49,916 bases of DNA from a virus. Made by a program: the position numbers and the translations under genes. The stretch spans positions 1-49,916 of the IMG/VR virus record IMGVR_UViG_3300042198_000175. One strand, written 5' to 3'. Below the pieces are notes generated by a model. It had not been told where the DNA came from, did no database searches, and worked only from the letters and a program-made list of their open reading frames with translations. Shown here piece by piece: positions 1-49,916 of the stretch; positions within the stretch are counted from its first letter, which is position 1; the number at the start of each line of letters is the position of its first letter.

Positions 1-10
1 AAAAAATATT

Positions 11-589
11 TTAAGTACGTTCAATAATCTCATCTAAAGTTAATGCTGGCTGAAAGGAAATATTCAAAAGGGTAATTCCCGCCTCAAGCATCTCCCCAAA
101 AGCAGTTAAAATATTATTTTCGTATCTAAAAGACTGTGCTGGAGTTACATTAGCAATACTCCAAATATTGTATGGTAAAGTAATATCTCCTGACTGGTAT
201 AAAACAGAAGTTGAAGAGAGTAAGGGTTTAAGTGGTACAATCCAATTTTGCTTATCTAATGGAACAGAATTACCTTTTCTGTAATACTCTACTACATACC
301 TTCCTATCGGCAGAAATCTGTCAGAAGGAATTAACTCTAGACTTAATAACCCGTCTGCTGGTATGTTGACTATGAAAGGCTCCTTTAAGTAATAACTTAC
401 CCCTGGCCTATTGCTAACTGGTGGGGTGATTTTTAGGAAGTACTTAGAATAGTCTTTTAAGTCTTCGTCATCTGGGGAGAGGCGAAAGGGTTGGACAAAC
501 TGTGCACGAATAGGACTATAGACAAGAGGTAAGTCAGATGGAGAAAAGTAGTGCATGAGAGTGGAAGAGGAGCGGTGCTTCTTTTCCAC
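11..589 (-). CDS. Hypothetical protein, possible tail-fibre-type N-terminal domain
   Basis: This 192-residue protein lies just downstream of the large terminase in the same direction. The reading frame starts at a GTG (589) with an AGGA a few bases upstream. An in-frame ATG at codon 12 has no visible ribosome-binding site, so the GTG is preferred. There is no signal peptide or membrane segment. The middle has an alternating beta-strand pattern (a strand around PFIVNIPADG, then RYVVEYYRKG) of the kind seen in small beta-sandwich domains of phage fibre or adaptor proteins. That resemblance is only a fold-level impression. The stop lies 11 bases from the window edge, so what follows is unknown. 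A virion role is inferred from location; the gene is otherwise unrecognised. Confidence 0.6.
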   Translation of the reverse strand: MEKKHRSSSTLMHYFSPSDLPLVYSPIRAQFVQPFRLSPDDEDLKDYSKYFLKITPPVSNRPGVSYYLKEPFIVNIPADGLLSLELIPSDRFLPIGRYVVEYYRKGNSVPLDKQNWIVPLKPLLSSTSVLYQSGDITLPYNIWSIANVTPAQSFRYENNILTAFGEMLEAGITLLNISFQPALTLDEIIERT

Positions 590-645
590 TATCCTGGTTT
601 TTTATACCTTTACCAAATAACAAAGAGTTCGTTGTTTTAGATAAT

Positions 646-3600
646 TTAGGGTTCTATACTCCACGCCCCAGTAGAGTAATCGTCAGTTCTCCACCCTGAG
701 TAATTTTGTTTAACTAGAGCAATAGTACTACGAGAGTTATGTGAAAAGCCTAAGTCTGCCTCTAAATCTTTTGGTAGGTTTACCTTCTTACTACTATCGA
801 CTGCAACTGTATAAGTAGCATTAACTGTAGTAGAGGACATTAGGTTCCAAGTTACAGCAGTAACGGCATCAGCTAAGTCCTTGCTACCATCCTTTCTATG
901 GTCAATCTTTGTACTCTTCTTTAGCTGTATACCCAAAAGCTCATCTTTAAGAAGAGATGACCAGGGAGAGTCTTTAGGTAATTGTACTCTATCTTCATGT
1001 AAAAGCTTTCTAAAAAGATCGTAGATTTCAAGCTGCTTACTACGGGAGAAATTAATAGTACTAGCATTCAAACCATTTAGCTTAAGCCTTTGGATAGTCT
1101 CAGGATTGTAGTGGTCACTAGTAACCTTTGAGAGAGGACGCTGGTTATGAAGCTGGTAAATAACCTGGTACACATTACTAATACTAACCTGCTGCCCTAT
1201 CACAGGCTGCCAGGCTAAAAGACCATCAATTATTACTTTCCTTTCCTCACCGTCCCCCTCAGTATGTCCAAAGGCAATAGCATAAGCATCAGTTACAAAA
1301 GCTGGGTCAAGATGTGCATAAGTCTTTCCTGTAAAAGACTTTATACTTATTACCTTCAACCTTACTAACTGGTCATCATTACACTCGTCTGGAGTCACTT
1401 TAATCTGTGAATAACCAGTAAAAGCTCTGCTTACCTCTAGGTCATCAAAGAAAGAGTATATTTTGTTAAACCTAACTCCCTCAAACTCTAAAGCAGCTTT
1501 TCTTGGGTCTAAGTCGTACTCAGCCTTTATAATAGGATTATCTCTAGCAGCGTGTTTTGGATTTAAATCCCAAGACCTCAGCCTGTATCCTAGCCACCCA
1601 TTACTAGTTTTAGATAGTTGGTATAACCTTTGAATAGCATCTCCTTCCGCCCATGCAGAAGAAATGGCTATCCTTTTAGCGTCCTCACCAAAGGTTACAC
1701 CAGAAATACCTATATTAGACCAAAGAGTTAAAGCATTACTATCCTCAACTTCTGTCCCTTCTTCATCAAATCTAGCAACTTCGTCCATAGCCAACAGAAT
1801 AACTGAAGACCCTACTTGAGAAGCAGAACTAGAGTTACCACTGTAGATAAAAATTAACTTATCAGGGTAGCTTACTTCCTCAGCCCCTAAGATAATCTTC
1901 TTCTGATCTATTAATCTTTTAAGCTTTGGTATGTGTTCTAATAAAGCTTTAGCTTGCCCAAACATAGTTCTTTTAGTTTGAGTAGCTGTGGTCGCTATAC
2001 AATAAATAGCTATAGAAGAAGAAGTTGCAACCCCATAGTACTTCTGTGGGGACTTCATCATTGCTAGTCTATAAAACTCATAGGCTATCACAACTGATGA
2101 TACAAAAGTATTATGGCTAGTAAATCCATTAGCCGTGTAGCACTCATAACCAGGCACAGAGATATCTAAAGTATCTTCTACTGAGTAACTAACAGTTACT
2201 ATTTCATCAAAGAAGTAATCAGTCTCTACTAACTCTTCAAAGTGATTGACCCAGATGTCAGGTTGGCTAATCTGAGCAGAATTTTGTTTTATCCAGATTA
2301 AGAGAGCAGATAATTGATTTTTAGTAATCTTTCCATAGAAGTTAGGAGATAGTAAGCTATCACCTATTAGGTCATAGTACTGGATGACCAACCCTGGAGA
2401 ACAAGCTGCAAGTAGTCTAAGCAACCAATCTTGCTGATGGTAGACAACATCTGTAGAGTCTTCAACATCTTCTTTTTCTTTATCCCGGAGGGCTTCTCTC
2501 TCTATTTCAGTTATATATATCTCAATAGACCTCTGCTCTCTAACCTCTAACCAACTCTCACTTTCACTAACCTTTTTTCTATGAGTAATAATCCCTAAGT
2601 TAATAAAAACTATCTGTAGCTCCCTAGCTAACTTCTCAGAGCTTAAAACTATCTTTATCCCTTCCTCACTTTTATGAGCATTTATTTTACAAATGCCGTA
2701 AAGAAAAGATAAGACTACAGACTTAGGTGACTTTTTAACAACTGTAGGAACATGATCGTAGAACAGCCAACCAAATAATAACCAGGTTAATATCCTTAAC
2801 TCTTGATTACTAAATTTAGTAGACTTACCACTTAATAACCATTTAGCCAACAGCGTTACCCCTCCTTCTTTCCTACACCCTTTACGCCCCTTCCCTAAAA
2901 ATGGAGAAACTAAAGGTAAAAAGTATGTGTGGACTAAACCAAGAGCGTATGCTTGCTCCTCAAGTAAGAACTCTCCCTTTACTCTGTCTAACTCCACTAA
3001 ATCTTTTGACCATAAGTTAGCATTTCTCTCAATAGCTACTAACTCTCCTGGCTCTATCTTTCCTAACTCCTCCCACCTAATACAACCGTCAGAACCCAAA
3101 ACCTTTACCCTGTGATTAGATGTCCCAGCTATCTCATAACCATAACTAGAGCTTATCCTCTTTACAGGAACTACACCATTTAAGTACCTATAACCAGATC
3201 TAGCCCTCCCTCCACTAGGTACTGCAACGGTAGCTCTGAAAGGTACTATTCTCTCACTCCTATCAAAAACTAACTCACTAGCTTCTAGCAACCCATAATT
3301 AGTAAAGATTATTGTATCTAAGGTTACACACTTAGAACCTCTTCTACCACACTCCACGCAGAGAGATTGGTACTTAGTGCCTGGGACGTAATGCTTAGGA
3401 TCAATAGATGTACGGTCAAGCTGAAACCATGAGTCTAAGATCTCCTCATCTTCTTCCTCTAACTCTAACCCGTAAAACGTTTTTAAAAGTAAAAGCTGCC
3501 TTCTATGTAACTCACTTACACCCCAAGAATCAAAATCTACTTCCTTCTCTAAAAACTCTAATATGTCCCCTGCACAATCAGAATGCCCAAACTCAGTGTT

Positions 3601-3663
3601 GAGACTATCTACTAAATTTCCAAAAAAGTCTTCAATTTCTAGTCCACTGCCTTTAATAGCCAT
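646..3663 (-). CDS. terL: Terminase large subunit interrupted by an intein
   Basis: This is the DNA-packaging motor: an ATPase that pumps DNA through the portal plus a nuclease that cuts the concatemer. The 1005-residue precursor is too long for a TerL, but residues 112-518 form an intein. Removing it leaves about 598 residues, a normal size. The spliced Walker A reads GRRGSK joined to TF (residues 106-111 then 519-520), a deviant P-loop with S where G is usual. Walker B is ILLAMDE (622-628), followed by an SSA coupling-type motif at 668-670. RNase H-like nuclease acidic residues are plausible at D786 (HLDPAF), D850 (SDHYNP) and D932 (DLADAV). The start ATG overlaps the upstream stop by one base (TAATG), with GAGGAG upstream, so it is translationally coupled. 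Its place at the distal end of the tail operon is unusual. No small terminase was identified. Confidence 0.93.
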   Translation of the reverse strand: MAIKGSGLEIEDFFGNLVDSLNTEFGHSDCAGDILEFLEKEVDFDSWGVSELHRRQLLLLKTFYGLELEEEDEEILDSWFQLDRTSIDPKHYVPGTKYQSLCVECGRRGSKCVTLDTIIFTNYGLLEASELVFDRSERIVPFRATVAVPSGGRARSGYRYLNGVVPVKRISSSYGYEIAGTSNHRVKVLGSDGCIRWEELGKIEPGELVAIERNANLWSKDLVELDRVKGEFLLEEQAYALGLVHTYFLPLVSPFLGKGRKGCRKEGGVTLLAKWLLSGKSTKFSNQELRILTWLLFGWLFYDHVPTVVKKSPKSVVLSFLYGICKINAHKSEEGIKIVLSSEKLARELQIVFINLGIITHRKKVSESESWLEVREQRSIEIYITEIEREALRDKEKEDVEDSTDVVYHQQDWLLRLLAACSPGLVIQYYDLIGDSLLSPNFYGKITKNQLSALLIWIKQNSAQISQPDIWVNHFEELVETDYFFDEIVTVSYSVEDTLDISVPGYECYTANGFTSHNTFVSSVVIAYEFYRLAMMKSPQKYYGVATSSSIAIYCIATTATQTKRTMFGQAKALLEHIPKLKRLIDQKKIILGAEEVSYPDKLIFIYSGNSSSASQVGSSVILLAMDEVARFDEEGTEVEDSNALTLWSNIGISGVTFGEDAKRIAISSAWAEGDAIQRLYQLSKTSNGWLGYRLRSWDLNPKHAARDNPIIKAEYDLDPRKAALEFEGVRFNKIYSFFDDLEVSRAFTGYSQIKVTPDECNDDQLVRLKVISIKSFTGKTYAHLDPAFVTDAYAIAFGHTEGDGEERKVIIDGLLAWQPVIGQQVSISNVYQVIYQLHNQRPLSKVTSDHYNPETIQRLKLNGLNASTINFSRSKQLEIYDLFRKLLHEDRVQLPKDSPWSSLLKDELLGIQLKKSTKIDHRKDGSKDLADAVTAVTWNLMSSTTVNATYTVAVDSSKKVNLPKDLEADLGFSHNSRSTIALVKQNYSGWRTDDYSTGAWSIEP
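2110..3330 (-). other. Intein (407 aa) inside the TerL Walker A motif
   Basis: This is an in-frame protein-splicing element. It begins at C112 in a classic block A (CVTLDTIIFTNYG), has the block B TxxH motif as TSNH at 181-184, and ends in a block F/G stretch (DISVPGYECYTANG, then FTSHN) with penultimate His517 and terminal Asn518. The +1 extein residue is Thr519. The central part is large enough for a homing endonuclease and shows LAGLIDADG-like spacing: AYALGLVHTYFL at about 238-249 and FLYGICKIN at about 320-328. The catalytic acidic residues expected at the end of each motif are absent, so the endonuclease is probably inactive. All splicing residues are present, so splicing should be intact. 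The site, directly after the P-loop lysine, is typical for inteins, which favour ATPase active sites. Confidence 0.93.
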
Positions 3664-6065
3664 TAGTTAAAAAGCTCCTCTGGTTGTTCATAACTAGTTG
3701 TGCCACGCAGAATGATACCAATACCTACTGGGGCTACTAAGTCTAAAATACTAGTAAGGTGTAATGGTATACTACTAAAAGTTTCATACTCCTGTTTAGC
3801 CGTTAACAAGTTTAACGGTGACACTAGAGCATCTCCACTTTCAACACAGTCAGTGGACTCTGCCACCTCACAAAGTATTCCAGGAACAGGTCTTTCATTT
3901 AACTCTTTCTTAGCTTTTGTTAGAAATACTTTCTTGCCCTTTACCCTCTCAGTGATTTCCTTCTCCCAAAAAATAAAGTTAGAGTACCTTTCATCAGAAA
4001 GAGTAGTTAGCCTAGTCGTAATAACGCTATCTTCATTTTCAATAATACTTAAATCAAAAATATCATTTTGAACATTTTCTGAAATAGTTATATCAAAAAT
4101 GAGTGTTAACTTTTCACTAACACTTAAACCCTCATTTACTATAGTATTTAACAGAAATCTCTTATCAAACTCAGACAGGTCTTGTGAAATAGGTAAGAAT
4201 GACTCAACTAACTTCTGTAAAATAAAACCACTACTCTGAAGCAGCGGTAGCTTAAGTAAAGATAACCTTAAAGCAAAAATAAAATAAGACCTTGCATAGC
4301 TGTAAAGTACAGAACCGATAACAGTTGAACGGTCTAGCTCCTTCTCCTCACCAACCCAATACTGACCTGCAGGCATCATCCTTGCTAGTTCATACCAAGC
4401 AAAAGTACAGACAGCATCTGCTGTTAAAGCAAAAGTTTCAAAAACCTGCCCAGTGACTAGGCTACCTTCCCACTCAACTATTGCGTATGGAGCTAACTCT
4501 GATAAATGTAACTCTGTCCAACCCTGAAACCCTAAATGGTCTCTAACCATTGAGATATTTGGCTCAAAAAACTCAGGTATTCTATAGTCCTGGTCAACTC
4601 CAGATACAATCCGACTAGATCGAGGAAGTAAACCTTTTTTGATAGCAGTGCTTAAAGCACCCACTAACCAATCCTCTTCTCTTTCTCCCCGGGAGGCTAC
4701 CTCCTCCTCTAAATAAATAATACTTCTACTTCTACTAACAGATTCTCTTAACCTAACTTCTGTATACTCCTGTATTGCATCCTCTAAATACTCAGGGTCA
4801 AACTCCGCTAACCAAAGAGTCCTCCACCCATAGATCTGCTCTTCCTCATCCACGAAAAACTTTACGTCAGTAATACTCTTTCTTACCACAGGCTCTATTG
4901 CCACCAACATCCTGGCAGCTTTTTCATGAATTAGGCTATTATACTCAAGACTAAGTAAAGCATTAAAAAATAAACTACTAATAAAAGTAGCTGAAGCTGA
5001 TAAACTTTCATATTGGTAGTACCCATCCTCTACAATCTCAGCACACCATCCTGAATCCCTACTCACAGCCCCTGCACAGCTGTAGGCTAAAACAAGAGCA
5101 GCTTTTATACCATTTTTGTAAGTAGTCTTAAGTTCTGTACTAAACCCCTTGAGTTTAGTTAAATAATGTAAAGCCTTAGTCAGGGCGTACCCAAGAAAAG
5201 CATTATTTAAGATGTTAACCTGCGTGTCTGGGTCTTCATCAAGGTTTAGTTCAACTATGTCACTGTTACTTAGACCGTAATAATCTAATCCCTCTTTAAT
5301 TTGTAACTCCTCCTCAGAAACAAAGGAAGACCGATACTCTCCACTCCAGTCGCCTCTTTGAAAAGTACTCTGATTGATGTTATCTACGAATAACTGACCA
5401 GTTCTCTTAACTAGAGCTATTACCTCTACAACCTGAGAGTAACAAAGTAGAGCCGCCGCCCCTCCTACCTTGTCAGCATAAGCAACAGATAATAGTAATC
5501 CCCAAGCAATAGAGCGTAAACTCTTACTAGCAGAGGCTAAATCTTTTACAGCAGATACCCCCTTAGCAAAGTTAGGTATACTAAACCTCTTCACCTCCGC
5601 CCCTTCTTCTTCTTCTTCTCCTTCTTTTAAAGCAAAGGTTAAGAACTCATTAGGAAGGTTTACTACCACTTGCGGCTTTGACCACCACTTACTCTCTCTT
5701 CTTAAACCCTTTAGCACAGAAGAGTAACTTTCAGAGAAGTTTACAACCCTCGTCTCCGACCCATCCTCCTCTTTTTCTACCTCATAACTACTAATCTCTA
5801 ACCTCTCAGATAAACGTAAATCACCACTAAGCAAAACTGGATGCGATAGCTTCACTTGACTGTTAAATCTAACAGCCTTTATCTCAAAAGGCTTATTAGT
5901 ATTCTTCCTCTTTACGACAATACTCCTGTGATCAACACGATTACTAGTGCTAAAAGAGTTAACACTTAACTCAAAATCTAAACCATTTACTGAATGAGTC
6001 GAATTGAAAATAGGGTCTTGTGCTGTAAACCAATTTAGTAAATACCCACTACTCATTACCACCAC
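3663..6065 (-). CDS. Unrecognised 800-aa protein between baseplate J and TerL
   Basis: This large protein lies downstream of the J-like gene and is coupled to terL by a one-base overlap. In Mu- and P2-like phages the slot after J holds the tail protein I, which is far smaller, so no equivalence is claimed. The N-terminal third looks beta-rich. A run of helix-like, partly hydrophobic segments follows (for example LLLSVAYADKVGGAAALLCY around residues 190-210), with several acidic clusters such as EEEEEGAEV near residue 150. I see no signal peptide, no coiled coil long enough for a tape measure and no enzyme motif. Context suggests a baseplate or other tail component. The function is unknown. 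Confidence 0.7.
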   Translation of the reverse strand: MVVMSSGYLLNWFTAQDPIFNSTHSVNGLDFELSVNSFSTSNRVDHRSIVVKRKNTNKPFEIKAVRFNSQVKLSHPVLLSGDLRLSERLEISSYEVEKEEDGSETRVVNFSESYSSVLKGLRRESKWWSKPQVVVNLPNEFLTFALKEGEEEEEGAEVKRFSIPNFAKGVSAVKDLASASKSLRSIAWGLLLSVAYADKVGGAAALLCYSQVVEVIALVKRTGQLFVDNINQSTFQRGDWSGEYRSSFVSEEELQIKEGLDYYGLSNSDIVELNLDEDPDTQVNILNNAFLGYALTKALHYLTKLKGFSTELKTTYKNGIKAALVLAYSCAGAVSRDSGWCAEIVEDGYYQYESLSASATFISSLFFNALLSLEYNSLIHEKAARMLVAIEPVVRKSITDVKFFVDEEEQIYGWRTLWLAEFDPEYLEDAIQEYTEVRLRESVSRSRSIIYLEEEVASRGEREEDWLVGALSTAIKKGLLPRSSRIVSGVDQDYRIPEFFEPNISMVRDHLGFQGWTELHLSELAPYAIVEWEGSLVTGQVFETFALTADAVCTFAWYELARMMPAGQYWVGEEKELDRSTVIGSVLYSYARSYFIFALRLSLLKLPLLQSSGFILQKLVESFLPISQDLSEFDKRFLLNTIVNEGLSVSEKLTLIFDITISENVQNDIFDLSIIENEDSVITTRLTTLSDERYSNFIFWEKEITERVKGKKVFLTKAKKELNERPVPGILCEVAESTDCVESGDALVSPLNLLTAKQEYETFSSIPLHLTSILDLVAPVGIGIILRGTTSYEQPEELFN

Positions 6066-6109
6066 CTAAACTAAAACTAACCTAATAGATAAAACTTGCT
6101 AAACAATTT

Positions 6110-7186
6110 TTAGATTGAAGGATAAGATACATGAGTAGATGACAGTACCAAAGCTTCATCTAATGCAGGAACTTGATCCTCTGTGGGAGACAGAAGTGTA
6201 GCTCTCTGGACAAAAGGACTTACAGCTTGTAAAAGGGTATTTTTTGTTAACCTCTCCCCTAAGTCTAATGAGTTGACTAACCTCTGATAAACTGAAGATA
6301 TCTGATTATTAAGAGATGTAAGATTATTAGCAGAAGAATTAAATGGCAATACTTTCAAAGAAATATCAAAAGTTTTTATCTTAAATTCTGAAACCACTAC
6401 AATAATACCTGCTGGTACTACAGCCTGTATCCTCTCCTGCAGACCCCTTCTCTCATCATCAGAAAAAAGGAAAAGAGTGTTGACCCAAACTTCAACTATT
6501 CCACCCACCCTAGTCTTAACAAAAGACCTGGTTACATTCTCCTCCTGCTGTAACATACTTCTTATAACAGCAGTAGAAGCTGGTAACCTTGTTAGTAACA
6601 TATTAGTAAGTAAACGATCTCTAAAAGAAAAGTCAGGCTCTGCCCCCCGACCACCAGCAAGACTACCAGCTAATTCTCCAGTTGGTAATCTAACACTCCC
6701 TACACTTACTACCAAAAAAGGAAACTGCTCACAGTACAACCTTGTGCCTGCAGGTAGGTTGTACTCACTCCCAGCAGTAGTAGCCTGTATCTTTACAGTT
6801 GTAGCAACAAACTCTACTAAACTTTCTGCCTCTTCTGTGTAAAACTGTAAGCCAGTATCTAACTCAGTTAGGATAGTCCTAGCTGGTAAATTTAAAAATG
6901 CAGAAACAGGTTCAATAATTACACTACCTGTAGCTGTAGTAGCTGCAGTCCTAGTAGCAAGCCCGGCCACCGCTTCATCTAAATCCTCCCCGCTAGCCAT
7001 TAAAATATTATTCTTTCTAAGAGAAAAATTAATATCTGCCTCTAACCTAGAGATAACAGAAGCATTTGCTCTAGCTAATACATACAAAGGTGACGACTTA
7101 GTAGTGTTCAACTCCTCTTGAGTCAAGCCTACCATACTAGAGTAAAAATCTAACTCTATCTCCTCAATAAATCTCTCTTCAAACAT
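6110..7186 (-). CDS. Baseplate J-like protein (Mu gp47 / P2 gpJ / T4 gp6 family)
   Basis: This is a structural component of the baseplate wedge in contractile tails. The 358-residue length fits the family. The typical layout is visible: an N-terminal helical part, a GEDLDEAVAGLATRT segment (66-80) resembling the conserved region that precedes the beta-rich middle, an LPARTILTELDTGLQFYTEE-type strand (100-119), then the diagnostic AGSEYNLPAGTRL stretch (138-150), which matches the family pattern of A..G...N.P.GT. FRDRLLTNML and a C-terminal helical region follow. It sits directly after the gp25-like gene, the order seen in Mu 46-47, P2 W-J and T4 25-6. This is among the most secure functional calls in the tail module. 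Confidence 0.85.
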   Translation of the reverse strand: MFEERFIEEIELDFYSSMVGLTQEELNTTKSSPLYVLARANASVISRLEADINFSLRKNNILMASGEDLDEAVAGLATRTAATTATGSVIIEPVSAFLNLPARTILTELDTGLQFYTEEAESLVEFVATTVKIQATTAGSEYNLPAGTRLYCEQFPFLVVSVGSVRLPTGELAGSLAGGRGAEPDFSFRDRLLTNMLLTRLPASTAVIRSMLQQEENVTRSFVKTRVGGIVEVWVNTLFLFSDDERRGLQERIQAVVPAGIIVVVSEFKIKTFDISLKVLPFNSSANNLTSLNNQISSVYQRLVNSLDLGERLTKNTLLQAVSPFVQRATLLSPTEDQVPALDEALVLSSTHVSYPSI

Positions 7187-7209
7187 CTACTAACCCCAGA
7201 CTTATTTTT

Positions 7210-7575
7210 TTACACTACACTTTCAAACATTACATCAGTAGTATCCTCTTGACCTTCTGCACCTTTGAACACAACTGTTATAGAACTGTCACTCGCATCG
7301 ATTGCAATAACCTCTAACTTCTCTCCACGCAAAGACTTAATAGTTTCTGCCTCTAAATCTGCATCTAAATCAGTACCCTCAGGAAAAGATAGATAATTAC
7401 TTAAGTCACTACCGTAATCTAAATCTTTAACTATAGCCTGTCCCTTTTCGTAAACTAGTCTTGCAAAACCAATAGGAGTAATAGAAAGTCTTCTACGAAT
7501 GTAATCATGGTAAATTCTAGGTGGTCGTCTCCACTCTAAAACTAAATCCCCCTGCTCAAAACTTAGATCAATCAT
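7210..7575 (-). CDS. gp25/GPW-like baseplate wedge protein (candidate)
   Basis: This 121-residue protein sits immediately upstream of the J-like gene, exactly where contractile-tail phages encode their gp25/W/gp46 wedge protein. The central segment, RRRLSITPIGFARLVYEKG (28-46) followed by LDYGSDLSNYL, echoes the family pattern of a short helix, a TxxGxR-type turn and YGSxLxxxL. The size is right. The C-terminal third is beta-rich and acidic, as expected for the domain that packs against the J protein. The motif match is partial and the gene order carries much of the weight. An alternative is a Mu gp46-type protein, which is related in position and role. Confidence 0.6.
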   Translation of the reverse strand: MIDLSFEQGDLVLEWRRPPRIYHDYIRRRLSITPIGFARLVYEKGQAIVKDLDYGSDLSNYLSFPEGTDLDADLEAETIKSLRGEKLEVIAIDASDSSITVVFKGAEGQEDTTDVMFESVV

Positions 7576-7582
7576 ACGTTAA

Positions 7583-8236
7583 TTACCTTTGTAAGGTTAA
7601 TTCTTCTAACTCCCTGCCCCCAATGTAGACTCTCTCTTCTATCACTTCCCAGCTTTTTGTACCAAAGCTAACTATCTCTTTTGTTCTTTCATTAAACTGA
7701 CTAATAAAGATTGTGTAGCCCCCCGCGCCCCAAGTACCACTACCATTAAATAAAACCTCAGACTTATTCTGTAAATCATTTCCAATCACTATCAACTCAT
7801 TATTATAGTAAAGTGACCATCCTAAAAACCCCTCTCTGCATGGAGTTGGTAACTTACACTTAATAAATAACTTCCCGCCTTTAGTAAACCCCTCTTTTAT
7901 CCTTACCTTCTCTTTTGCTTTTTTTCCTATTAAAAGAACCTCACCCTTTTGGTTTAACTTTACACTATGACCCTCACCCCAAATCCTTACAATTCCTGTC
8001 TTAGTATTTGCATCAAAAAGCTCAACTAAACCTTTAACTCCACCAAAAAGAATAATCTGCCCAGCAAATAAAGATGTCTGTCTATTAGTAAGATTTACTT
8101 CTACTCGAGAGAAAGGCAAATCTTTCTCCGGCTTTAGTAAATTGATTACTACTACCTCAGTTCTCAGAAGTAGTTCATCATTACCCTTTAACCTTTCCTT
8201 CTCAATCTGATAATTAGCCGTATCAAAAATACTCAT
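7583..8236 (-). CDS. Unrecognised beta-rich baseplate-region protein
   Basis: This 217-residue protein overlaps the stop of the upstream 630-aa gene by four bases (ATGA), so the two are translationally coupled and probably used in similar amounts. The sequence is dominated by short hydrophobic strands and glycines (for example QIILFGGVKGLVELFD and LFNGSGTWGAGGYTIF), consistent with an all-beta fold. I see no enzyme motif, signal peptide or membrane segment. Being between the spike-like protein and the gp25-like protein, it probably belongs to the central baseplate. The function is not recognised. Confidence 0.65.
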   Translation of the reverse strand: MSIFDTANYQIEKERLKGNDELLLRTEVVVINLLKPEKDLPFSRVEVNLTNRQTSLFAGQIILFGGVKGLVELFDANTKTGIVRIWGEGHSVKLNQKGEVLLIGKKAKEKVRIKEGFTKGGKLFIKCKLPTPCREGFLGWSLYYNNELIVIGNDLQNKSEVLFNGSGTWGAGGYTIFISQFNERTKEIVSFGTKSWEVIEERVYIGGRELEELTLQR

Positions 8237-10125
8237 AATTTTTCTAAATCGTTTATCTGTGGTAACTCTGGAATTTCTTCTCTTTCTGGCACGGGAGGCA
8301 ATTCCGCTTTTTTCTTACCCCTAAATAACTTCCTTAACTCCTTAGTAGCAACTTTCTGTAATTCCTTTATAGAAGCAGTACTAATCTGCCTTTCTGCATC
8401 TTTCAATAAGTCATCTACTGAATTACCTCTCAGAGCTCTACCAATTAAAGCCCCTAAAGCTGTTACATTTCTGTCATCAGTTAAGCCTTTTAATGCATTC
8501 TGTAATACAGAGCCAAGACTATCACTCTGCTTTCCTTGAGTCCAATCTTTTAGTAAATCAGGTGCACCCTCCTGTATAGCATTACTGACTATCTCTGCTA
8601 CTCTATTACTTGCCAACGACAACCCCCCGGCAGTTACTGTCACTGGCCCATCCGCTGAAACTACCCCTAACTCACTTAACTGACTCTTATCCCCTAAAAT
8701 CTTCCCAACATCTAAATCCAACACAGGCTTAATTACACTCCCCCCGGATCCTAAGTACACCACAGATCCACTTATATGAACTCCTGCGCTGCCAGACAAA
8801 TAAGTATTTATACTACCTGTTAAAAATAAGTTTCTTTTAGCTAAGACATTAGTATCACTATCACTAATACTCTGCACCTCATCCTTTGCTGCCAAACAAA
8901 CGTTCCCTCCAGACAGCAAATAGCTATCACCCTTACTACTACTCAAAAACTGACCTTCAGACCTTGTAGTAAAGTCACCGTTATATTGAGCATTTAGCTT
9001 ACCAGCTATGACATCTATTCCTTCTGTAGCTTGTAACTTTAGCGTCTTGCAGTCCTCTACTAACCTCTCTGACACTCTGTAACAAGTTTTTGTGTACAAA
9101 TAAGAAGAAGTAGTAGCTACTGTAACCTGTGTCTTTGTGTTTAAAACTGAGAGAGTACTAACTCTGTCCCAAGAGTACTGACTAGTTCTCTTCTGTAAGT
9201 CTGTTAAAAGAAATAAGTTTCTACCTTGTAAAGTAAAATCCTCACATTGTGTGTAAACTAACGGGCTATAGAAGTCTATGCTAGTCCCACTGTTAAACCT
9301 AAAACTTCTGGCTTCTTCATGCTTTTCTGCACTAGACTTAGAAAAACTGTTACCATTCGCAGACATGTGTCCCCTTAAAGTCTGTTGTTGTGCGAGGGAT
9401 TCTAAAGTAGGTTGCACAGCATTTCTATAGCTTACTAACTGATCAACTACTTCTCCAGAGTTACTAAAACTACTAAGCCAGGTTAGTAAGCTGTTAACTT
9501 CCTCAGTTAAATGAGTGTCCTTAGTATAACTAGCAATGAATAAAGTCCCGTATGAAGCATTAGCTCTATCATTAGCCAAAGCAAAGATATTATTTTTTTC
9601 TATATTATTTAGTGTGTTCTCAGGTCTAGTTTTCTTTCTACCCTTTGAAAGACTCTTCAAAAGCTCACTTGCAAGGTTCACCGTGACAACCTCTGGGGTA
9701 CTCTCTTCTCCAGCAGAGTAGGACTCTAAAACTATTACATTACTAGCATTAGTTAACATCTGTAACTCAGCAACAGTTAAGACATCCTTCTCGTTTTCAA
9801 ACACAGCTACCACCGCTGCCTTACCCTTCCCCTCAAAAGTTATCTTATAACTCTCCTGCTTTCTAACTGCCCTTAACCCTGTAGTGCTACCTAACTTTGT
9901 AACAGTCGGCGATCTCCACCTACTAACAATCTCATCTGCCTGAATAAAAGCTAACTTAATTCCAAAAAAATTAGCCTCGTAGTTCTGTAGCCTAACAATT
10001 GTGCTCTTAGGGAAAACAAAAGAGTCAGATGTAAGTACAGTACTAGCTAAACTCCCCTTCCCACTTAGCCCCTGTAACTGACTAACATTTACTAAAGGTA
10101 TTTTTGGGTTAAACTCAATAGCCAT
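8233..10125 (-). CDS. Probable baseplate/spike-associated protein with repetitive beta C-terminal half
   Basis: This 630-residue protein has an N-terminal region of mixed strands. It is followed from about residue 300 by a long series of short beta elements separated by G, N, S and D turns (for example VIAGKLNAQYNGDFTTRSEG, YLLSGGNVCLAAKDEV and YLSGSAGVHISGSVVYLG). That pattern is typical of the beta-helical shaft of phage spikes and VgrG-like proteins. The last 60 residues are charged and helical, ending in a Pro/Glu-rich tail. Context with the OB-fold gene and hub supports a central spike or shaft role. The call rests on periodicity, not on a family motif. An unrelated tail-fibre-like or chaperone role is possible. 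Confidence 0.5.
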   Translation of the reverse strand: MAIEFNPKIPLVNVSQLQGLSGKGSLASTVLTSDSFVFPKSTIVRLQNYEANFFGIKLAFIQADEIVSRWRSPTVTKLGSTTGLRAVRKQESYKITFEGKGKAAVVAVFENEKDVLTVAELQMLTNASNVIVLESYSAGEESTPEVVTVNLASELLKSLSKGRKKTRPENTLNNIEKNNIFALANDRANASYGTLFIASYTKDTHLTEEVNSLLTWLSSFSNSGEVVDQLVSYRNAVQPTLESLAQQQTLRGHMSANGNSFSKSSAEKHEEARSFRFNSGTSIDFYSPLVYTQCEDFTLQGRNLFLLTDLQKRTSQYSWDRVSTLSVLNTKTQVTVATTSSYLYTKTCYRVSERLVEDCKTLKLQATEGIDVIAGKLNAQYNGDFTTRSEGQFLSSSKGDSYLLSGGNVCLAAKDEVQSISDSDTNVLAKRNLFLTGSINTYLSGSAGVHISGSVVYLGSGGSVIKPVLDLDVGKILGDKSQLSELGVVSADGPVTVTAGGLSLASNRVAEIVSNAIQEGAPDLLKDWTQGKQSDSLGSVLQNALKGLTDDRNVTALGALIGRALRGNSVDDLLKDAERQISTASIKELQKVATKELRKLFRGKKKAELPPVPEREEIPELPQINDLEKL

Positions 10126-10146
10126 TTTTGCTCTCTCTCTCTCTTC

Positions 10147-11277
10147 TTAAAAATCAAAAGGTAAAAAATCTGCAAGCCTCCAGTAGTTGTCAGGAGCTAT
10201 AACTGAACTACTAGCACTTAACCAAGATAGAATCGCAGAAGATAAAGGGTTAAGTAGACCCTCTGACTCCTTAGAATAATCCTTTAACTGAAAAGCCAAA
10301 GCATCGTAAGAAAGTGCTAGCCTACCAGCTATTTCTACAGCAAAGTCTTTGAAAGCAATATCAGACTGCACCCTCGCTAAGTTTGCAAAATGTAAATCTT
10401 TGTTTTGAGTTATAAAAAAAGCAGCCTGTAGATAACCTTCAGCAGCTAACGCCTGATAAACTAAACTAAACCCAGCCGGCTTTAAAAAGTCTAAACAATT
10501 TGCTAAAATACTAGACAACCTCTTAAACTCTCTTGGCTCTAGTAAACCTGAAACTATATCAAAAATACCATTCCTATACTCACCCCTCATAATCTTTAGC
10601 AAAAGATTATCATAGTCATCTATAAAGATTAAATTCTGTCTAGCAGCTAAAAGCTCAGAGTAGAATTGGCTTCCCTCCTCAGCTGAAAACATTAACTGAA
10701 TCTTCCTAGCCACCTCTCCTAAAAAGTTACTATCTAAATCTAATCTTCTTTTGAGAGTATCAATCCTTACCTGCGGCGCTTGGTCGAGAGATAAACCTAA
10801 GAGTGCCCAGAATAAAGAAAGAATAGAGTATAGGATTTCTGGTAAAGACTTAGACTGGTCTAGGTGCTTTGCATAAAAAGCTAGTGTGCCTAACTCACCC
10901 CAGTACTTCTCTACCTCTTCTACTTTTCCTAGTCTGGGAGGTACATAAGTCCAAAAATCATCAAACGAATACCTCTCCCACGCTCTCCTAGCATTCAAGG
11001 TTAAATAGTTTCTCTCTTTATCTCTATATTGACAGTTAACAGCAAAAAAAGGTACAGCTTCTGCTATCAGCAAGTCCCGATAATGCAAGATTGTTTTTTG
11101 ATATGCCGGTAGACTCTGATAACTAGCTAAATAGCTTTTTCCATCATTTAGTAGTCTCCTTTCTTTCCAGACTACCCTCCTAGCTCTCTTTTCCTCTACC
11201 CTTCTTCTAGCTTCAGTTTCATACCCTACTTTCTTAGAAAATGGAGAAAAAGGTAATCCAACTAAATACCTACTCAC
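10147..11277 (-). CDS. Unrecognised tail-module protein (376 aa)
   Basis: The start codon overlaps the stop of the upstream 234-aa gene (ATGA), so the two are coupled. The first 45 residues are strongly basic (runs such as RRRVEEKRARRVVWKERR), and the rest is mainly helical with many Leu, Ala and aromatic residues. There is no recognisable catalytic motif, membrane segment or signal peptide. The basic N-terminus could contact DNA or an acidic partner, but that is speculation. It lies between the OB-fold spike-like gene and the beta-repeat gene, so a baseplate or tail-assembly role is inferred from context only. Confidence 0.65.
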   Translation of the reverse strand: MSRYLVGLPFSPFSKKVGYETEARRRVEEKRARRVVWKERRLLNDGKSYLASYQSLPAYQKTILHYRDLLIAEAVPFFAVNCQYRDKERNYLTLNARRAWERYSFDDFWTYVPPRLGKVEEVEKYWGELGTLAFYAKHLDQSKSLPEILYSILSLFWALLGLSLDQAPQVRIDTLKRRLDLDSNFLGEVARKIQLMFSAEEGSQFYSELLAARQNLIFIDDYDNLLLKIMRGEYRNGIFDIVSGLLEPREFKRLSSILANCLDFLKPAGFSLVYQALAAEGYLQAAFFITQNKDLHFANLARVQSDIAFKDFAVEIAGRLALSYDALAFQLKDYSKESEGLLNPLSSAILSWLSASSSVIAPDNYWRLADFLPFDF

Positions 11278-11978
11278 AGCTTCTCCTCCTCAGACTCATG
11301 TGCCCCTAAAACATAATCCCTAAACTCAGCTTTCACCAAGCCTGTTAAAGTAGAGTTTAGTAACTCATGATCCTCCACCACAATTCCAGACTTCAAAAGA
11401 ATAAACTCTTTAAAGAATCTGACCTCATCATGTCTTTCAATAGACTCTAGCAACTTTGAATACTTAGTAGAAAGAAACTCAGTTCCAGTAGTAGCTCTTC
11501 CTGACCTTTTTATCCACTCAAATATTAAAGTGTAGTTTTCTACTAAGTCAGAAATCGTTATAAGAGCAAAAGAAAAATAATTAAAATAATCCCTTAACTG
11601 CCTGTCCGCCTCGCCCCTTCCTTCCTCTGTAACTTTTACTGTCCTTACACTGACAGACTGTAAATACCTCAAAGTAGCCTTACCATCTTTCTGGTAAGCA
11701 TAAGAAATAAACGCCTCTGCTACCTGCTGCCATACTACACTCACCTCTCTTAACAAAAAAACTAAGCCTAAACTAAAGTTAGACCTACAGGTAGAGTAAA
11801 GTAGTAACTCCAACAAAGCTGGTAATGTACTCGAAAACTGAAAAACTTTTAAACTAGTAATTAACCTGGACGCTAACCAAGACTCTACTCCTAGTAAACA
11901 AAGTAAGTCTAAAAGTTCATTCCCACTTCCTAAAATCTCAGGTACATTAGTAACCTGACTACTATGAGCTATTTTCAT
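11274..11978 (-). CDS. Unrecognised helical tail-module protein (234 aa)
   Basis: This predominantly helical protein is rich in Leu and Ser and has no detectable motif. It begins 12 bases after the 690-aa gene ends and overlaps the next gene by four bases, so it sits in a tightly packed operon. Like its downstream partner it has no transmembrane or secretion signature. The pair may act together, since coupled small helical proteins in this position are often baseplate assembly factors. That is inference from arrangement only. Confidence 0.62.
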   Translation of the reverse strand: MKIAHSSQVTNVPEILGSGNELLDLLCLLGVESWLASRLITSLKVFQFSSTLPALLELLLYSTCRSNFSLGLVFLLREVSVVWQQVAEAFISYAYQKDGKATLRYLQSVSVRTVKVTEEGRGEADRQLRDYFNYFSFALITISDLVENYTLIFEWIKRSGRATTGTEFLSTKYSKLLESIERHDEVRFFKEFILLKSGIVVEDHELLNSTLTGLVKAEFRDYVLGAHESEEEKL

Positions 11979-11990
11979 TACAAAAAATTC

Positions 11991-14063
11991 CTAAGCATAT
12001 GCAGGGTAAGAAGGGTAAGTGGTGTCAGAAGGAAAAGTATCAAAAATTATTGGAGGTATATTCCTCTGTTCCCCTCTGCATGGGTCTATCTGTTTAGATA
12101 TGCTCTCTACCTCTTCCTCTTTCTTAATCTTGTTTCTATCTGGTCCTAAAATTAAATCTTTTATCAAATTTAAAACACCATCAGACAAAGGCTCCCAAAG
12201 AATCCTAGCTATTAAAGCTACAGGAGGAGATAACCTAGAGATTAACTTATTAGGAATAATGTTAATAATACTCTGTAGAGAAATGTAATCCACTGATAAA
12301 CCAGCACCTGAACCACTTAGCTTTACACTAAATGGGCCTAATGAAATAGTTGTGTGCCCCTCAGAGTCCTGAAAAATAGAGAACTGCAAAAAGTCTGGCA
12401 ACACCTGATTAACTAATCTACTTACCTCAGAAGAAGTTTTTTCTACTACTAAATCCTCTAACCTACCTAAAGAAAAAATCGCACCAGCAAATTGTATAAA
12501 AATAGTACCTTTCCTATTCAACAAAACACTATTTTCATTAATAGGAAAACTCTGCTCTTTTGTAGAGTCAATGTCTTTAGTCTTAATGACAACTGATCCA
12601 ACTCTTATTCCTAACTCACTAGCTGTAACTCTTAAAAAAGGAGGTAGGATTTTGTTTATCTCACTTACTAACAAATTCTCAAGGGGTCTAAAAACCTCTC
12701 CATTAAAAATAATAGTTCCTGACTTTACCTCGTAAGTAACATCTCCTACTCTTACTCTTGTAACTACTATTTCGTCTTGCTCATCTCTTTCTACCTCAAT
12801 GTCGATACTTAAGAAAGAAGGTAAGAGTTTGTTTAACTTCTCTAAAGCTACAGACTTTACTTGGTTAACTATCTCGTCCAGTAACTTATCAAAAAACTTT
12901 CTAGACTTTTCTTTTACCTGCTCAGTCGCTTCCTCTATGCATTCTTCTTCTTTCTCAATTTTTTCTATATCTTTCTCAATCTGAGCAGCTTCAGCTTCCG
13001 CTAATTGTTCACTAGCCTCCCCTAATTGCTGTTCTGTCTGATTATGATTTGGATAGTCATTCAGATTGGTAGAGGTAGAAGAGTCTGTAGTTATACTAGT
13101 CTGACTTACTTGAGGAATTTTATTTTTTTCAGCTCTCCAAATTCTTAATCTTTCTAAAAGTCTTTCAGTTTCACTTACTTTTGTTTGTAGTCTATCTGTT
13201 ATATCTTCATTATCTGTACTAGTTGTATTGTTAACTATCTCATCTGCTTCAGTAGAAATAGTACCAGGTACTGTCTCAATCCTATCCCCATTAACAGTAT
13301 TAATAGTAGTGGCACCAGGCTCTGTTATTTCTAACCCATTTGGACTATAACCTTCACTAGGAAAAGGTGATGTTGATTGACCGGGAGCTACAAAGTCAAT
13401 GTAACCACCACCATTTTCTCTTTTATCTATTATTTGTGTATTCTGTTCAACTATATCTGAGTTACCAGGTGTAGGAGTATTTTCTTGGAGAGGTAATGAG
13501 TTGATTCCCCTAAGAAATTCATCAGCATCAAAGTCTACAAAAGGTTCTAGAATAGGTATTTGGTCAAACCGAAAGTTTTGATTATTCTTACTTTCTTTGT
13601 TTGAAGCAACTGGATAAGTGTTAACATGAGACAGACCCCCTAACTTTAGAACATCAACAATCTGAGAACCAGGGATGCCGCCCCCTGCTATATTCTCAGA
13701 AGAAGTAACTAACAACTCCTTGTTAGGATCTAATAACTGATCTAAGTTACTACTCCACCTCTTATGTCCTACTATCTGAGCAGCTTCAGTCACTCCCTCA
13801 AGATAACTAACAAGGACACTTTCACCCGGTAACAGAGGATGATAATCACCAGTGTTATTTAAACCTTGGTAACCAGCAGCATAAGTAGCATTTAAACAAT
13901 ACCTTAACTTTGGTATGTAAACTAAAGCCTTTCCTAGTAGATTATTTAGTTGAGAGTAAGAACATACAACCCCTAAATGTAAAACATTTTCAGTAGGGTT
14001 GTAGTAGTTGTATTGGGTTAACAGTGAAGGTCTAGAATTAAACTGTTCAGCTATACCTGTCAT
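11991..14063 (-). CDS. Central-spike-like protein with N-terminal OB-fold domain
   Basis: This is a 690-residue protein. Residues about 28-115 look like the OB-fold domain of Mu gp45/T4 gp5-type spike proteins: HLGVVCSYSQ, then GKALVYIPKL, then the typical YHPLLPGESVLVSYLEG and AAQIVGHKRW strands. In that family the domain anchors the spike in the hub. A Thr/Asn/Pro/Gln-rich, probably disordered linker (about 150-330) follows, then a highly charged helical, coiled-coil-like stretch (EKDIEKIEKEEECIEE, about 365-380). The C-terminal region is strand-rich and carries two related segments around LNKLLPSFLSI and INKILPPFLRV that look internally repeated, with a third echo at VNQVLPDFLQF. The gene follows the hub gene at a spacing of 5 bases. 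The OB assignment is reasonable; the rest is unclassified. Confidence 0.6.
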   Translation of the reverse strand: MTGIAEQFNSRPSLLTQYNYYNPTENVLHLGVVCSYSQLNNLLGKALVYIPKLRYCLNATYAAGYQGLNNTGDYHPLLPGESVLVSYLEGVTEAAQIVGHKRWSSNLDQLLDPNKELLVTSSENIAGGGIPGSQIVDVLKLGGLSHVNTYPVASNKESKNNQNFRFDQIPILEPFVDFDADEFLRGINSLPLQENTPTPGNSDIVEQNTQIIDKRENGGGYIDFVAPGQSTSPFPSEGYSPNGLEITEPGATTINTVNGDRIETVPGTISTEADEIVNNTTSTDNEDITDRLQTKVSETERLLERLRIWRAEKNKIPQVSQTSITTDSSTSTNLNDYPNHNQTEQQLGEASEQLAEAEAAQIEKDIEKIEKEEECIEEATEQVKEKSRKFFDKLLDEIVNQVKSVALEKLNKLLPSFLSIDIEVERDEQDEIVVTRVRVGDVTYEVKSGTIIFNGEVFRPLENLLVSEINKILPPFLRVTASELGIRVGSVVIKTKDIDSTKEQSFPINENSVLLNRKGTIFIQFAGAIFSLGRLEDLVVEKTSSEVSRLVNQVLPDFLQFSIFQDSEGHTTISLGPFSVKLSGSGAGLSVDYISLQSIINIIPNKLISRLSPPVALIARILWEPLSDGVLNLIKDLILGPDRNKIKKEEEVESISKQIDPCRGEQRNIPPIIFDTFPSDTTYPSYPAYA

Positions 14064-14068
14064 CTCTT

Positions 14069-16033
14069 TTAGTAAGGTCTAATAAGTGCTACTTCTGTAT
14101 AGTATCCTGGTTTTCCGTCATTCAATCTGTCTATAAACCCCTCTATCCTCCAAAGAGTGTCTACCTCATTTACAAAAGTAATCTTATCGGTTTCAGTGTC
14201 ACAGACTACATTAGAAAATGTTGTATTTTTTTCATCCTTAATTTTTACTTTTCCATTTGGAGCGTCAACTACATTTGAATCTACTTCTATTTCTCTACTA
14301 CTATCAGATTTTGCCTTTGGAAGTGTTCCAGCAGCGTCCGCAATTTTACTGTAAAACTCTTGATAAGCCTTAACACTTCTTAAGAACTTCTCTCTGTCAC
14401 TAATAACTCTATTCTTTAACTCTTCAACAGTTTCTTTCTCATAAGAGCTTTTTGGCGAAGACCCAACAACTTGTATAACCTCACCTGGAGTTAAAGAAGG
14501 ATCGCCAAGAAAATGTGCTACCGCGCTTCTTGTATCTCTACCTTGCACCTTTGCATAGGCTAAACTAACCGCTAGCAACTCCTCTGCCGTAGTAATAGTA
14601 GCATCATATAAGAAAAAGTAACTGCATGGATGTGCCCTACCCTCTAACCTTGGAGGTGTAACTTTAAGTGATATCTCCATCTTGCCAGTACTAGTTTGAG
14701 AGTTTGTAGAGTTTGATACCACCACATTGCTTTTAAAAGAGATACTAGTAACTTCTTCCCTAAACAAAATTAACATCTGTGCAGGGTGTACGCCAGCCGT
14801 ACCATTTAGTGTAGTCCCTGCCCTATGTATTTCTTCTACTCCCCGGGGGGCTATTCTAGTAAAGTAAGTTCTGTAAAACCTTCTTGGATCAGCTAAACCA
14901 GTTATATCTAAGCCCTTTGGTACATACCAGTAGTCACCAGTTCTATGCTCACAAAAGAACTCAGTTAACTCCGGCTCTTGTGCAGATAACTGCTTTAGTA
15001 TCTCAGACGGCACTCTCTGAGAAATTGTAAAGTTATCTGCAAAGCTTTGAGTATTACTATAAGGTGCTCTGCCTGTAATAATGTTAATCTTAGCAAAGTC
15101 ATTTATTAGACTACTGTCAGTCACAACCTTACCTCCTAAAAAGTAAGCTGTGGGCTCTCCAGCCTCACCTGTCCAATTACGCCAAGGGTTCCATGGAATT
15201 GAAGCAGTTGGTTGTCCTGAATTTTGTCCTGAATTTTGTGCTGCATTTTGTGCTGCAAACTTTAGCTTTCCTCTATCATGTACCTCTCCTTGCCAAAGGT
15301 GATACCCACAATTACTTAGATTACAGGCATTAAGTGATGTCATATCACCAACAGCTTTTTTAGCAATTACTAAAATTACATCACTTCTAAACAATTCTCC
15401 GTTAGCTGTTTTTGCATCCGTACTTGTAGACTCTAATAGCAACTTATCGTCAGCAGTGCTGTAAGATACTAATGAGTCCATCAAATATTTCATTCTATCT
15501 CTGCACTCGATTAAACAGCTAACACCGTCTACACCACTAATTGTTTCAATTACCTTGTCAACAGACCCTACAAACCTTACAAGTATTCTCCCCGACTCAA
15601 TTAGTCCTTGAATCTCTTTTGCCGTAACAAATACGTTATTAGCATACCCAGTGTAGATTACAATCTCATCATGTGGTCCTAAAGGAAATTTATTGTCTGT
15701 TCCAAGATCTTCAGTCTGACCAGGTTTGCCGCCAAATTTAACTCTATAGGGCGGTACATTAGTGAGTGGAGGAATAGTATCTGTAGCATCTCTAAGGCTA
15801 ACAGAGCATTTAATGTAAGCAGTAGCAGAAGTCCAAAACCTGTTAACAGAAATCTTTCCTCTAGTAATAACCCATTCACTTCCTCTTCCCGTAGTACCTC
15901 TATTAGAAAGTAAGAGTTGTCCATTTATATCAGTCACAACCCAAATAGGCACCTCCCCACTTTCTCTCTGATGGCAGTTAGCACCTAAATTAGTCTCAAA
16001 AGAAGGCTCAAGTGTAGGCTTATCTTGACTCAT
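14069..16033 (-). CDS. Probable baseplate hub protein (gpD/gp27-like)
   Basis: This 654-residue protein has features of late-control-D/hub proteins. A segment ending GPHDEIVIYTGYANNVFVTA (about 123-140) is followed by ILVRFVGSVDKVIETIS and SCLIECRDRMKYLMDS, the pattern of a translocated Tudor-like domain with an xCxDxxxxL element. Further on, TPGEVIQVVG (about 530) matches the P-G-x-x-V turn of hub barrels, and the C-terminus (LWRIEGFIDRLNDGKPGYYT) resembles the closing strands. A low-complexity AAQN/SGQN linker sits near residues 259-274, and a second charged helical region lies near 540-580. It is placed between tube and spike genes, as in other myophages. A terminator precedes it, so it may need its own promoter or read-through. 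Confidence 0.6.
   Translation of the reverse strand: MSQDKPTLEPSFETNLGANCHQRESGEVPIWVVTDINGQLLLSNRGTTGRGSEWVITRGKISVNRFWTSATAYIKCSVSLRDATDTIPPLTNVPPYRVKFGGKPGQTEDLGTDNKFPLGPHDEIVIYTGYANNVFVTAKEIQGLIESGRILVRFVGSVDKVIETISGVDGVSCLIECRDRMKYLMDSLVSYSTADDKLLLESTSTDAKTANGELFRSDVILVIAKKAVGDMTSLNACNLSNCGYHLWQGEVHDRGKLKFAAQNAAQNSGQNSGQPTASIPWNPWRNWTGEAGEPTAYFLGGKVVTDSSLINDFAKINIITGRAPYSNTQSFADNFTISQRVPSEILKQLSAQEPELTEFFCEHRTGDYWYVPKGLDITGLADPRRFYRTYFTRIAPRGVEEIHRAGTTLNGTAGVHPAQMLILFREEVTSISFKSNVVVSNSTNSQTSTGKMEISLKVTPPRLEGRAHPCSYFFLYDATITTAEELLAVSLAYAKVQGRDTRSAVAHFLGDPSLTPGEVIQVVGSSPKSSYEKETVEELKNRVISDREKFLRSVKAYQEFYSKIADAAGTLPKAKSDSSREIEVDSNVVDAPNGKVKIKDEKNTTFSNVVCDTETDKITFVNEVDTLWRIEGFIDRLNDGKPGYYTEVALIRPY
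15215..15260 (-). repeat. Short 12-bp tandem repeats inside the hub gene
   Basis: Two copies of a 12-base unit (tcctgaattttg) are followed by one variant copy (tgctgcattttg) and a partial variant. Read on the coding strand they give AAQN twice and SGQN twice. The array encodes a flexible linker and could change copy number by slippage without shifting the frame. Confidence 0.7.
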
Positions 16034-16080
16034 TTTCTTTATTTTTATTCAAAAAAAAGTATTTCTATTTTAACTTTGAC

Positions 16081-16116
16081 AAAAAAGAAGCAGTACATAG
16101 CTTATGAATGTACTGC
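16081..16116 (-). terminator. Rho-independent terminator after the tail tube gene
   Basis: A perfect 9-bp stem (16090-16098 with 16108-16116) has a 9-base loop. On the minus strand it is followed by TTCTTTTTTG. A T-run also lies on the other side, so it could work in both directions, but no rightward gene ends here. It closes the sheath-tube unit and separates highly expressed tail genes from the baseplate genes. Confidence 0.8.
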
Positions 16117-16163
16117 CTATTTTTTCAAAATTACCTAACTATCTACTGAGGCAGAAGGTATAA

Positions 16164-16856
16164 TTAACCAAAAAGGTAATTTCTGCCATTTGCACTGTAA
16201 GAAATACCCCCAGCAGGTGCTTGTGGGTTTACTAAATTAGGTGTAGGATTACTACCTACTACTTTAGAACTGTCAATAGCAGCTATACTCTCACAAAGTC
16301 CTTCAATTCTTGTAGCTACTACGTTTCTACCAGCCATAGCGCCAATAGTTACACTATCAATTTTGGAATAGTATAGTCTATAGCCCCCTACTGCACTTCT
16401 TGGACCACCAAGCTCACTTGTGTTTGGTAACTGCGTAGAGGTATAATTATCAGAACCCATGTTTCTTGTAAAAATTCCCCTTTGGTTTAGCTCAGGTGCA
16501 TTAAACTGAACAGTTATTACAAATCGGGGGGTAGGGTCTGCTTGAAATTCAGGACCCATTTCAGAGAAACCAAAAACTTCTTGCATAACTCTGACATCAA
16601 TCAAACCCCTCTCTAAAACAAATCCGTACTGATTCTCACCATCTAGTAATCTAGGGGTTTTTCTACCAAAAGGTAAGTATGGTTCAGTGGCATTCCTCAT
16701 AGTTTTTTGGAAACTTGTGAAGCCACCAAATAAAATAGGCTTACCAGTTAGTTGGTTGTGAACGTACACATTAGTGTGAAAACCCTGAATTGGGTCTAGC
16801 CCTGAGTTGTTAACTGCAGCTCTGTTTGGTACTGCTGATCCTGGGACTACTGCCAT
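16164..16856 (-). CDS. Probable tail tube protein
   Basis: This 230-residue protein is encoded directly after the sheath with a 10-base gap. That order and size are expected of the tube (inner core) protein of a contractile tail. The sequence is mostly beta with many Gly, Asn, Arg and Pro. It includes a central VMQEVFGFSEMGPEF segment and RFVITVQFNAPELN, and the C-terminus is Ala/Gly/Asn-rich. I see no sequence motif that proves it, because tube proteins diverge strongly. GGAG lies upstream of the ATG. The following terminator groups it with the sheath as a high-expression unit. An alternative is a minor tail or neck protein. Confidence 0.6.
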   Translation of the reverse strand: MAVVPGSAVPNRAAVNNSGLDPIQGFHTNVYVHNQLTGKPILFGGFTSFQKTMRNATEPYLPFGRKTPRLLDGENQYGFVLERGLIDVRVMQEVFGFSEMGPEFQADPTPRFVITVQFNAPELNQRGIFTRNMGSDNYTSTQLPNTSELGGPRSAVGGYRLYYSKIDSVTIGAMAGRNVVATRIEGLCESIAAIDSSKVVGSNPTPNLVNPQAPAGGISYSANGRNYLFG

Positions 16857-16866
16857 AATATTTTTT

Positions 16867-19800
16867 CTATACTCCTGTTTGTAAAGTTAAGGTTTCAGTT
16901 AAATCCACTACAGTGTCCACAAGGATTTTATCTGCAGGGAAAGTTGGAGTGAAGATTATTTGAACATTTAATCGTCCTTCCTGTTGGTCTCTAATGGAGT
17001 TGTTAGTGTCAGAGCAGATAGTAGATCCTATTCTTGTTAACCAACCGTCTCTGTATTTAGAGAAGAGGTAAGCATCACAACTAGCTGCTACTTCATCTCT
17101 TAAACCAGAGTCATTAGGTCTAGACCTAACCCACTGTAGATTTAGATAAAGGTCAGACTTAATTTGGTCTATTACTCGCATAATTGAGAAGTATCTTCTG
17201 TAGGTTCTAGACTTAGTAGTAGTTAAACCATGTAAGAATCTAAACCCATTCATGTTTTGGTCAAATAGCATAACCTCCACTCCAGCTATAGTCATACCAT
17301 TTAAGTAGCTTGGAGTTACTCTTGTATCTACAGAGCTAGCTCCTTGTACTAATCCACGACCAACAACTGCTGCAGGAGAGATGTGTGGTTCTCTTGCATA
17401 AACAAAGCCTGCATAACTACCACTTGAACCTACACCACTTGCAATAACACCATTGCCAGAAGTGAAAGTCTGGCGACCTGCCACTAGAACTACCCTCTCG
17501 TTGTTGAGTTCATCAGCTAGTAGTTGTGCTCTCTCTGGAGTTATCAGTGCAGGTAACTCGAAGATAGCTACTCTTAAACCACTTTCAACAGTTGCTCTAT
17601 TAACAGTCTCTATAGCAGTATCAAAGACTTTTTGATAAGTAGGGTCTCCGTAGTTAATTCCAGGTAAAGCAAGCGCAGCAATGTTAAAAGCTTCTAGTTC
17701 GTGAATAGCTTTTATTAAACCATTTACTAAACCAGCAGGCTGACTACTAGCTGTACCGTCAGTACCACCTTGCAGAGAGAATCTTTGCAGTACATTTAGG
17801 TTTGCAGCAGTGATAGCAGTTAAGCCCTTTTGAAATTCAGAACTTAAATTACCTAATGGAGGAGCTAATCTAGTAGGAGTAAACTTAAGAACTCTTTCAT
17901 TTAGAGTAAAGAACTTATTAGCCGCCGCCCCCCGCCTTGCAGGTTCAAAATATAGCTGTATATCAGAGGTAGAAGGAAAAGCTAAAGACCTTCCCGTACG
18001 AATATCTATGTTGTTTGACTCAACTATAATATTCCTAGACATAGAAGAGGTTAAACTACTTCTATTTGTATCAGTAATCTCCAGCAAGAATGAACTTGAG
18101 ACCTTGTTAATCTTCTGTCTACTAATACTACATAAAACTTGGTTTCCGTGAGAACCTGGAGATAGAGTCTCTAATGTCCATAGATGAGTACCGTCGTTAG
18201 AGTACAGATTGCGTCTAGCTGCTCTTGACCCGTTATAACCACCACTAAACTCAAGAGTTGAGACTTTTACCTTAGATGGGTCAGAGGAATAAGTAGTTAC
18301 TATCAGTAGTAGTCTGTTAGAGCTTTCACCACTGCTTGAGCACCTAAAACTAATACTAACTGTTGAGATTAAGTCTTTTACAACTATTTCATCTATCAGG
18401 TCACTAAAAGTAGAGTTGTTCTCAAAAGCTGTCTGAATATCTTGATAGATATCATAGTAGAGTTGACCCGCTTGGTAAGCGTCCTCAGAGTCAACTGTTT
18501 TACCACCAACTAACAAAGTTTCCTTTGCAAAAGGTACTACAAAGTAGCCCATCTTAGACAGAGGTAAAACTTTCTCACCTTGCTCACCCCACAACAAGTC
18601 TATACCAATCCAATTAGATGAAAGGATAATTGGACCTGCTTGTACTGCTGGTCTAGTGTAATAATGGAAAGGTCTAAAGTAACCACCGTCATCTTCTGTA
18701 AGTAAGAAGTAAGAGTCGATGACATACTCACCATAACCATCGCTGTATACTTCCTGCATAGAAAGGTAGTCATCTGCAAGACTTGCACCCACTAGATCAC
18801 TTGGAGTGTCAAAGGTATAACCTATGACGTACTGCGCTTTCTCTGGAAAAGCAATTCTCACTCCGTCAAACTGGTCTTCTTCTCTAAAAACTGTAACTAC
18901 AGAGTTTTGAGGTACATCGTTAAAATCAATAGATCCGTCTATCCTTACTAACCAAGTCCCAACTTGATCAGTATTATCATCTCCAACAGTAATAGATTCT
19001 ATACCATAAACTCTGTTGTTGATCAAAAGTTTATCTTCACCAGGAACTAAACCTTCCGAACCGCCGACACCAAAGTTTCCAGAAATAAGTATTTCATTAA
19101 TTGGCTCTTCATTATTACTACCCTCAATGGTATTAGTAGATACTAAGTAAGGTATTAGAGTTACTTCTGCATCCTTTGGTAAAGAATGTAGAATACCTGG
19201 CTTTTCTATTACAGTAGTCAGTAAACCATCATTAAAGGTTAGATCGTCGCCAGTTTGTTTATAAACAACTCCATTTATCAGTAAGTCATACTTTGCTAAT
19301 TTATTAGTAGTAGACCCTAACCAAGTAGAAATATCAGTTCTAATATCAACACTGATTAGTGTTTCACCCTCATTCACACTTTGATGTAACCGACCTGTAA
19401 CAGACATTGGGTGTAGAAGATTACACTTTACTAACACCCCATGATGTGTATTACTTAACTCAAAAGGCTTAGAAGCAATTAAAATGCTATCATTATCCTT
19501 CTTAAAAGCATAGCCGGGGGAAATTAAAGGAAGAAGTTTAGGCAAGTCTAGTTCAGATTTTGAGATAGTAGCAATCTGATAACCTGGTATATTAGACCTT
19601 AAGAAACGTAACTCTATACTTAGGTCTTCACCAACTGCCACACCATCAACTATGACGGGTACTTGACCTGGGATTAGCTGCCCCCCACCCTGCACAGCTT
19701 CAGTAATATGGTAGCTAAATCTACCAACACCTCTAAAAGTTGGGTGTAGAAGTCTAGATTTTCTACTTCTTACAGGGGAGTAAGTAGAGTTAAACTCAAT

Positions 19801-20205
19801 TACCTCCCCTAGGTAGTCAATCTCAAACTCATGCCCAATTGCTCTGTAGCTAGACGGTAGAAAGGAGTTACCTTCAACTCGGTAGCCTACAGTTGGTGCA
19901 AAGCTAGGATTTCCAGTAGAATCCTCAATCTTGGCGGTCGAGGCGTTAGCTGAGGCTGAAGCCCTTGCAATAGTAAAAGAAGACTGTCCATTTTGTACAG
20001 CTTGCTGAACAAATATAGACCCAGGAGAGTTATCTAATCCATACAAAGCGGAAAATTCTTGCATAGAGTCGATATTAGTAGGAAGCTCAGACCCCTTGCT
20101 AAAAGTAGAAGCAACCCCAATTCTATTTCTCCACCTTTGCTGTGGAGTTGGGGAAGACAAGACCCTTTCCGAAAAAACAATACTAGGGTATTTTAATTCA
20201 GACAT
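16867..20205 (-). CDS. Tail sheath protein (oversized)
   Basis: This forms the contractile outer cylinder of the tail. The N-terminal 90 residues follow the sheath pattern: YPSIVFSERVLSSPTPQQRW, then GVASTFSKGSELPTNIDSMQ with EFSALYGLDN, then FVQQAVQNGQSSFTIARA. The C-terminal quarter is also typical, with LNGMTIAGVEVMLF, RRYFSIMRVIDQIKSDL, a DEVAASCDAYLFSKYRDGWL region and the closing IIFTPTFPADKILVDTVVDL strands. At 1112 residues it is much longer than most sheaths. The extra length lies in the middle (about residues 150-700), which reads as several inserted beta-rich domains and would decorate the tail surface. A 160-base gap upstream separates it from the neck genes and probably contains its promoter. 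Confidence 0.85.
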   Translation of the reverse strand: MSELKYPSIVFSERVLSSPTPQQRWRNRIGVASTFSKGSELPTNIDSMQEFSALYGLDNSPGSIFVQQAVQNGQSSFTIARASASANASTAKIEDSTGNPSFAPTVGYRVEGNSFLPSSYRAIGHEFEIDYLGEVIEFNSTYSPVRSRKSRLLHPTFRGVGRFSYHITEAVQGGGQLIPGQVPVIVDGVAVGEDLSIELRFLRSNIPGYQIATISKSELDLPKLLPLISPGYAFKKDNDSILIASKPFELSNTHHGVLVKCNLLHPMSVTGRLHQSVNEGETLISVDIRTDISTWLGSTTNKLAKYDLLINGVVYKQTGDDLTFNDGLLTTVIEKPGILHSLPKDAEVTLIPYLVSTNTIEGSNNEEPINEILISGNFGVGGSEGLVPGEDKLLINNRVYGIESITVGDDNTDQVGTWLVRIDGSIDFNDVPQNSVVTVFREEDQFDGVRIAFPEKAQYVIGYTFDTPSDLVGASLADDYLSMQEVYSDGYGEYVIDSYFLLTEDDGGYFRPFHYYTRPAVQAGPIILSSNWIGIDLLWGEQGEKVLPLSKMGYFVVPFAKETLLVGGKTVDSEDAYQAGQLYYDIYQDIQTAFENNSTFSDLIDEIVVKDLISTVSISFRCSSSGESSNRLLLIVTTYSSDPSKVKVSTLEFSGGYNGSRAARRNLYSNDGTHLWTLETLSPGSHGNQVLCSISRQKINKVSSSFLLEITDTNRSSLTSSMSRNIIVESNNIDIRTGRSLAFPSTSDIQLYFEPARRGAAANKFFTLNERVLKFTPTRLAPPLGNLSSEFQKGLTAITAANLNVLQRFSLQGGTDGTASSQPAGLVNGLIKAIHELEAFNIAALALPGINYGDPTYQKVFDTAIETVNRATVESGLRVAIFELPALITPERAQLLADELNNERVVLVAGRQTFTSGNGVIASGVGSSGSYAGFVYAREPHISPAAVVGRGLVQGASSVDTRVTPSYLNGMTIAGVEVMLFDQNMNGFRFLHGLTTTKSRTYRRYFSIMRVIDQIKSDLYLNLQWVRSRPNDSGLRDEVAASCDAYLFSKYRDGWLTRIGSTICSDTNNSIRDQQEGRLNVQIIFTPTFPADKILVDTVVDLTETLTLQTGV

Positions 20206-20365
20206 GTAAAATCGCTCACTTAAAATATAATTTTTGAAGGCTTACTAGCAAAAATTGATGTATTCTCGCTTTCTTCCTTTTTTGTTCTAATAACTAAGTA
20301 ACTAATCTAAACTTACTTTGATATTTTTTAGACTACAACAAAAAAAAATAGCTGCCCCGCCGCCC
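20206..20365 (-). promoter_or_regulatory. Intergenic region upstream of the sheath gene, probable promoter
   Basis: This is 160 AT-rich bases in an otherwise tightly packed leftward operon. On the minus strand there are TA-rich blocks (for example TTATATTTTAAG about 20 bases before the ATG), loosely like the TATATAAAG found upstream of the capsid gene. I cannot identify a confident -35/-10 pair. The promoter role is inferred from the gap and the need for high sheath expression. Confidence 0.3.
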
Positions 20366-21256
20366 TTAACTCTCTTGGATGTTAACGTCTCTAATTAAAC
20401 CTCTTTCAAAGAAAGTATTCTTTTGAGTACTAAAGCTTTCAAAGCAATCATAGTGACAAATAAAATAAGAAGTATGAAAAACTAAGTTTGAGCTGTCAGT
20501 ATACCAGTTAGTAGTAGGATAATCTACAAACTCTATTGTGGGGTTCTTAACAGCAAAAGGTCTTAAGACAGTTAAACTTCTAACAACTTTTACTAGTAAG
20601 TCTGTCCACAGTCTTAATATCCTCTCAGCAGGATTAGTAAAAATAGTTAAGTTACTTGATAACCCCAAAGTTGACTCTACTATTTTCTCAGAGTAAGGAT
20701 CTTCACCCTCCTCTATCTCATTACCATAGGTATCATCTAAAAACTCACCTAGAGTTCTCGTTTCAGAAGGAACATTTCCATCTTTAAACTGTACAACTCT
20801 ACTAGGTTGGTCAGCTAACCATAGGTAATCTTCAGAGCTAGGGTCTAAGATATCAGATTCTATTTGGATAGGAGCGTTAAAACTAGCGTCTTGGTAAAAT
20901 AACTGAACTACTAACCAAAACTTAGACTGAACAGCATAATTCTGGTCACCGTATCTTCCTAAGTAGTAGTCTGAGTATCGAACAGAAACAGGTTCAGATG
21001 ACCCTAGAGAATAAGAACTGCTTTTTTGTCTGAAGTTACTAGATAGGGGAAATACAGCAAGGGTCAGCCCCGGCTCTATAAGCTCAGTACCAGCAAAATC
21101 TCTAGCAGAATTAATCCTCACAGGTTCAGTAGTGGGTGTCTCACCAATAATAACTGGTGGGTAAATCTGACTAGTAACAACATCAGGGTGTGTTAAAATA
21201 GCGTTTAAAAGAGCTAAAGGAATCTGTTCGTGATTTGGTGGGTAAAAGTCTGACAT
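20366..21256 (-). CDS. Unrecognised neck/connector candidate (296 aa)
   Basis: This is a soluble protein of mixed alpha/beta character with several aromatic-rich strands (for example NYAVQSKFWLVVQLFYQDAS). It starts one base after the stop of the 534-aa gene. It lies between the capsid genes and the sheath, where phages encode head-completion, neck and tail-terminator proteins. No specific motif is visible. A tail-terminator or neck role is possible, but the length exceeds that of most tail terminators. The function is inferred from position only. Confidence 0.6.
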   Translation of the reverse strand: MSDFYPPNHEQIPLALLNAILTHPDVVTSQIYPPVIIGETPTTEPVRINSARDFAGTELIEPGLTLAVFPLSSNFRQKSSSYSLGSSEPVSVRYSDYYLGRYGDQNYAVQSKFWLVVQLFYQDASFNAPIQIESDILDPSSEDYLWLADQPSRVVQFKDGNVPSETRTLGEFLDDTYGNEIEEGEDPYSEKIVESTLGLSSNLTIFTNPAERILRLWTDLLVKVVRSLTVLRPFAVKNPTIEFVDYPTTNWYTDSSNLVFHTSYFICHYDCFESFSTQKNTFFERGLIRDVNIQES

Positions 21257-21257
21257 T

Positions 21258-22862
21258 TTAAGCTCTAAACTCTATCTCATTAGTTTCATCAATAATATTC
21301 TGCCAAGTCTTACTTCTCTTAGTTCTTTTAATAACTATTGGATTAGCAGTAGAAGCTGAGTTGACAATCGCTCCACTAGTCAAAACAGTACACTCAGTTC
21401 TAATAGACTTTGGTTGAGAGCTAAATAGAGAATAAGGACCAGCTAAATTACCAGTAGCTATCTCTATGTCAGCAGGTATTTCTAAAATGTCTAGAATAAT
21501 ATAAGTATTAATCCTTGAGAGAGTCCAAGCTATTAACTCTATCCCTGCGGTAGGATTAGTAACATTAGGTGGATCGTTACGAATAATAGCCCCAGATAAT
21601 CCTGTTTGGTTACGATTGTAGGAAGCAGCTAGTAGTAAGCTAGTGGCAACTTGGGAGTACCTTAGTTCATCTAACTCTTCTTGCCTCTCATCTTGTGTAA
21701 TTCTCTCTATTACAATCTCTTTTAAGTCAGCATCATTTTCTTCTGATGGTGCTGCTAGATTCCAAACTTGAGTTCTAATTTTTAGAACAGCACTAGCTGG
21801 AGCCGGAACTCCTGCTTTTTTACGAATATAAATAACGGTTGGTTCAGTATAGTTTTTTGCTGAAAGGGCTGCTGACCGTTGGTCACGTTGATAAATAATC
21901 AACCCATTAACTGTCAGGGGCTTCTTATCATAGTTCGTTACCCCCCAGGATATAGGAGCTATACCAGTAGCAAGGGAGTCTCTTATTAACTCAAGTCTAA
22001 TAGAAAGTGAACAAGCAACTACTCCATTAGCTTGAGTTCTAGGATAAAAAGCTAGTGCATGACTGTCATCAAAGTTACCCGTCTGGAAGGCTAACTGAGC
22101 TACTGCTACTAGAGAGTTAGTAGTTAAACCTAGCATTAAACTGTTAATTGAGTCGGCTAAGTCTGTAACTATCTGTGCAGAGGTTATAATACCAGCATAA
22201 TCTTTCACCTTTACCCAGGTTGGTGTTACTCCTACAGACAGCCAACTAACTTCTACTAATTCGTTTTCCGCTAATGTACGCTCTTCAGACCGAAAGATAA
22301 ACTGAGGTGTAACTAGCTCTTCTTCAGATTTAAGAGAACCAGCCTGACTAATTTCATAGCTTATGCAGACTCTATCTAAATCAGCAAGAGCATTTATCTC
22401 TATTTGTTTAGCGTGTTCAGCCTGTTCAGGTATTTGTGCTAACTGACCAATTAAAATACTAGCTGTCAGAGCCGCACTTACTCTTCTTATCCCATCTGAG
22501 AATAAGTTTCTGTTCTGCCGCCCCGCTAACTCTCTCTCAGGATCAGCATACATTACCTCTTTTACTTCTGTTAACCCAGCAAAGATATAACTCTGTTTAC
22601 CATCTTTCTTCCGAGCTGATGCTAAAATTAAGGCTATCCTAGGGTCTGCTTGTGTAGTAATTAACTGGAAAATCTCTAGCGCCGTTCTTCTCTTTAAAAG
22701 AACAGAAAAGCTTTTTACCATCCCAACCATTTCGGCTAACTCAGGTGAAGCAGCTAAAATCTGTTCCTCCGTTAAACTTGCTGCTTCCTCAGATGAGATT
22801 GTACTATTTATTCCATTAGCCTGCGGATAACTGAATCTATCAGCAAAGTTTAACGTTGTCAT
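21258..22862 (-). CDS. Unrecognised head/neck structural candidate (534 aa)
   Basis: The N-terminal 190 residues are helical and Ala/Leu/Glu-rich (ISSEEAASLTEEQILAASPE, and later ALTASILIGQLAQIPEQAEH). The remainder is rich in strands with many Ile, Val and Thr. There is no catalytic signature, signal peptide or membrane helix. It sits 3 bases after the 210-aa gene and 1 base before the 296-aa gene, forming a tight three-gene cluster between the capsid and tail sheath. A connector, neck or decoration role is inferred. I do not recognise the family. Confidence 0.6.
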   Translation of the reverse strand: MTTLNFADRFSYPQANGINSTISSEEAASLTEEQILAASPELAEMVGMVKSFSVLLKRRTALEIFQLITTQADPRIALILASARKKDGKQSYIFAGLTEVKEVMYADPERELAGRQNRNLFSDGIRRVSAALTASILIGQLAQIPEQAEHAKQIEINALADLDRVCISYEISQAGSLKSEEELVTPQFIFRSEERTLAENELVEVSWLSVGVTPTWVKVKDYAGIITSAQIVTDLADSINSLMLGLTTNSLVAVAQLAFQTGNFDDSHALAFYPRTQANGVVACSLSIRLELIRDSLATGIAPISWGVTNYDKKPLTVNGLIIYQRDQRSAALSAKNYTEPTVIYIRKKAGVPAPASAVLKIRTQVWNLAAPSEENDADLKEIVIERITQDERQEELDELRYSQVATSLLLAASYNRNQTGLSGAIIRNDPPNVTNPTAGIELIAWTLSRINTYIILDILEIPADIEIATGNLAGPYSLFSSQPKSIRTECTVLTSGAIVNSASTANPIVIKRTKRSKTWQNIIDETNEIEFRA

Positions 22863-22865
22863 CTC

Positions 22866-23498
22866 CTACCCCTCCCCCTTTTCTATATCTTGGAGTATAC
22901 GATTACACTCTGCAACTACCGGGGCAAGTGAAGAGTATTTTTCTCTTATGTACTGAACAAACTCAAGAGGGAATGGTTCTCTTAACTCCAGCTCACCTAG
23001 GAATTTTACTATACTTCTCCAGTTATAGTTTTTAGGAAGAGAGGCTCTTAATTCTTGGTCAAAGTAAGCCTGCATCTCTGCTTCCTTATCTTCTACTTCC
23101 TGGGAGGCATCATATGTACTACTATGATCAGAACCTGGATACCATGAGTTTAATAACTCATCCCCTTCCTTAGCATACTCCTTGTACACTTCATTCACAG
23201 GGTCTACCTTAGCATCCTCAAACATAGGAGTTGCTAATAAATCTTCCTCTTTCTGAGCAGATTTACTCTCTGTTACATCAAACTCTGGTAGGACATCCTC
23301 AAAGTACACTTGATTGTAAGAAAGTGGTTCAGAAGGATCAGTATCAGTTACTAGTACAAAACAATTAGCGATCGGAGAGCTTAAGATACGCTGGGCATCA
23401 GCATCAAAAAGGTGAAGCCGGTCTCCCGCCTCCACCTTTACAGCTCTCCCGCCTAATTTAATCATCGCTGGTTTACTTGCAAAAAGGCGGTAAGACAT
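22866..23498 (-). CDS. Unrecognised acidic head-region protein (210 aa)
   Basis: The first 50 residues are a compact beta-type segment (KPAMIKLGGRAVKVEAGDRL). A long, very acidic and probably disordered middle (about 70-140, many Glu and Asp) follows, then a helical C-terminus. The initial segment resembles the small beta domains at the start of head-completion or decoration proteins, but the match is generic. It is first in a tight cluster with the next two leftward genes. A head-completion role is inferred from position. Confidence 0.58.
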   Translation of the reverse strand: MSYRLFASKPAMIKLGGRAVKVEAGDRLHLFDADAQRILSSPIANCFVLVTDTDPSEPLSYNQVYFEDVLPEFDVTESKSAQKEEDLLATPMFEDAKVDPVNEVYKEYAKEGDELLNSWYPGSDHSSTYDASQEVEDKEAEMQAYFDQELRASLPKNYNWRSIVKFLGELELREPFPLEFVQYIREKYSSLAPVVAECNRILQDIEKGEG

Positions 23499-23563
23499 TT
23501 TTTTTCTATTTCAAGTTTACTTCTTTTGAGCCTACTTTTCTCACTTATTTAGCTTACAGCTAA

Positions 23564-24358
23564 TTAAGGATTAATTACATTATTAATCAGTACCAACTCA
23601 CTAGTAGCAGTCTTCAACTCTAACTTACCATTGTCCACACCACCAACAATAGGTTGATAGTCTAGAACTAAAGTAGCGATGTGTAGGGTAGCACAATCCC
23701 TAAAGAGTGCTTTAGAGTTGCTGTTTGTGAAAGGAGGGTACTTGGTGTCAATGTAAACCTTCTGCTCTACTTCATCAACTTTGAAATTGTCCACAGTAAT
23801 CTTGCTATGGGTATTTCCTCCTAAAGTTCTATTCTTACCACCTTGAGCTGAAACTGGTGGAGCCTCAAAAACAGGGTCAAATAATTGCCATAGGCTTCCT
23901 ACACGCTTGTAGAAAGTGTCAACTACAAAGTACTCACCTTGGTCATAACCCTGTGCTAGGTAATCACCAGCCCCAACTGCATCTCCATTAGCTCTAGTAG
24001 TAACAGTAGAGGGAGATGTACCACGATTGATAATCCCCCATCTACGAGAGGGATTAAGCAAAACGTAGAAATAGTTTAAGCCTGCTACTCTACTAGTGGT
24101 AGGAACAGGAACGTTAACAGCTTGAGCTAAGTAAGATAGTTGACCATCTAAGTATGCTGAACCAGCAGTCACGTTGACAGTTTGCTCAATAGTAGCATCT
24201 GGGTTGGTAGAGTTAGCCGCCGGAGTCCAGCTTGCAACTAAACCAGAGTAGATTGAAGAAAACGGATAGTAAGATAGACCTACTCCACGAATACTAGGAA
24301 AAATATCCTTTACAAAACGAAAACCAGGCGCTACTTTTTGATTAATCAGGGTGCTCAT
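23564..24358 (-). CDS. Probable virion (head decoration or capsid-associated) protein
   Basis: This 264-residue protein is encoded directly downstream of the major capsid gene, separated by a terminator-like hairpin. It is all-beta in appearance, rich in Asn, Thr, Gly, Ser and Val, with many strand-turn-strand units (for example QTVNVTAGSAYLDGQLSYLA). There is no signal peptide. Genes directly after the capsid gene often encode decoration or cement proteins, but those are usually shorter. Motifs are absent, so the call is contextual. A fibre-like head appendage is an alternative. Confidence 0.5.
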   Translation of the reverse strand: MSTLINQKVAPGFRFVKDIFPSIRGVGLSYYPFSSIYSGLVASWTPAANSTNPDATIEQTVNVTAGSAYLDGQLSYLAQAVNVPVPTTSRVAGLNYFYVLLNPSRRWGIINRGTSPSTVTTRANGDAVGAGDYLAQGYDQGEYFVVDTFYKRVGSLWQLFDPVFEAPPVSAQGGKNRTLGGNTHSKITVDNFKVDEVEQKVYIDTKYPPFTNSNSKALFRDCATLHIATLVLDYQPIVGGVDNGKLELKTATSELVLINNVINP

Positions 24359-24392
24359 TTCTGTTACCTAAGATTTAGATATTATTTTTGAT

Positions 24393-24442
24393 AAAAAAAA
24401 CTTTTTTACTACTTGTTAGCTACCTTTTTGTAACTAACAAGT
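24393..24442 (-). terminator. Terminator-like hairpin after the major capsid gene
   Basis: A perfect 9-bp stem (24411-24419 with 24434-24442) has a 14-base loop. On the minus strand it is followed after ten bases by eight T residues. The gap between stem and T-run is longer than ideal, so termination may be partial and would lower downstream expression relative to capsid. Confidence 0.55.
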
Positions 24443-24470
24443 CGTAAAAACTAACTGCTAACTTCTAGTA

Positions 24471-25805
24471 CTAGAATGTACCGTAATTGAGGTTAGCCTG
24501 CAGGATAAACTTAGTCTTCAGCTCATCTGGTTCACATACATCGAGAAGAGAAATCCAGTGGGGATAGATAACTACCGGCAGGAAAGCGTCGCCTAACTGC
24601 ATTGTTCTTCCTGCTGGAGCGGGGGGCTCAGACATACCAGAAACTCTCATGAACATACCAGGAGATCCATCCGGCGCTTCACCACTACAGTGATAAGTAA
24701 ACCCAAGTCTTGCAGATGGGTCACTAGCAGAACCAGATGCAACCAGCGCTACTTTGTTAGCAGGCCAGAAGGTTTGAATCTCACCAGTTACTGGGTCTCT
24801 ATACAAACCATCCATTAGTTTAATGTTCAAGCCAGCTATTGAGGTAATGTCCCCACCAGCACCAAAGGTGATGAAAGAAGCAGGAGCAGTACCATTAGTA
24901 GCTAATGCATTACCACTTACTGTTTGTGTATCTCCACCTGTTCCACTAATTCTCTGATGGTTGTTAATTACAATTCCAGGAACGTTCATCAAAGACTTGA
25001 TGTACTCATTCTCCATGATCACAGTCATGAGGTCAGAGGACATTACAATAGTGTTGAATCTGTTCTTGTTGGTCTTGTACAAATACTGTTTTAGCAGTCT
25101 TAAGCAACCTATCAAGTCAGCTCTGGGGTCAGTCCAACTTACACCAGCACGACCGTCAGTAGACCTAAACATCAATGCTTCTGGACGACCCTTATCATTT
25201 GTCAAAGCTTTTGCTGCTTTGTAAGGAGTACCAGCAATGTCTGCTGCAGCTTCTACTGTGGAGTTAAAGCCATCATAGCTAAAGTAGTTATGTGCAGGAA
25301 TGTTAGTAGAAACATCAATTGCTACACCAGAGCGTGGGTCTGTGTACTTTATACCACCTAGAAGGGTTTTTGCTCTGAATAGGTCTTTAGTTCTAGCATG
25401 GCGGTTTACAAGCTGCTGAACTCTTCTTTGTACTAGCTCTTCAGGACCCCAAGCCTGGTTCATAGTTCCTGGCTTTCTGAGCTGGTTAATCAAATGCTGC
25501 TCAATAAAGTCGTCTTCTCTGACTACTGCAGGGATAGCAGTCATCGATCTAATACGGTTTGGCTCTAAGAACCCACCATTCGGTACAGCAAACCGAACGA
25601 TTGGCATAATGCCCAACCCTTCAATGATTTGCTCAACTACTATAATCCGCTCTTGGATGTTAATATCTGGAAATAGGTCTGTTAGAGGTGTAATCTCTAG
25701 CTGCTCAAAAGAGCGAGCCAACATTGTTAGCTGTAAGGAACCAAGAGCAGGAATGTCACCAATATAACCCCACTCCGTCACCTTAGCTTCAAATTCATTA
25801 GCCAT
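24471..25805 (-). CDS. Major capsid protein (lambda gpE-like HK97-fold family)
   Basis: This is the main shell protein of the head. The 444-residue sequence has family-E features: an N-terminal LTMLARSFEQLEITPLTDLF segment, the RIIVVEQIIEGLGIMPIVRF strand-helix, a VREDDFIEQHLINQLRKPGT region, and the conserved RAKTLLGGIKYTDPRSGVAI block (residues about 142-161), which resembles the family element ending in a G-x-I/V strand. The C-terminus has the expected strand-rich pattern (VSGMSEPPAPAGRTMQLGDA). It lies directly after the protease/scaffold gene, as in lambda and Mu. AAGGA lies upstream of the ATG, and a TATATAAAG-like sequence further upstream may belong to its own promoter. Confidence 0.85.
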   Translation of the reverse strand: MANEFEAKVTEWGYIGDIPALGSLQLTMLARSFEQLEITPLTDLFPDINIQERIIVVEQIIEGLGIMPIVRFAVPNGGFLEPNRIRSMTAIPAVVREDDFIEQHLINQLRKPGTMNQAWGPEELVQRRVQQLVNRHARTKDLFRAKTLLGGIKYTDPRSGVAIDVSTNIPAHNYFSYDGFNSTVEAAADIAGTPYKAAKALTNDKGRPEALMFRSTDGRAGVSWTDPRADLIGCLRLLKQYLYKTNKNRFNTIVMSSDLMTVIMENEYIKSLMNVPGIVINNHQRISGTGGDTQTVSGNALATNGTAPASFITFGAGGDITSIAGLNIKLMDGLYRDPVTGEIQTFWPANKVALVASGSASDPSARLGFTYHCSGEAPDGSPGMFMRVSGMSEPPAPAGRTMQLGDAFLPVVIYPHWISLLDVCEPDELKTKFILQANLNYGTF

Positions 25806-25853
25806 TACTATTTTTCCTTATCACTTTATATAAACTTTCTCTTCTCTGGTAGC

Positions 25854-26381
25854 TTATCTTTGGAATCTACTCTTTCTTAACTCAGAGTAAATCTCTTCAT
25901 TCTGCTCAATCACTTTCAAATAAGGATTAACAAATGAAGTCTCACTGGCTATCGTCTCAGCATCTACAGAACCTTGCTGCTCAGAGTATCTTTCTTGATT
26001 AGCATGAGCTCTTTTCTGTAGCTTTTCCCAAAACTGATTAATTTGCTCTCTGTTCAAAGAACCAGTCTTTAACACCTCAGAAAAGGTTTCTTTAGTTTCA
26101 GAAGAAACGTTAAGGTGCTGTAGCCTCTCTAGCATAATCTCTTGATCTCTAGCATTTAGTCTGCTAGTAGCTTCAGATAAGTTCTGCTCAAGCATTTCAT
26201 ACTTTTTCTTTAAGTCTTCATATGCCATTGTCATGTTTACTAACTTTTCAGATAAGTTATAAACTTCTACTGGAGTAACACTAGCTACCGCAGCTTCTTC
26301 TTTCCGAGCAACTAGCTTTTCTTGTACAGCTAGTTCTTTTTCTGCTACTAATGGTTGAGTTTGTTGTTGTTCCGTTGTCAT
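25854..26381 (-). CDS. Possible nested scaffold protein (internal start of the protease gene)
   Basis: An in-frame ATG at codon 186 of the protease gene opens a 175-residue polypeptide beginning MTTEQQQTQPLVAEK. It covers only the charged helical scaffold half. Mu expresses its scaffold (Z) from an analogous internal start in gene I. Here the domain boundary coincides with the Met, but no clear Shine-Dalgarno precedes it, so this is a hypothesis. Confidence 0.35.
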   Translation of the reverse strand: MTTEQQQTQPLVAEKELAVQEKLVARKEEAAVASVTPVEVYNLSEKLVNMTMAYEDLKKKYEMLEQNLSEATSRLNARDQEIMLERLQHLNVSSETKETFSEVLKTGSLNREQINQFWEKLQKRAHANQERYSEQQGSVDAETIASETSFVNPYLKVIEQNEEIYSELRKSRFQR

Positions 26382-26936
26382 AGTCTTTGATTCTAGTGAG
26401 ATTAAAAATGTAACCTGGTCAGACTCCTTCTCAGAGAACTGCTGGTGCAGAGCTTCAACTTTTGGCATTCCAGTTAGAAAAGGTCTATTTGTTAAAGCCG
26501 CCCCTCTTAGAACTGTACCTATATTTTCACCAGTCCTCTTGCTAAAGGCATTTCTTATAACTTCAGCCGATGAATATCTATAAGACCCTCGCTCTACTTC
26601 CTTGAATGTCTGCTCATCTACTGGCTCAAATAAACCATACAGGACATTATCATCCTGGTATAATTTTTCTAAAAAACCAACAGAAGGAGCACCTTCCTCA
26701 GTTAACAGATTATTAGGGTGTCCTACAAAAAGTGGGGGCTCATACCCTACAGCATCAGTTTGATAGTTTTTAATAATCTCATCAAAGTCCTTCTGAGAAA
26801 ATTCTACCTCACCATACTCAGGATGCTTCCACTTACCTAGCACAGCAATAGGAACGCGCAAAAACTTGTCTTGATCAGACAACTGTTTCTCTAAGTTCCA
26901 ACCATGCTCACCTTGTAAATTTATAACTGTACTCAT
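25854..26936 (-). CDS. Prohead protease fused to scaffold (Mu gpI-like)
   Basis: The N-terminal ~165 residues match phage I-like proteases: VPIAVLGKWKHPEYGEVEFS (28-47), a FVGHP segment with His73, a GFLEKLYQDDNVLYGLFEPV strand pair, YRYSSAEV (119-126) and the hallmark GAALTNRPFLTGM (145-157). The C-terminal half (from about 190) is Glu/Gln/Lys-rich and helical, as in a scaffold that is removed during head maturation. The protein sits immediately before the capsid gene. As in Mu I/Z, an in-frame Met at residue 186 (26381) could start a separate scaffold polypeptide, though its upstream sequence has no strong ribosome-binding site. I did not assign the catalytic residues with confidence. Confidence 0.8.
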   Translation of the reverse strand: MSTVINLQGEHGWNLEKQLSDQDKFLRVPIAVLGKWKHPEYGEVEFSQKDFDEIIKNYQTDAVGYEPPLFVGHPNNLLTEEGAPSVGFLEKLYQDDNVLYGLFEPVDEQTFKEVERGSYRYSSAEVIRNAFSKRTGENIGTVLRGAALTNRPFLTGMPKVEALHQQFSEKESDQVTFLISLESKTMTTEQQQTQPLVAEKELAVQEKLVARKEEAAVASVTPVEVYNLSEKLVNMTMAYEDLKKKYEMLEQNLSEATSRLNARDQEIMLERLQHLNVSSETKETFSEVLKTGSLNREQINQFWEKLQKRAHANQERYSEQQGSVDAETIASETSFVNPYLKVIEQNEEIYSELRKSRFQR

Positions 26937-27020
26937 AAAGAATTTTACATTCTATACTTCAATCTATCTTTGTTTAATTTCAAATCAAAAAAAAAAGAAG
27001 AGTAATAGAAAAAACTACTA

Positions 27021-27866
27021 CTAAACTCGGTAAGGGTTCTGGTCTAACCCATATTTTTGTTTAAAGTCTTTTTCATATCTTCTCTCAGCATACATTTTCT
27101 TAAGAACCTCATTTAGTTGCGTCTCGACAAAGGAAGGAGCAGAATTGAAAGCTCGCTGGAACAAGTCTTCATCTACATACTTTAAGTCATTCTGCTTTTT
27201 TTTTGATTCATTTACTATCCTTTCGACTTCTTCTTTTAATAACTCACCCTGCTGTTCTACCATCTCTTCTGCTCCCAAAGAACCCACTTCCAAAGAATCA
27301 CTTTCTAAGCGGTCATCATATGTAGAGACAGTAACTTGAGATTCTGAGTACTTCTCTTCAGGTGTAGACTCAGATTGGTTTGTTAGTAAAGTATTTGGGT
27401 CTAAGTGATAGTCACATAAATAAGAAGGACAAATTGGTGCCTTCCAGCGCTCACATAAACCATGACCTAAAGCTGGGTCGTAAATAGAAAAAGCACAATT
27501 AGCACAAGACTTAGCTAACCGATAGTTTGGTATTTGTTTCATACTCTGTGCATGTCTTTCCTCTGGAACAGCTTCATCTGAAAACTGCTGGGGAATTATA
27601 GGCTGAACACTTTGCTTAACAACCACCGCCCCCTTTTCTTTTGTCCTCTCAACCGGAATACTATCAGATAAACTCTGTACAGTCATTGAACTGTTCGTCA
27701 GAGCTTGATTAGTATACCCAGGAAAAAGATCAGTTGAACTAAACTCTTGCCTTCTACCAACTTGATAATTTACTAAACCTCTAGGTACGATAGGCTCTAT
27801 TCCTTTCTCACGATTAGAAAGTTTAGGCTCTACCATCATTTGCTCTAATAAATTTGAGTCTTGCAT
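27021..27866 (-). CDS. Cys-cluster (metal or Fe-S binding) head-module protein
   Basis: This 281-residue protein lies between portal and protease genes. A compact cysteine cluster spans residues 121-151: C121-x2-C124, then C138, C146 and C151, in the arrangement SCANCAFS, GLCERWKAPICPSYLCDYH. This resembles the small C-x2-C...C...C modules found at the end of phage protease or head proteins and in high-potential iron-sulfur-like proteins. Here it could bind zinc or a cluster. The flanks look disordered and polar on the N-terminal side and helical, Lys/Glu-rich on the C-terminal side. It is divergent from the SWIM gene across 71 bases, so a bidirectional promoter there is plausible. The function in head assembly is inferred. 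Confidence 0.6.
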   Translation of the reverse strand: MQDSNLLEQMMVEPKLSNREKGIEPIVPRGLVNYQVGRRQEFSSTDLFPGYTNQALTNSSMTVQSLSDSIPVERTKEKGAVVVKQSVQPIIPQQFSDEAVPEERHAQSMKQIPNYRLAKSCANCAFSIYDPALGHGLCERWKAPICPSYLCDYHLDPNTLLTNQSESTPEEKYSESQVTVSTYDDRLESDSLEVGSLGAEEMVEQQGELLKEEVERIVNESKKKQNDLKYVDEDLFQRAFNSAPSFVETQLNEVLKKMYAERRYEKDFKQKYGLDQNPYRV

Positions 27867-27937
27867 AATTAGACTTCTCTGACTAAAACAACATTAAATT
27901 TAATACTTCCAAAAACAAAATCACTAACTAACTCAAA

Positions 27938-28531
27938 ATGAAAACTTATGCCTTCCTATCTGCCTGGTGGACAACCTTTAACTCCCTTACAGTCAAAGAA
28001 GTTACCTGTAACAACTCTCACTTAATGATCACAATAGATGACGATGACCAACCTCACTTAGTGAAAATTGATGATTTACCTAGCTACTTGGTCAAAGCTG
28101 ACAGTATAAGACAAGATCAAAATACTATTGCTACTAATACAAGAGTACCCAGACCAGACTTTCTAAACTCCGTCGCTGAACTTTACACCCAGCAAAAGAT
28201 ATCATCTTTAATAAAAAACGCCACCTTTACAAAAGGAGAGGTAACTTTTTTACTAAAAGGAAAGCTAGTACGCTTAAATAAAGAAAAGCTCCCTAATCTA
28301 AACTACACTAAATTAATAGCATTAGAAGCATTAGCTAGTGGTTATATAATACGAGAAGAACCAGGTAGCCATTGGATAGTCGTTTCACCCCAAGGATATC
28401 AAAATGTCACTAAGCTTCATAGATGTAGTTGTGATGAATTTGCTGAGACTAAAGACTGTACTCATGTAAGACTTGCTACTGCTTTTCATGAGAGTAGACA
28501 TCTTAACTTAGGCATCTACTCTTTTTCTTAG
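27938..28531 (+). CDS. SWIM zinc-finger protein
   Basis: This 197-residue protein is the only rightward gene inside the leftward head module. Its C-terminal region carries a SWIM-type zinc motif, CxCx8CxH, as C163, C165, C174 and H176 (RCSCDEFAETKDCTH), followed by a short helix. SWIM fingers bind zinc and mediate nucleic-acid or protein contacts, and they also occur in phage and mobile-element proteins. The N-terminal part is mixed alpha/beta with a DDDD acidic patch near residues 34-37. No Shine-Dalgarno is evident. Opposite orientation and position suggest a separately regulated accessory (moron-type) gene. It ends 30 bases before the stop of the convergent portal gene. Its partner is unknown. 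Confidence 0.75.
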   Translation: MKTYAFLSAWWTTFNSLTVKEVTCNNSHLMITIDDDDQPHLVKIDDLPSYLVKADSIRQDQNTIATNTRVPRPDFLNSVAELYTQQKISSLIKNATFTKGEVTFLLKGKLVRLNKEKLPNLNYTKLIALEALASGYIIREEPGSHWIVVSPQGYQNVTKLHRCSCDEFAETKDCTHVRLATAFHESRHLNLGIYSFS

Positions 28532-28561
28532 CCCTCCGGGCGGCAAAAGAAGAAAGATAAG

Positions 28562-30019
28562 TCAAACATCAGTTGACACATTCTTAGGCACACTAACTCT
28601 ACTATTAATATGCTTAGTAGTAGATCCAGTCTGTCTACCAGGTTTACCAGCACCATTTGCACCAGCCTTAGTATCAGGCGACCCCCCTTTCTGTCTAGGA
28701 TTTATAACTATCTCCTCTATCCACTCTTGGTCTTCTTTAGTCATCATCCGGTCAGATAGCCTTAACATCTGCCTGACCATTCTCCAATCTACAGAGTTAG
28801 TTGGGTTTAAATATCCATTCTCTGTTAAGCCCTTTACTGTCTGCATAGAGGCTACCCTGTCCTCAGACCTGTCACTGTGTATCCTTGCAAAGCTAGGAGC
28901 AATCCTAGCTGACTCTCTGTTAAAGTTCCACTTGACTAAAGGCTGTAAAACCTGCTTAACAGCTTCTGTTGCTAAAGAGTTAAAAGCCTGTTCTTTGTTT
29001 GTGTAAAAAACTTCCATTCTTCTTTCAATAGAGGAAGCGTTTAAACTTCCCACACTATCCGAAATTAAAAAGTAAGGAATAATATGCTTCACACTCTCTT
29101 GGTCAGCATAAGCAATCGCATCTAAAAACATATTCCCTACTAAGTCACTTAAGGGAACTGACCCTATCTCTGGACTCGACCCTTCAACGTTATAAGGTAA
29201 AAGTAAAGTCTGTTTGAGATCATCATCCTTCTCAATCTGTTCTCTTAGTAGGTCTAAAGTAGTAACAGTTCTTTCATCACCTGTGCTAGGATCTATCCTT
29301 GACTGGTCAGTGGGGTGTGCTATTGAAGAAATCCAAGTCATCCTATGACCAGCTCTCTCTAGGTAAATAAGCATCAAGTCTATTAAAGCTTCCTTTAACC
29401 TCTGCCATTTATAGCATGGCGCAACTAAAGACTGACCGTAGTAATTTCCATACTCAGTATCAGCACCTAAATATAGAACCTTCCATAGGTCTAGCTTTTT
29501 TAAGCTAGTGGTAGAGTCAAGAGAAACTTGGTAGATACCAGACTTATGATATCCATCTAGTGTTTCTCCTCCTTCCACTAATCTTCCTTTTTTATCTGTG
29601 TAGATAGTTAAGGTTGAGGGGTGGTAGGTTATTAGATCCTCAAGAGTCAGAGAACCAAATTCTAGTTTAAAAATTATCTCAGAGACAGAATATCCAGCCC
29701 AGTCTTTTGTGAACAGAGAAGTTTTAATAGCACTTTTCCAGCTTACTCCTAGAGTATCCTCCATAGTTTTTAAGTTATAGTTTAAAAAAGTTGCTATCTC
29801 TTCATCTGGGTGTGTCACCTCACCAATAGTAGAAATTATATAATTTTCAAAAGTATTCAAAGCCGAGCGGATAGTTAAGTCCTGCCTCGCAAGCTTTTCG
29901 TATAATCTAAGATTAACATTTTGTATTCTACGAACAGAATGGAAAAGTGAGTGACCACCTTTTTGTACAAACTTTCCTTTAGCAGAACGCTTATCTTGGT
30001 AAAGAATATCTACTGACAC
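28562..30019 (-). CDS. Portal protein (Mu gp29/DUF935-like)
   Basis: This is the dodecameric ring through which DNA enters and leaves the head. The 485-residue length fits the family. Typical elements include an N-terminal helix-strand (YEKLARQDLTIRSALNTFEN), FTKDWAGYSVSEIIFKLEFG, LITYHPSTLTIYTDKKGRLV, LDLWKVLYLGADTEYGNYYG, and the stem-like segment with LVAPCYKWQRLKEALIDLML that follows. The C-terminal tail (from about 445) is Gly/Ala/Lys-rich and low in structure. The start is a GTG with GAGG-type Shine-Dalgarno sequence upstream. It lies upstream of the protease and capsid genes as usual, but the large terminase is about 25 kb away. Transcription probably starts between the upstream terminator and this gene. 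Confidence 0.83.
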   Translation of the reverse strand: MSVDILYQDKRSAKGKFVQKGGHSLFHSVRRIQNVNLRLYEKLARQDLTIRSALNTFENYIISTIGEVTHPDEEIATFLNYNLKTMEDTLGVSWKSAIKTSLFTKDWAGYSVSEIIFKLEFGSLTLEDLITYHPSTLTIYTDKKGRLVEGGETLDGYHKSGIYQVSLDSTTSLKKLDLWKVLYLGADTEYGNYYGQSLVAPCYKWQRLKEALIDLMLIYLERAGHRMTWISSIAHPTDQSRIDPSTGDERTVTTLDLLREQIEKDDDLKQTLLLPYNVEGSSPEIGSVPLSDLVGNMFLDAIAYADQESVKHIIPYFLISDSVGSLNASSIERRMEVFYTNKEQAFNSLATEAVKQVLQPLVKWNFNRESARIAPSFARIHSDRSEDRVASMQTVKGLTENGYLNPTNSVDWRMVRQMLRLSDRMMTKEDQEWIEEIVINPRQKGGSPDTKAGANGAGKPGRQTGSTTKHINSRVSVPKNVSTDV

Positions 30020-30071
30020 AACCTCTTCCTCATCTCATATTTTCTTTATTATTTCTCACCGTACACAAAAA

Positions 30072-30107
30072 ACAAAAAAAGCCTCTAGCAAAGTTAGCTA
30101 GGGGCTT
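30072..30107 (-). terminator. Rho-independent terminator after the chaperone pair
   Basis: An 11-bp stem with one mismatch on the minus strand (30079-30089 with 30097-30107) has a 7-base loop. It is followed on the minus strand by TTTTTTTG (rc of 30073-30080). It lies between the frameshift extension and the portal gene and should end most transcripts of the chaperone pair. Confidence 0.8.
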
Positions 30108-30121
30108 AAAAGACTTTTGCT

Positions 30122-30670
30122 TTAGCCATAGACTTTTGAGAAAGTATTATTAGTTGGACCAAAGTTTAACTTACTCTTCAGCTCACTTTGCTCCATCTGA
30201 ATCTTACGTTTTTCTTCATTTCTTAAACTCTCTCTTTCTCTAACTATCTTACCAGTCTCAAAAGCTAAACCCCTTTTAATAATCTCTGGTAAACCATACC
30301 TTTGATAAAAAGGATCAGCTCTTAACCCTAACCAGTCCTCAATCGAGATTTGCACAAGTTGATTTAAAGATACAAAAGAAGCCAAGTCGTAACGCTTAGA
30401 GATCCACTCAGCGTTTTCATCCTGCCTAATATACTCTAGAGCATAAAACTGATCAGCTTCCTCTTGAGAAGTAAATGTTTTCCTCCTTTGGATAGGGTAG
30501 TAATCTGGCAAGGAAGAAAGAGATCCTATAGGGGTATAGTCGCATACAACAGGAATGGCAGGCACGTAACTATAGAAGGGAGTTAGCCCTAGCCTATCAC
30601 CTAAACAGGGATGAAAGTATCTTTTACCGTAGTGCTGGGTTTCCCTAACCCAAGCTGTGCTTTCTTCTGC
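30122..30670 (-). CDS. Frameshift-extension half of the tail assembly chaperone (T-like)
   Basis: This reading frame lies -1 relative to the 252-aa gene upstream. It is open through an overlap of about 80 bases with that gene's end, so it can be entered by -1 slippage at 30670-30676. It then adds about 182 residues (AEEST, AWVRETQHYGKRYF, then YVPAIPVVCDYTPIGSL) to residue 230 of the upstream protein, giving a fusion near 412 residues. An in-frame GTG at 30565 would give a free 147-residue protein, but there is no Shine-Dalgarno before it. The C-terminal part is charged and helical. By analogy with lambda gpG-gpGT, the long form would help load tail tube subunits on the tape measure. Function rests on this architecture. 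Confidence 0.65.
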   Translation of the reverse strand, partial: AEESTAWVRETQHYGKRYFHPCLGDRLGLTPFYSYVPAIPVVCDYTPIGSLSSLPDYYPIQRRKTFTSQEEADQFYALEYIRQDENAEWISKRYDLASFVSLNQLVQISIEDWLGLRADPFYQRYGLPEIIKRGLAFETGKIVRERESLRNEEKRKIQMEQSELKSKLNFGPTNNTFSKVYG

Positions 30671-31359
30671 TTTCCCCGATTTTTCGCCTCTTTTGCTTCA
30701 TCATCACCTAGTAAGAACAAGTTTACAAACACAGTTGATAGAAACTGTATCTCATCAATTCTTTCTTGGTCAAAAATAGCTACTAAGTCTTTTGGACTCT
30801 CCTCAATTGGCTTACCATTAATGTCTGCTACACACATAGCAAGCAACATTTCATCAAGGTTGCACCCATTCTCCTGTGGGCTTTTGTAAACTCTATCTGC
30901 TTCCCACTGAGTACCAGTCGAAGGTCTATTTAGTAAAAAAGTTCTACCAGTAGGTGTAATTTTACCAGGTATCAAAACAGTTGGTTTGGGTGGTAAATTT
31001 CTCTGCTCATCTGCAAAAATCTTTGCACTTTTAGCTTGATCATCGTCTAGAAAACAAGTATTGATAAACTCAATCATCGCTGACTGCCTATCATCAATTG
31101 GTAAGGGCTCTAGCTTACTAGGCAAGTCCTTGGGAGACTCTTTTACCACCTTACCATTTACTTTTATTTCTTTTATTAAACTAGCAAACAATAACTCTTC
31201 TACTGAATAAGGTGGCTTACTCTCACCCTCTCTTGTTGGGTAAGGATAAAGTTTTCTACTTTTTCTTAAGTCACCAAAGTTTGGTACTTCGTAAGTTACG
31301 CTAATTGCCTTGTTAGGCATTGTCGAAGCATCAATAGTTATTAGTTGTTTTGCCGTCAT
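30601..31359 (-). CDS. Tail assembly chaperone candidate (G-like), internally duplicated
   Basis: This 252-residue protein is the first gene of the leftward block. Two related halves are visible: residues 51-113 (VEELLFASLIKEIKVNGK, then ESPKDL, then FLDDDQAKSAK) and 165-226 (LDEMLLAMCVADINGKPI, ESPKDL, LLGDDEAKEAK). The xEELLxAxxVxxINGKxxxxSPKDL pattern resembles phage tail-chaperone domains. A GGGAAAG slippery heptamer lies at codons 228-230 in the zero frame, and the -1 frame continues into a 182-residue extension. That is the signature arrangement of tail chaperones. In most phages the tape measure follows; here the giant 4226-aa gene starts 99 bases away on the opposite strand. Divergent promoters in that gap are likely. 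Confidence 0.7.
   Translation of the reverse strand: MTAKQLITIDASTMPNKAISVTYEVPNFGDLRKSRKLYPYPTREGESKPPYSVEELLFASLIKEIKVNGKVVKESPKDLPSKLEPLPIDDRQSAMIEFINTCFLDDDQAKSAKIFADEQRNLPPKPTVLIPGKITPTGRTFLLNRPSTGTQWEADRVYKSPQENGCNLDEMLLAMCVADINGKPIEESPKDLVAIFDQERIDEIQFLSTVFVNLFLLGDDEAKEAKNRGKQKKAQLGLGKPSTTVKDTFIPV
30670..30676 (-). promoter_or_regulatory. Programmed -1 ribosomal frameshift site (G GGA AAG)
   Basis: On the minus strand the zero-frame codons CGG GGA AAG contain the heptamer G-GGA-AAG, the same slippery sequence used by lambda G/T. After a -1 slip the frame reads GGG AAA GCA and stays open for 182 codons. About 14 bases downstream lies a possible hairpin (about 8 bp with a bulge, 30636-30655 region: UGGGUU with AACCCA). 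The spacer is longer than the 5-9 bases usual for stimulators, so the hairpin may be incidental. Confidence 0.75.
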
Positions 31360-31458
31360 ATTGATTTTAAATTGGTTACAGTTTCATCTTAATAGAATGT
31401 AATTATTTTACAAAGCGAAACTACTTAGTTTTTCTACTAAAAATCAGATCGCTACTAA
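31360..31458. promoter_or_regulatory. Divergent intergenic region between chaperone and giant genes
   Basis: This is 99 AT-rich bases separating the start codons of the two main oppositely directed blocks. It must contain leader sequences, and probably promoters, for both. TA-rich hexamers occur (TTACAG followed by TAATTA on the + strand), but I see no convincing consensus pair. Neither start has a strong Shine-Dalgarno, and the giant gene's leader has none. Confidence 0.35.
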
Positions 31459-34400
31459 ATGTCTGACCCTACCACTGGCTCTACTCCTGACTCTACTTCA
31501 GAACCAACTACCTCTGTTTTTGAAAGTTTAGTAGAATATCAAATGGGCGCAGGAAGCCCAGTCTCTCAGTTTTTCGCAAGCGTAGCTGAAAACTCTAGAG
31601 ACCCCTTTCGCGCTGCTGCGGATATATCAATTAGATTTACTGAACGATTTGTAACTCAAGAACTAGAGAGAAGTGCCGCAATTATTAATGAAGGTGGGAT
31701 TAATCGTTTAACAGACCCAGTTAGAGCAGACTTTTTGCTAAGGATGCACAATGAGCATCTACAGTATACAATTCAAAGCGAAAGCGCTAAGATAAGCTCG
31801 TCCCTGGGTCACTACAATCAGGAGATGCAAAGAGTAACAGGTATAACTTATGAAAGTTACACAGGTAGTGGTAGTGGTAGAGAAAGTAAAAGAATAGATA
31901 CTTACTCAGCACCTAGCGGCTTTATAGCAAGACCTCTGCATTATGATACCTACAGTCTCTTTGCTAGTGAAGAGTCAAAGCAACTTAATTTAAGAATGAG
32001 TATCTACCAGCTACAGGAAATTAATACTGTAGCTGGTATAGCTCAAAGAGAAAAAGACCGAACTGAAATTATTACTCAGGGATATAGTACTGATCGCAGA
32101 GGTCAAACAGAAAACTTTTTTGGCGAAGTAACAAGCCAAGCTGATGAAAAGCAACAAAGTCTCCGTGTAAAGTCAGCAGGAAATACAGTAGGAAAGAGAA
32201 TTAACTTACCAAGTGTTTTTGCAGCAAATGTTTTAAATGAAGCACTTAATGTAGAGAAGACAGACGACAGTATGAAGGGAGTGACTACTGTTGCAATGGT
32301 TGACGGGTCTCTACACCCGAAAGTCGGTTACCTTTCAGACCCTAAGACTGGTAATGTAAAAATAGCATTCATTAGTACTCAAAACATTACTTCTGCTCTC
32401 TCTAGAGGTGATACTACAGAAGAAATGCTAGTCCTTAGAAGTGATGTAACTTTTACTGACCCTAAAAGAACTGACAAAAGAAGTGAATTAATGAGTCAGT
32501 TAGTAGACTTAACAGAAAGCATTTTTGAAGCAACTCGAGATAAATATAACGATAATACTAAAGAATTACAATCTAAGTTTGATATTACTTATAGGAAAGA
32601 TATTAGAGCGAAGCTTAATAAAAGACTTTCAGCTAGACAAGTAGCAGGTGTAAAACGGAGTGTATATGTAAATCAAGATATACACAACCAGATAGCTAAT
32701 TTACTTCATTCTACATACTCAGCAGGAGATGCTACAACAGGTGACAAGGTAGTTATCTCCCTTCAGTACATAGAAAAGCTGTTTGAAACTACTCAAAGGG
32801 AAAAAGATTTTGAACTCACTGGAGAAGGTTTAGATAAACAAAGTAAAAAATTTAAAGACTTTAAGACTAAGGCACTAAACGCAATTCTAAGTTTAGCAGA
32901 TCAAGGTAGAGTAAGTATTGCCATCTCAGGCGATAGCTTTGGTGAAGGGCAAGGTTTATTTAAGCTTCTAGATGAATATCACAGTGGTAACATAACTGGT
33001 GACAAAAGAACAGCCCTTGAAACTTTACTCAACCGCAATGTTTTCTCTGTCCTACCAAGTGCTTATGCCCATAGTAAAACCCTAGCTATTTTAGATGACA
33101 CAACTAAGCCAGGAGATGTAAAGTTAAAAGGTTTCGTAATAGGTTCTGCTAACATTAGTAACTACGCTTACAGAACTAACGTAGAATCTTCCCTTTTTAT
33201 TACTGATGAGCAGGTAGAAGCTCTAACTGATAGTGAACAGAGAGACATTGCAAACTACTACTACCACGGCGTTAGTAACTTTAATAGGCAGAATACTCAA
33301 GGCTCAAGGTTAAACCAAAGAGGTAGTGCAAAGCAGACACAGAGATTAATTCAGTTATTAGATGACCAAGGAGCAGTTGACCAAAGGTCTAAACAAAGCG
33401 GTAAGTCGGCAGCGCCTTTTACCTACGCTAGGATCTATGACCCTAACCGCGCAGGAGAGTTGATAGGCTTAAGTTTAAAGATACAGACAGGGAGTAACTC
33501 TAACTATAGCTTCTCAGTTACAGTAGGTGAGCAAGTAGGACAACAGGGTGCAGTACCTATAGTCTACTTGTCGAAGAACAATAGAGTTATAAATGGAATG
33601 ATCTTTAAAAACGACTCTCGCGAGGTTCTAGAGCTGCCCTCCAGAAGAGATGAAAGTGGAGCAGTAGTTGCTAGACAGCTAGAGCCAGGTCAAACACAGT
33701 CCTTTGATGCGTTTGACACCCTTTTTGGTATGATGAATACCATGCGACACGCTATGATCTTTGAAACACAAAGAGGCTCTGTTCAAAAAGGTATAAGTGT
33801 CCTGACTGACTCAACTAGACAGCAATCTCTTCAAAGAACATTATCTAGTATTCTTTACACTGAAGCTAATGCCCAAGGACTACTTAATTTAACAGACAGT
33901 AGTAATCTAACCTTTGGCTCCATGTTAAGTAAATTTAGCCAAAAAGGACAACTTGAGACAGTACTAAACATCCTTGAGCAAAAGTTAAGTAGTGAGATGC
34001 CTACTGTTGATCAAACAGGAGAACCTGTACCTCGTAACTATAACACCGATTTAAATGTTATACAGAGACAGGAAGAGATAAAAAGTCTTTTCACAGAAAT
34101 TCGCTCTGGGATTACTGATTTCGACAAACCTTTAGGGCTAGGTGCTCAAGGGTTAGCAAATAACATAGTACTGAGGTTAGATAAGCTTTTACAATTATCT
34201 ATTGACAATGAGAAGCAGGCAACTATCTACACTGATATCTTAATGTTAATGATTGGTCAAGATGAAGTAGCCAAGAAACAATTTGAATCAGCTCAACAAA
34301 AAGCAAAGAGAGATGTATTTAGTCAGATAACAAGTGTCTTCTTTCAGCCTCACGAATTAAGTTACTCATTTGGGCAAGCTCTCTATAAAAAACCTGTATT

Positions 34401-37400
34401 TGGTTTAAACCAACAAATTTATAACCTGGCAGAACAGCAGGGAACTCTAGGATTTATACTTAACCCCCATCGACTAAGGCACGGTGAAGACTTAGGTGGT
34501 TTGTATTTTAGAGCGGTAGCTGATACTGTTAGATACGAAGAAAATGACCTATACCAAAACCTAGGTGGTATCTATAAAGCAGTTGGGGGGCCAGCAACGA
34601 TTAGAGAGGGTCTCCCTACATTTAATAGCATGAGACAGATAGCTATCATTGACCGCGACTCAATGCATAAGAGGGCTAAAGAATCATTTATACAGGCTGG
34701 TCTATCAGAAGAACAAGCAGAACAAAGAGCAACACAACAGGTAAATAAAGTATTTGCTATAAGTAAGTTCAAAGGAGAAGGAAAAGGAGAAGACCAAAAG
34801 CAGATGTTCTTTTATCCTTTTAGGGTAACTGAACAAGTAGTTGGTCGTATGAGAAACTTACAGAGCGGTAGACCGGTTGAGTCCTCATCCCCTGAGTTTA
34901 ATAACTACGCTAGAAGCTTAGGTGTTGTAGGAGGAGACGACGAAATTTCACTAGATTCAATAATCGGCGGTAGTATTCTCACCTCCTTACCTCCACACCA
35001 GTTTAACTACCTACAGACTTTATATAATGACCAGCTAGAAAAAGATAGAGACCCGGCAGGAGCAGTACCAGCTAGCTTGTCTGATGATGGGGGACAGATT
35101 GTTAAGTTCTTAAAAGAAAACTTCCATGGCAATGCTACTTCCCTTGTTCGTGGTTTCCTGGGAGGAGCAACACCTAAAAGAGTAGCACAGAGTTTTGGTA
35201 TTAGCACTATGAGTGACTTTGCTTATATCAATTCTGACTATGAATACAATCTAGATGAGCATAGTAAGGGTACTAAAGCTACTTATAGCTATTTACATAG
35301 CATAACAATGACTTTTGACACCCGCCAACTAGCACAGAATACATCTTTTGCTGGAAGGGTAACTCAAACTTTAAAAAAAGGAACTACATTCTTAGGTAGA
35401 GAGACCCTAATTACTCAGACTGATGTTTATCAACATCTAACTGACGAACTAACTGAACAAGTAAGACAACACAGTGACGGAAAAGCTAGAGAGTTTACAG
35501 ATTTAGACGCTAGACAGAAAAAAAAGGTTCAGACTTATTTTCACAATAAATATCAAGTAATACTATTTAAAGATGGAGAATTTTTCTTTAGACCAGGTGT
35601 GCACTCCCCAGCTACTGGAGCAGATATAGACGAAAGGCTACGAAGTAAAAAAATAATAGGAAGGCTAAACCAATCAGAAGGGTTCTTTACTATTGATGGT
35701 TTACTTAATGAGAGTGGTGGGCTTCTACAGTACCCTAGTTCAATAGGGCAAGAAAAGTCAACAGAACTTATACACTTTAAAATACCAGCTTTCAGCCAAA
35801 GAGAGTACGGCGGTGAAACTGTTCTTTACAATGACGCTAGAGTTTTCTTAACAAACTCAAATACTACAGTATTAGAGCTAGACGTTGCTACCAGTAGAGA
35901 TATGATGAGTGGACAGAGACCTGGTAGTGACACAGCTAAAGGTCCTGGGGTAATGGTTGATGGTGAACTCTTTCGGGTCATAGAGCAAACAAGTGGTTTT
36001 GCGACTGGAGACGAAACTTTACTATCTAATAGGCTTGCTAACCAAAACCTTTACGCAGTTCTAGCCCCCAGCCAAGTAAAGGGGTTTAACTTTGAGTCAG
36101 GCTTCTCTCTCATCGAAGATGAGGACAGCCGACTAATGAATCTAGTAGCAACTGGAAATAGGAAAGTAGGAACCCCAGTAGAAAGGCAAAAAGGGGGAGA
36201 AGTAGTAGCACAAGCCTTAGCATTTTTAATGTTAGGAAGTGAAGTAGAAGGTAAAAGAATATCTACCTCTCTAGGTGAGAATTTAGTAACACACGATGAC
36301 AAGAAACAGTTTGGTAAAGTACTAACTAAAGCTGATGGGTCTGGTAAACCAAGTAAGTTTGGTAAACCACTAGGACAAAAGGAGGGGAAAATTGAATCTT
36401 ACATAAGTATCTCTCAAGCTATGCAGCCTACAGCTTTAGTTTACTCAGAGCTAGGGTCTTTAGCTTTACCAGAATACTTAAGGAATACAAGTATTTCCAT
36501 CGAAGAAGCTTTGATAAAAACTGTAAAAGAAGCATTAGAAGGAAATATTGAAGCTCGTGAGCACTTAAGTAAGCAAGCTTCAGCAATCTTTGAAGGAGCG
36601 AGGAAGAGTGCCAACGCCCTAAAATTTGGTGATAGGTACGTCTTCTCTGAAGTGATGGAGAACCGCACAGCCTCTTTCCTAGCATACTTTATAAAAATAA
36701 CCCAAGACCTCTTTACAGATATAAAAGATAAAGATAGGTTACAGGGTCCCTCAATCAGCGAATTAAATCCAGCCTACTTCTTTGAGGATGTTAACAATAG
36801 AAAAGTAGGAAATGAACAGTTACAAAAGTATACTGGCGTTTATGAAGAGTCATCTACTGTTACTACTGATGAAAAACAACTAAACCAAGTCCTAACAAAA
36901 AGTACCCAAAGAATAGCCTCAGCCTTCAATATCAAACTTCCTACTCCAAAGGACTTTAAAGATGCTAAGGATGATTCAGCAAGAACAGAGGAGTTGAAAG
37001 AGCAGTTAGGTATAGGTCTAGACCTTTTAGACAGACTACTAAGGTTTAACCGCTTTGTAGAGTTTGGCATAGAGCATATACCAAGCAAAATAGCAGTAGC
37101 TGTAGGTATGGCAAATATGACTAAGTTAGAGGGTCAGTATGTACACGAACTAACTAAAAATCAACTAAGTCTTTATACCTACACAGAAAAAGAAGAAGAA
37201 GATGTTTACACTATCCAACAGGCTGTCATTCTCCTTGGCAGCTTAATGGAAGGTAGTATCCCTGATCCTATTAGAGCTAGGTCTAACCTCTACACATTTA
37301 AAACTACTAACTTAGCTATCCACTCAAAGAACTATGAAAGATCAAGTCCAACTCCAACCATAAGTGGAGAGGAAGCAGAACGAATAGGATTGACAAGATG

Positions 37401-40400
37401 GCAAGCTTCGCGAATAGGTGTTAGTAGTGCTTTTAACTTTGTAAACGAGTTTTTATCTTCCTTTAGTAGAATAGCTTCTAACGCATTACCTAACGTTATA
37501 ACAGAGAAGGGTGATGTTATCTACTCTACTCCTTTAGCAGAAGACGCAATCAAATTATTTTTATTAGGTGAGGACGAAGCTAGTAACGAAGTCCTAGCAA
37601 CTATGCACGGTGTGAGAACTATTACTAACTCTCTGTCTACCACACCAAGCAAGGATAGCATAGACAACAGAAGAAAAGCCTTAGAGACAAAAATACTCAC
37701 AGACCTAAAAGCTAGTGAAACAAAGTTAAATAGTGTACAAACTGAACTAAAGAATATACTAGATAGTTACACAGCAGCTAGAGCTACAAATGAAAATCTA
37801 GACTTTCAAGAACACGTTGAAGTTTACAAACAAAGTCAGATTACAGCAGGTAAAACTTTAATTACCCCTGTTGGTTATTACACCAGTCTATTTACAGAAC
37901 TGGGTAGAGCTTTTAATTTGAGCACAGATGTAACTATAGAAAAAATCCAAGAAAATTTGACTTATGAAACTTTAAGTAAAGCAGGCGTTTACGACCATTA
38001 CCAAGCTGAGTTAAATCAAAGAATATCTGCCTCCCAGGGTACAGAATTAGGTACAGAGTATCTTAAGCACGGATTAACTACACTTTATGACCTAGCAACT
38101 GCATTTAAAGGTGCACCTACTGATAAACTTCCGTTAATAGCTAAAGATAAAGAACGTATACAAAAAAGAGCACAGCACGTCTATGATCAGATAACGCAGA
38201 CACAAAGGCTAGTTCTACCAAGAATCTACATACATAGTAGGCAGGAAGGTAAATACCAAGTTTCCTTCGCTCCCACAGACCAAGTTGCCCCTTCTCAAGG
38301 TTTATTACTAGGTTTAGATTTACTACAAAAACTCTCTCTAGTCTTCCAGGGTACATCCCATGCAGCCCTCCGTACACAAGAAAGACTACGACAACGACTC
38401 CAATCTACCATACCTATTTTTGAAGAGATATCTAAAAATATAGAAGATTCAGCTGAAAACAGGATCTCAACTGGGATAACTAGTATCTCAGAGTACCAGT
38501 ATAGGCAAATACTAGATCTAGAGTCAACCATGAAAGAGTCTATAGATAATACTCTCATGCTTCTTGATAGCCAAGAAACTATTAGACAAGCTTCAGTTGA
38601 TAGGTTAAAACTAAGAGGTATCAGTGCTATCGCCATGTCCAGTTTACTTGTTGGAGAGCGTGAACTCTACCAGGGCGGGAGGCTTTACGACCTAGATGCT
38701 TATGGAAAACAAAGTAAAACAACAGGACTTACCACCCACCTCCTATTTATCCATCATACTTTCTTAGAGTTAGATAAATTAACTAAAGATATCTCAGAAA
38801 AGCAGAAACAGATTAATAAAGATGGTACTACTCCTGAAAGGGGAGAGGAAATCAACAAATTACAGGCAGAAAGAGAGGCTAAGTTTGAAAAACTAGCTGA
38901 TGGTCTTCAAGTCTACCGTACAGTTAATGATGTAATGAATAATGTACCTAGTGATAAGAGAAACCTAATCACTGCTGACCATCTGAAGAGAGCTTTCTAC
39001 GAACAAGACAACATCAGCATTCTTAGACCAGACCTTACTACCTTTACTAACTTTGCTACTAATTTAATAATGGCTGCTGATGTCAACTCAGTAACTAACA
39101 ACGTAGAGGACTACTTACAGGCTAAGGCAGCTATCGCACCTAAAAGACAACAACTAGCAGCAGTCATAAAAGGTCAGATTATCACTACTGAAGAAAGTAT
39201 AGCAGAAATAAAAAGTCAGATAGACGTAATTAATAAAAAGCCTAAGTTAGGTATAACGAGTGACGTAGATAATATTTGGAGAAGAAGTGAGATAAAAGAA
39301 TTAAACTCACAGTTAAATGAAAAAACAGCAGAATTAAGAGGTCTTCAAAGAGACCTAAATTTTGTAGAAAAATATACAGCCCACCCTAATTTAGTAATTA
39401 ACCTGTTTAGGAAACATGGTGTTTCACTAGGTGATATTAGTAAAGAATCTGCCTATAAAGCAGCAGCAGACAGCAACCTTTTTATAACTAGAGCAGAACT
39501 AGCGAGAGTACAAACTACCCAACTTCATCAACCTAAATATAAAGAACTAAAAAAAAGAGAGAAAACTGTCGTAGACCTAGTAATTAAACAAAAAACACTT
39601 AGTAGCTCTTTTAGAGAAAAGAAACGAGAGCAAAGAAAAGAAACTGATATAGCTAAAAAAACTTCTTTAAATAATGACATTAATAACTTAAAAAAACAGA
39701 TTAGTACTACAAGAACCAAAATAAACCTTGGTAGGAAACAAATATCAAAGTTAAAGGAACAGGTAAAGGGTATTTATACACCTGATAGTTTAGATATACA
39801 GGAGTTTATTTTAGAAGTAGTAGAAGGTACTCCTTATGGTTACAATTATAAATACTTAAAACTAATAACTGATATTGAGAGAGCAAGCCTTAAAAGCGGT
39901 ACAGAAAATATAAGAGGGTACTTAGAGGTAGCACAAGAACAGTATAAGCAGTTAAGGATAGATAGAGGTAGAAATCTTGGTAGCGAAGAACTTCTTTACA
40001 GTGTATATAAACTATCCACAGAAGGTTTTTCTGAGGAAGAAAGGCAAAAAGCCTTTGAAACACTCTTAGATGAAAGGGCTTCTATTTTAAGAGATAGACA
40101 GAGTACTCAGTTGGCAGTCTTAAGGGAGCAGACAATAAAAAACTCAAAAGAGCTGGGTAAGTACCTTTACCATGTAATAGCAGTTAGACAGGGTGCACCT
40201 CATGGTTCCAGTCTAGAATCTGAGTCTGGTACTTTCCCTCTAGTAGGTTTAACTTATGAAGACCTTCGGGAAAGAACTCAAAAGTCTGGTACTTTAGTAA
40301 ACCCAGCTAAAAAAGAAGCAAGGACTCTAATGCTTCTGTCTGCTCTGGGTGTACACTATACACAACTTGGAGACTATGATGGTGACAGCTTTCAAGCGGC

Positions 40401-43400
40401 AGTTAGCCAAATAGGTCGCCTAGACTCCTCAATCCTAGACTTGGATAATCAACTTCGGAGCCTCGAAAAAGGAAAAACAGAACGTAAGCAAAGTAATGTA
40501 GAGCCTAGTAAGCAAAAGTACTTTGACGAACTAGCAATAACAAGCCTAAATGAGAAAAGAGCAACCTTAATTGCTCAAAGAGAGAAGCTACTACAGGAAC
40601 AAGTTAAACTTAGAGAAGCAGCACTAGAGAGATCAGAAAAAGCTGTCAGAGAGTTTACTAAGATGTATACAGGTTTGCCCTCCGAGTTGGTAGAAGGGGG
40701 AGAAGATGCAGTTCTAAAGGTAGACCAACTTCAAGAGTTTACTAAACAGTATAGGGATACTTTAGCTAACATCTACGATAACATTGACCACGTAATGATT
40801 TCTGAAGGTTCCTATAGTACTGAAAATCTGCAAAAACTAAAGTTTACTTATGATGGCACTAAATATAATGTTAGCGATAGAGATACCCTTTCTGCTGAGT
40901 TACTAAGACAAGTAGATGCAGACTTAGTAGAGATCAATAATAACTTAAGTAATAATCCTCCTAAAAGTGGTCAGACAGCTAATGATTATGTCAAAGGAAT
41001 GATTATAAACAGAATGGCAATGGAAGCAAACGTAAGGACTCCTGTATCAATTAGTCAGAAAATTCAGGCAGCCGCGTTTGGCTCTTTGTTAGAAGAGGAA
41101 TCACTCTTTAACCTCCAAGCTATTGCTGGCGCGGGAGGTACAGGATTATTAGGCTCAACTTATAACACTATCGTACCCTTAGTAGCACTCAGAATGACTG
41201 AGATAGCATCCTCTAAGGTATTCAACTCAGAAGCAGCCTCTACCTATCGCATGGCTCTAGCCTTAGGACTCAATAGACAGATTAACCAAATAAATGCAAA
41301 ACTAAACCCAGACCGATCGTCTTCTTTAGGGACTATTAGTAACGAGGAAAAAACAAGGTTAGCAAAAGAAAAAGCAGGTCTATTGGCAAAAAGACATCAA
41401 CTCCTAAAAAACGAAGAGACTATAGCCGACAGACTTAAGCTTGAGGAGATGGATAGGATAACACAGGTGGCACTTCGTTTCACATCCACAGTTCAGCAGT
41501 TCCTAAGAGATGCAACTATTAAACCAAAAGAAGATAAAGCCGCCGCTAAAAAAGGTCAACCTCCTATTACTTTATTAGAGGTAGCAGCAGAATACACTTT
41601 ATCTAAAGAACAGCTTGAAAATTATGGTATTGTAGCTGTGGACGGAGTGGATGGTACTAGGTCTCCAAGAGGTTTATCCAACTTGCTAAGTCGTGTCACA
41701 GGTAGCTCTGATTCAGAAATAGCTAATAGAAGGGAAAACCTACTTACTACATTTTTAGGAGAAAAGCTGGGGGCTGCTCTATTAACAGGCACTGGTCTTA
41801 AGGGTACAGCTTCTGCTGAAGTGAATATGCCTGATGCTAGAGCTTTTGCAGCTCTTAAACTTATAACTGAATACTCACAATTTGACACTGCTACAGAAAT
41901 GATTCAAAAGAGTGTCTTTTCTAGTCAGTTAGATGCGGCACGACAGAAAGATCGCTACAAAGACATGGCTAATGATCAAGAGTTTTTGTCACACTTTATA
42001 GCTGACTTAGTAACTGCTTTTGAAAGTGACTTTATACTTGGAAATGTAATAGAAATAGATAACAGAAATAACTTTGGTGACTCTTACCAAAGAATTATGG
42101 ATCAGTACGGCTTAATAGCAGGTAAGAAAGAAGTAACAGAAGATGGTAAGACAAAAACTCTTATAAGTATAACTTACGATGATTCACAAATTGGAAAACT
42201 AAGAGAGCAAGAAAAGAATAGATTACTGTTACTAGCAAAAAGAGATGCAGCTTCTATAAGCTATGATAGTGAAGATAGTGAAGGTAAGCAACTTGACAAG
42301 TACTTAGATAAATATGAGCAGGAATTAATACAAAGAAGGAAGGCTATAAAAACTAGTCTCGAAGCCTTAGAAGCTTCCTCCACAGACTCTGATAGGTTTA
42401 AAGCTGCTATCAAAGCAGTTCAAGTTATAAGTGTACAGCAAGATACTGAGTACTTAGCCCAAAACTTACAAGACTTAAAACAATTTCAAAAGGTTGTCAA
42501 GTCTATCAGAGGAGCAGATGGTACACCCTCCGACTTAGAAGATAACCTTAACTTATATCAACAGGCATTTGTACAGCAACTTGCAGCTGGTAAGATAGAC
42601 AGCCAGATATGGACAGGATTCTTTGCCCTCGCCCTACCGCAGATTAATGAGATAATAACTAAGGATGCTAGTGAAACCCGCGCAAGGGAGGGTGAGGTAG
42701 GAAAAGAAATCGAGTCAGAATCTATAACCAGTCAAGCAGGCATTAGGTTGATGACTGGTGTGCTACCTCCTTCAGTTCAACCTACAAACTACCACGAGCG
42801 TATGGCAAGCGTTTTTGTTACTACTGCCGAGGGGGTAGAAAACCAAAAACTTAGTTTAGCTAAAGTACTTCTACAAACTATATTTGAAGATGCTGGGGTA
42901 GTACTAAATAAAGAAGAAACAGAAGCAGTATTTAATCCTATTACTATTTCCTCCGATGAAAAAATGGCTTCTACTAGACAAAAGTTTATGGAGGTCATTG
43001 AAGAATCAAGTTTAAGTGAAGAACAAAAAATAAAAACACAAGAAACATTTGGAAAAGGTTTTGATGCAATCTCTCGAATTGAGGCAGGTACAAGCCCAGT
43101 AGAATTGTTAAGAAATGCCAGTGCTTACCTCTACAACACCTCTTTTATCACAGAACAGATGGTAAGCCTAAGCGCACAGCAGCGACAAAATATGGCAAAC
43201 ACAGACCAGTCAGAAGAAGAAAGAAATAGACTTGACCGAGAATACCAAAGAGTTATTCAACATTTAGAGGAAAGTAGAAGTAATCTTAAAGCAGAAAGCT
43301 CAGAGGGGGTAGAAGCTATACCTAGCAGTAATGCTCAGTTAGATTTACAAAGGGAATTACAGACACAGTTTAATGAGCAAATTAACAGAGTAAACCAGGT

Positions 43401-44139
43401 ACAGCATGATATAGCTGTTAGGAAAGCAAGTAGGGTTGGTAGAAGGATAAATACTACCTCAGAATTAATGAGTATTGTAGCTGTTCCTCTACTCTTTGCA
43501 GCTTTAGGAGATACAAGAGACCCTGATAAACTAGGACAAGCTGTTATATTAGCAACAGATGCCTTTCAAGAGTTATCGTACTCACACTTTGTAACTGATG
43601 GTGTAAAGCAACCTGACTTTGGTGGTTGGAGAGGTGCAAGAGTTAGACATAGACTTAATACTACTCAGAATACTTTGGAAGCTATGAGTACAGCTTTGGT
43701 CTTTGAAGGGATGTACAGAGGTACACAAGAGATTACTAAAGCAACAGTTAGTACCTTAGCTAAAGGGTCGAGAGCCTTCTTTGCTTCAGCCGGCGGTAGA
43801 TTTTTTGCTGAGTCTTTTGGGAATATTACAGGTATGTTACTAGCAGGTGCTGTCACCGGCAGAAGTAGAAGTATCCCAGGTGAGTCTTTCACTGACACTG
43901 ATGTTGCTAACTCAATTATAAAAACAATAGTTGAATCAACTAGACTCGCTCTGTCCCAAATGGCAGAAGAAGTAACAGAACAACTGATGTCAGCACAGCT
44001 AGAAGAGGCAGAAGGTACATTCGTTGAAATGGTTGCAAGGCTCTCCGACTTTAATCCAAATGAGCGTTTTCAAGATACAGCGGAGGCTACAATTTACGAT
44101 AACCAACCAATCTCAGTGCTAGTCGTTTCAGAAGCTTAA
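31459..44139 (+). CDS. Giant virion-type protein with PLD nuclease and DxDGD polymerase-like motif
   Basis: This 4226-residue protein is the largest gene in the window. Near the N-terminus it carries a phospholipase-D-superfamily pair of HKD motifs. The first is divergent: H286-x-K288 with D294, then STQN. The second is clear: H538-x-K540 with D546, then GSAN at 562-565 and NVE shortly after. The family includes nucleases of the Nuc/BfiI type. At 2972-2976 lies D-Y-D-G-D in the context TQLGDYDGDSFQAAV, matching the metal-binding DbDGD motif of two-barrel RNA polymerases (YonO, QDE-1, crAss-like virion polymerases). A GTGLLGSTYNT segment about 255 residues later is where such enzymes have conserved downstream elements, but this is weak. 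Residues about 2580-2775 are coiled-coil-like. The last 220 residues contain apolar stretches. I see no secretion signal. It may be injected with DNA and may also serve as tape measure. Confidence 0.6.
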   Translation: MSDPTTGSTPDSTSEPTTSVFESLVEYQMGAGSPVSQFFASVAENSRDPFRAAADISIRFTERFVTQELERSAAIINEGGINRLTDPVRADFLLRMHNEHLQYTIQSESAKISSSLGHYNQEMQRVTGITYESYTGSGSGRESKRIDTYSAPSGFIARPLHYDTYSLFASEESKQLNLRMSIYQLQEINTVAGIAQREKDRTEIITQGYSTDRRGQTENFFGEVTSQADEKQQSLRVKSAGNTVGKRINLPSVFAANVLNEALNVEKTDDSMKGVTTVAMVDGSLHPKVGYLSDPKTGNVKIAFISTQNITSALSRGDTTEEMLVLRSDVTFTDPKRTDKRSELMSQLVDLTESIFEATRDKYNDNTKELQSKFDITYRKDIRAKLNKRLSARQVAGVKRSVYVNQDIHNQIANLLHSTYSAGDATTGDKVVISLQYIEKLFETTQREKDFELTGEGLDKQSKKFKDFKTKALNAILSLADQGRVSIAISGDSFGEGQGLFKLLDEYHSGNITGDKRTALETLLNRNVFSVLPSAYAHSKTLAILDDTTKPGDVKLKGFVIGSANISNYAYRTNVESSLFITDEQVEALTDSEQRDIANYYYHGVSNFNRQNTQGSRLNQRGSAKQTQRLIQLLDDQGAVDQRSKQSGKSAAPFTYARIYDPNRAGELIGLSLKIQTGSNSNYSFSVTVGEQVGQQGAVPIVYLSKNNRVINGMIFKNDSREVLELPSRRDESGAVVARQLEPGQTQSFDAFDTLFGMMNTMRHAMIFETQRGSVQKGISVLTDSTRQQSLQRTLSSILYTEANAQGLLNLTDSSNLTFGSMLSKFSQKGQLETVLNILEQKLSSEMPTVDQTGEPVPRNYNTDLNVIQRQEEIKSLFTEIRSGITDFDKPLGLGAQGLANNIVLRLDKLLQLSIDNEKQATIYTDILMLMIGQDEVAKKQFESAQQKAKRDVFSQITSVFFQPHELSYSFGQALYKKPVFGLNQQIYNLAEQQGTLGFILNPHRLRHGEDLGGLYFRAVADTVRYEENDLYQNLGGIYKAVGGPATIREGLPTFNSMRQIAIIDRDSMHKRAKESFIQAGLSEEQAEQRATQQVNKVFAISKFKGEGKGEDQKQMFFYPFRVTEQVVGRMRNLQSGRPVESSSPEFNNYARSLGVVGGDDEISLDSIIGGSILTSLPPHQFNYLQTLYNDQLEKDRDPAGAVPASLSDDGGQIVKFLKENFHGNATSLVRGFLGGATPKRVAQSFGISTMSDFAYINSDYEYNLDEHSKGTKATYSYLHSITMTFDTRQLAQNTSFAGRVTQTLKKGTTFLGRETLITQTDVYQHLTDELTEQVRQHSDGKAREFTDLDARQKKKVQTYFHNKYQVILFKDGEFFFRPGVHSPATGADIDERLRSKKIIGRLNQSEGFFTIDGLLNESGGLLQYPSSIGQEKSTELIHFKIPAFSQREYGGETVLYNDARVFLTNSNTTVLELDVATSRDMMSGQRPGSDTAKGPGVMVDGELFRVIEQTSGFATGDETLLSNRLANQNLYAVLAPSQVKGFNFESGFSLIEDEDSRLMNLVATGNRKVGTPVERQKGGEVVAQALAFLMLGSEVEGKRISTSLGENLVTHDDKKQFGKVLTKADGSGKPSKFGKPLGQKEGKIESYISISQAMQPTALVYSELGSLALPEYLRNTSISIEEALIKTVKEALEGNIEAREHLSKQASAIFEGARKSANALKFGDRYVFSEVMENRTASFLAYFIKITQDLFTDIKDKDRLQGPSISELNPAYFFEDVNNRKVGNEQLQKYTGVYEESSTVTTDEKQLNQVLTKSTQRIASAFNIKLPTPKDFKDAKDDSARTEELKEQLGIGLDLLDRLLRFNRFVEFGIEHIPSKIAVAVGMANMTKLEGQYVHELTKNQLSLYTYTEKEEEDVYTIQQAVILLGSLMEGSIPDPIRARSNLYTFKTTNLAIHSKNYERSSPTPTISGEEAERIGLTRWQASRIGVSSAFNFVNEFLSSFSRIASNALPNVITEKGDVIYSTPLAEDAIKLFLLGEDEASNEVLATMHGVRTITNSLSTTPSKDSIDNRRKALETKILTDLKASETKLNSVQTELKNILDSYTAARATNENLDFQEHVEVYKQSQITAGKTLITPVGYYTSLFTELGRAFNLSTDVTIEKIQENLTYETLSKAGVYDHYQAELNQRISASQGTELGTEYLKHGLTTLYDLATAFKGAPTDKLPLIAKDKERIQKRAQHVYDQITQTQRLVLPRIYIHSRQEGKYQVSFAPTDQVAPSQGLLLGLDLLQKLSLVFQGTSHAALRTQERLRQRLQSTIPIFEEISKNIEDSAENRISTGITSISEYQYRQILDLESTMKESIDNTLMLLDSQETIRQASVDRLKLRGISAIAMSSLLVGERELYQGGRLYDLDAYGKQSKTTGLTTHLLFIHHTFLELDKLTKDISEKQKQINKDGTTPERGEEINKLQAEREAKFEKLADGLQVYRTVNDVMNNVPSDKRNLITADHLKRAFYEQDNISILRPDLTTFTNFATNLIMAADVNSVTNNVEDYLQAKAAIAPKRQQLAAVIKGQIITTEESIAEIKSQIDVINKKPKLGITSDVDNIWRRSEIKELNSQLNEKTAELRGLQRDLNFVEKYTAHPNLVINLFRKHGVSLGDISKESAYKAAADSNLFITRAELARVQTTQLHQPKYKELKKREKTVVDLVIKQKTLSSSFREKKREQRKETDIAKKTSLNNDINNLKKQISTTRTKINLGRKQISKLKEQVKGIYTPDSLDIQEFILEVVEGTPYGYNYKYLKLITDIERASLKSGTENIRGYLEVAQEQYKQLRIDRGRNLGSEELLYSVYKLSTEGFSEEERQKAFETLLDERASILRDRQSTQLAVLREQTIKNSKELGKYLYHVIAVRQGAPHGSSLESESGTFPLVGLTYEDLRERTQKSGTLVNPAKKEARTLMLLSALGVHYTQLGDYDGDSFQAAVSQIGRLDSSILDLDNQLRSLEKGKTERKQSNVEPSKQKYFDELAITSLNEKRATLIAQREKLLQEQVKLREAALERSEKAVREFTKMYTGLPSELVEGGEDAVLKVDQLQEFTKQYRDTLANIYDNIDHVMISEGSYSTENLQKLKFTYDGTKYNVSDRDTLSAELLRQVDADLVEINNNLSNNPPKSGQTANDYVKGMIINRMAMEANVRTPVSISQKIQAAAFGSLLEEESLFNLQAIAGAGGTGLLGSTYNTIVPLVALRMTEIASSKVFNSEAASTYRMALALGLNRQINQINAKLNPDRSSSLGTISNEEKTRLAKEKAGLLAKRHQLLKNEETIADRLKLEEMDRITQVALRFTSTVQQFLRDATIKPKEDKAAAKKGQPPITLLEVAAEYTLSKEQLENYGIVAVDGVDGTRSPRGLSNLLSRVTGSSDSEIANRRENLLTTFLGEKLGAALLTGTGLKGTASAEVNMPDARAFAALKLITEYSQFDTATEMIQKSVFSSQLDAARQKDRYKDMANDQEFLSHFIADLVTAFESDFILGNVIEIDNRNNFGDSYQRIMDQYGLIAGKKEVTEDGKTKTLISITYDDSQIGKLREQEKNRLLLLAKRDAASISYDSEDSEGKQLDKYLDKYEQELIQRRKAIKTSLEALEASSTDSDRFKAAIKAVQVISVQQDTEYLAQNLQDLKQFQKVVKSIRGADGTPSDLEDNLNLYQQAFVQQLAAGKIDSQIWTGFFALALPQINEIITKDASETRAREGEVGKEIESESITSQAGIRLMTGVLPPSVQPTNYHERMASVFVTTAEGVENQKLSLAKVLLQTIFEDAGVVLNKEETEAVFNPITISSDEKMASTRQKFMEVIEESSLSEEQKIKTQETFGKGFDAISRIEAGTSPVELLRNASAYLYNTSFITEQMVSLSAQQRQNMANTDQSEEERNRLDREYQRVIQHLEESRSNLKAESSEGVEAIPSSNAQLDLQRELQTQFNEQINRVNQVQHDIAVRKASRVGRRINTTSELMSIVAVPLLFAALGDTRDPDKLGQAVILATDAFQELSYSHFVTDGVKQPDFGGWRGARVRHRLNTTQNTLEAMSTALVFEGMYRGTQEITKATVSTLAKGSRAFFASAGGRFFAESFGNITGMLLAGAVTGRSRSIPGESFTDTDVANSIIKTIVESTRLALSQMAEEVTEQLMSAQLEEAEGTFVEMVARLSDFNPNERFQDTAEATIYDNQPISVLVVSEA

Positions 44140-44158
44140 CAAAAAAAAAGACAAAATT

Positions 44159-44713
44159 ATGATTACTTATACTAGAGACAGTAGGATAAAAAAAATAATT
44201 CAAGTTTGCCAGCAAGCAGATGATTACCTAATTGGGTTTGGGAAGTATACGCCTTGGGGAGGTGATGACTTACCTTTGATACCCTCCGGGCTAGAAAGAA
44301 CAGTAGCTGAACTATTTCATCTCCAACCAGTTACTTTTAACCCTATTACTTCAGTCGAACCAGACTTAGAAGATGATGAGTTGACAGAAGTTACTATCAA
44401 CGAAAAAAAGTACTACTTAATTGAACCGACTTACGAGGTATTAAAAGCAGCAAACTGCCATTTACTTCTCTGTCAAACAGAGGTAGTTCATGCAGAGTTA
44501 AATCAGACATCATGGCGCTCAACTGGCATTTTTCACAGTTCAACAGAGTTGGATGACTTACCTACTGTCTCTCCTGACACTTACCCTACTGTATACTCTG
44601 ATCCCCCGGCAGGCTTACAACTTATAGCTCTTTTAAACCACTCTGCTAAAACAAAAGAGACTTCTGCTATAGAAACAATTAATTTAGTACTATACTGTCC
44701 TGACGGTTTTTAA
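44159..44713 (+). CDS. Virion-type protein with gp8-like tryptophan motif (184 aa)
   Basis: The gene begins 20 bases after the giant's stop and ends 2 bases before the next start, so it is in one operon with both. Residues 23-36 (YLIGFGKYTPWGGD) followed by LPLIPSG resemble the Y-x-G-x-x-x-x-W-D/G-D-x-x-P motif seen near the N-terminus of T4 gp8-like baseplate wedge proteins and related phage virion proteins. The middle is acidic (DLEDDELTE). C-terminal strands end in LIALLNHS and LVLYCPDGF. The motif match is suggestive, and the length is short compared with T4 gp8. An adaptor or wedge component is the best guess. Confidence 0.55.
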   Translation: MITYTRDSRIKKIIQVCQQADDYLIGFGKYTPWGGDDLPLIPSGLERTVAELFHLQPVTFNPITSVEPDLEDDELTEVTINEKKYYLIEPTYEVLKAANCHLLLCQTEVVHAELNQTSWRSTGIFHSSTELDDLPTVSPDTYPTVYSDPPAGLQLIALLNHSAKTKETSAIETINLVLYCPDGF

Positions 44714-44715
44714 CT

Positions 44716-45621
44716 ATGACTACAATCTTTGAAGTCTCTCAAATTCCTTCTCCTGTACCCAACCCTCCTGCCCCTTCTTCAATTGTCCAAAATCCTAGAC
44801 CAGTTCAAGCTCCTCGTTCTGTAGGAGTAACAAGACGACTTTTGAGTTTACCTACTCTTCTTCCTAGAGTAATTAATACTTCAGCTACCAGACGACAGGC
44901 TAATTCTTTTACAATTAGTACAATCCATCCTTCAGGGCAGGAAAGTCGTAAGAGGTACTTTCATTTTACAATGCTCCCTGCCCTCCACTCTGAGGTTTCT
45001 TTTTCAAATTCGAGTGCATTTAAAAAAACGCACCAGGTTCCAGAAGCAAGACCTGGTATACCAATAGTAACAAAGATGCACCACAGGAATATTGTTATTC
45101 CTGGTTGTCACAACGTTATCCAAACTCTTGGGCTAGAGAGAAAATACATTACGCTGGTAGGCGCTTTTATGCCCAGTGACCACTTCACAACACTTCCTGG
45201 TAAATCAACCAGTCGTTATAGAACCTCTCAACAAGCAGCACAAGGCTTTGAATCAATCGTCGTCTTCGGTCTTACACCTATAAAAATTGATATCAGAGTT
45301 AATACTTCTGCTAACCATATAGAAAAAATAGAACTAACAGGCTCTGTAGTAGAGTTTAAAACCTACTCTGTTTACCAAAACCTCTCTTATTACTCTATTA
45401 CTCTACTAGTTAATGCAGACCTTTGGCAACAAAGAACACCCCAAGCAGAAACTTGGAATGTTCTACCTTCAGGAGTGTCTGAAAGAAGAAACACAAATGT
45501 CGGTACTGAAATAGGTAGTATAGGAGCAGGAGCGGAAGAAGGAGCGGAAGCAGAATCAGAAGAAGGAGCAGAGGAAGAATCTCAAGAAGGAGCAAGCGGG
45601 CAGCCTTCAAGCAGTAATTGA
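44716..45621 (+). CDS. Paralogous virion protein A with acidic low-complexity tail
   Basis: This 301-residue protein shares an architecture with the next gene: a Pro-rich N-terminus, the PRSVGVT motif (33-39), a strand F/Y-HFTMLPAL, a central YITLVGAFM element, and a closing VVEFKTYSVYQNLSYYSITL strand pair. The latter half recalls LysM-type or tube-adaptor baseplate proteins, in which ELxGxF is followed by a final Y-Y-x-I-T strand; this is a fold impression. The last 35 residues are an Ala/Gly/Glu/Ser tail (GAEEGAEAESEEGAEEESQE), probably disordered and produced by purine-rich repeat expansion at the 3' end. No Shine-Dalgarno is obvious; coupling to the upstream stop (2-base gap) is likely. 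Confidence 0.6.
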   Translation: MTTIFEVSQIPSPVPNPPAPSSIVQNPRPVQAPRSVGVTRRLLSLPTLLPRVINTSATRRQANSFTISTIHPSGQESRKRYFHFTMLPALHSEVSFSNSSAFKKTHQVPEARPGIPIVTKMHHRNIVIPGCHNVIQTLGLERKYITLVGAFMPSDHFTTLPGKSTSRYRTSQQAAQGFESIVVFGLTPIKIDIRVNTSANHIEKIELTGSVVEFKTYSVYQNLSYYSITLLVNADLWQQRTPQAETWNVLPSGVSERRNTNVGTEIGSIGAGAEEGAEAESEEGAEEESQEGASGQPSSSN

Positions 45622-45709
45622 CAGCAAAGAGAGCGACTAGCCACTAACTCCTTTTTTGATATCTTGCTCATTATAGTGTACAAAGTAATAGCAACAGAGA
45701 AGGCAATTA

Positions 45710-46522
45710 ATGACAACCTTATTCACAACAGACCTAAATAACCCTTACACTAAACAACTTGCTGTGGTTCCTGCTACCACATCTCCCCCCGCGCCTAACC
45801 AAAGTACAAGAACTCCAAGGTCTGTAGGTGTAACTAGTAGACGCTTAAATTTACAAGTCCTCTTCCCTCCTTCTATCCCAACGACATCAATTCCTAGGAA
45901 CCTACAGGATCACACTTTTCAGGTGGAGTACCAAGATATAGTAGCTGGAGAGGACTTTGGCTCAAAAAGAGTCTTTTACTTTGCACTACTTCCAGCAATT
46001 GAATCAGCTACTACTTTTAGTGGTGAGAACAAGTTTAGGGGCAACGCAGATGTACCAAGCGTCAAACGAGGCATCTTTACTAGAACAATTATCCGTCAGC
46101 TTAATTACCCAACTCCAAGTGGCTTACCTAGAGTCCAAGCTATAGCTATTGATAGTAAACTTATTGAACTGGTTGGAGCTTTTATAGGAACAGAGGAAAT
46201 TAACCAAGGTTTAGTCAGCCTACGACCGGATACTTTGAGCAGCATTTACCCTACAGGATCAAAAGACTTAGCTACTAAACGGCGCAATGCCAACAGCCTT
46301 CCTGTCTCCTCTTACCAAAGCGCTTTACTCTTTGACCGCAGAGTAGTTCAACAAGGTAAGCCAGTAATAGTAAATATCAAAACAGGGCAGCACCTCTTAA
46401 AAGTCCAGGGCGTTATTAATCAATTTGAAATTCACTCCGTCCGCCGCGAACGAACTTACTATCGTATAACTATTATCTACACCTCTTATAACAAAGTTAG
46501 ACCCCTTCAATCCGCACTCTAA
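45710..46522 (+). CDS. Paralogous virion protein B (tail adaptor-like)
   Basis: This 270-residue protein is a diverged duplicate of the preceding gene product. Shared points in order are PRSVGVT (36-42), FYFALLPAIESATTF, KLIELVGAFIG, SALLFDRRVVQQGKPVIVNI and FEIHSVRRERTYYRITIIY. It lacks the acidic tail of its partner. GAGAAGG lies 6 bases before the ATG, so it has its own strong ribosome-binding site, and the 88-base gap before it contains a TATAGT that may be a -10 element. The pattern matches small baseplate or tube-cap proteins in a general way. Two copies suggest successive rings or a heteromeric complex. Confidence 0.6.
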   Translation: MTTLFTTDLNNPYTKQLAVVPATTSPPAPNQSTRTPRSVGVTSRRLNLQVLFPPSIPTTSIPRNLQDHTFQVEYQDIVAGEDFGSKRVFYFALLPAIESATTFSGENKFRGNADVPSVKRGIFTRTIIRQLNYPTPSGLPRVQAIAIDSKLIELVGAFIGTEEINQGLVSLRPDTLSSIYPTGSKDLATKRRNANSLPVSSYQSALLFDRRVVQQGKPVIVNIKTGQHLLKVQGVINQFEIHSVRRERTYYRITIIYTSYNKVRPLQSAL

Positions 46523-46561
46523 ATTAATTAAGACAACCACAAAACAACTACAAAAAAAACA

Positions 46562-47614
46562 ATGCTTACAACTGACATCAAAAAAGATTTAGATACTTTC
46601 TTTCCAGACCTAGGTGGCTCAGAAGATTTAGCTAACATCTTAAGCTACGAAGAGTTAGTAAGGATGTTAATCTTTCCCAGTGAAACGGTTATCCTCTCTG
46701 CTTGGTTAGACTCTGCAGGTAACCCTACTCCTTTGGTTGACTTTCTAGACCTTGGCTACCAACAAGGTACATACCTAGCTCTCTACACCTCTAACTTTGT
46801 TTTTTTAACAAAAAAAGTGATTGTTCCACAGTTAATCAGTGGTAGAGAAGTTTATGCTTTAGACTTCGACCTGGCTATCAGAAGGATTTTATATAAAAAC
46901 CACGCTGGACGCTTCTACTGTACTTTTCCATCTAAAGGTGAAACTAAAATTATACAGATCCTCACAAAGACTAAAAGACCTGAAAGAGAAAAAGCTGCTT
47001 TCTTAGCTCAGTGGAGGCAAGAGGTAGAAAATCAAAAACTTGAAAGACCTCCTTTAGTAAATCAATTAGTTGTCAGCGCCCTCCGGGCACAAGAAGAAAG
47101 AGGGAGCGGAAGGATCACCGTCTGGGTGTCAACTTCCCCTGACCGCAGACTACTCTTCTCCCCAACTAACGAATCTCATTATGATAGAGATGAGCCTATC
47201 TTTATAACAACTAACAAGTCAGTTTTAATAGCTTTTAGACTTGTCACTACTACTCCCTTTACTGTTGACCCCAATACTACTCACTCTCAAGTAGAAAGTG
47301 AATTAGCCCGCGACCAAATTACACTCCTCTACACCGATCCCTTTAATAACACCGAATACTGGCTTTCCCCAGATCACCTCTCCCGCTTTGTAGTATCTTA
47401 CACTAACGGTTTTGTCAGTTCCTTAGTCAGAGAAGACCTACATCCATTATTTTTAACTAACATTGTTGGGTCAGGGTTAAGTAAATTAAAAATAAAAGAT
47501 GACTGTTATTACCTTAAAGCTGTAGTGCAACAGATCACTGGATTAAGAGCTACTGCACCACAGCTTTTGACTGCTACTGCTAATTTAACTTTGGAGAGGC
47601 AACCTAGCTTCTAA
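46562..47614 (+). CDS. Unrecognised last gene of the rightward block (350 aa)
   Basis: This is a soluble mixed alpha/beta protein. There are no clear motifs: N-terminal acidic helices (TDIKKDLDTFFPDLGG), a central Lys/Arg/Glu-rich helix (KRPEREKAAFLAQWRQEVEN), and a strand-rich C-terminal half. No Shine-Dalgarno is evident; the leader is A-rich. It ends with a 30-base overlap with the convergent 75-aa gene, so the two transcripts run into each other. A virion role is inferred from the operon. The function is unknown. Confidence 0.62.
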   Translation: MLTTDIKKDLDTFFPDLGGSEDLANILSYEELVRMLIFPSETVILSAWLDSAGNPTPLVDFLDLGYQQGTYLALYTSNFVFLTKKVIVPQLISGREVYALDFDLAIRRILYKNHAGRFYCTFPSKGETKIIQILTKTKRPEREKAAFLAQWRQEVENQKLERPPLVNQLVVSALRAQEERGSGRITVWVSTSPDRRLLFSPTNESHYDRDEPIFITTNKSVLIAFRLVTTTPFTVDPNTTHSQVESELARDQITLLYTDPFNNTEYWLSPDHLSRFVVSYTNGFVSSLVREDLHPLFLTNIVGSGLSKLKIKDDCYYLKAVVQQITGLRATAPQLLTATANLTLERQPSF

Positions 47615-47812
47615 AAATGTAAGTAAGACAGATAACTGTGCAAGCTCTTCTGCTTTTAAACCAGACTGAGCCTTTTTCCTCAAAGCTGCTATTAATAAGT
47701 CTAATCGCTTAAGTTCATAAAAGTCCAGTAGCAGGTTAGTTGCCTCTGTATTAGTTATCCCCCTCTCTTCTGCTAGCTGTCTAAGTCTCCGCCTAGTAGC
47801 AGGATTTCTCAT
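47585..47812 (-). CDS. Small helical protein (75 aa)
   Basis: This short, basic-to-neutral, helix-rich protein (RNPATRRRLRQLAEERGITN, then TNLLLDFYELKRLDLLIAAL) is possibly DNA- or protein-binding. It begins with an ATGA overlap with the stop of the 114-aa gene, so it is coupled. It overlaps the end of the convergent 350-aa gene by 30 bases. The N-terminal pattern vaguely resembles a helix-turn-helix, but the match is weak. Function is unknown. Confidence 0.55.
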   Translation of the reverse strand: MRNPATRRRLRQLAEERGITNTEATNLLLDFYELKRLDLLIAALRKKAQSGLKAEELAQLSVLLTFLEARLPLQS

Positions 47813-48153
47813 CTCTCACTACACTCCGCCAACTCTGAACATTCCTCTGCCTCTGCTAGCTTTGCTAACAACTGAGAGCGCGACTCCTCATCCTCAGTTG
47901 CCAGTACCTCCCTGTATGCATCTAACTCCTCATCATCTTCTTCAGTACAGAAAGCTAAAAACAAAGGATTTACTAACAGTAACCCTTCATAGTTAATTTG
48001 TAACTCGTCTTTTTTGATAACTAACCTATAGTTCTTACCTCTTAACTCTTTTTGGTCATTAGATGTGACTAACTCAACCTCAACTAATAATTTTCCAAAC
48101 AAAAAAAGAACTTGAAAAATCTTACGAACCTGGGCTAAAAAAACTTTTAACAT
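47809..48153 (-). CDS. Small acidic-tailed protein downstream of the PAAR gene (114 aa)
   Basis: The frame is open upstream to a TTG at 48210, but that would overlap the PAAR gene by 52 bases. The ATG at 48153 is preferred because it lies 5 bases after the PAAR stop. The protein begins MLKVFLAQVRKIFQVLFLFG, a mildly hydrophobic helical start that could contact a membrane or a partner. It then has strands (NYRLVIKKDELQINYEGLLL) and a very acidic C-terminus (EEDDEELDAYREVLATEDEE). Coupling to both neighbours suggests joint function with the tip protein, such as a chaperone or tail-assembly factor. Not recognised. Confidence 0.55.
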   Translation of the reverse strand: MLKVFLAQVRKIFQVLFLFGKLLVEVELVTSNDQKELRGKNYRLVIKKDELQINYEGLLLVNPLFLAFCTEEDDEELDAYREVLATEDEESRSQLLAKLAEAEECSELAECSER

Positions 48154-48158
48154 CTTAA

Positions 48159-48464
48159 TCAACCTACTAAAACTCTTAGATCCCCTGGACCAATAGTGAC
48201 TCCACTGCAACCATTCCTGTCTCCTACCCTATGCACAGGTTTACCTTCCAACAAAACTCTAGTTGAACCTGAAGTTAACCAAGTGCTTCCCCCGCAGATA
48301 GCTTTTGATCCAACAGTAGCAGGTATCCTCCCACCAACCAAAACCCTTGTAACCGGACTTTGAACAATTGACCCCGCAGGTAAGTAAGGACCTCGCTTTG
48401 GATACCTACAGATAATAGTATTTTTACATAAAATCCGGTCAAAGATTACAGAAATTGGTTTCAT
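48159..48464 (-). CDS. PAAR-like tail spike tip protein
   Basis: This 101-residue protein has the repeated short strand-turn pattern of PAAR proteins, which cap the central spike with a sharp metal-stabilised tip: PAGSIVQSPVTRVLVGGRIPA, then KAICGGSTWLTSGSTRVLLEG, then KPVHRVGDRNGCSGVTIGPG. The GSTRVLLEGKPVHRVGD element (66-82) is the clearest match, with His78 near the usual His position. Cys13, Cys19, Cys57 and Cys86 could help in metal binding. The gene starts 3 bases after the 277-aa gene's stop and 5 bases before the 114-aa gene. It lies apart from the OB-fold spike gene at 12-14 kb, but the two would assemble together. Confidence 0.78.
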   Translation of the reverse strand: MKPISVIFDRILCKNTIICRYPKRGPYLPAGSIVQSPVTRVLVGGRIPATVGSKAICGGSTWLTSGSTRVLLEGKPVHRVGDRNGCSGVTIGPGDLRVLVG

Positions 48465-48467
48465 GGT

Positions 48468-49286
48468 TCAGTCAGAGAAAAAAGTGTACTCAACCCAGTC
48501 TATAAAGTAACGACCATCTAAGAGAGCAGCTATGGAGGAAGTGGCGATCGCATCATCAGAGGAAGGAAAGTTAGTCTGCTGCACCCTCTTCTCTATCCTG
48601 CCTAGAGGGTTACTTATCCCATCACCATTGTACTCTTCTCTCAACCATCTCTCTAACACTAACTCATAAGCTGTACGAGAGTAATCTACCCCAAATCTCT
48701 CAGGCTGCTTAGTTCTCCCCCTCATACCTACGCCCTGTACATAGCTAGGCTGCCCAGGACTACTCACCGCTGCCCTTGCCTCTCCTCTTATCTCCTCTAA
48801 CCTACTAACAGAACTAACAACCTCCCCCTGTGCATTTACACATAAACTCCACCTACCATCCCAAACCTTTGCACTCCTCTCCGGCACTTCTATACCCTGC
48901 CAAATGTACATAGTTGTCCATCTGTCGTAGTAACTCTCCCCTCCCCACGCTAATCCAAATGGGTCAACCGGCGGGTACACCCCAGTCCCCTCCGACACTA
49001 ACTCAGATTGCACAAAGGTAAACCCATCAACCCATAACTCTAAGTCCGCTCTCCCACCCCCATTATGTCTCACCCTCACAGGGTTCTCAGATAACCTGTA
49101 AAACACATCACTCCTCTCATAAACTACTAACTCACCATAAGGTGCTGCTGTGTTAATTGCTACCACAGTCTCAACTTCTTCTAAAAAAGGTAGCTGTGGT
49201 ATGGCTTTAGACGGTCTCTTCCTAATTGCAATAACCTCATCCCTTAACCCAGGCACGTTTATAGGTTGTATTCTTTGATATTCCAT
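48468..49286 (-). CDS. Unrecognised tail-region protein upstream of the PAAR gene (272 aa)
   Basis: The frame is open to a TTG at 49301, but the ATG at 49286 is the more natural start. The protein is polar, with many Arg, Glu, Trp and Tyr residues and strand-rich segments (VAINTAAPYGELVVYERSDV, ESYYDRWTTMYIWQGIEVPE, KVWDGRWSLCVNAQGEVVSS). The C-terminus is aromatic and ends with RYFIDWVEYTFFSD. There is no signal peptide or membrane helix. It is the first gene of a leftward operon with the PAAR tip, so a virion-tip or fibre-related role is likely. A single GCGATCGC palindrome lies inside the gene (48544-48551). Confidence 0.58.
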   Translation of the reverse strand: MEYQRIQPINVPGLRDEVIAIRKRPSKAIPQLPFLEEVETVVAINTAAPYGELVVYERSDVFYRLSENPVRVRHNGGGRADLELWVDGFTFVQSELVSEGTGVYPPVDPFGLAWGGESYYDRWTTMYIWQGIEVPERSAKVWDGRWSLCVNAQGEVVSSVSRLEEIRGEARAAVSSPGQPSYVQGVGMRGRTKQPERFGVDYSRTAYELVLERWLREEYNGDGISNPLGRIEKRVQQTNFPSSDDAIATSSIAALLDGRYFIDWVEYTFFSD

Positions 49287-49350
49287 TTTTATCTTTAACA
49301 AACTGTTATTTAAAATTTAATTGATTTTGTGACTAGTGGGTCGTTTTATA

Positions 49351-49360
49351 GTTTGCAAAC
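49351..49360. promoter_or_regulatory. Perfect 10-bp palindrome next to repeat copy 1
   Basis: GTTTGCAAAC is its own reverse complement and directly abuts the first 72-bp repeat copy. It could be an operator for a dimeric repressor. A perfect palindrome this short also occurs by chance. Confidence 0.3.
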
Positions 49361-49432
49361 GTAAATTTGCGAGCTGAGTGAGTTTTTGATCAGCGGATAT
49401 TTGTATGATTTAGTGCCAAAACAGGGTAAGCC
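49361..49432 (+). repeat. 72-bp direct repeat, copy 1
   Basis: The sequence from gtaaatttgcgagctgag to acagggtaagcc matches copy 2 at 49511-49582 with only two mismatches (49417-49418 against 49567-49568); the period is 150 bases. Inside, GCTGA (49373-49377) and TCAGC (49390-49394) form an inverted repeat. A TATGAT hexamer at 49404-49409 could be a -10 element. The gene-free stretch 49302-49668 contains this, a degenerate third unit, copy 2 and a terminator. Confidence 0.9.
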
Positions 49433-49450
49433 ATTTATTAATTCTTTTAT

Positions 49451-49504
49451 AAATTTGCGAGCTGGGTGGGCTTTGTACCAAAGGTAAACTTTTGATCAGC
49501 GGAT
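49451..49504 (+). repeat. Degenerate third copy of the repeat core
   Basis: It starts with aaatttgcgagctg and ends with cttttgatcagcggat, as in the 72-bp copies, but has a longer, different middle (gtaccaaaggtaaac) and lacks the TATGAT-containing right part. GCTG/CAGC pairing is retained in spite of the altered spacer. Confidence 0.75.
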
Positions 49505-49510
49505 CGTTAG

Positions 49511-49582
49511 GTAAATTTGCGAGCTGAGTGAGTTTTTGATCAGCGGATATTTGTATGATTTAGTGCAGAAACAGGGTAAGCC
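49511..49582 (+). repeat. 72-bp direct repeat, copy 2
   Basis: It matches copy 1 at 70 of 72 positions. Its TATGAT is at 49554-49559. It leads directly into the terminator at 49606-49632 and then the ribosome-binding site of the HExxH gene. Confidence 0.9.
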
Positions 49583-49605
49583 CCCCTGCGAAAAACGAGC
49601 AATTA

Positions 49606-49632
49606 ACCCCTTCAGCAATGAAGGGTTTTTTT
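49606..49632 (+). terminator. Rightward intrinsic terminator ahead of the HExxH gene
   Basis: A 6-bp stem CCCTTC/GAAGGG (49608-49613 with 49620-49625) has an AGCAAT loop and is followed by seven T residues. No rightward gene ends here, so it either attenuates the HExxH gene or ends a short non-coding RNA starting in the repeats. Confidence 0.8.
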
Positions 49633-49654
49633 CTTTCGTGTACTTACAGCCTTT

Positions 49655-49661
49655 AAGGAGG
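49655..49661 (+). promoter_or_regulatory. Strong Shine-Dalgarno of the HExxH gene
   Basis: AAGGAGG lies 7 bases before the ATG at 49669. It fixes that start and is far stronger than the initiation sites of most genes in the window, which have weak or no visible Shine-Dalgarno. Confidence 0.85.
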
Positions 49662-49668
49662 CATCATC

Positions 49669-49916
49669 ATGGTAACTAACGAACAGAAGTCCTTTTTGGT
49701 TCAAAAAGTAGCCTCTAGGCTAGGAGTACCTATCATCCTTGATGCAAACCACTGCGCCAAGGCAGGTGGGTACGCTTGCATCGAGACTGACGAGCTGGGG
49801 GTGATAAAAGTATACGTTTCTGACGTTTCAGACGTACACTCTATCGCCCATGAGCTCGTGCACGTACTCCAGGTGTGCAAAAATAAGTACTACTTCAAGC
49901 TCCCTGAGCTTGAAGA
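49669..49916 (+). CDS. HExxH metallopeptidase-like protein (partial, runs off the window)
   Basis: The frame starts at ATG 49669 behind AAGGAGG and is open to the window end (82 complete codons). The protein begins MVTNEQKSFLVQKVASRLGV. It contains HELVH (H61, E62, H65) in the context HSIAHELVHVLQV, the zinc-binding and catalytic motif of HExxH metallopeptidases (gluzincin or SprT-type; the third ligand would lie beyond the window). CAKAGGYACIETD before it may be a substrate-binding strand. Codon choice is richer in G and C (GCC, CTC, GTG, GAG) than the structural genes, so it may have a different origin or an expression bias. The first gene of a rightward unit, it is probably early or host-interaction related. 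Proteolytic activity is inferred. Confidence 0.72.
   Translation, partial: MVTNEQKSFLVQKVASRLGVPIILDANHCAKAGGYACIETDELGVIKVYVSDVSDVHSIAHELVHVLQVCKNKYYFKLPELE

Follow-up and report, generated by a model that had tools for sequence, protein, structure and literature searches.

The window analysed here, a 49,916-bp virus record taken in full, holds the virion genes of a phage with a contractile tail and, adjoining them, a giant gene. The product of this gene is probably a two-barrel RNA polymerase (RNAP) of a new and very divergent family, packaged in the virion, ejected and fused to a PLD-like domain. In the proposed mechanism, the protein would be packaged in the virion and ejected with the phage DNA into the cyanobacterial cell. 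Its C-terminal half would be a very divergent single-chain two-barrel RNAP, in which the catalytic Mg2+ would be bound by D2972, D2974 and D2976 of one barrel, and K1541 or a neighbouring lysine would sit in the other. LGSTYN would form the bridge helix and QQFLRDATIKPK the trigger loop, with helical insertions of variable length between the barrel, bridge and trigger parts. The polymerase would transcribe the first phage genes upon entry, and cleavage or processing of nucleic acid is a possible task of the PLD-like domain at the N-terminus. The sequence and its conservation, the neighbouring genes, the lack of cysteine and the HKD half-sites are observed; we infer the fold, the packaging, the ejection and the polymerase activity. 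Since a conserved polymerase-type metal site is combined with a nuclease-like domain, Ma-LMM01-type viruses may inject an RNAP. We lean towards a separate lineage of ejected single-chain two-barrel RNAPs that belong to contractile-tailed cyanophages and carry a nuclease-like domain of PLD type. These enzymes would start transcription before the host RNAP acts and perhaps aid DNA entry.

The giant gene is an open reading frame without internal stops. The D2972-Y-D-G-D2976 motif is coded by GACTATGATGGTGAC and stands in the protein context TQLGDYDGDSFQAAV. No other DxDGD is encoded in any of the six frames of the window, and the number expected by composition alone in a protein of 4226 aa is 0.045. 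The original prediction had placed DYDGD at these same residues and had put the odds of an accidental DxDGD at a few percent; the translation agrees with it exactly and the composition model gives a value of that order. A hydrophobic segment lies close to the C-terminus, and such segments are also found near the C-terminus of relatives where the threshold is passed. The positions of all features are given in Table 1.

Table 1. Features of the virion module and of the giant gene in the window, with the basis of each assignment
Feature	Position	Strand	Basis
Contractile tail sheath	16867..20205	-	phrog_30392 E=2e-31
Major capsid protein, Ma-LMM01 capsid relative	24471..25805	-	phrog_30785 E=3e-48; tblastn
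Portal protein	28562..30019	-	phrog_113 E=2e-17
Giant gene, 4226 aa, 0 Cys	31459..44139	+	ORF without internal stops
First PLD/HKD half-site, residues 286-309 (HPKVGYLSD...FISTQN)	32314..32385	+	motif in most relatives
Second PLD/HKD half-site, residues 538-565 (HSKTLAILDD...GSAN)	33070..33153	+	H538, K540, S563, N565 unchanged throughout an alignment of nine members
P-x-Q-[VI]-K-x-F block, residues 1537-1548	36067..36102	+	K1541 invariant; candidate second-barrel lysine (inferred)
DRLxxxGxSxIAxxSxLV block, residues 2381-2409	38599..38685	+	conserved in family
R-Q-G-A-P-H-G block, residues 2910-2916	40186..40206	+	comparable to R-x-P ahead of the catalytic loop in known two-barrel RNAPs
DYDGD, residues 2972-2976	40372..40386	+	D-[YF]-D-G-D in 12/12 members; one copy per related record
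LGSTYN, residues 3231-3236	41149..41166	+	L, G, Y, N invariant; bridge-helix-like (inferred)
QQFLRDATIKPK, residues 3346-3357	41494..41529	+	QQ..RD..K.K invariant; trigger-loop-like (inferred)
Hydrophobic segment close to C-terminus, residues 3997-4017	43447..43509	+	sequence

The minus strand of the window carries a virion module composed of large terminase, baseplate wedge, tail sheath, capsid protein, head protease and portal genes. Neighbouring virion genes and a contractile-tailed phage had been proposed before, and the PHROG matches of portal, capsid and tail sheath support both; in divergent relatives, too, the giant gene adjoins this module. The tail sheath is unusually long (1112 aa), known sheaths matching its C-terminal half only, and the large terminase (646-3663) is long as well, with 1005 aa. 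Two adjacent genes at 44716-45621 and 45710-46522 each give a weak match to phrog_37225 (unknown function), in one and the same part of its profile, and look like tandem paralogues.

The capsid protein of the window matched ten phage records in tblastn at ~30% identity. As all of them belong to Microcystis/Microcoleus Ma-LMM01-type cyanophages, the window is judged to be a fragment of a distant, contractile-tailed Ma-LMM01 relative. With the C-terminal part of the giant protein, tblastn gave a single weak match (E=0.2), which spans the motif and lies in the Microcoleus phage My-WqHQDG, where the giant gene is situated upstream of the structural genes. Ma-LMM01 gp080 (3562 aa) is encoded on the strand opposite to the head and tail genes that it adjoins. 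The giant gene lies next to head and tail genes in Ma-LMM01, the Microcoleus phage and the window alike. Both cyanophage giants are homologous to the window protein, with the same motifs, and both are annotated 'hypothetical protein'; they share ~18% overall identity with it and possess DFDGD, in the form LGDFDGD, in place of DYDGD. A scan with the whole window protein by itself returned nothing and one scan of genome contigs gave no relatives; these needed alignment queries, and alignment-based scans yielded more giants of about 3050-4700 aa. When one member of the family (L022) was searched back against 50,697 phage records, Ma-LMM01-type giants accounted for 10 of the 11 matches, all 'hypothetical protein'.

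Invariant columns in the family alignment are few and clustered. All 12 members compared, although divergent (mostly 16-30% identical), keep the three aspartates and the glycine, and position b of the D-b-D-G-D motif is always Y or F, while the flanks vary around it (LGDYDGDSF, LNDFDGDSF, LLDYDGDNF, LGDFDGDSY). In seven related records read in six frames, D[YF]DGD occurs once per record and always in the giant gene. The original prediction was to fall if the aspartates were not conserved in homologues, and they are kept throughout. A functionless chance pentamer would be in keeping with the small but real expectation from composition and with the presence of the same string in unrelated proteins. 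Since members as divergent as these conserve the motif and each related record has it only once, chance is excluded on the alignment, which points to strong selection; this explanation is already refuted and keeps a negligible probability.

The string GDYDGD[ST]F was also found in eight IMG/VR contigs outside the giant family. Two of them (L044 and L048, IMG/VR 3300031417_000046 and 3300049793_000200) carry it in a phage RNAP subunit, matching phrog_2986 with E=3e-111 in the case of L044, so GDYDGDTF is the catalytic loop in a recognised phage RNAP subunit. These subunit genes end in the GGDYDGDTFRLIGLF catalytic loop, near-identical to the motif of the giant. Two other contigs (L049 and L052, IMG/VR 3300030099_004235 and 3300030110_002144) encode a crAss-RNAP-like protein with GYRSP upstream. 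It appears to be a fragment of a crAss-like two-barrel RNAP (L049 1-2580), with GYRSP...GDYDGDSF and AAVDNPK, had no match among the 50,697 phage records, and possibly represents another unannotated virion RNAP family. In two further contigs the string is located in the linker of a T7-type primase-helicase, and in the remaining two in a 118-aa protein that is no RNAP. Because such non-polymerases carry the same string, it is by itself suggestive and not diagnostic.

Apart from the motif, conserved blocks occur along the C-terminal half of the protein. R-x-x-x-P-x-G (R2910 to G2916) precedes the motif; on the Ma-LMM01 side of the family it takes the form R-S-P or R-A-G-P, and in one member (L066) leucine replaces the proline. 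R-N-P or R-S-P before the motif is also present in P23-45 gp96 and YonO. Downstream of the motif, a G..G...LG..YN cluster at residues 3224-3236, with the family form LGxTYN, compares with GIYAN/GIFAN/GITAN of crAss-like virion RNAPs, and the QQFLRDATIKPK block compares with crAss FLAASVDNVKDP. The order of blocks in the giant family is thus R-x-x-P-x-G, DbDGD, LGxTYN (bridge-helix-like) and QQFLRDAALKPK (trigger-loop-like). In crAss-like virion RNAPs, as read from their own records, it runs R-x-P, GSDFD[IV]D, IG.[YF]AN or GITAN and VD..KDP, which is the same order with similar spacing. Position-specific matrices built from known RNAP sites, with the register set by eye, were applied to nine members. 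The bridge block ranked 1-13 of ~580 positions, and the trigger block, a weak match, ranked 7-136 of ~580. LGSTYN and QQFLRDATIKPK are named here as candidate bridge helix and trigger loop. The DRLxxxGxSxIAxxSxLV block may correspond to the beta-prime RVDYSGRSVIVV strand region, which it resembles by eye.

When whole profiles were compared, the likeness to known polymerases was limited to the motif. Profile searches of the PDB with the giant family found no RNAP, the giant protein matched no named RNAP among the PHROGs, and the cellular-type Rpb1 domain was absent from it in a search whose controls worked. A search for T7-type RNAP gave no match either, but as its control was silent too it is no evidence of absence. 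HHalign against the P23-45, crAss and YonO families gave at most 10% probability and aligned little beyond the motif, the genuine families reaching 7-35% with each other. A larger crAss profile scored 25.4 against at most 19.3 for 60 column-shuffled decoys, for a segment picked for its motif and with a motif-driven score. AlphaFold models of residues 1195-2394 and 1733-2396 of one relative (L004), built with ten sequences, were of low confidence (pLDDT 42 and 48, the catalytic segment mostly below 50) and helix-rich, without a barrel, and Foldseek with the second model found no polymerase match. Models of such low confidence neither support nor refute a double-psi-barrel fold. The original assignment to two-barrel RNAPs is partly supported, by the conserved aspartates and by collinear blocks that resemble those of known enzymes; profile likeness (HHalign, PDB, PHROGs) is confined to the motif. 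Other aspartate-rich motifs were also considered. An EF-hand, which requires a DxDxDG loop with a hydrophobic residue at position 8 and E at position 12, was rejected, position 6 being S/T/P/N, position 8 lacking a conserved aliphatic residue and E being missing at 12. HAD (DxDGT) and TOPRIM (DxDxDG) were rejected by motif grammar.

Near the N-terminus, the giant protein and most of its relatives possess two HxK...[ST]xN half-sites, the hallmark of the PLD (HKD) superfamily. Pfam PLDc_2 matched the window protein with E=1.1e-5 and 25.7 bits, just below the cut-off of 27, and relative L005 with 2e-7, above the cut-off. On these half-sites and matches, the nuclease domain proposed earlier was borne out as a PLD-like domain, nuclease-like in sequence.

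The giant protein contains no cysteine, whereas ~29 would be expected from the rest of the window (probability ~1e-13 under a simple composition model), and nine family members together have 2 in 34,048 aa. Ejected or virion proteins are similarly poor in cysteine (N4 vRNAP 0/3500, P23-45 gp96 0/5002, T7 gp15 0/747, T7 gp16 0/1318, phi14:2 gp66 2/2180), unlike the non-virion YonO (14/839) and T7 RNAP (12/883). The lack of cysteine fits a protein passing through the tail and supports ejection; together with the place of the gene beside the virion module it speaks indirectly for presence in the virion. It lends no support to polymerase function, because the SPbeta tape measure YomI also has no cysteine (0/2285). 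In a comparison of a handful of cases, the large proteins with an ejection or tape-measure role, taken from unrelated phages (N4 gp50, T7 gp15/gp16, P23-45 gp96 and YomI), were cysteine-free and other large phage proteins were not, and absence of cysteine in giant proteins is a possible simple flag for ejected virion proteins.

The main rival to the polymerase reading, to which we give an appreciable but minor share of belief, is a virion protein of ejection or tape-measure-like type that also has a PLD-like domain and whose aspartate cluster would be a structural or other metal site and no polymerase centre. The absence of cysteine, common to non-polymerase proteins such as YomI and T7 gp15/gp16, agrees with it, as do the helix-rich predictions of the low-confidence models and the limitation of profile homology to the motif. 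Against it stand the strictly kept D-b-D-G-D pattern, in which b is aromatic, and further conserved blocks in RNAP order. A tape measure corresponds to ~0.15 nm of tail length per residue. At that rate the giants (3000-4700 aa) would be far longer than the ~260 nm tail reported for MaMV-DH01 (PMC9927357), though the tail of the window phage itself may differ, and on length a tape measure as sole role is unlikely.

If the protein is a polymerase, its product and its time of action may be read in other ways. A late-made, non-virion polymerase that is not ejected has a precedent in P23-45, which encodes both virion and non-virion RNAPs (PMC10770324), but the lack of cysteine, unlike the non-virion enzymes above, and the position of the gene beside the virion module make it improbable. 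A two-barrel enzyme acting as DNA polymerase or primase, with PolD-like chemistry, is conceivable since archaeal PolD is among the two-barrel enzymes (PMC10770324) and the product cannot be told from sequence alone; however, the phage two-barrel enzymes compared are all described as RNAPs and the bridge-helix-like and trigger-loop-like blocks favour RNAP, leaving it a very slim chance. Points against the preferred RNAP reading itself are the restriction of profile homology to the motif, the low-confidence models that show no barrel, the sigma-70-like promoters of Ma-LMM01, the weak trigger block and the occurrence of the string in non-polymerases.

MaMV-DH01 has been described as a phage without RNA polymerase and reliant on its host (PMC9927357), and in Ma-LMM01 the promoters of every class resemble sigma-70 promoters (PMC5780444). 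Such promoters count mildly against a large role of a phage enzyme and are compatible with a brief role at entry. In the literature searched, with most subscription journals outside its scope, no paper describing a virion RNAP for phages of the Ma-LMM01 type was found, which is no proof of novelty. If the proposal is true, published statements of RNAP absence in these phages (PMC9927357; PMC5780444) would be overturned, and a further lineage of ejected polymerases would stand beside N4, crAss and P23-45, in contractile-tailed phages. The hosts of Ma-LMM01-type viruses are toxic bloom cyanobacteria. With a packaged polymerase, the start of infection would have to be seen differently, and such an enzyme could help to explain three expression classes from nearly uniform sigma-70-like promoters. 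As Ma-LMM01 and relatives are cultured, the polymerase claim is directly testable. In Ma-LMM01 (NC_008562.1), a 42-bp tandem repeat of 6.7 identical copies at 43271-43551 (L087:38271-38551) lies immediately upstream of gp063, with which the early block gp054-gp063 begins. It is a possible control region of early transcription.

Among known systems, the crAss-like virion RNAPs (phi14:2 gp66 and relatives) are single-chain virion two-barrel enzymes with few cysteines and the same order of R-x-P, DFDxD, G..AN and VD..KDP. They differ in having I/V in place of G in the motif, in their Bacteroidetes hosts and in that no PLD-like domain was seen in them, and their profile match to the giant is not significant. 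N4 gp50 is a T7-type single-subunit polymerase. It resembles the giant protein in being very large (3500 aa), cysteine-free, ejected and encoded beside virion genes (PMC12633501). Its catalytic motif is unrelated, and N4 is a short-tailed phage. SPbeta YonO (PMC5467207) shares the single-chain two-barrel type, with R-S-P followed by DNDGD, but it has only 839 aa with 14 cysteines and is no giant virion-type protein. The closest concept is P23-45 gp96 (PMC10770324), a virion protein of 5002 aa that lacks cysteine and has a single DFDGD with R-N-P upstream. A similar motif search led to its discovery, and its sequence bears almost no similarity to other RNAPs. Its RNAP part is N-terminal and fused to the tape measure of a very long tail, it belongs to a siphovirus-type phage of Thermus, and it carries a metallopeptidase domain where the giant has a PLD-like one. 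The giant family thus differs from it in domain order, PLD-like domain, tail type and host, and activity and structure are proven for gp96, while the giant is known from its sequence.
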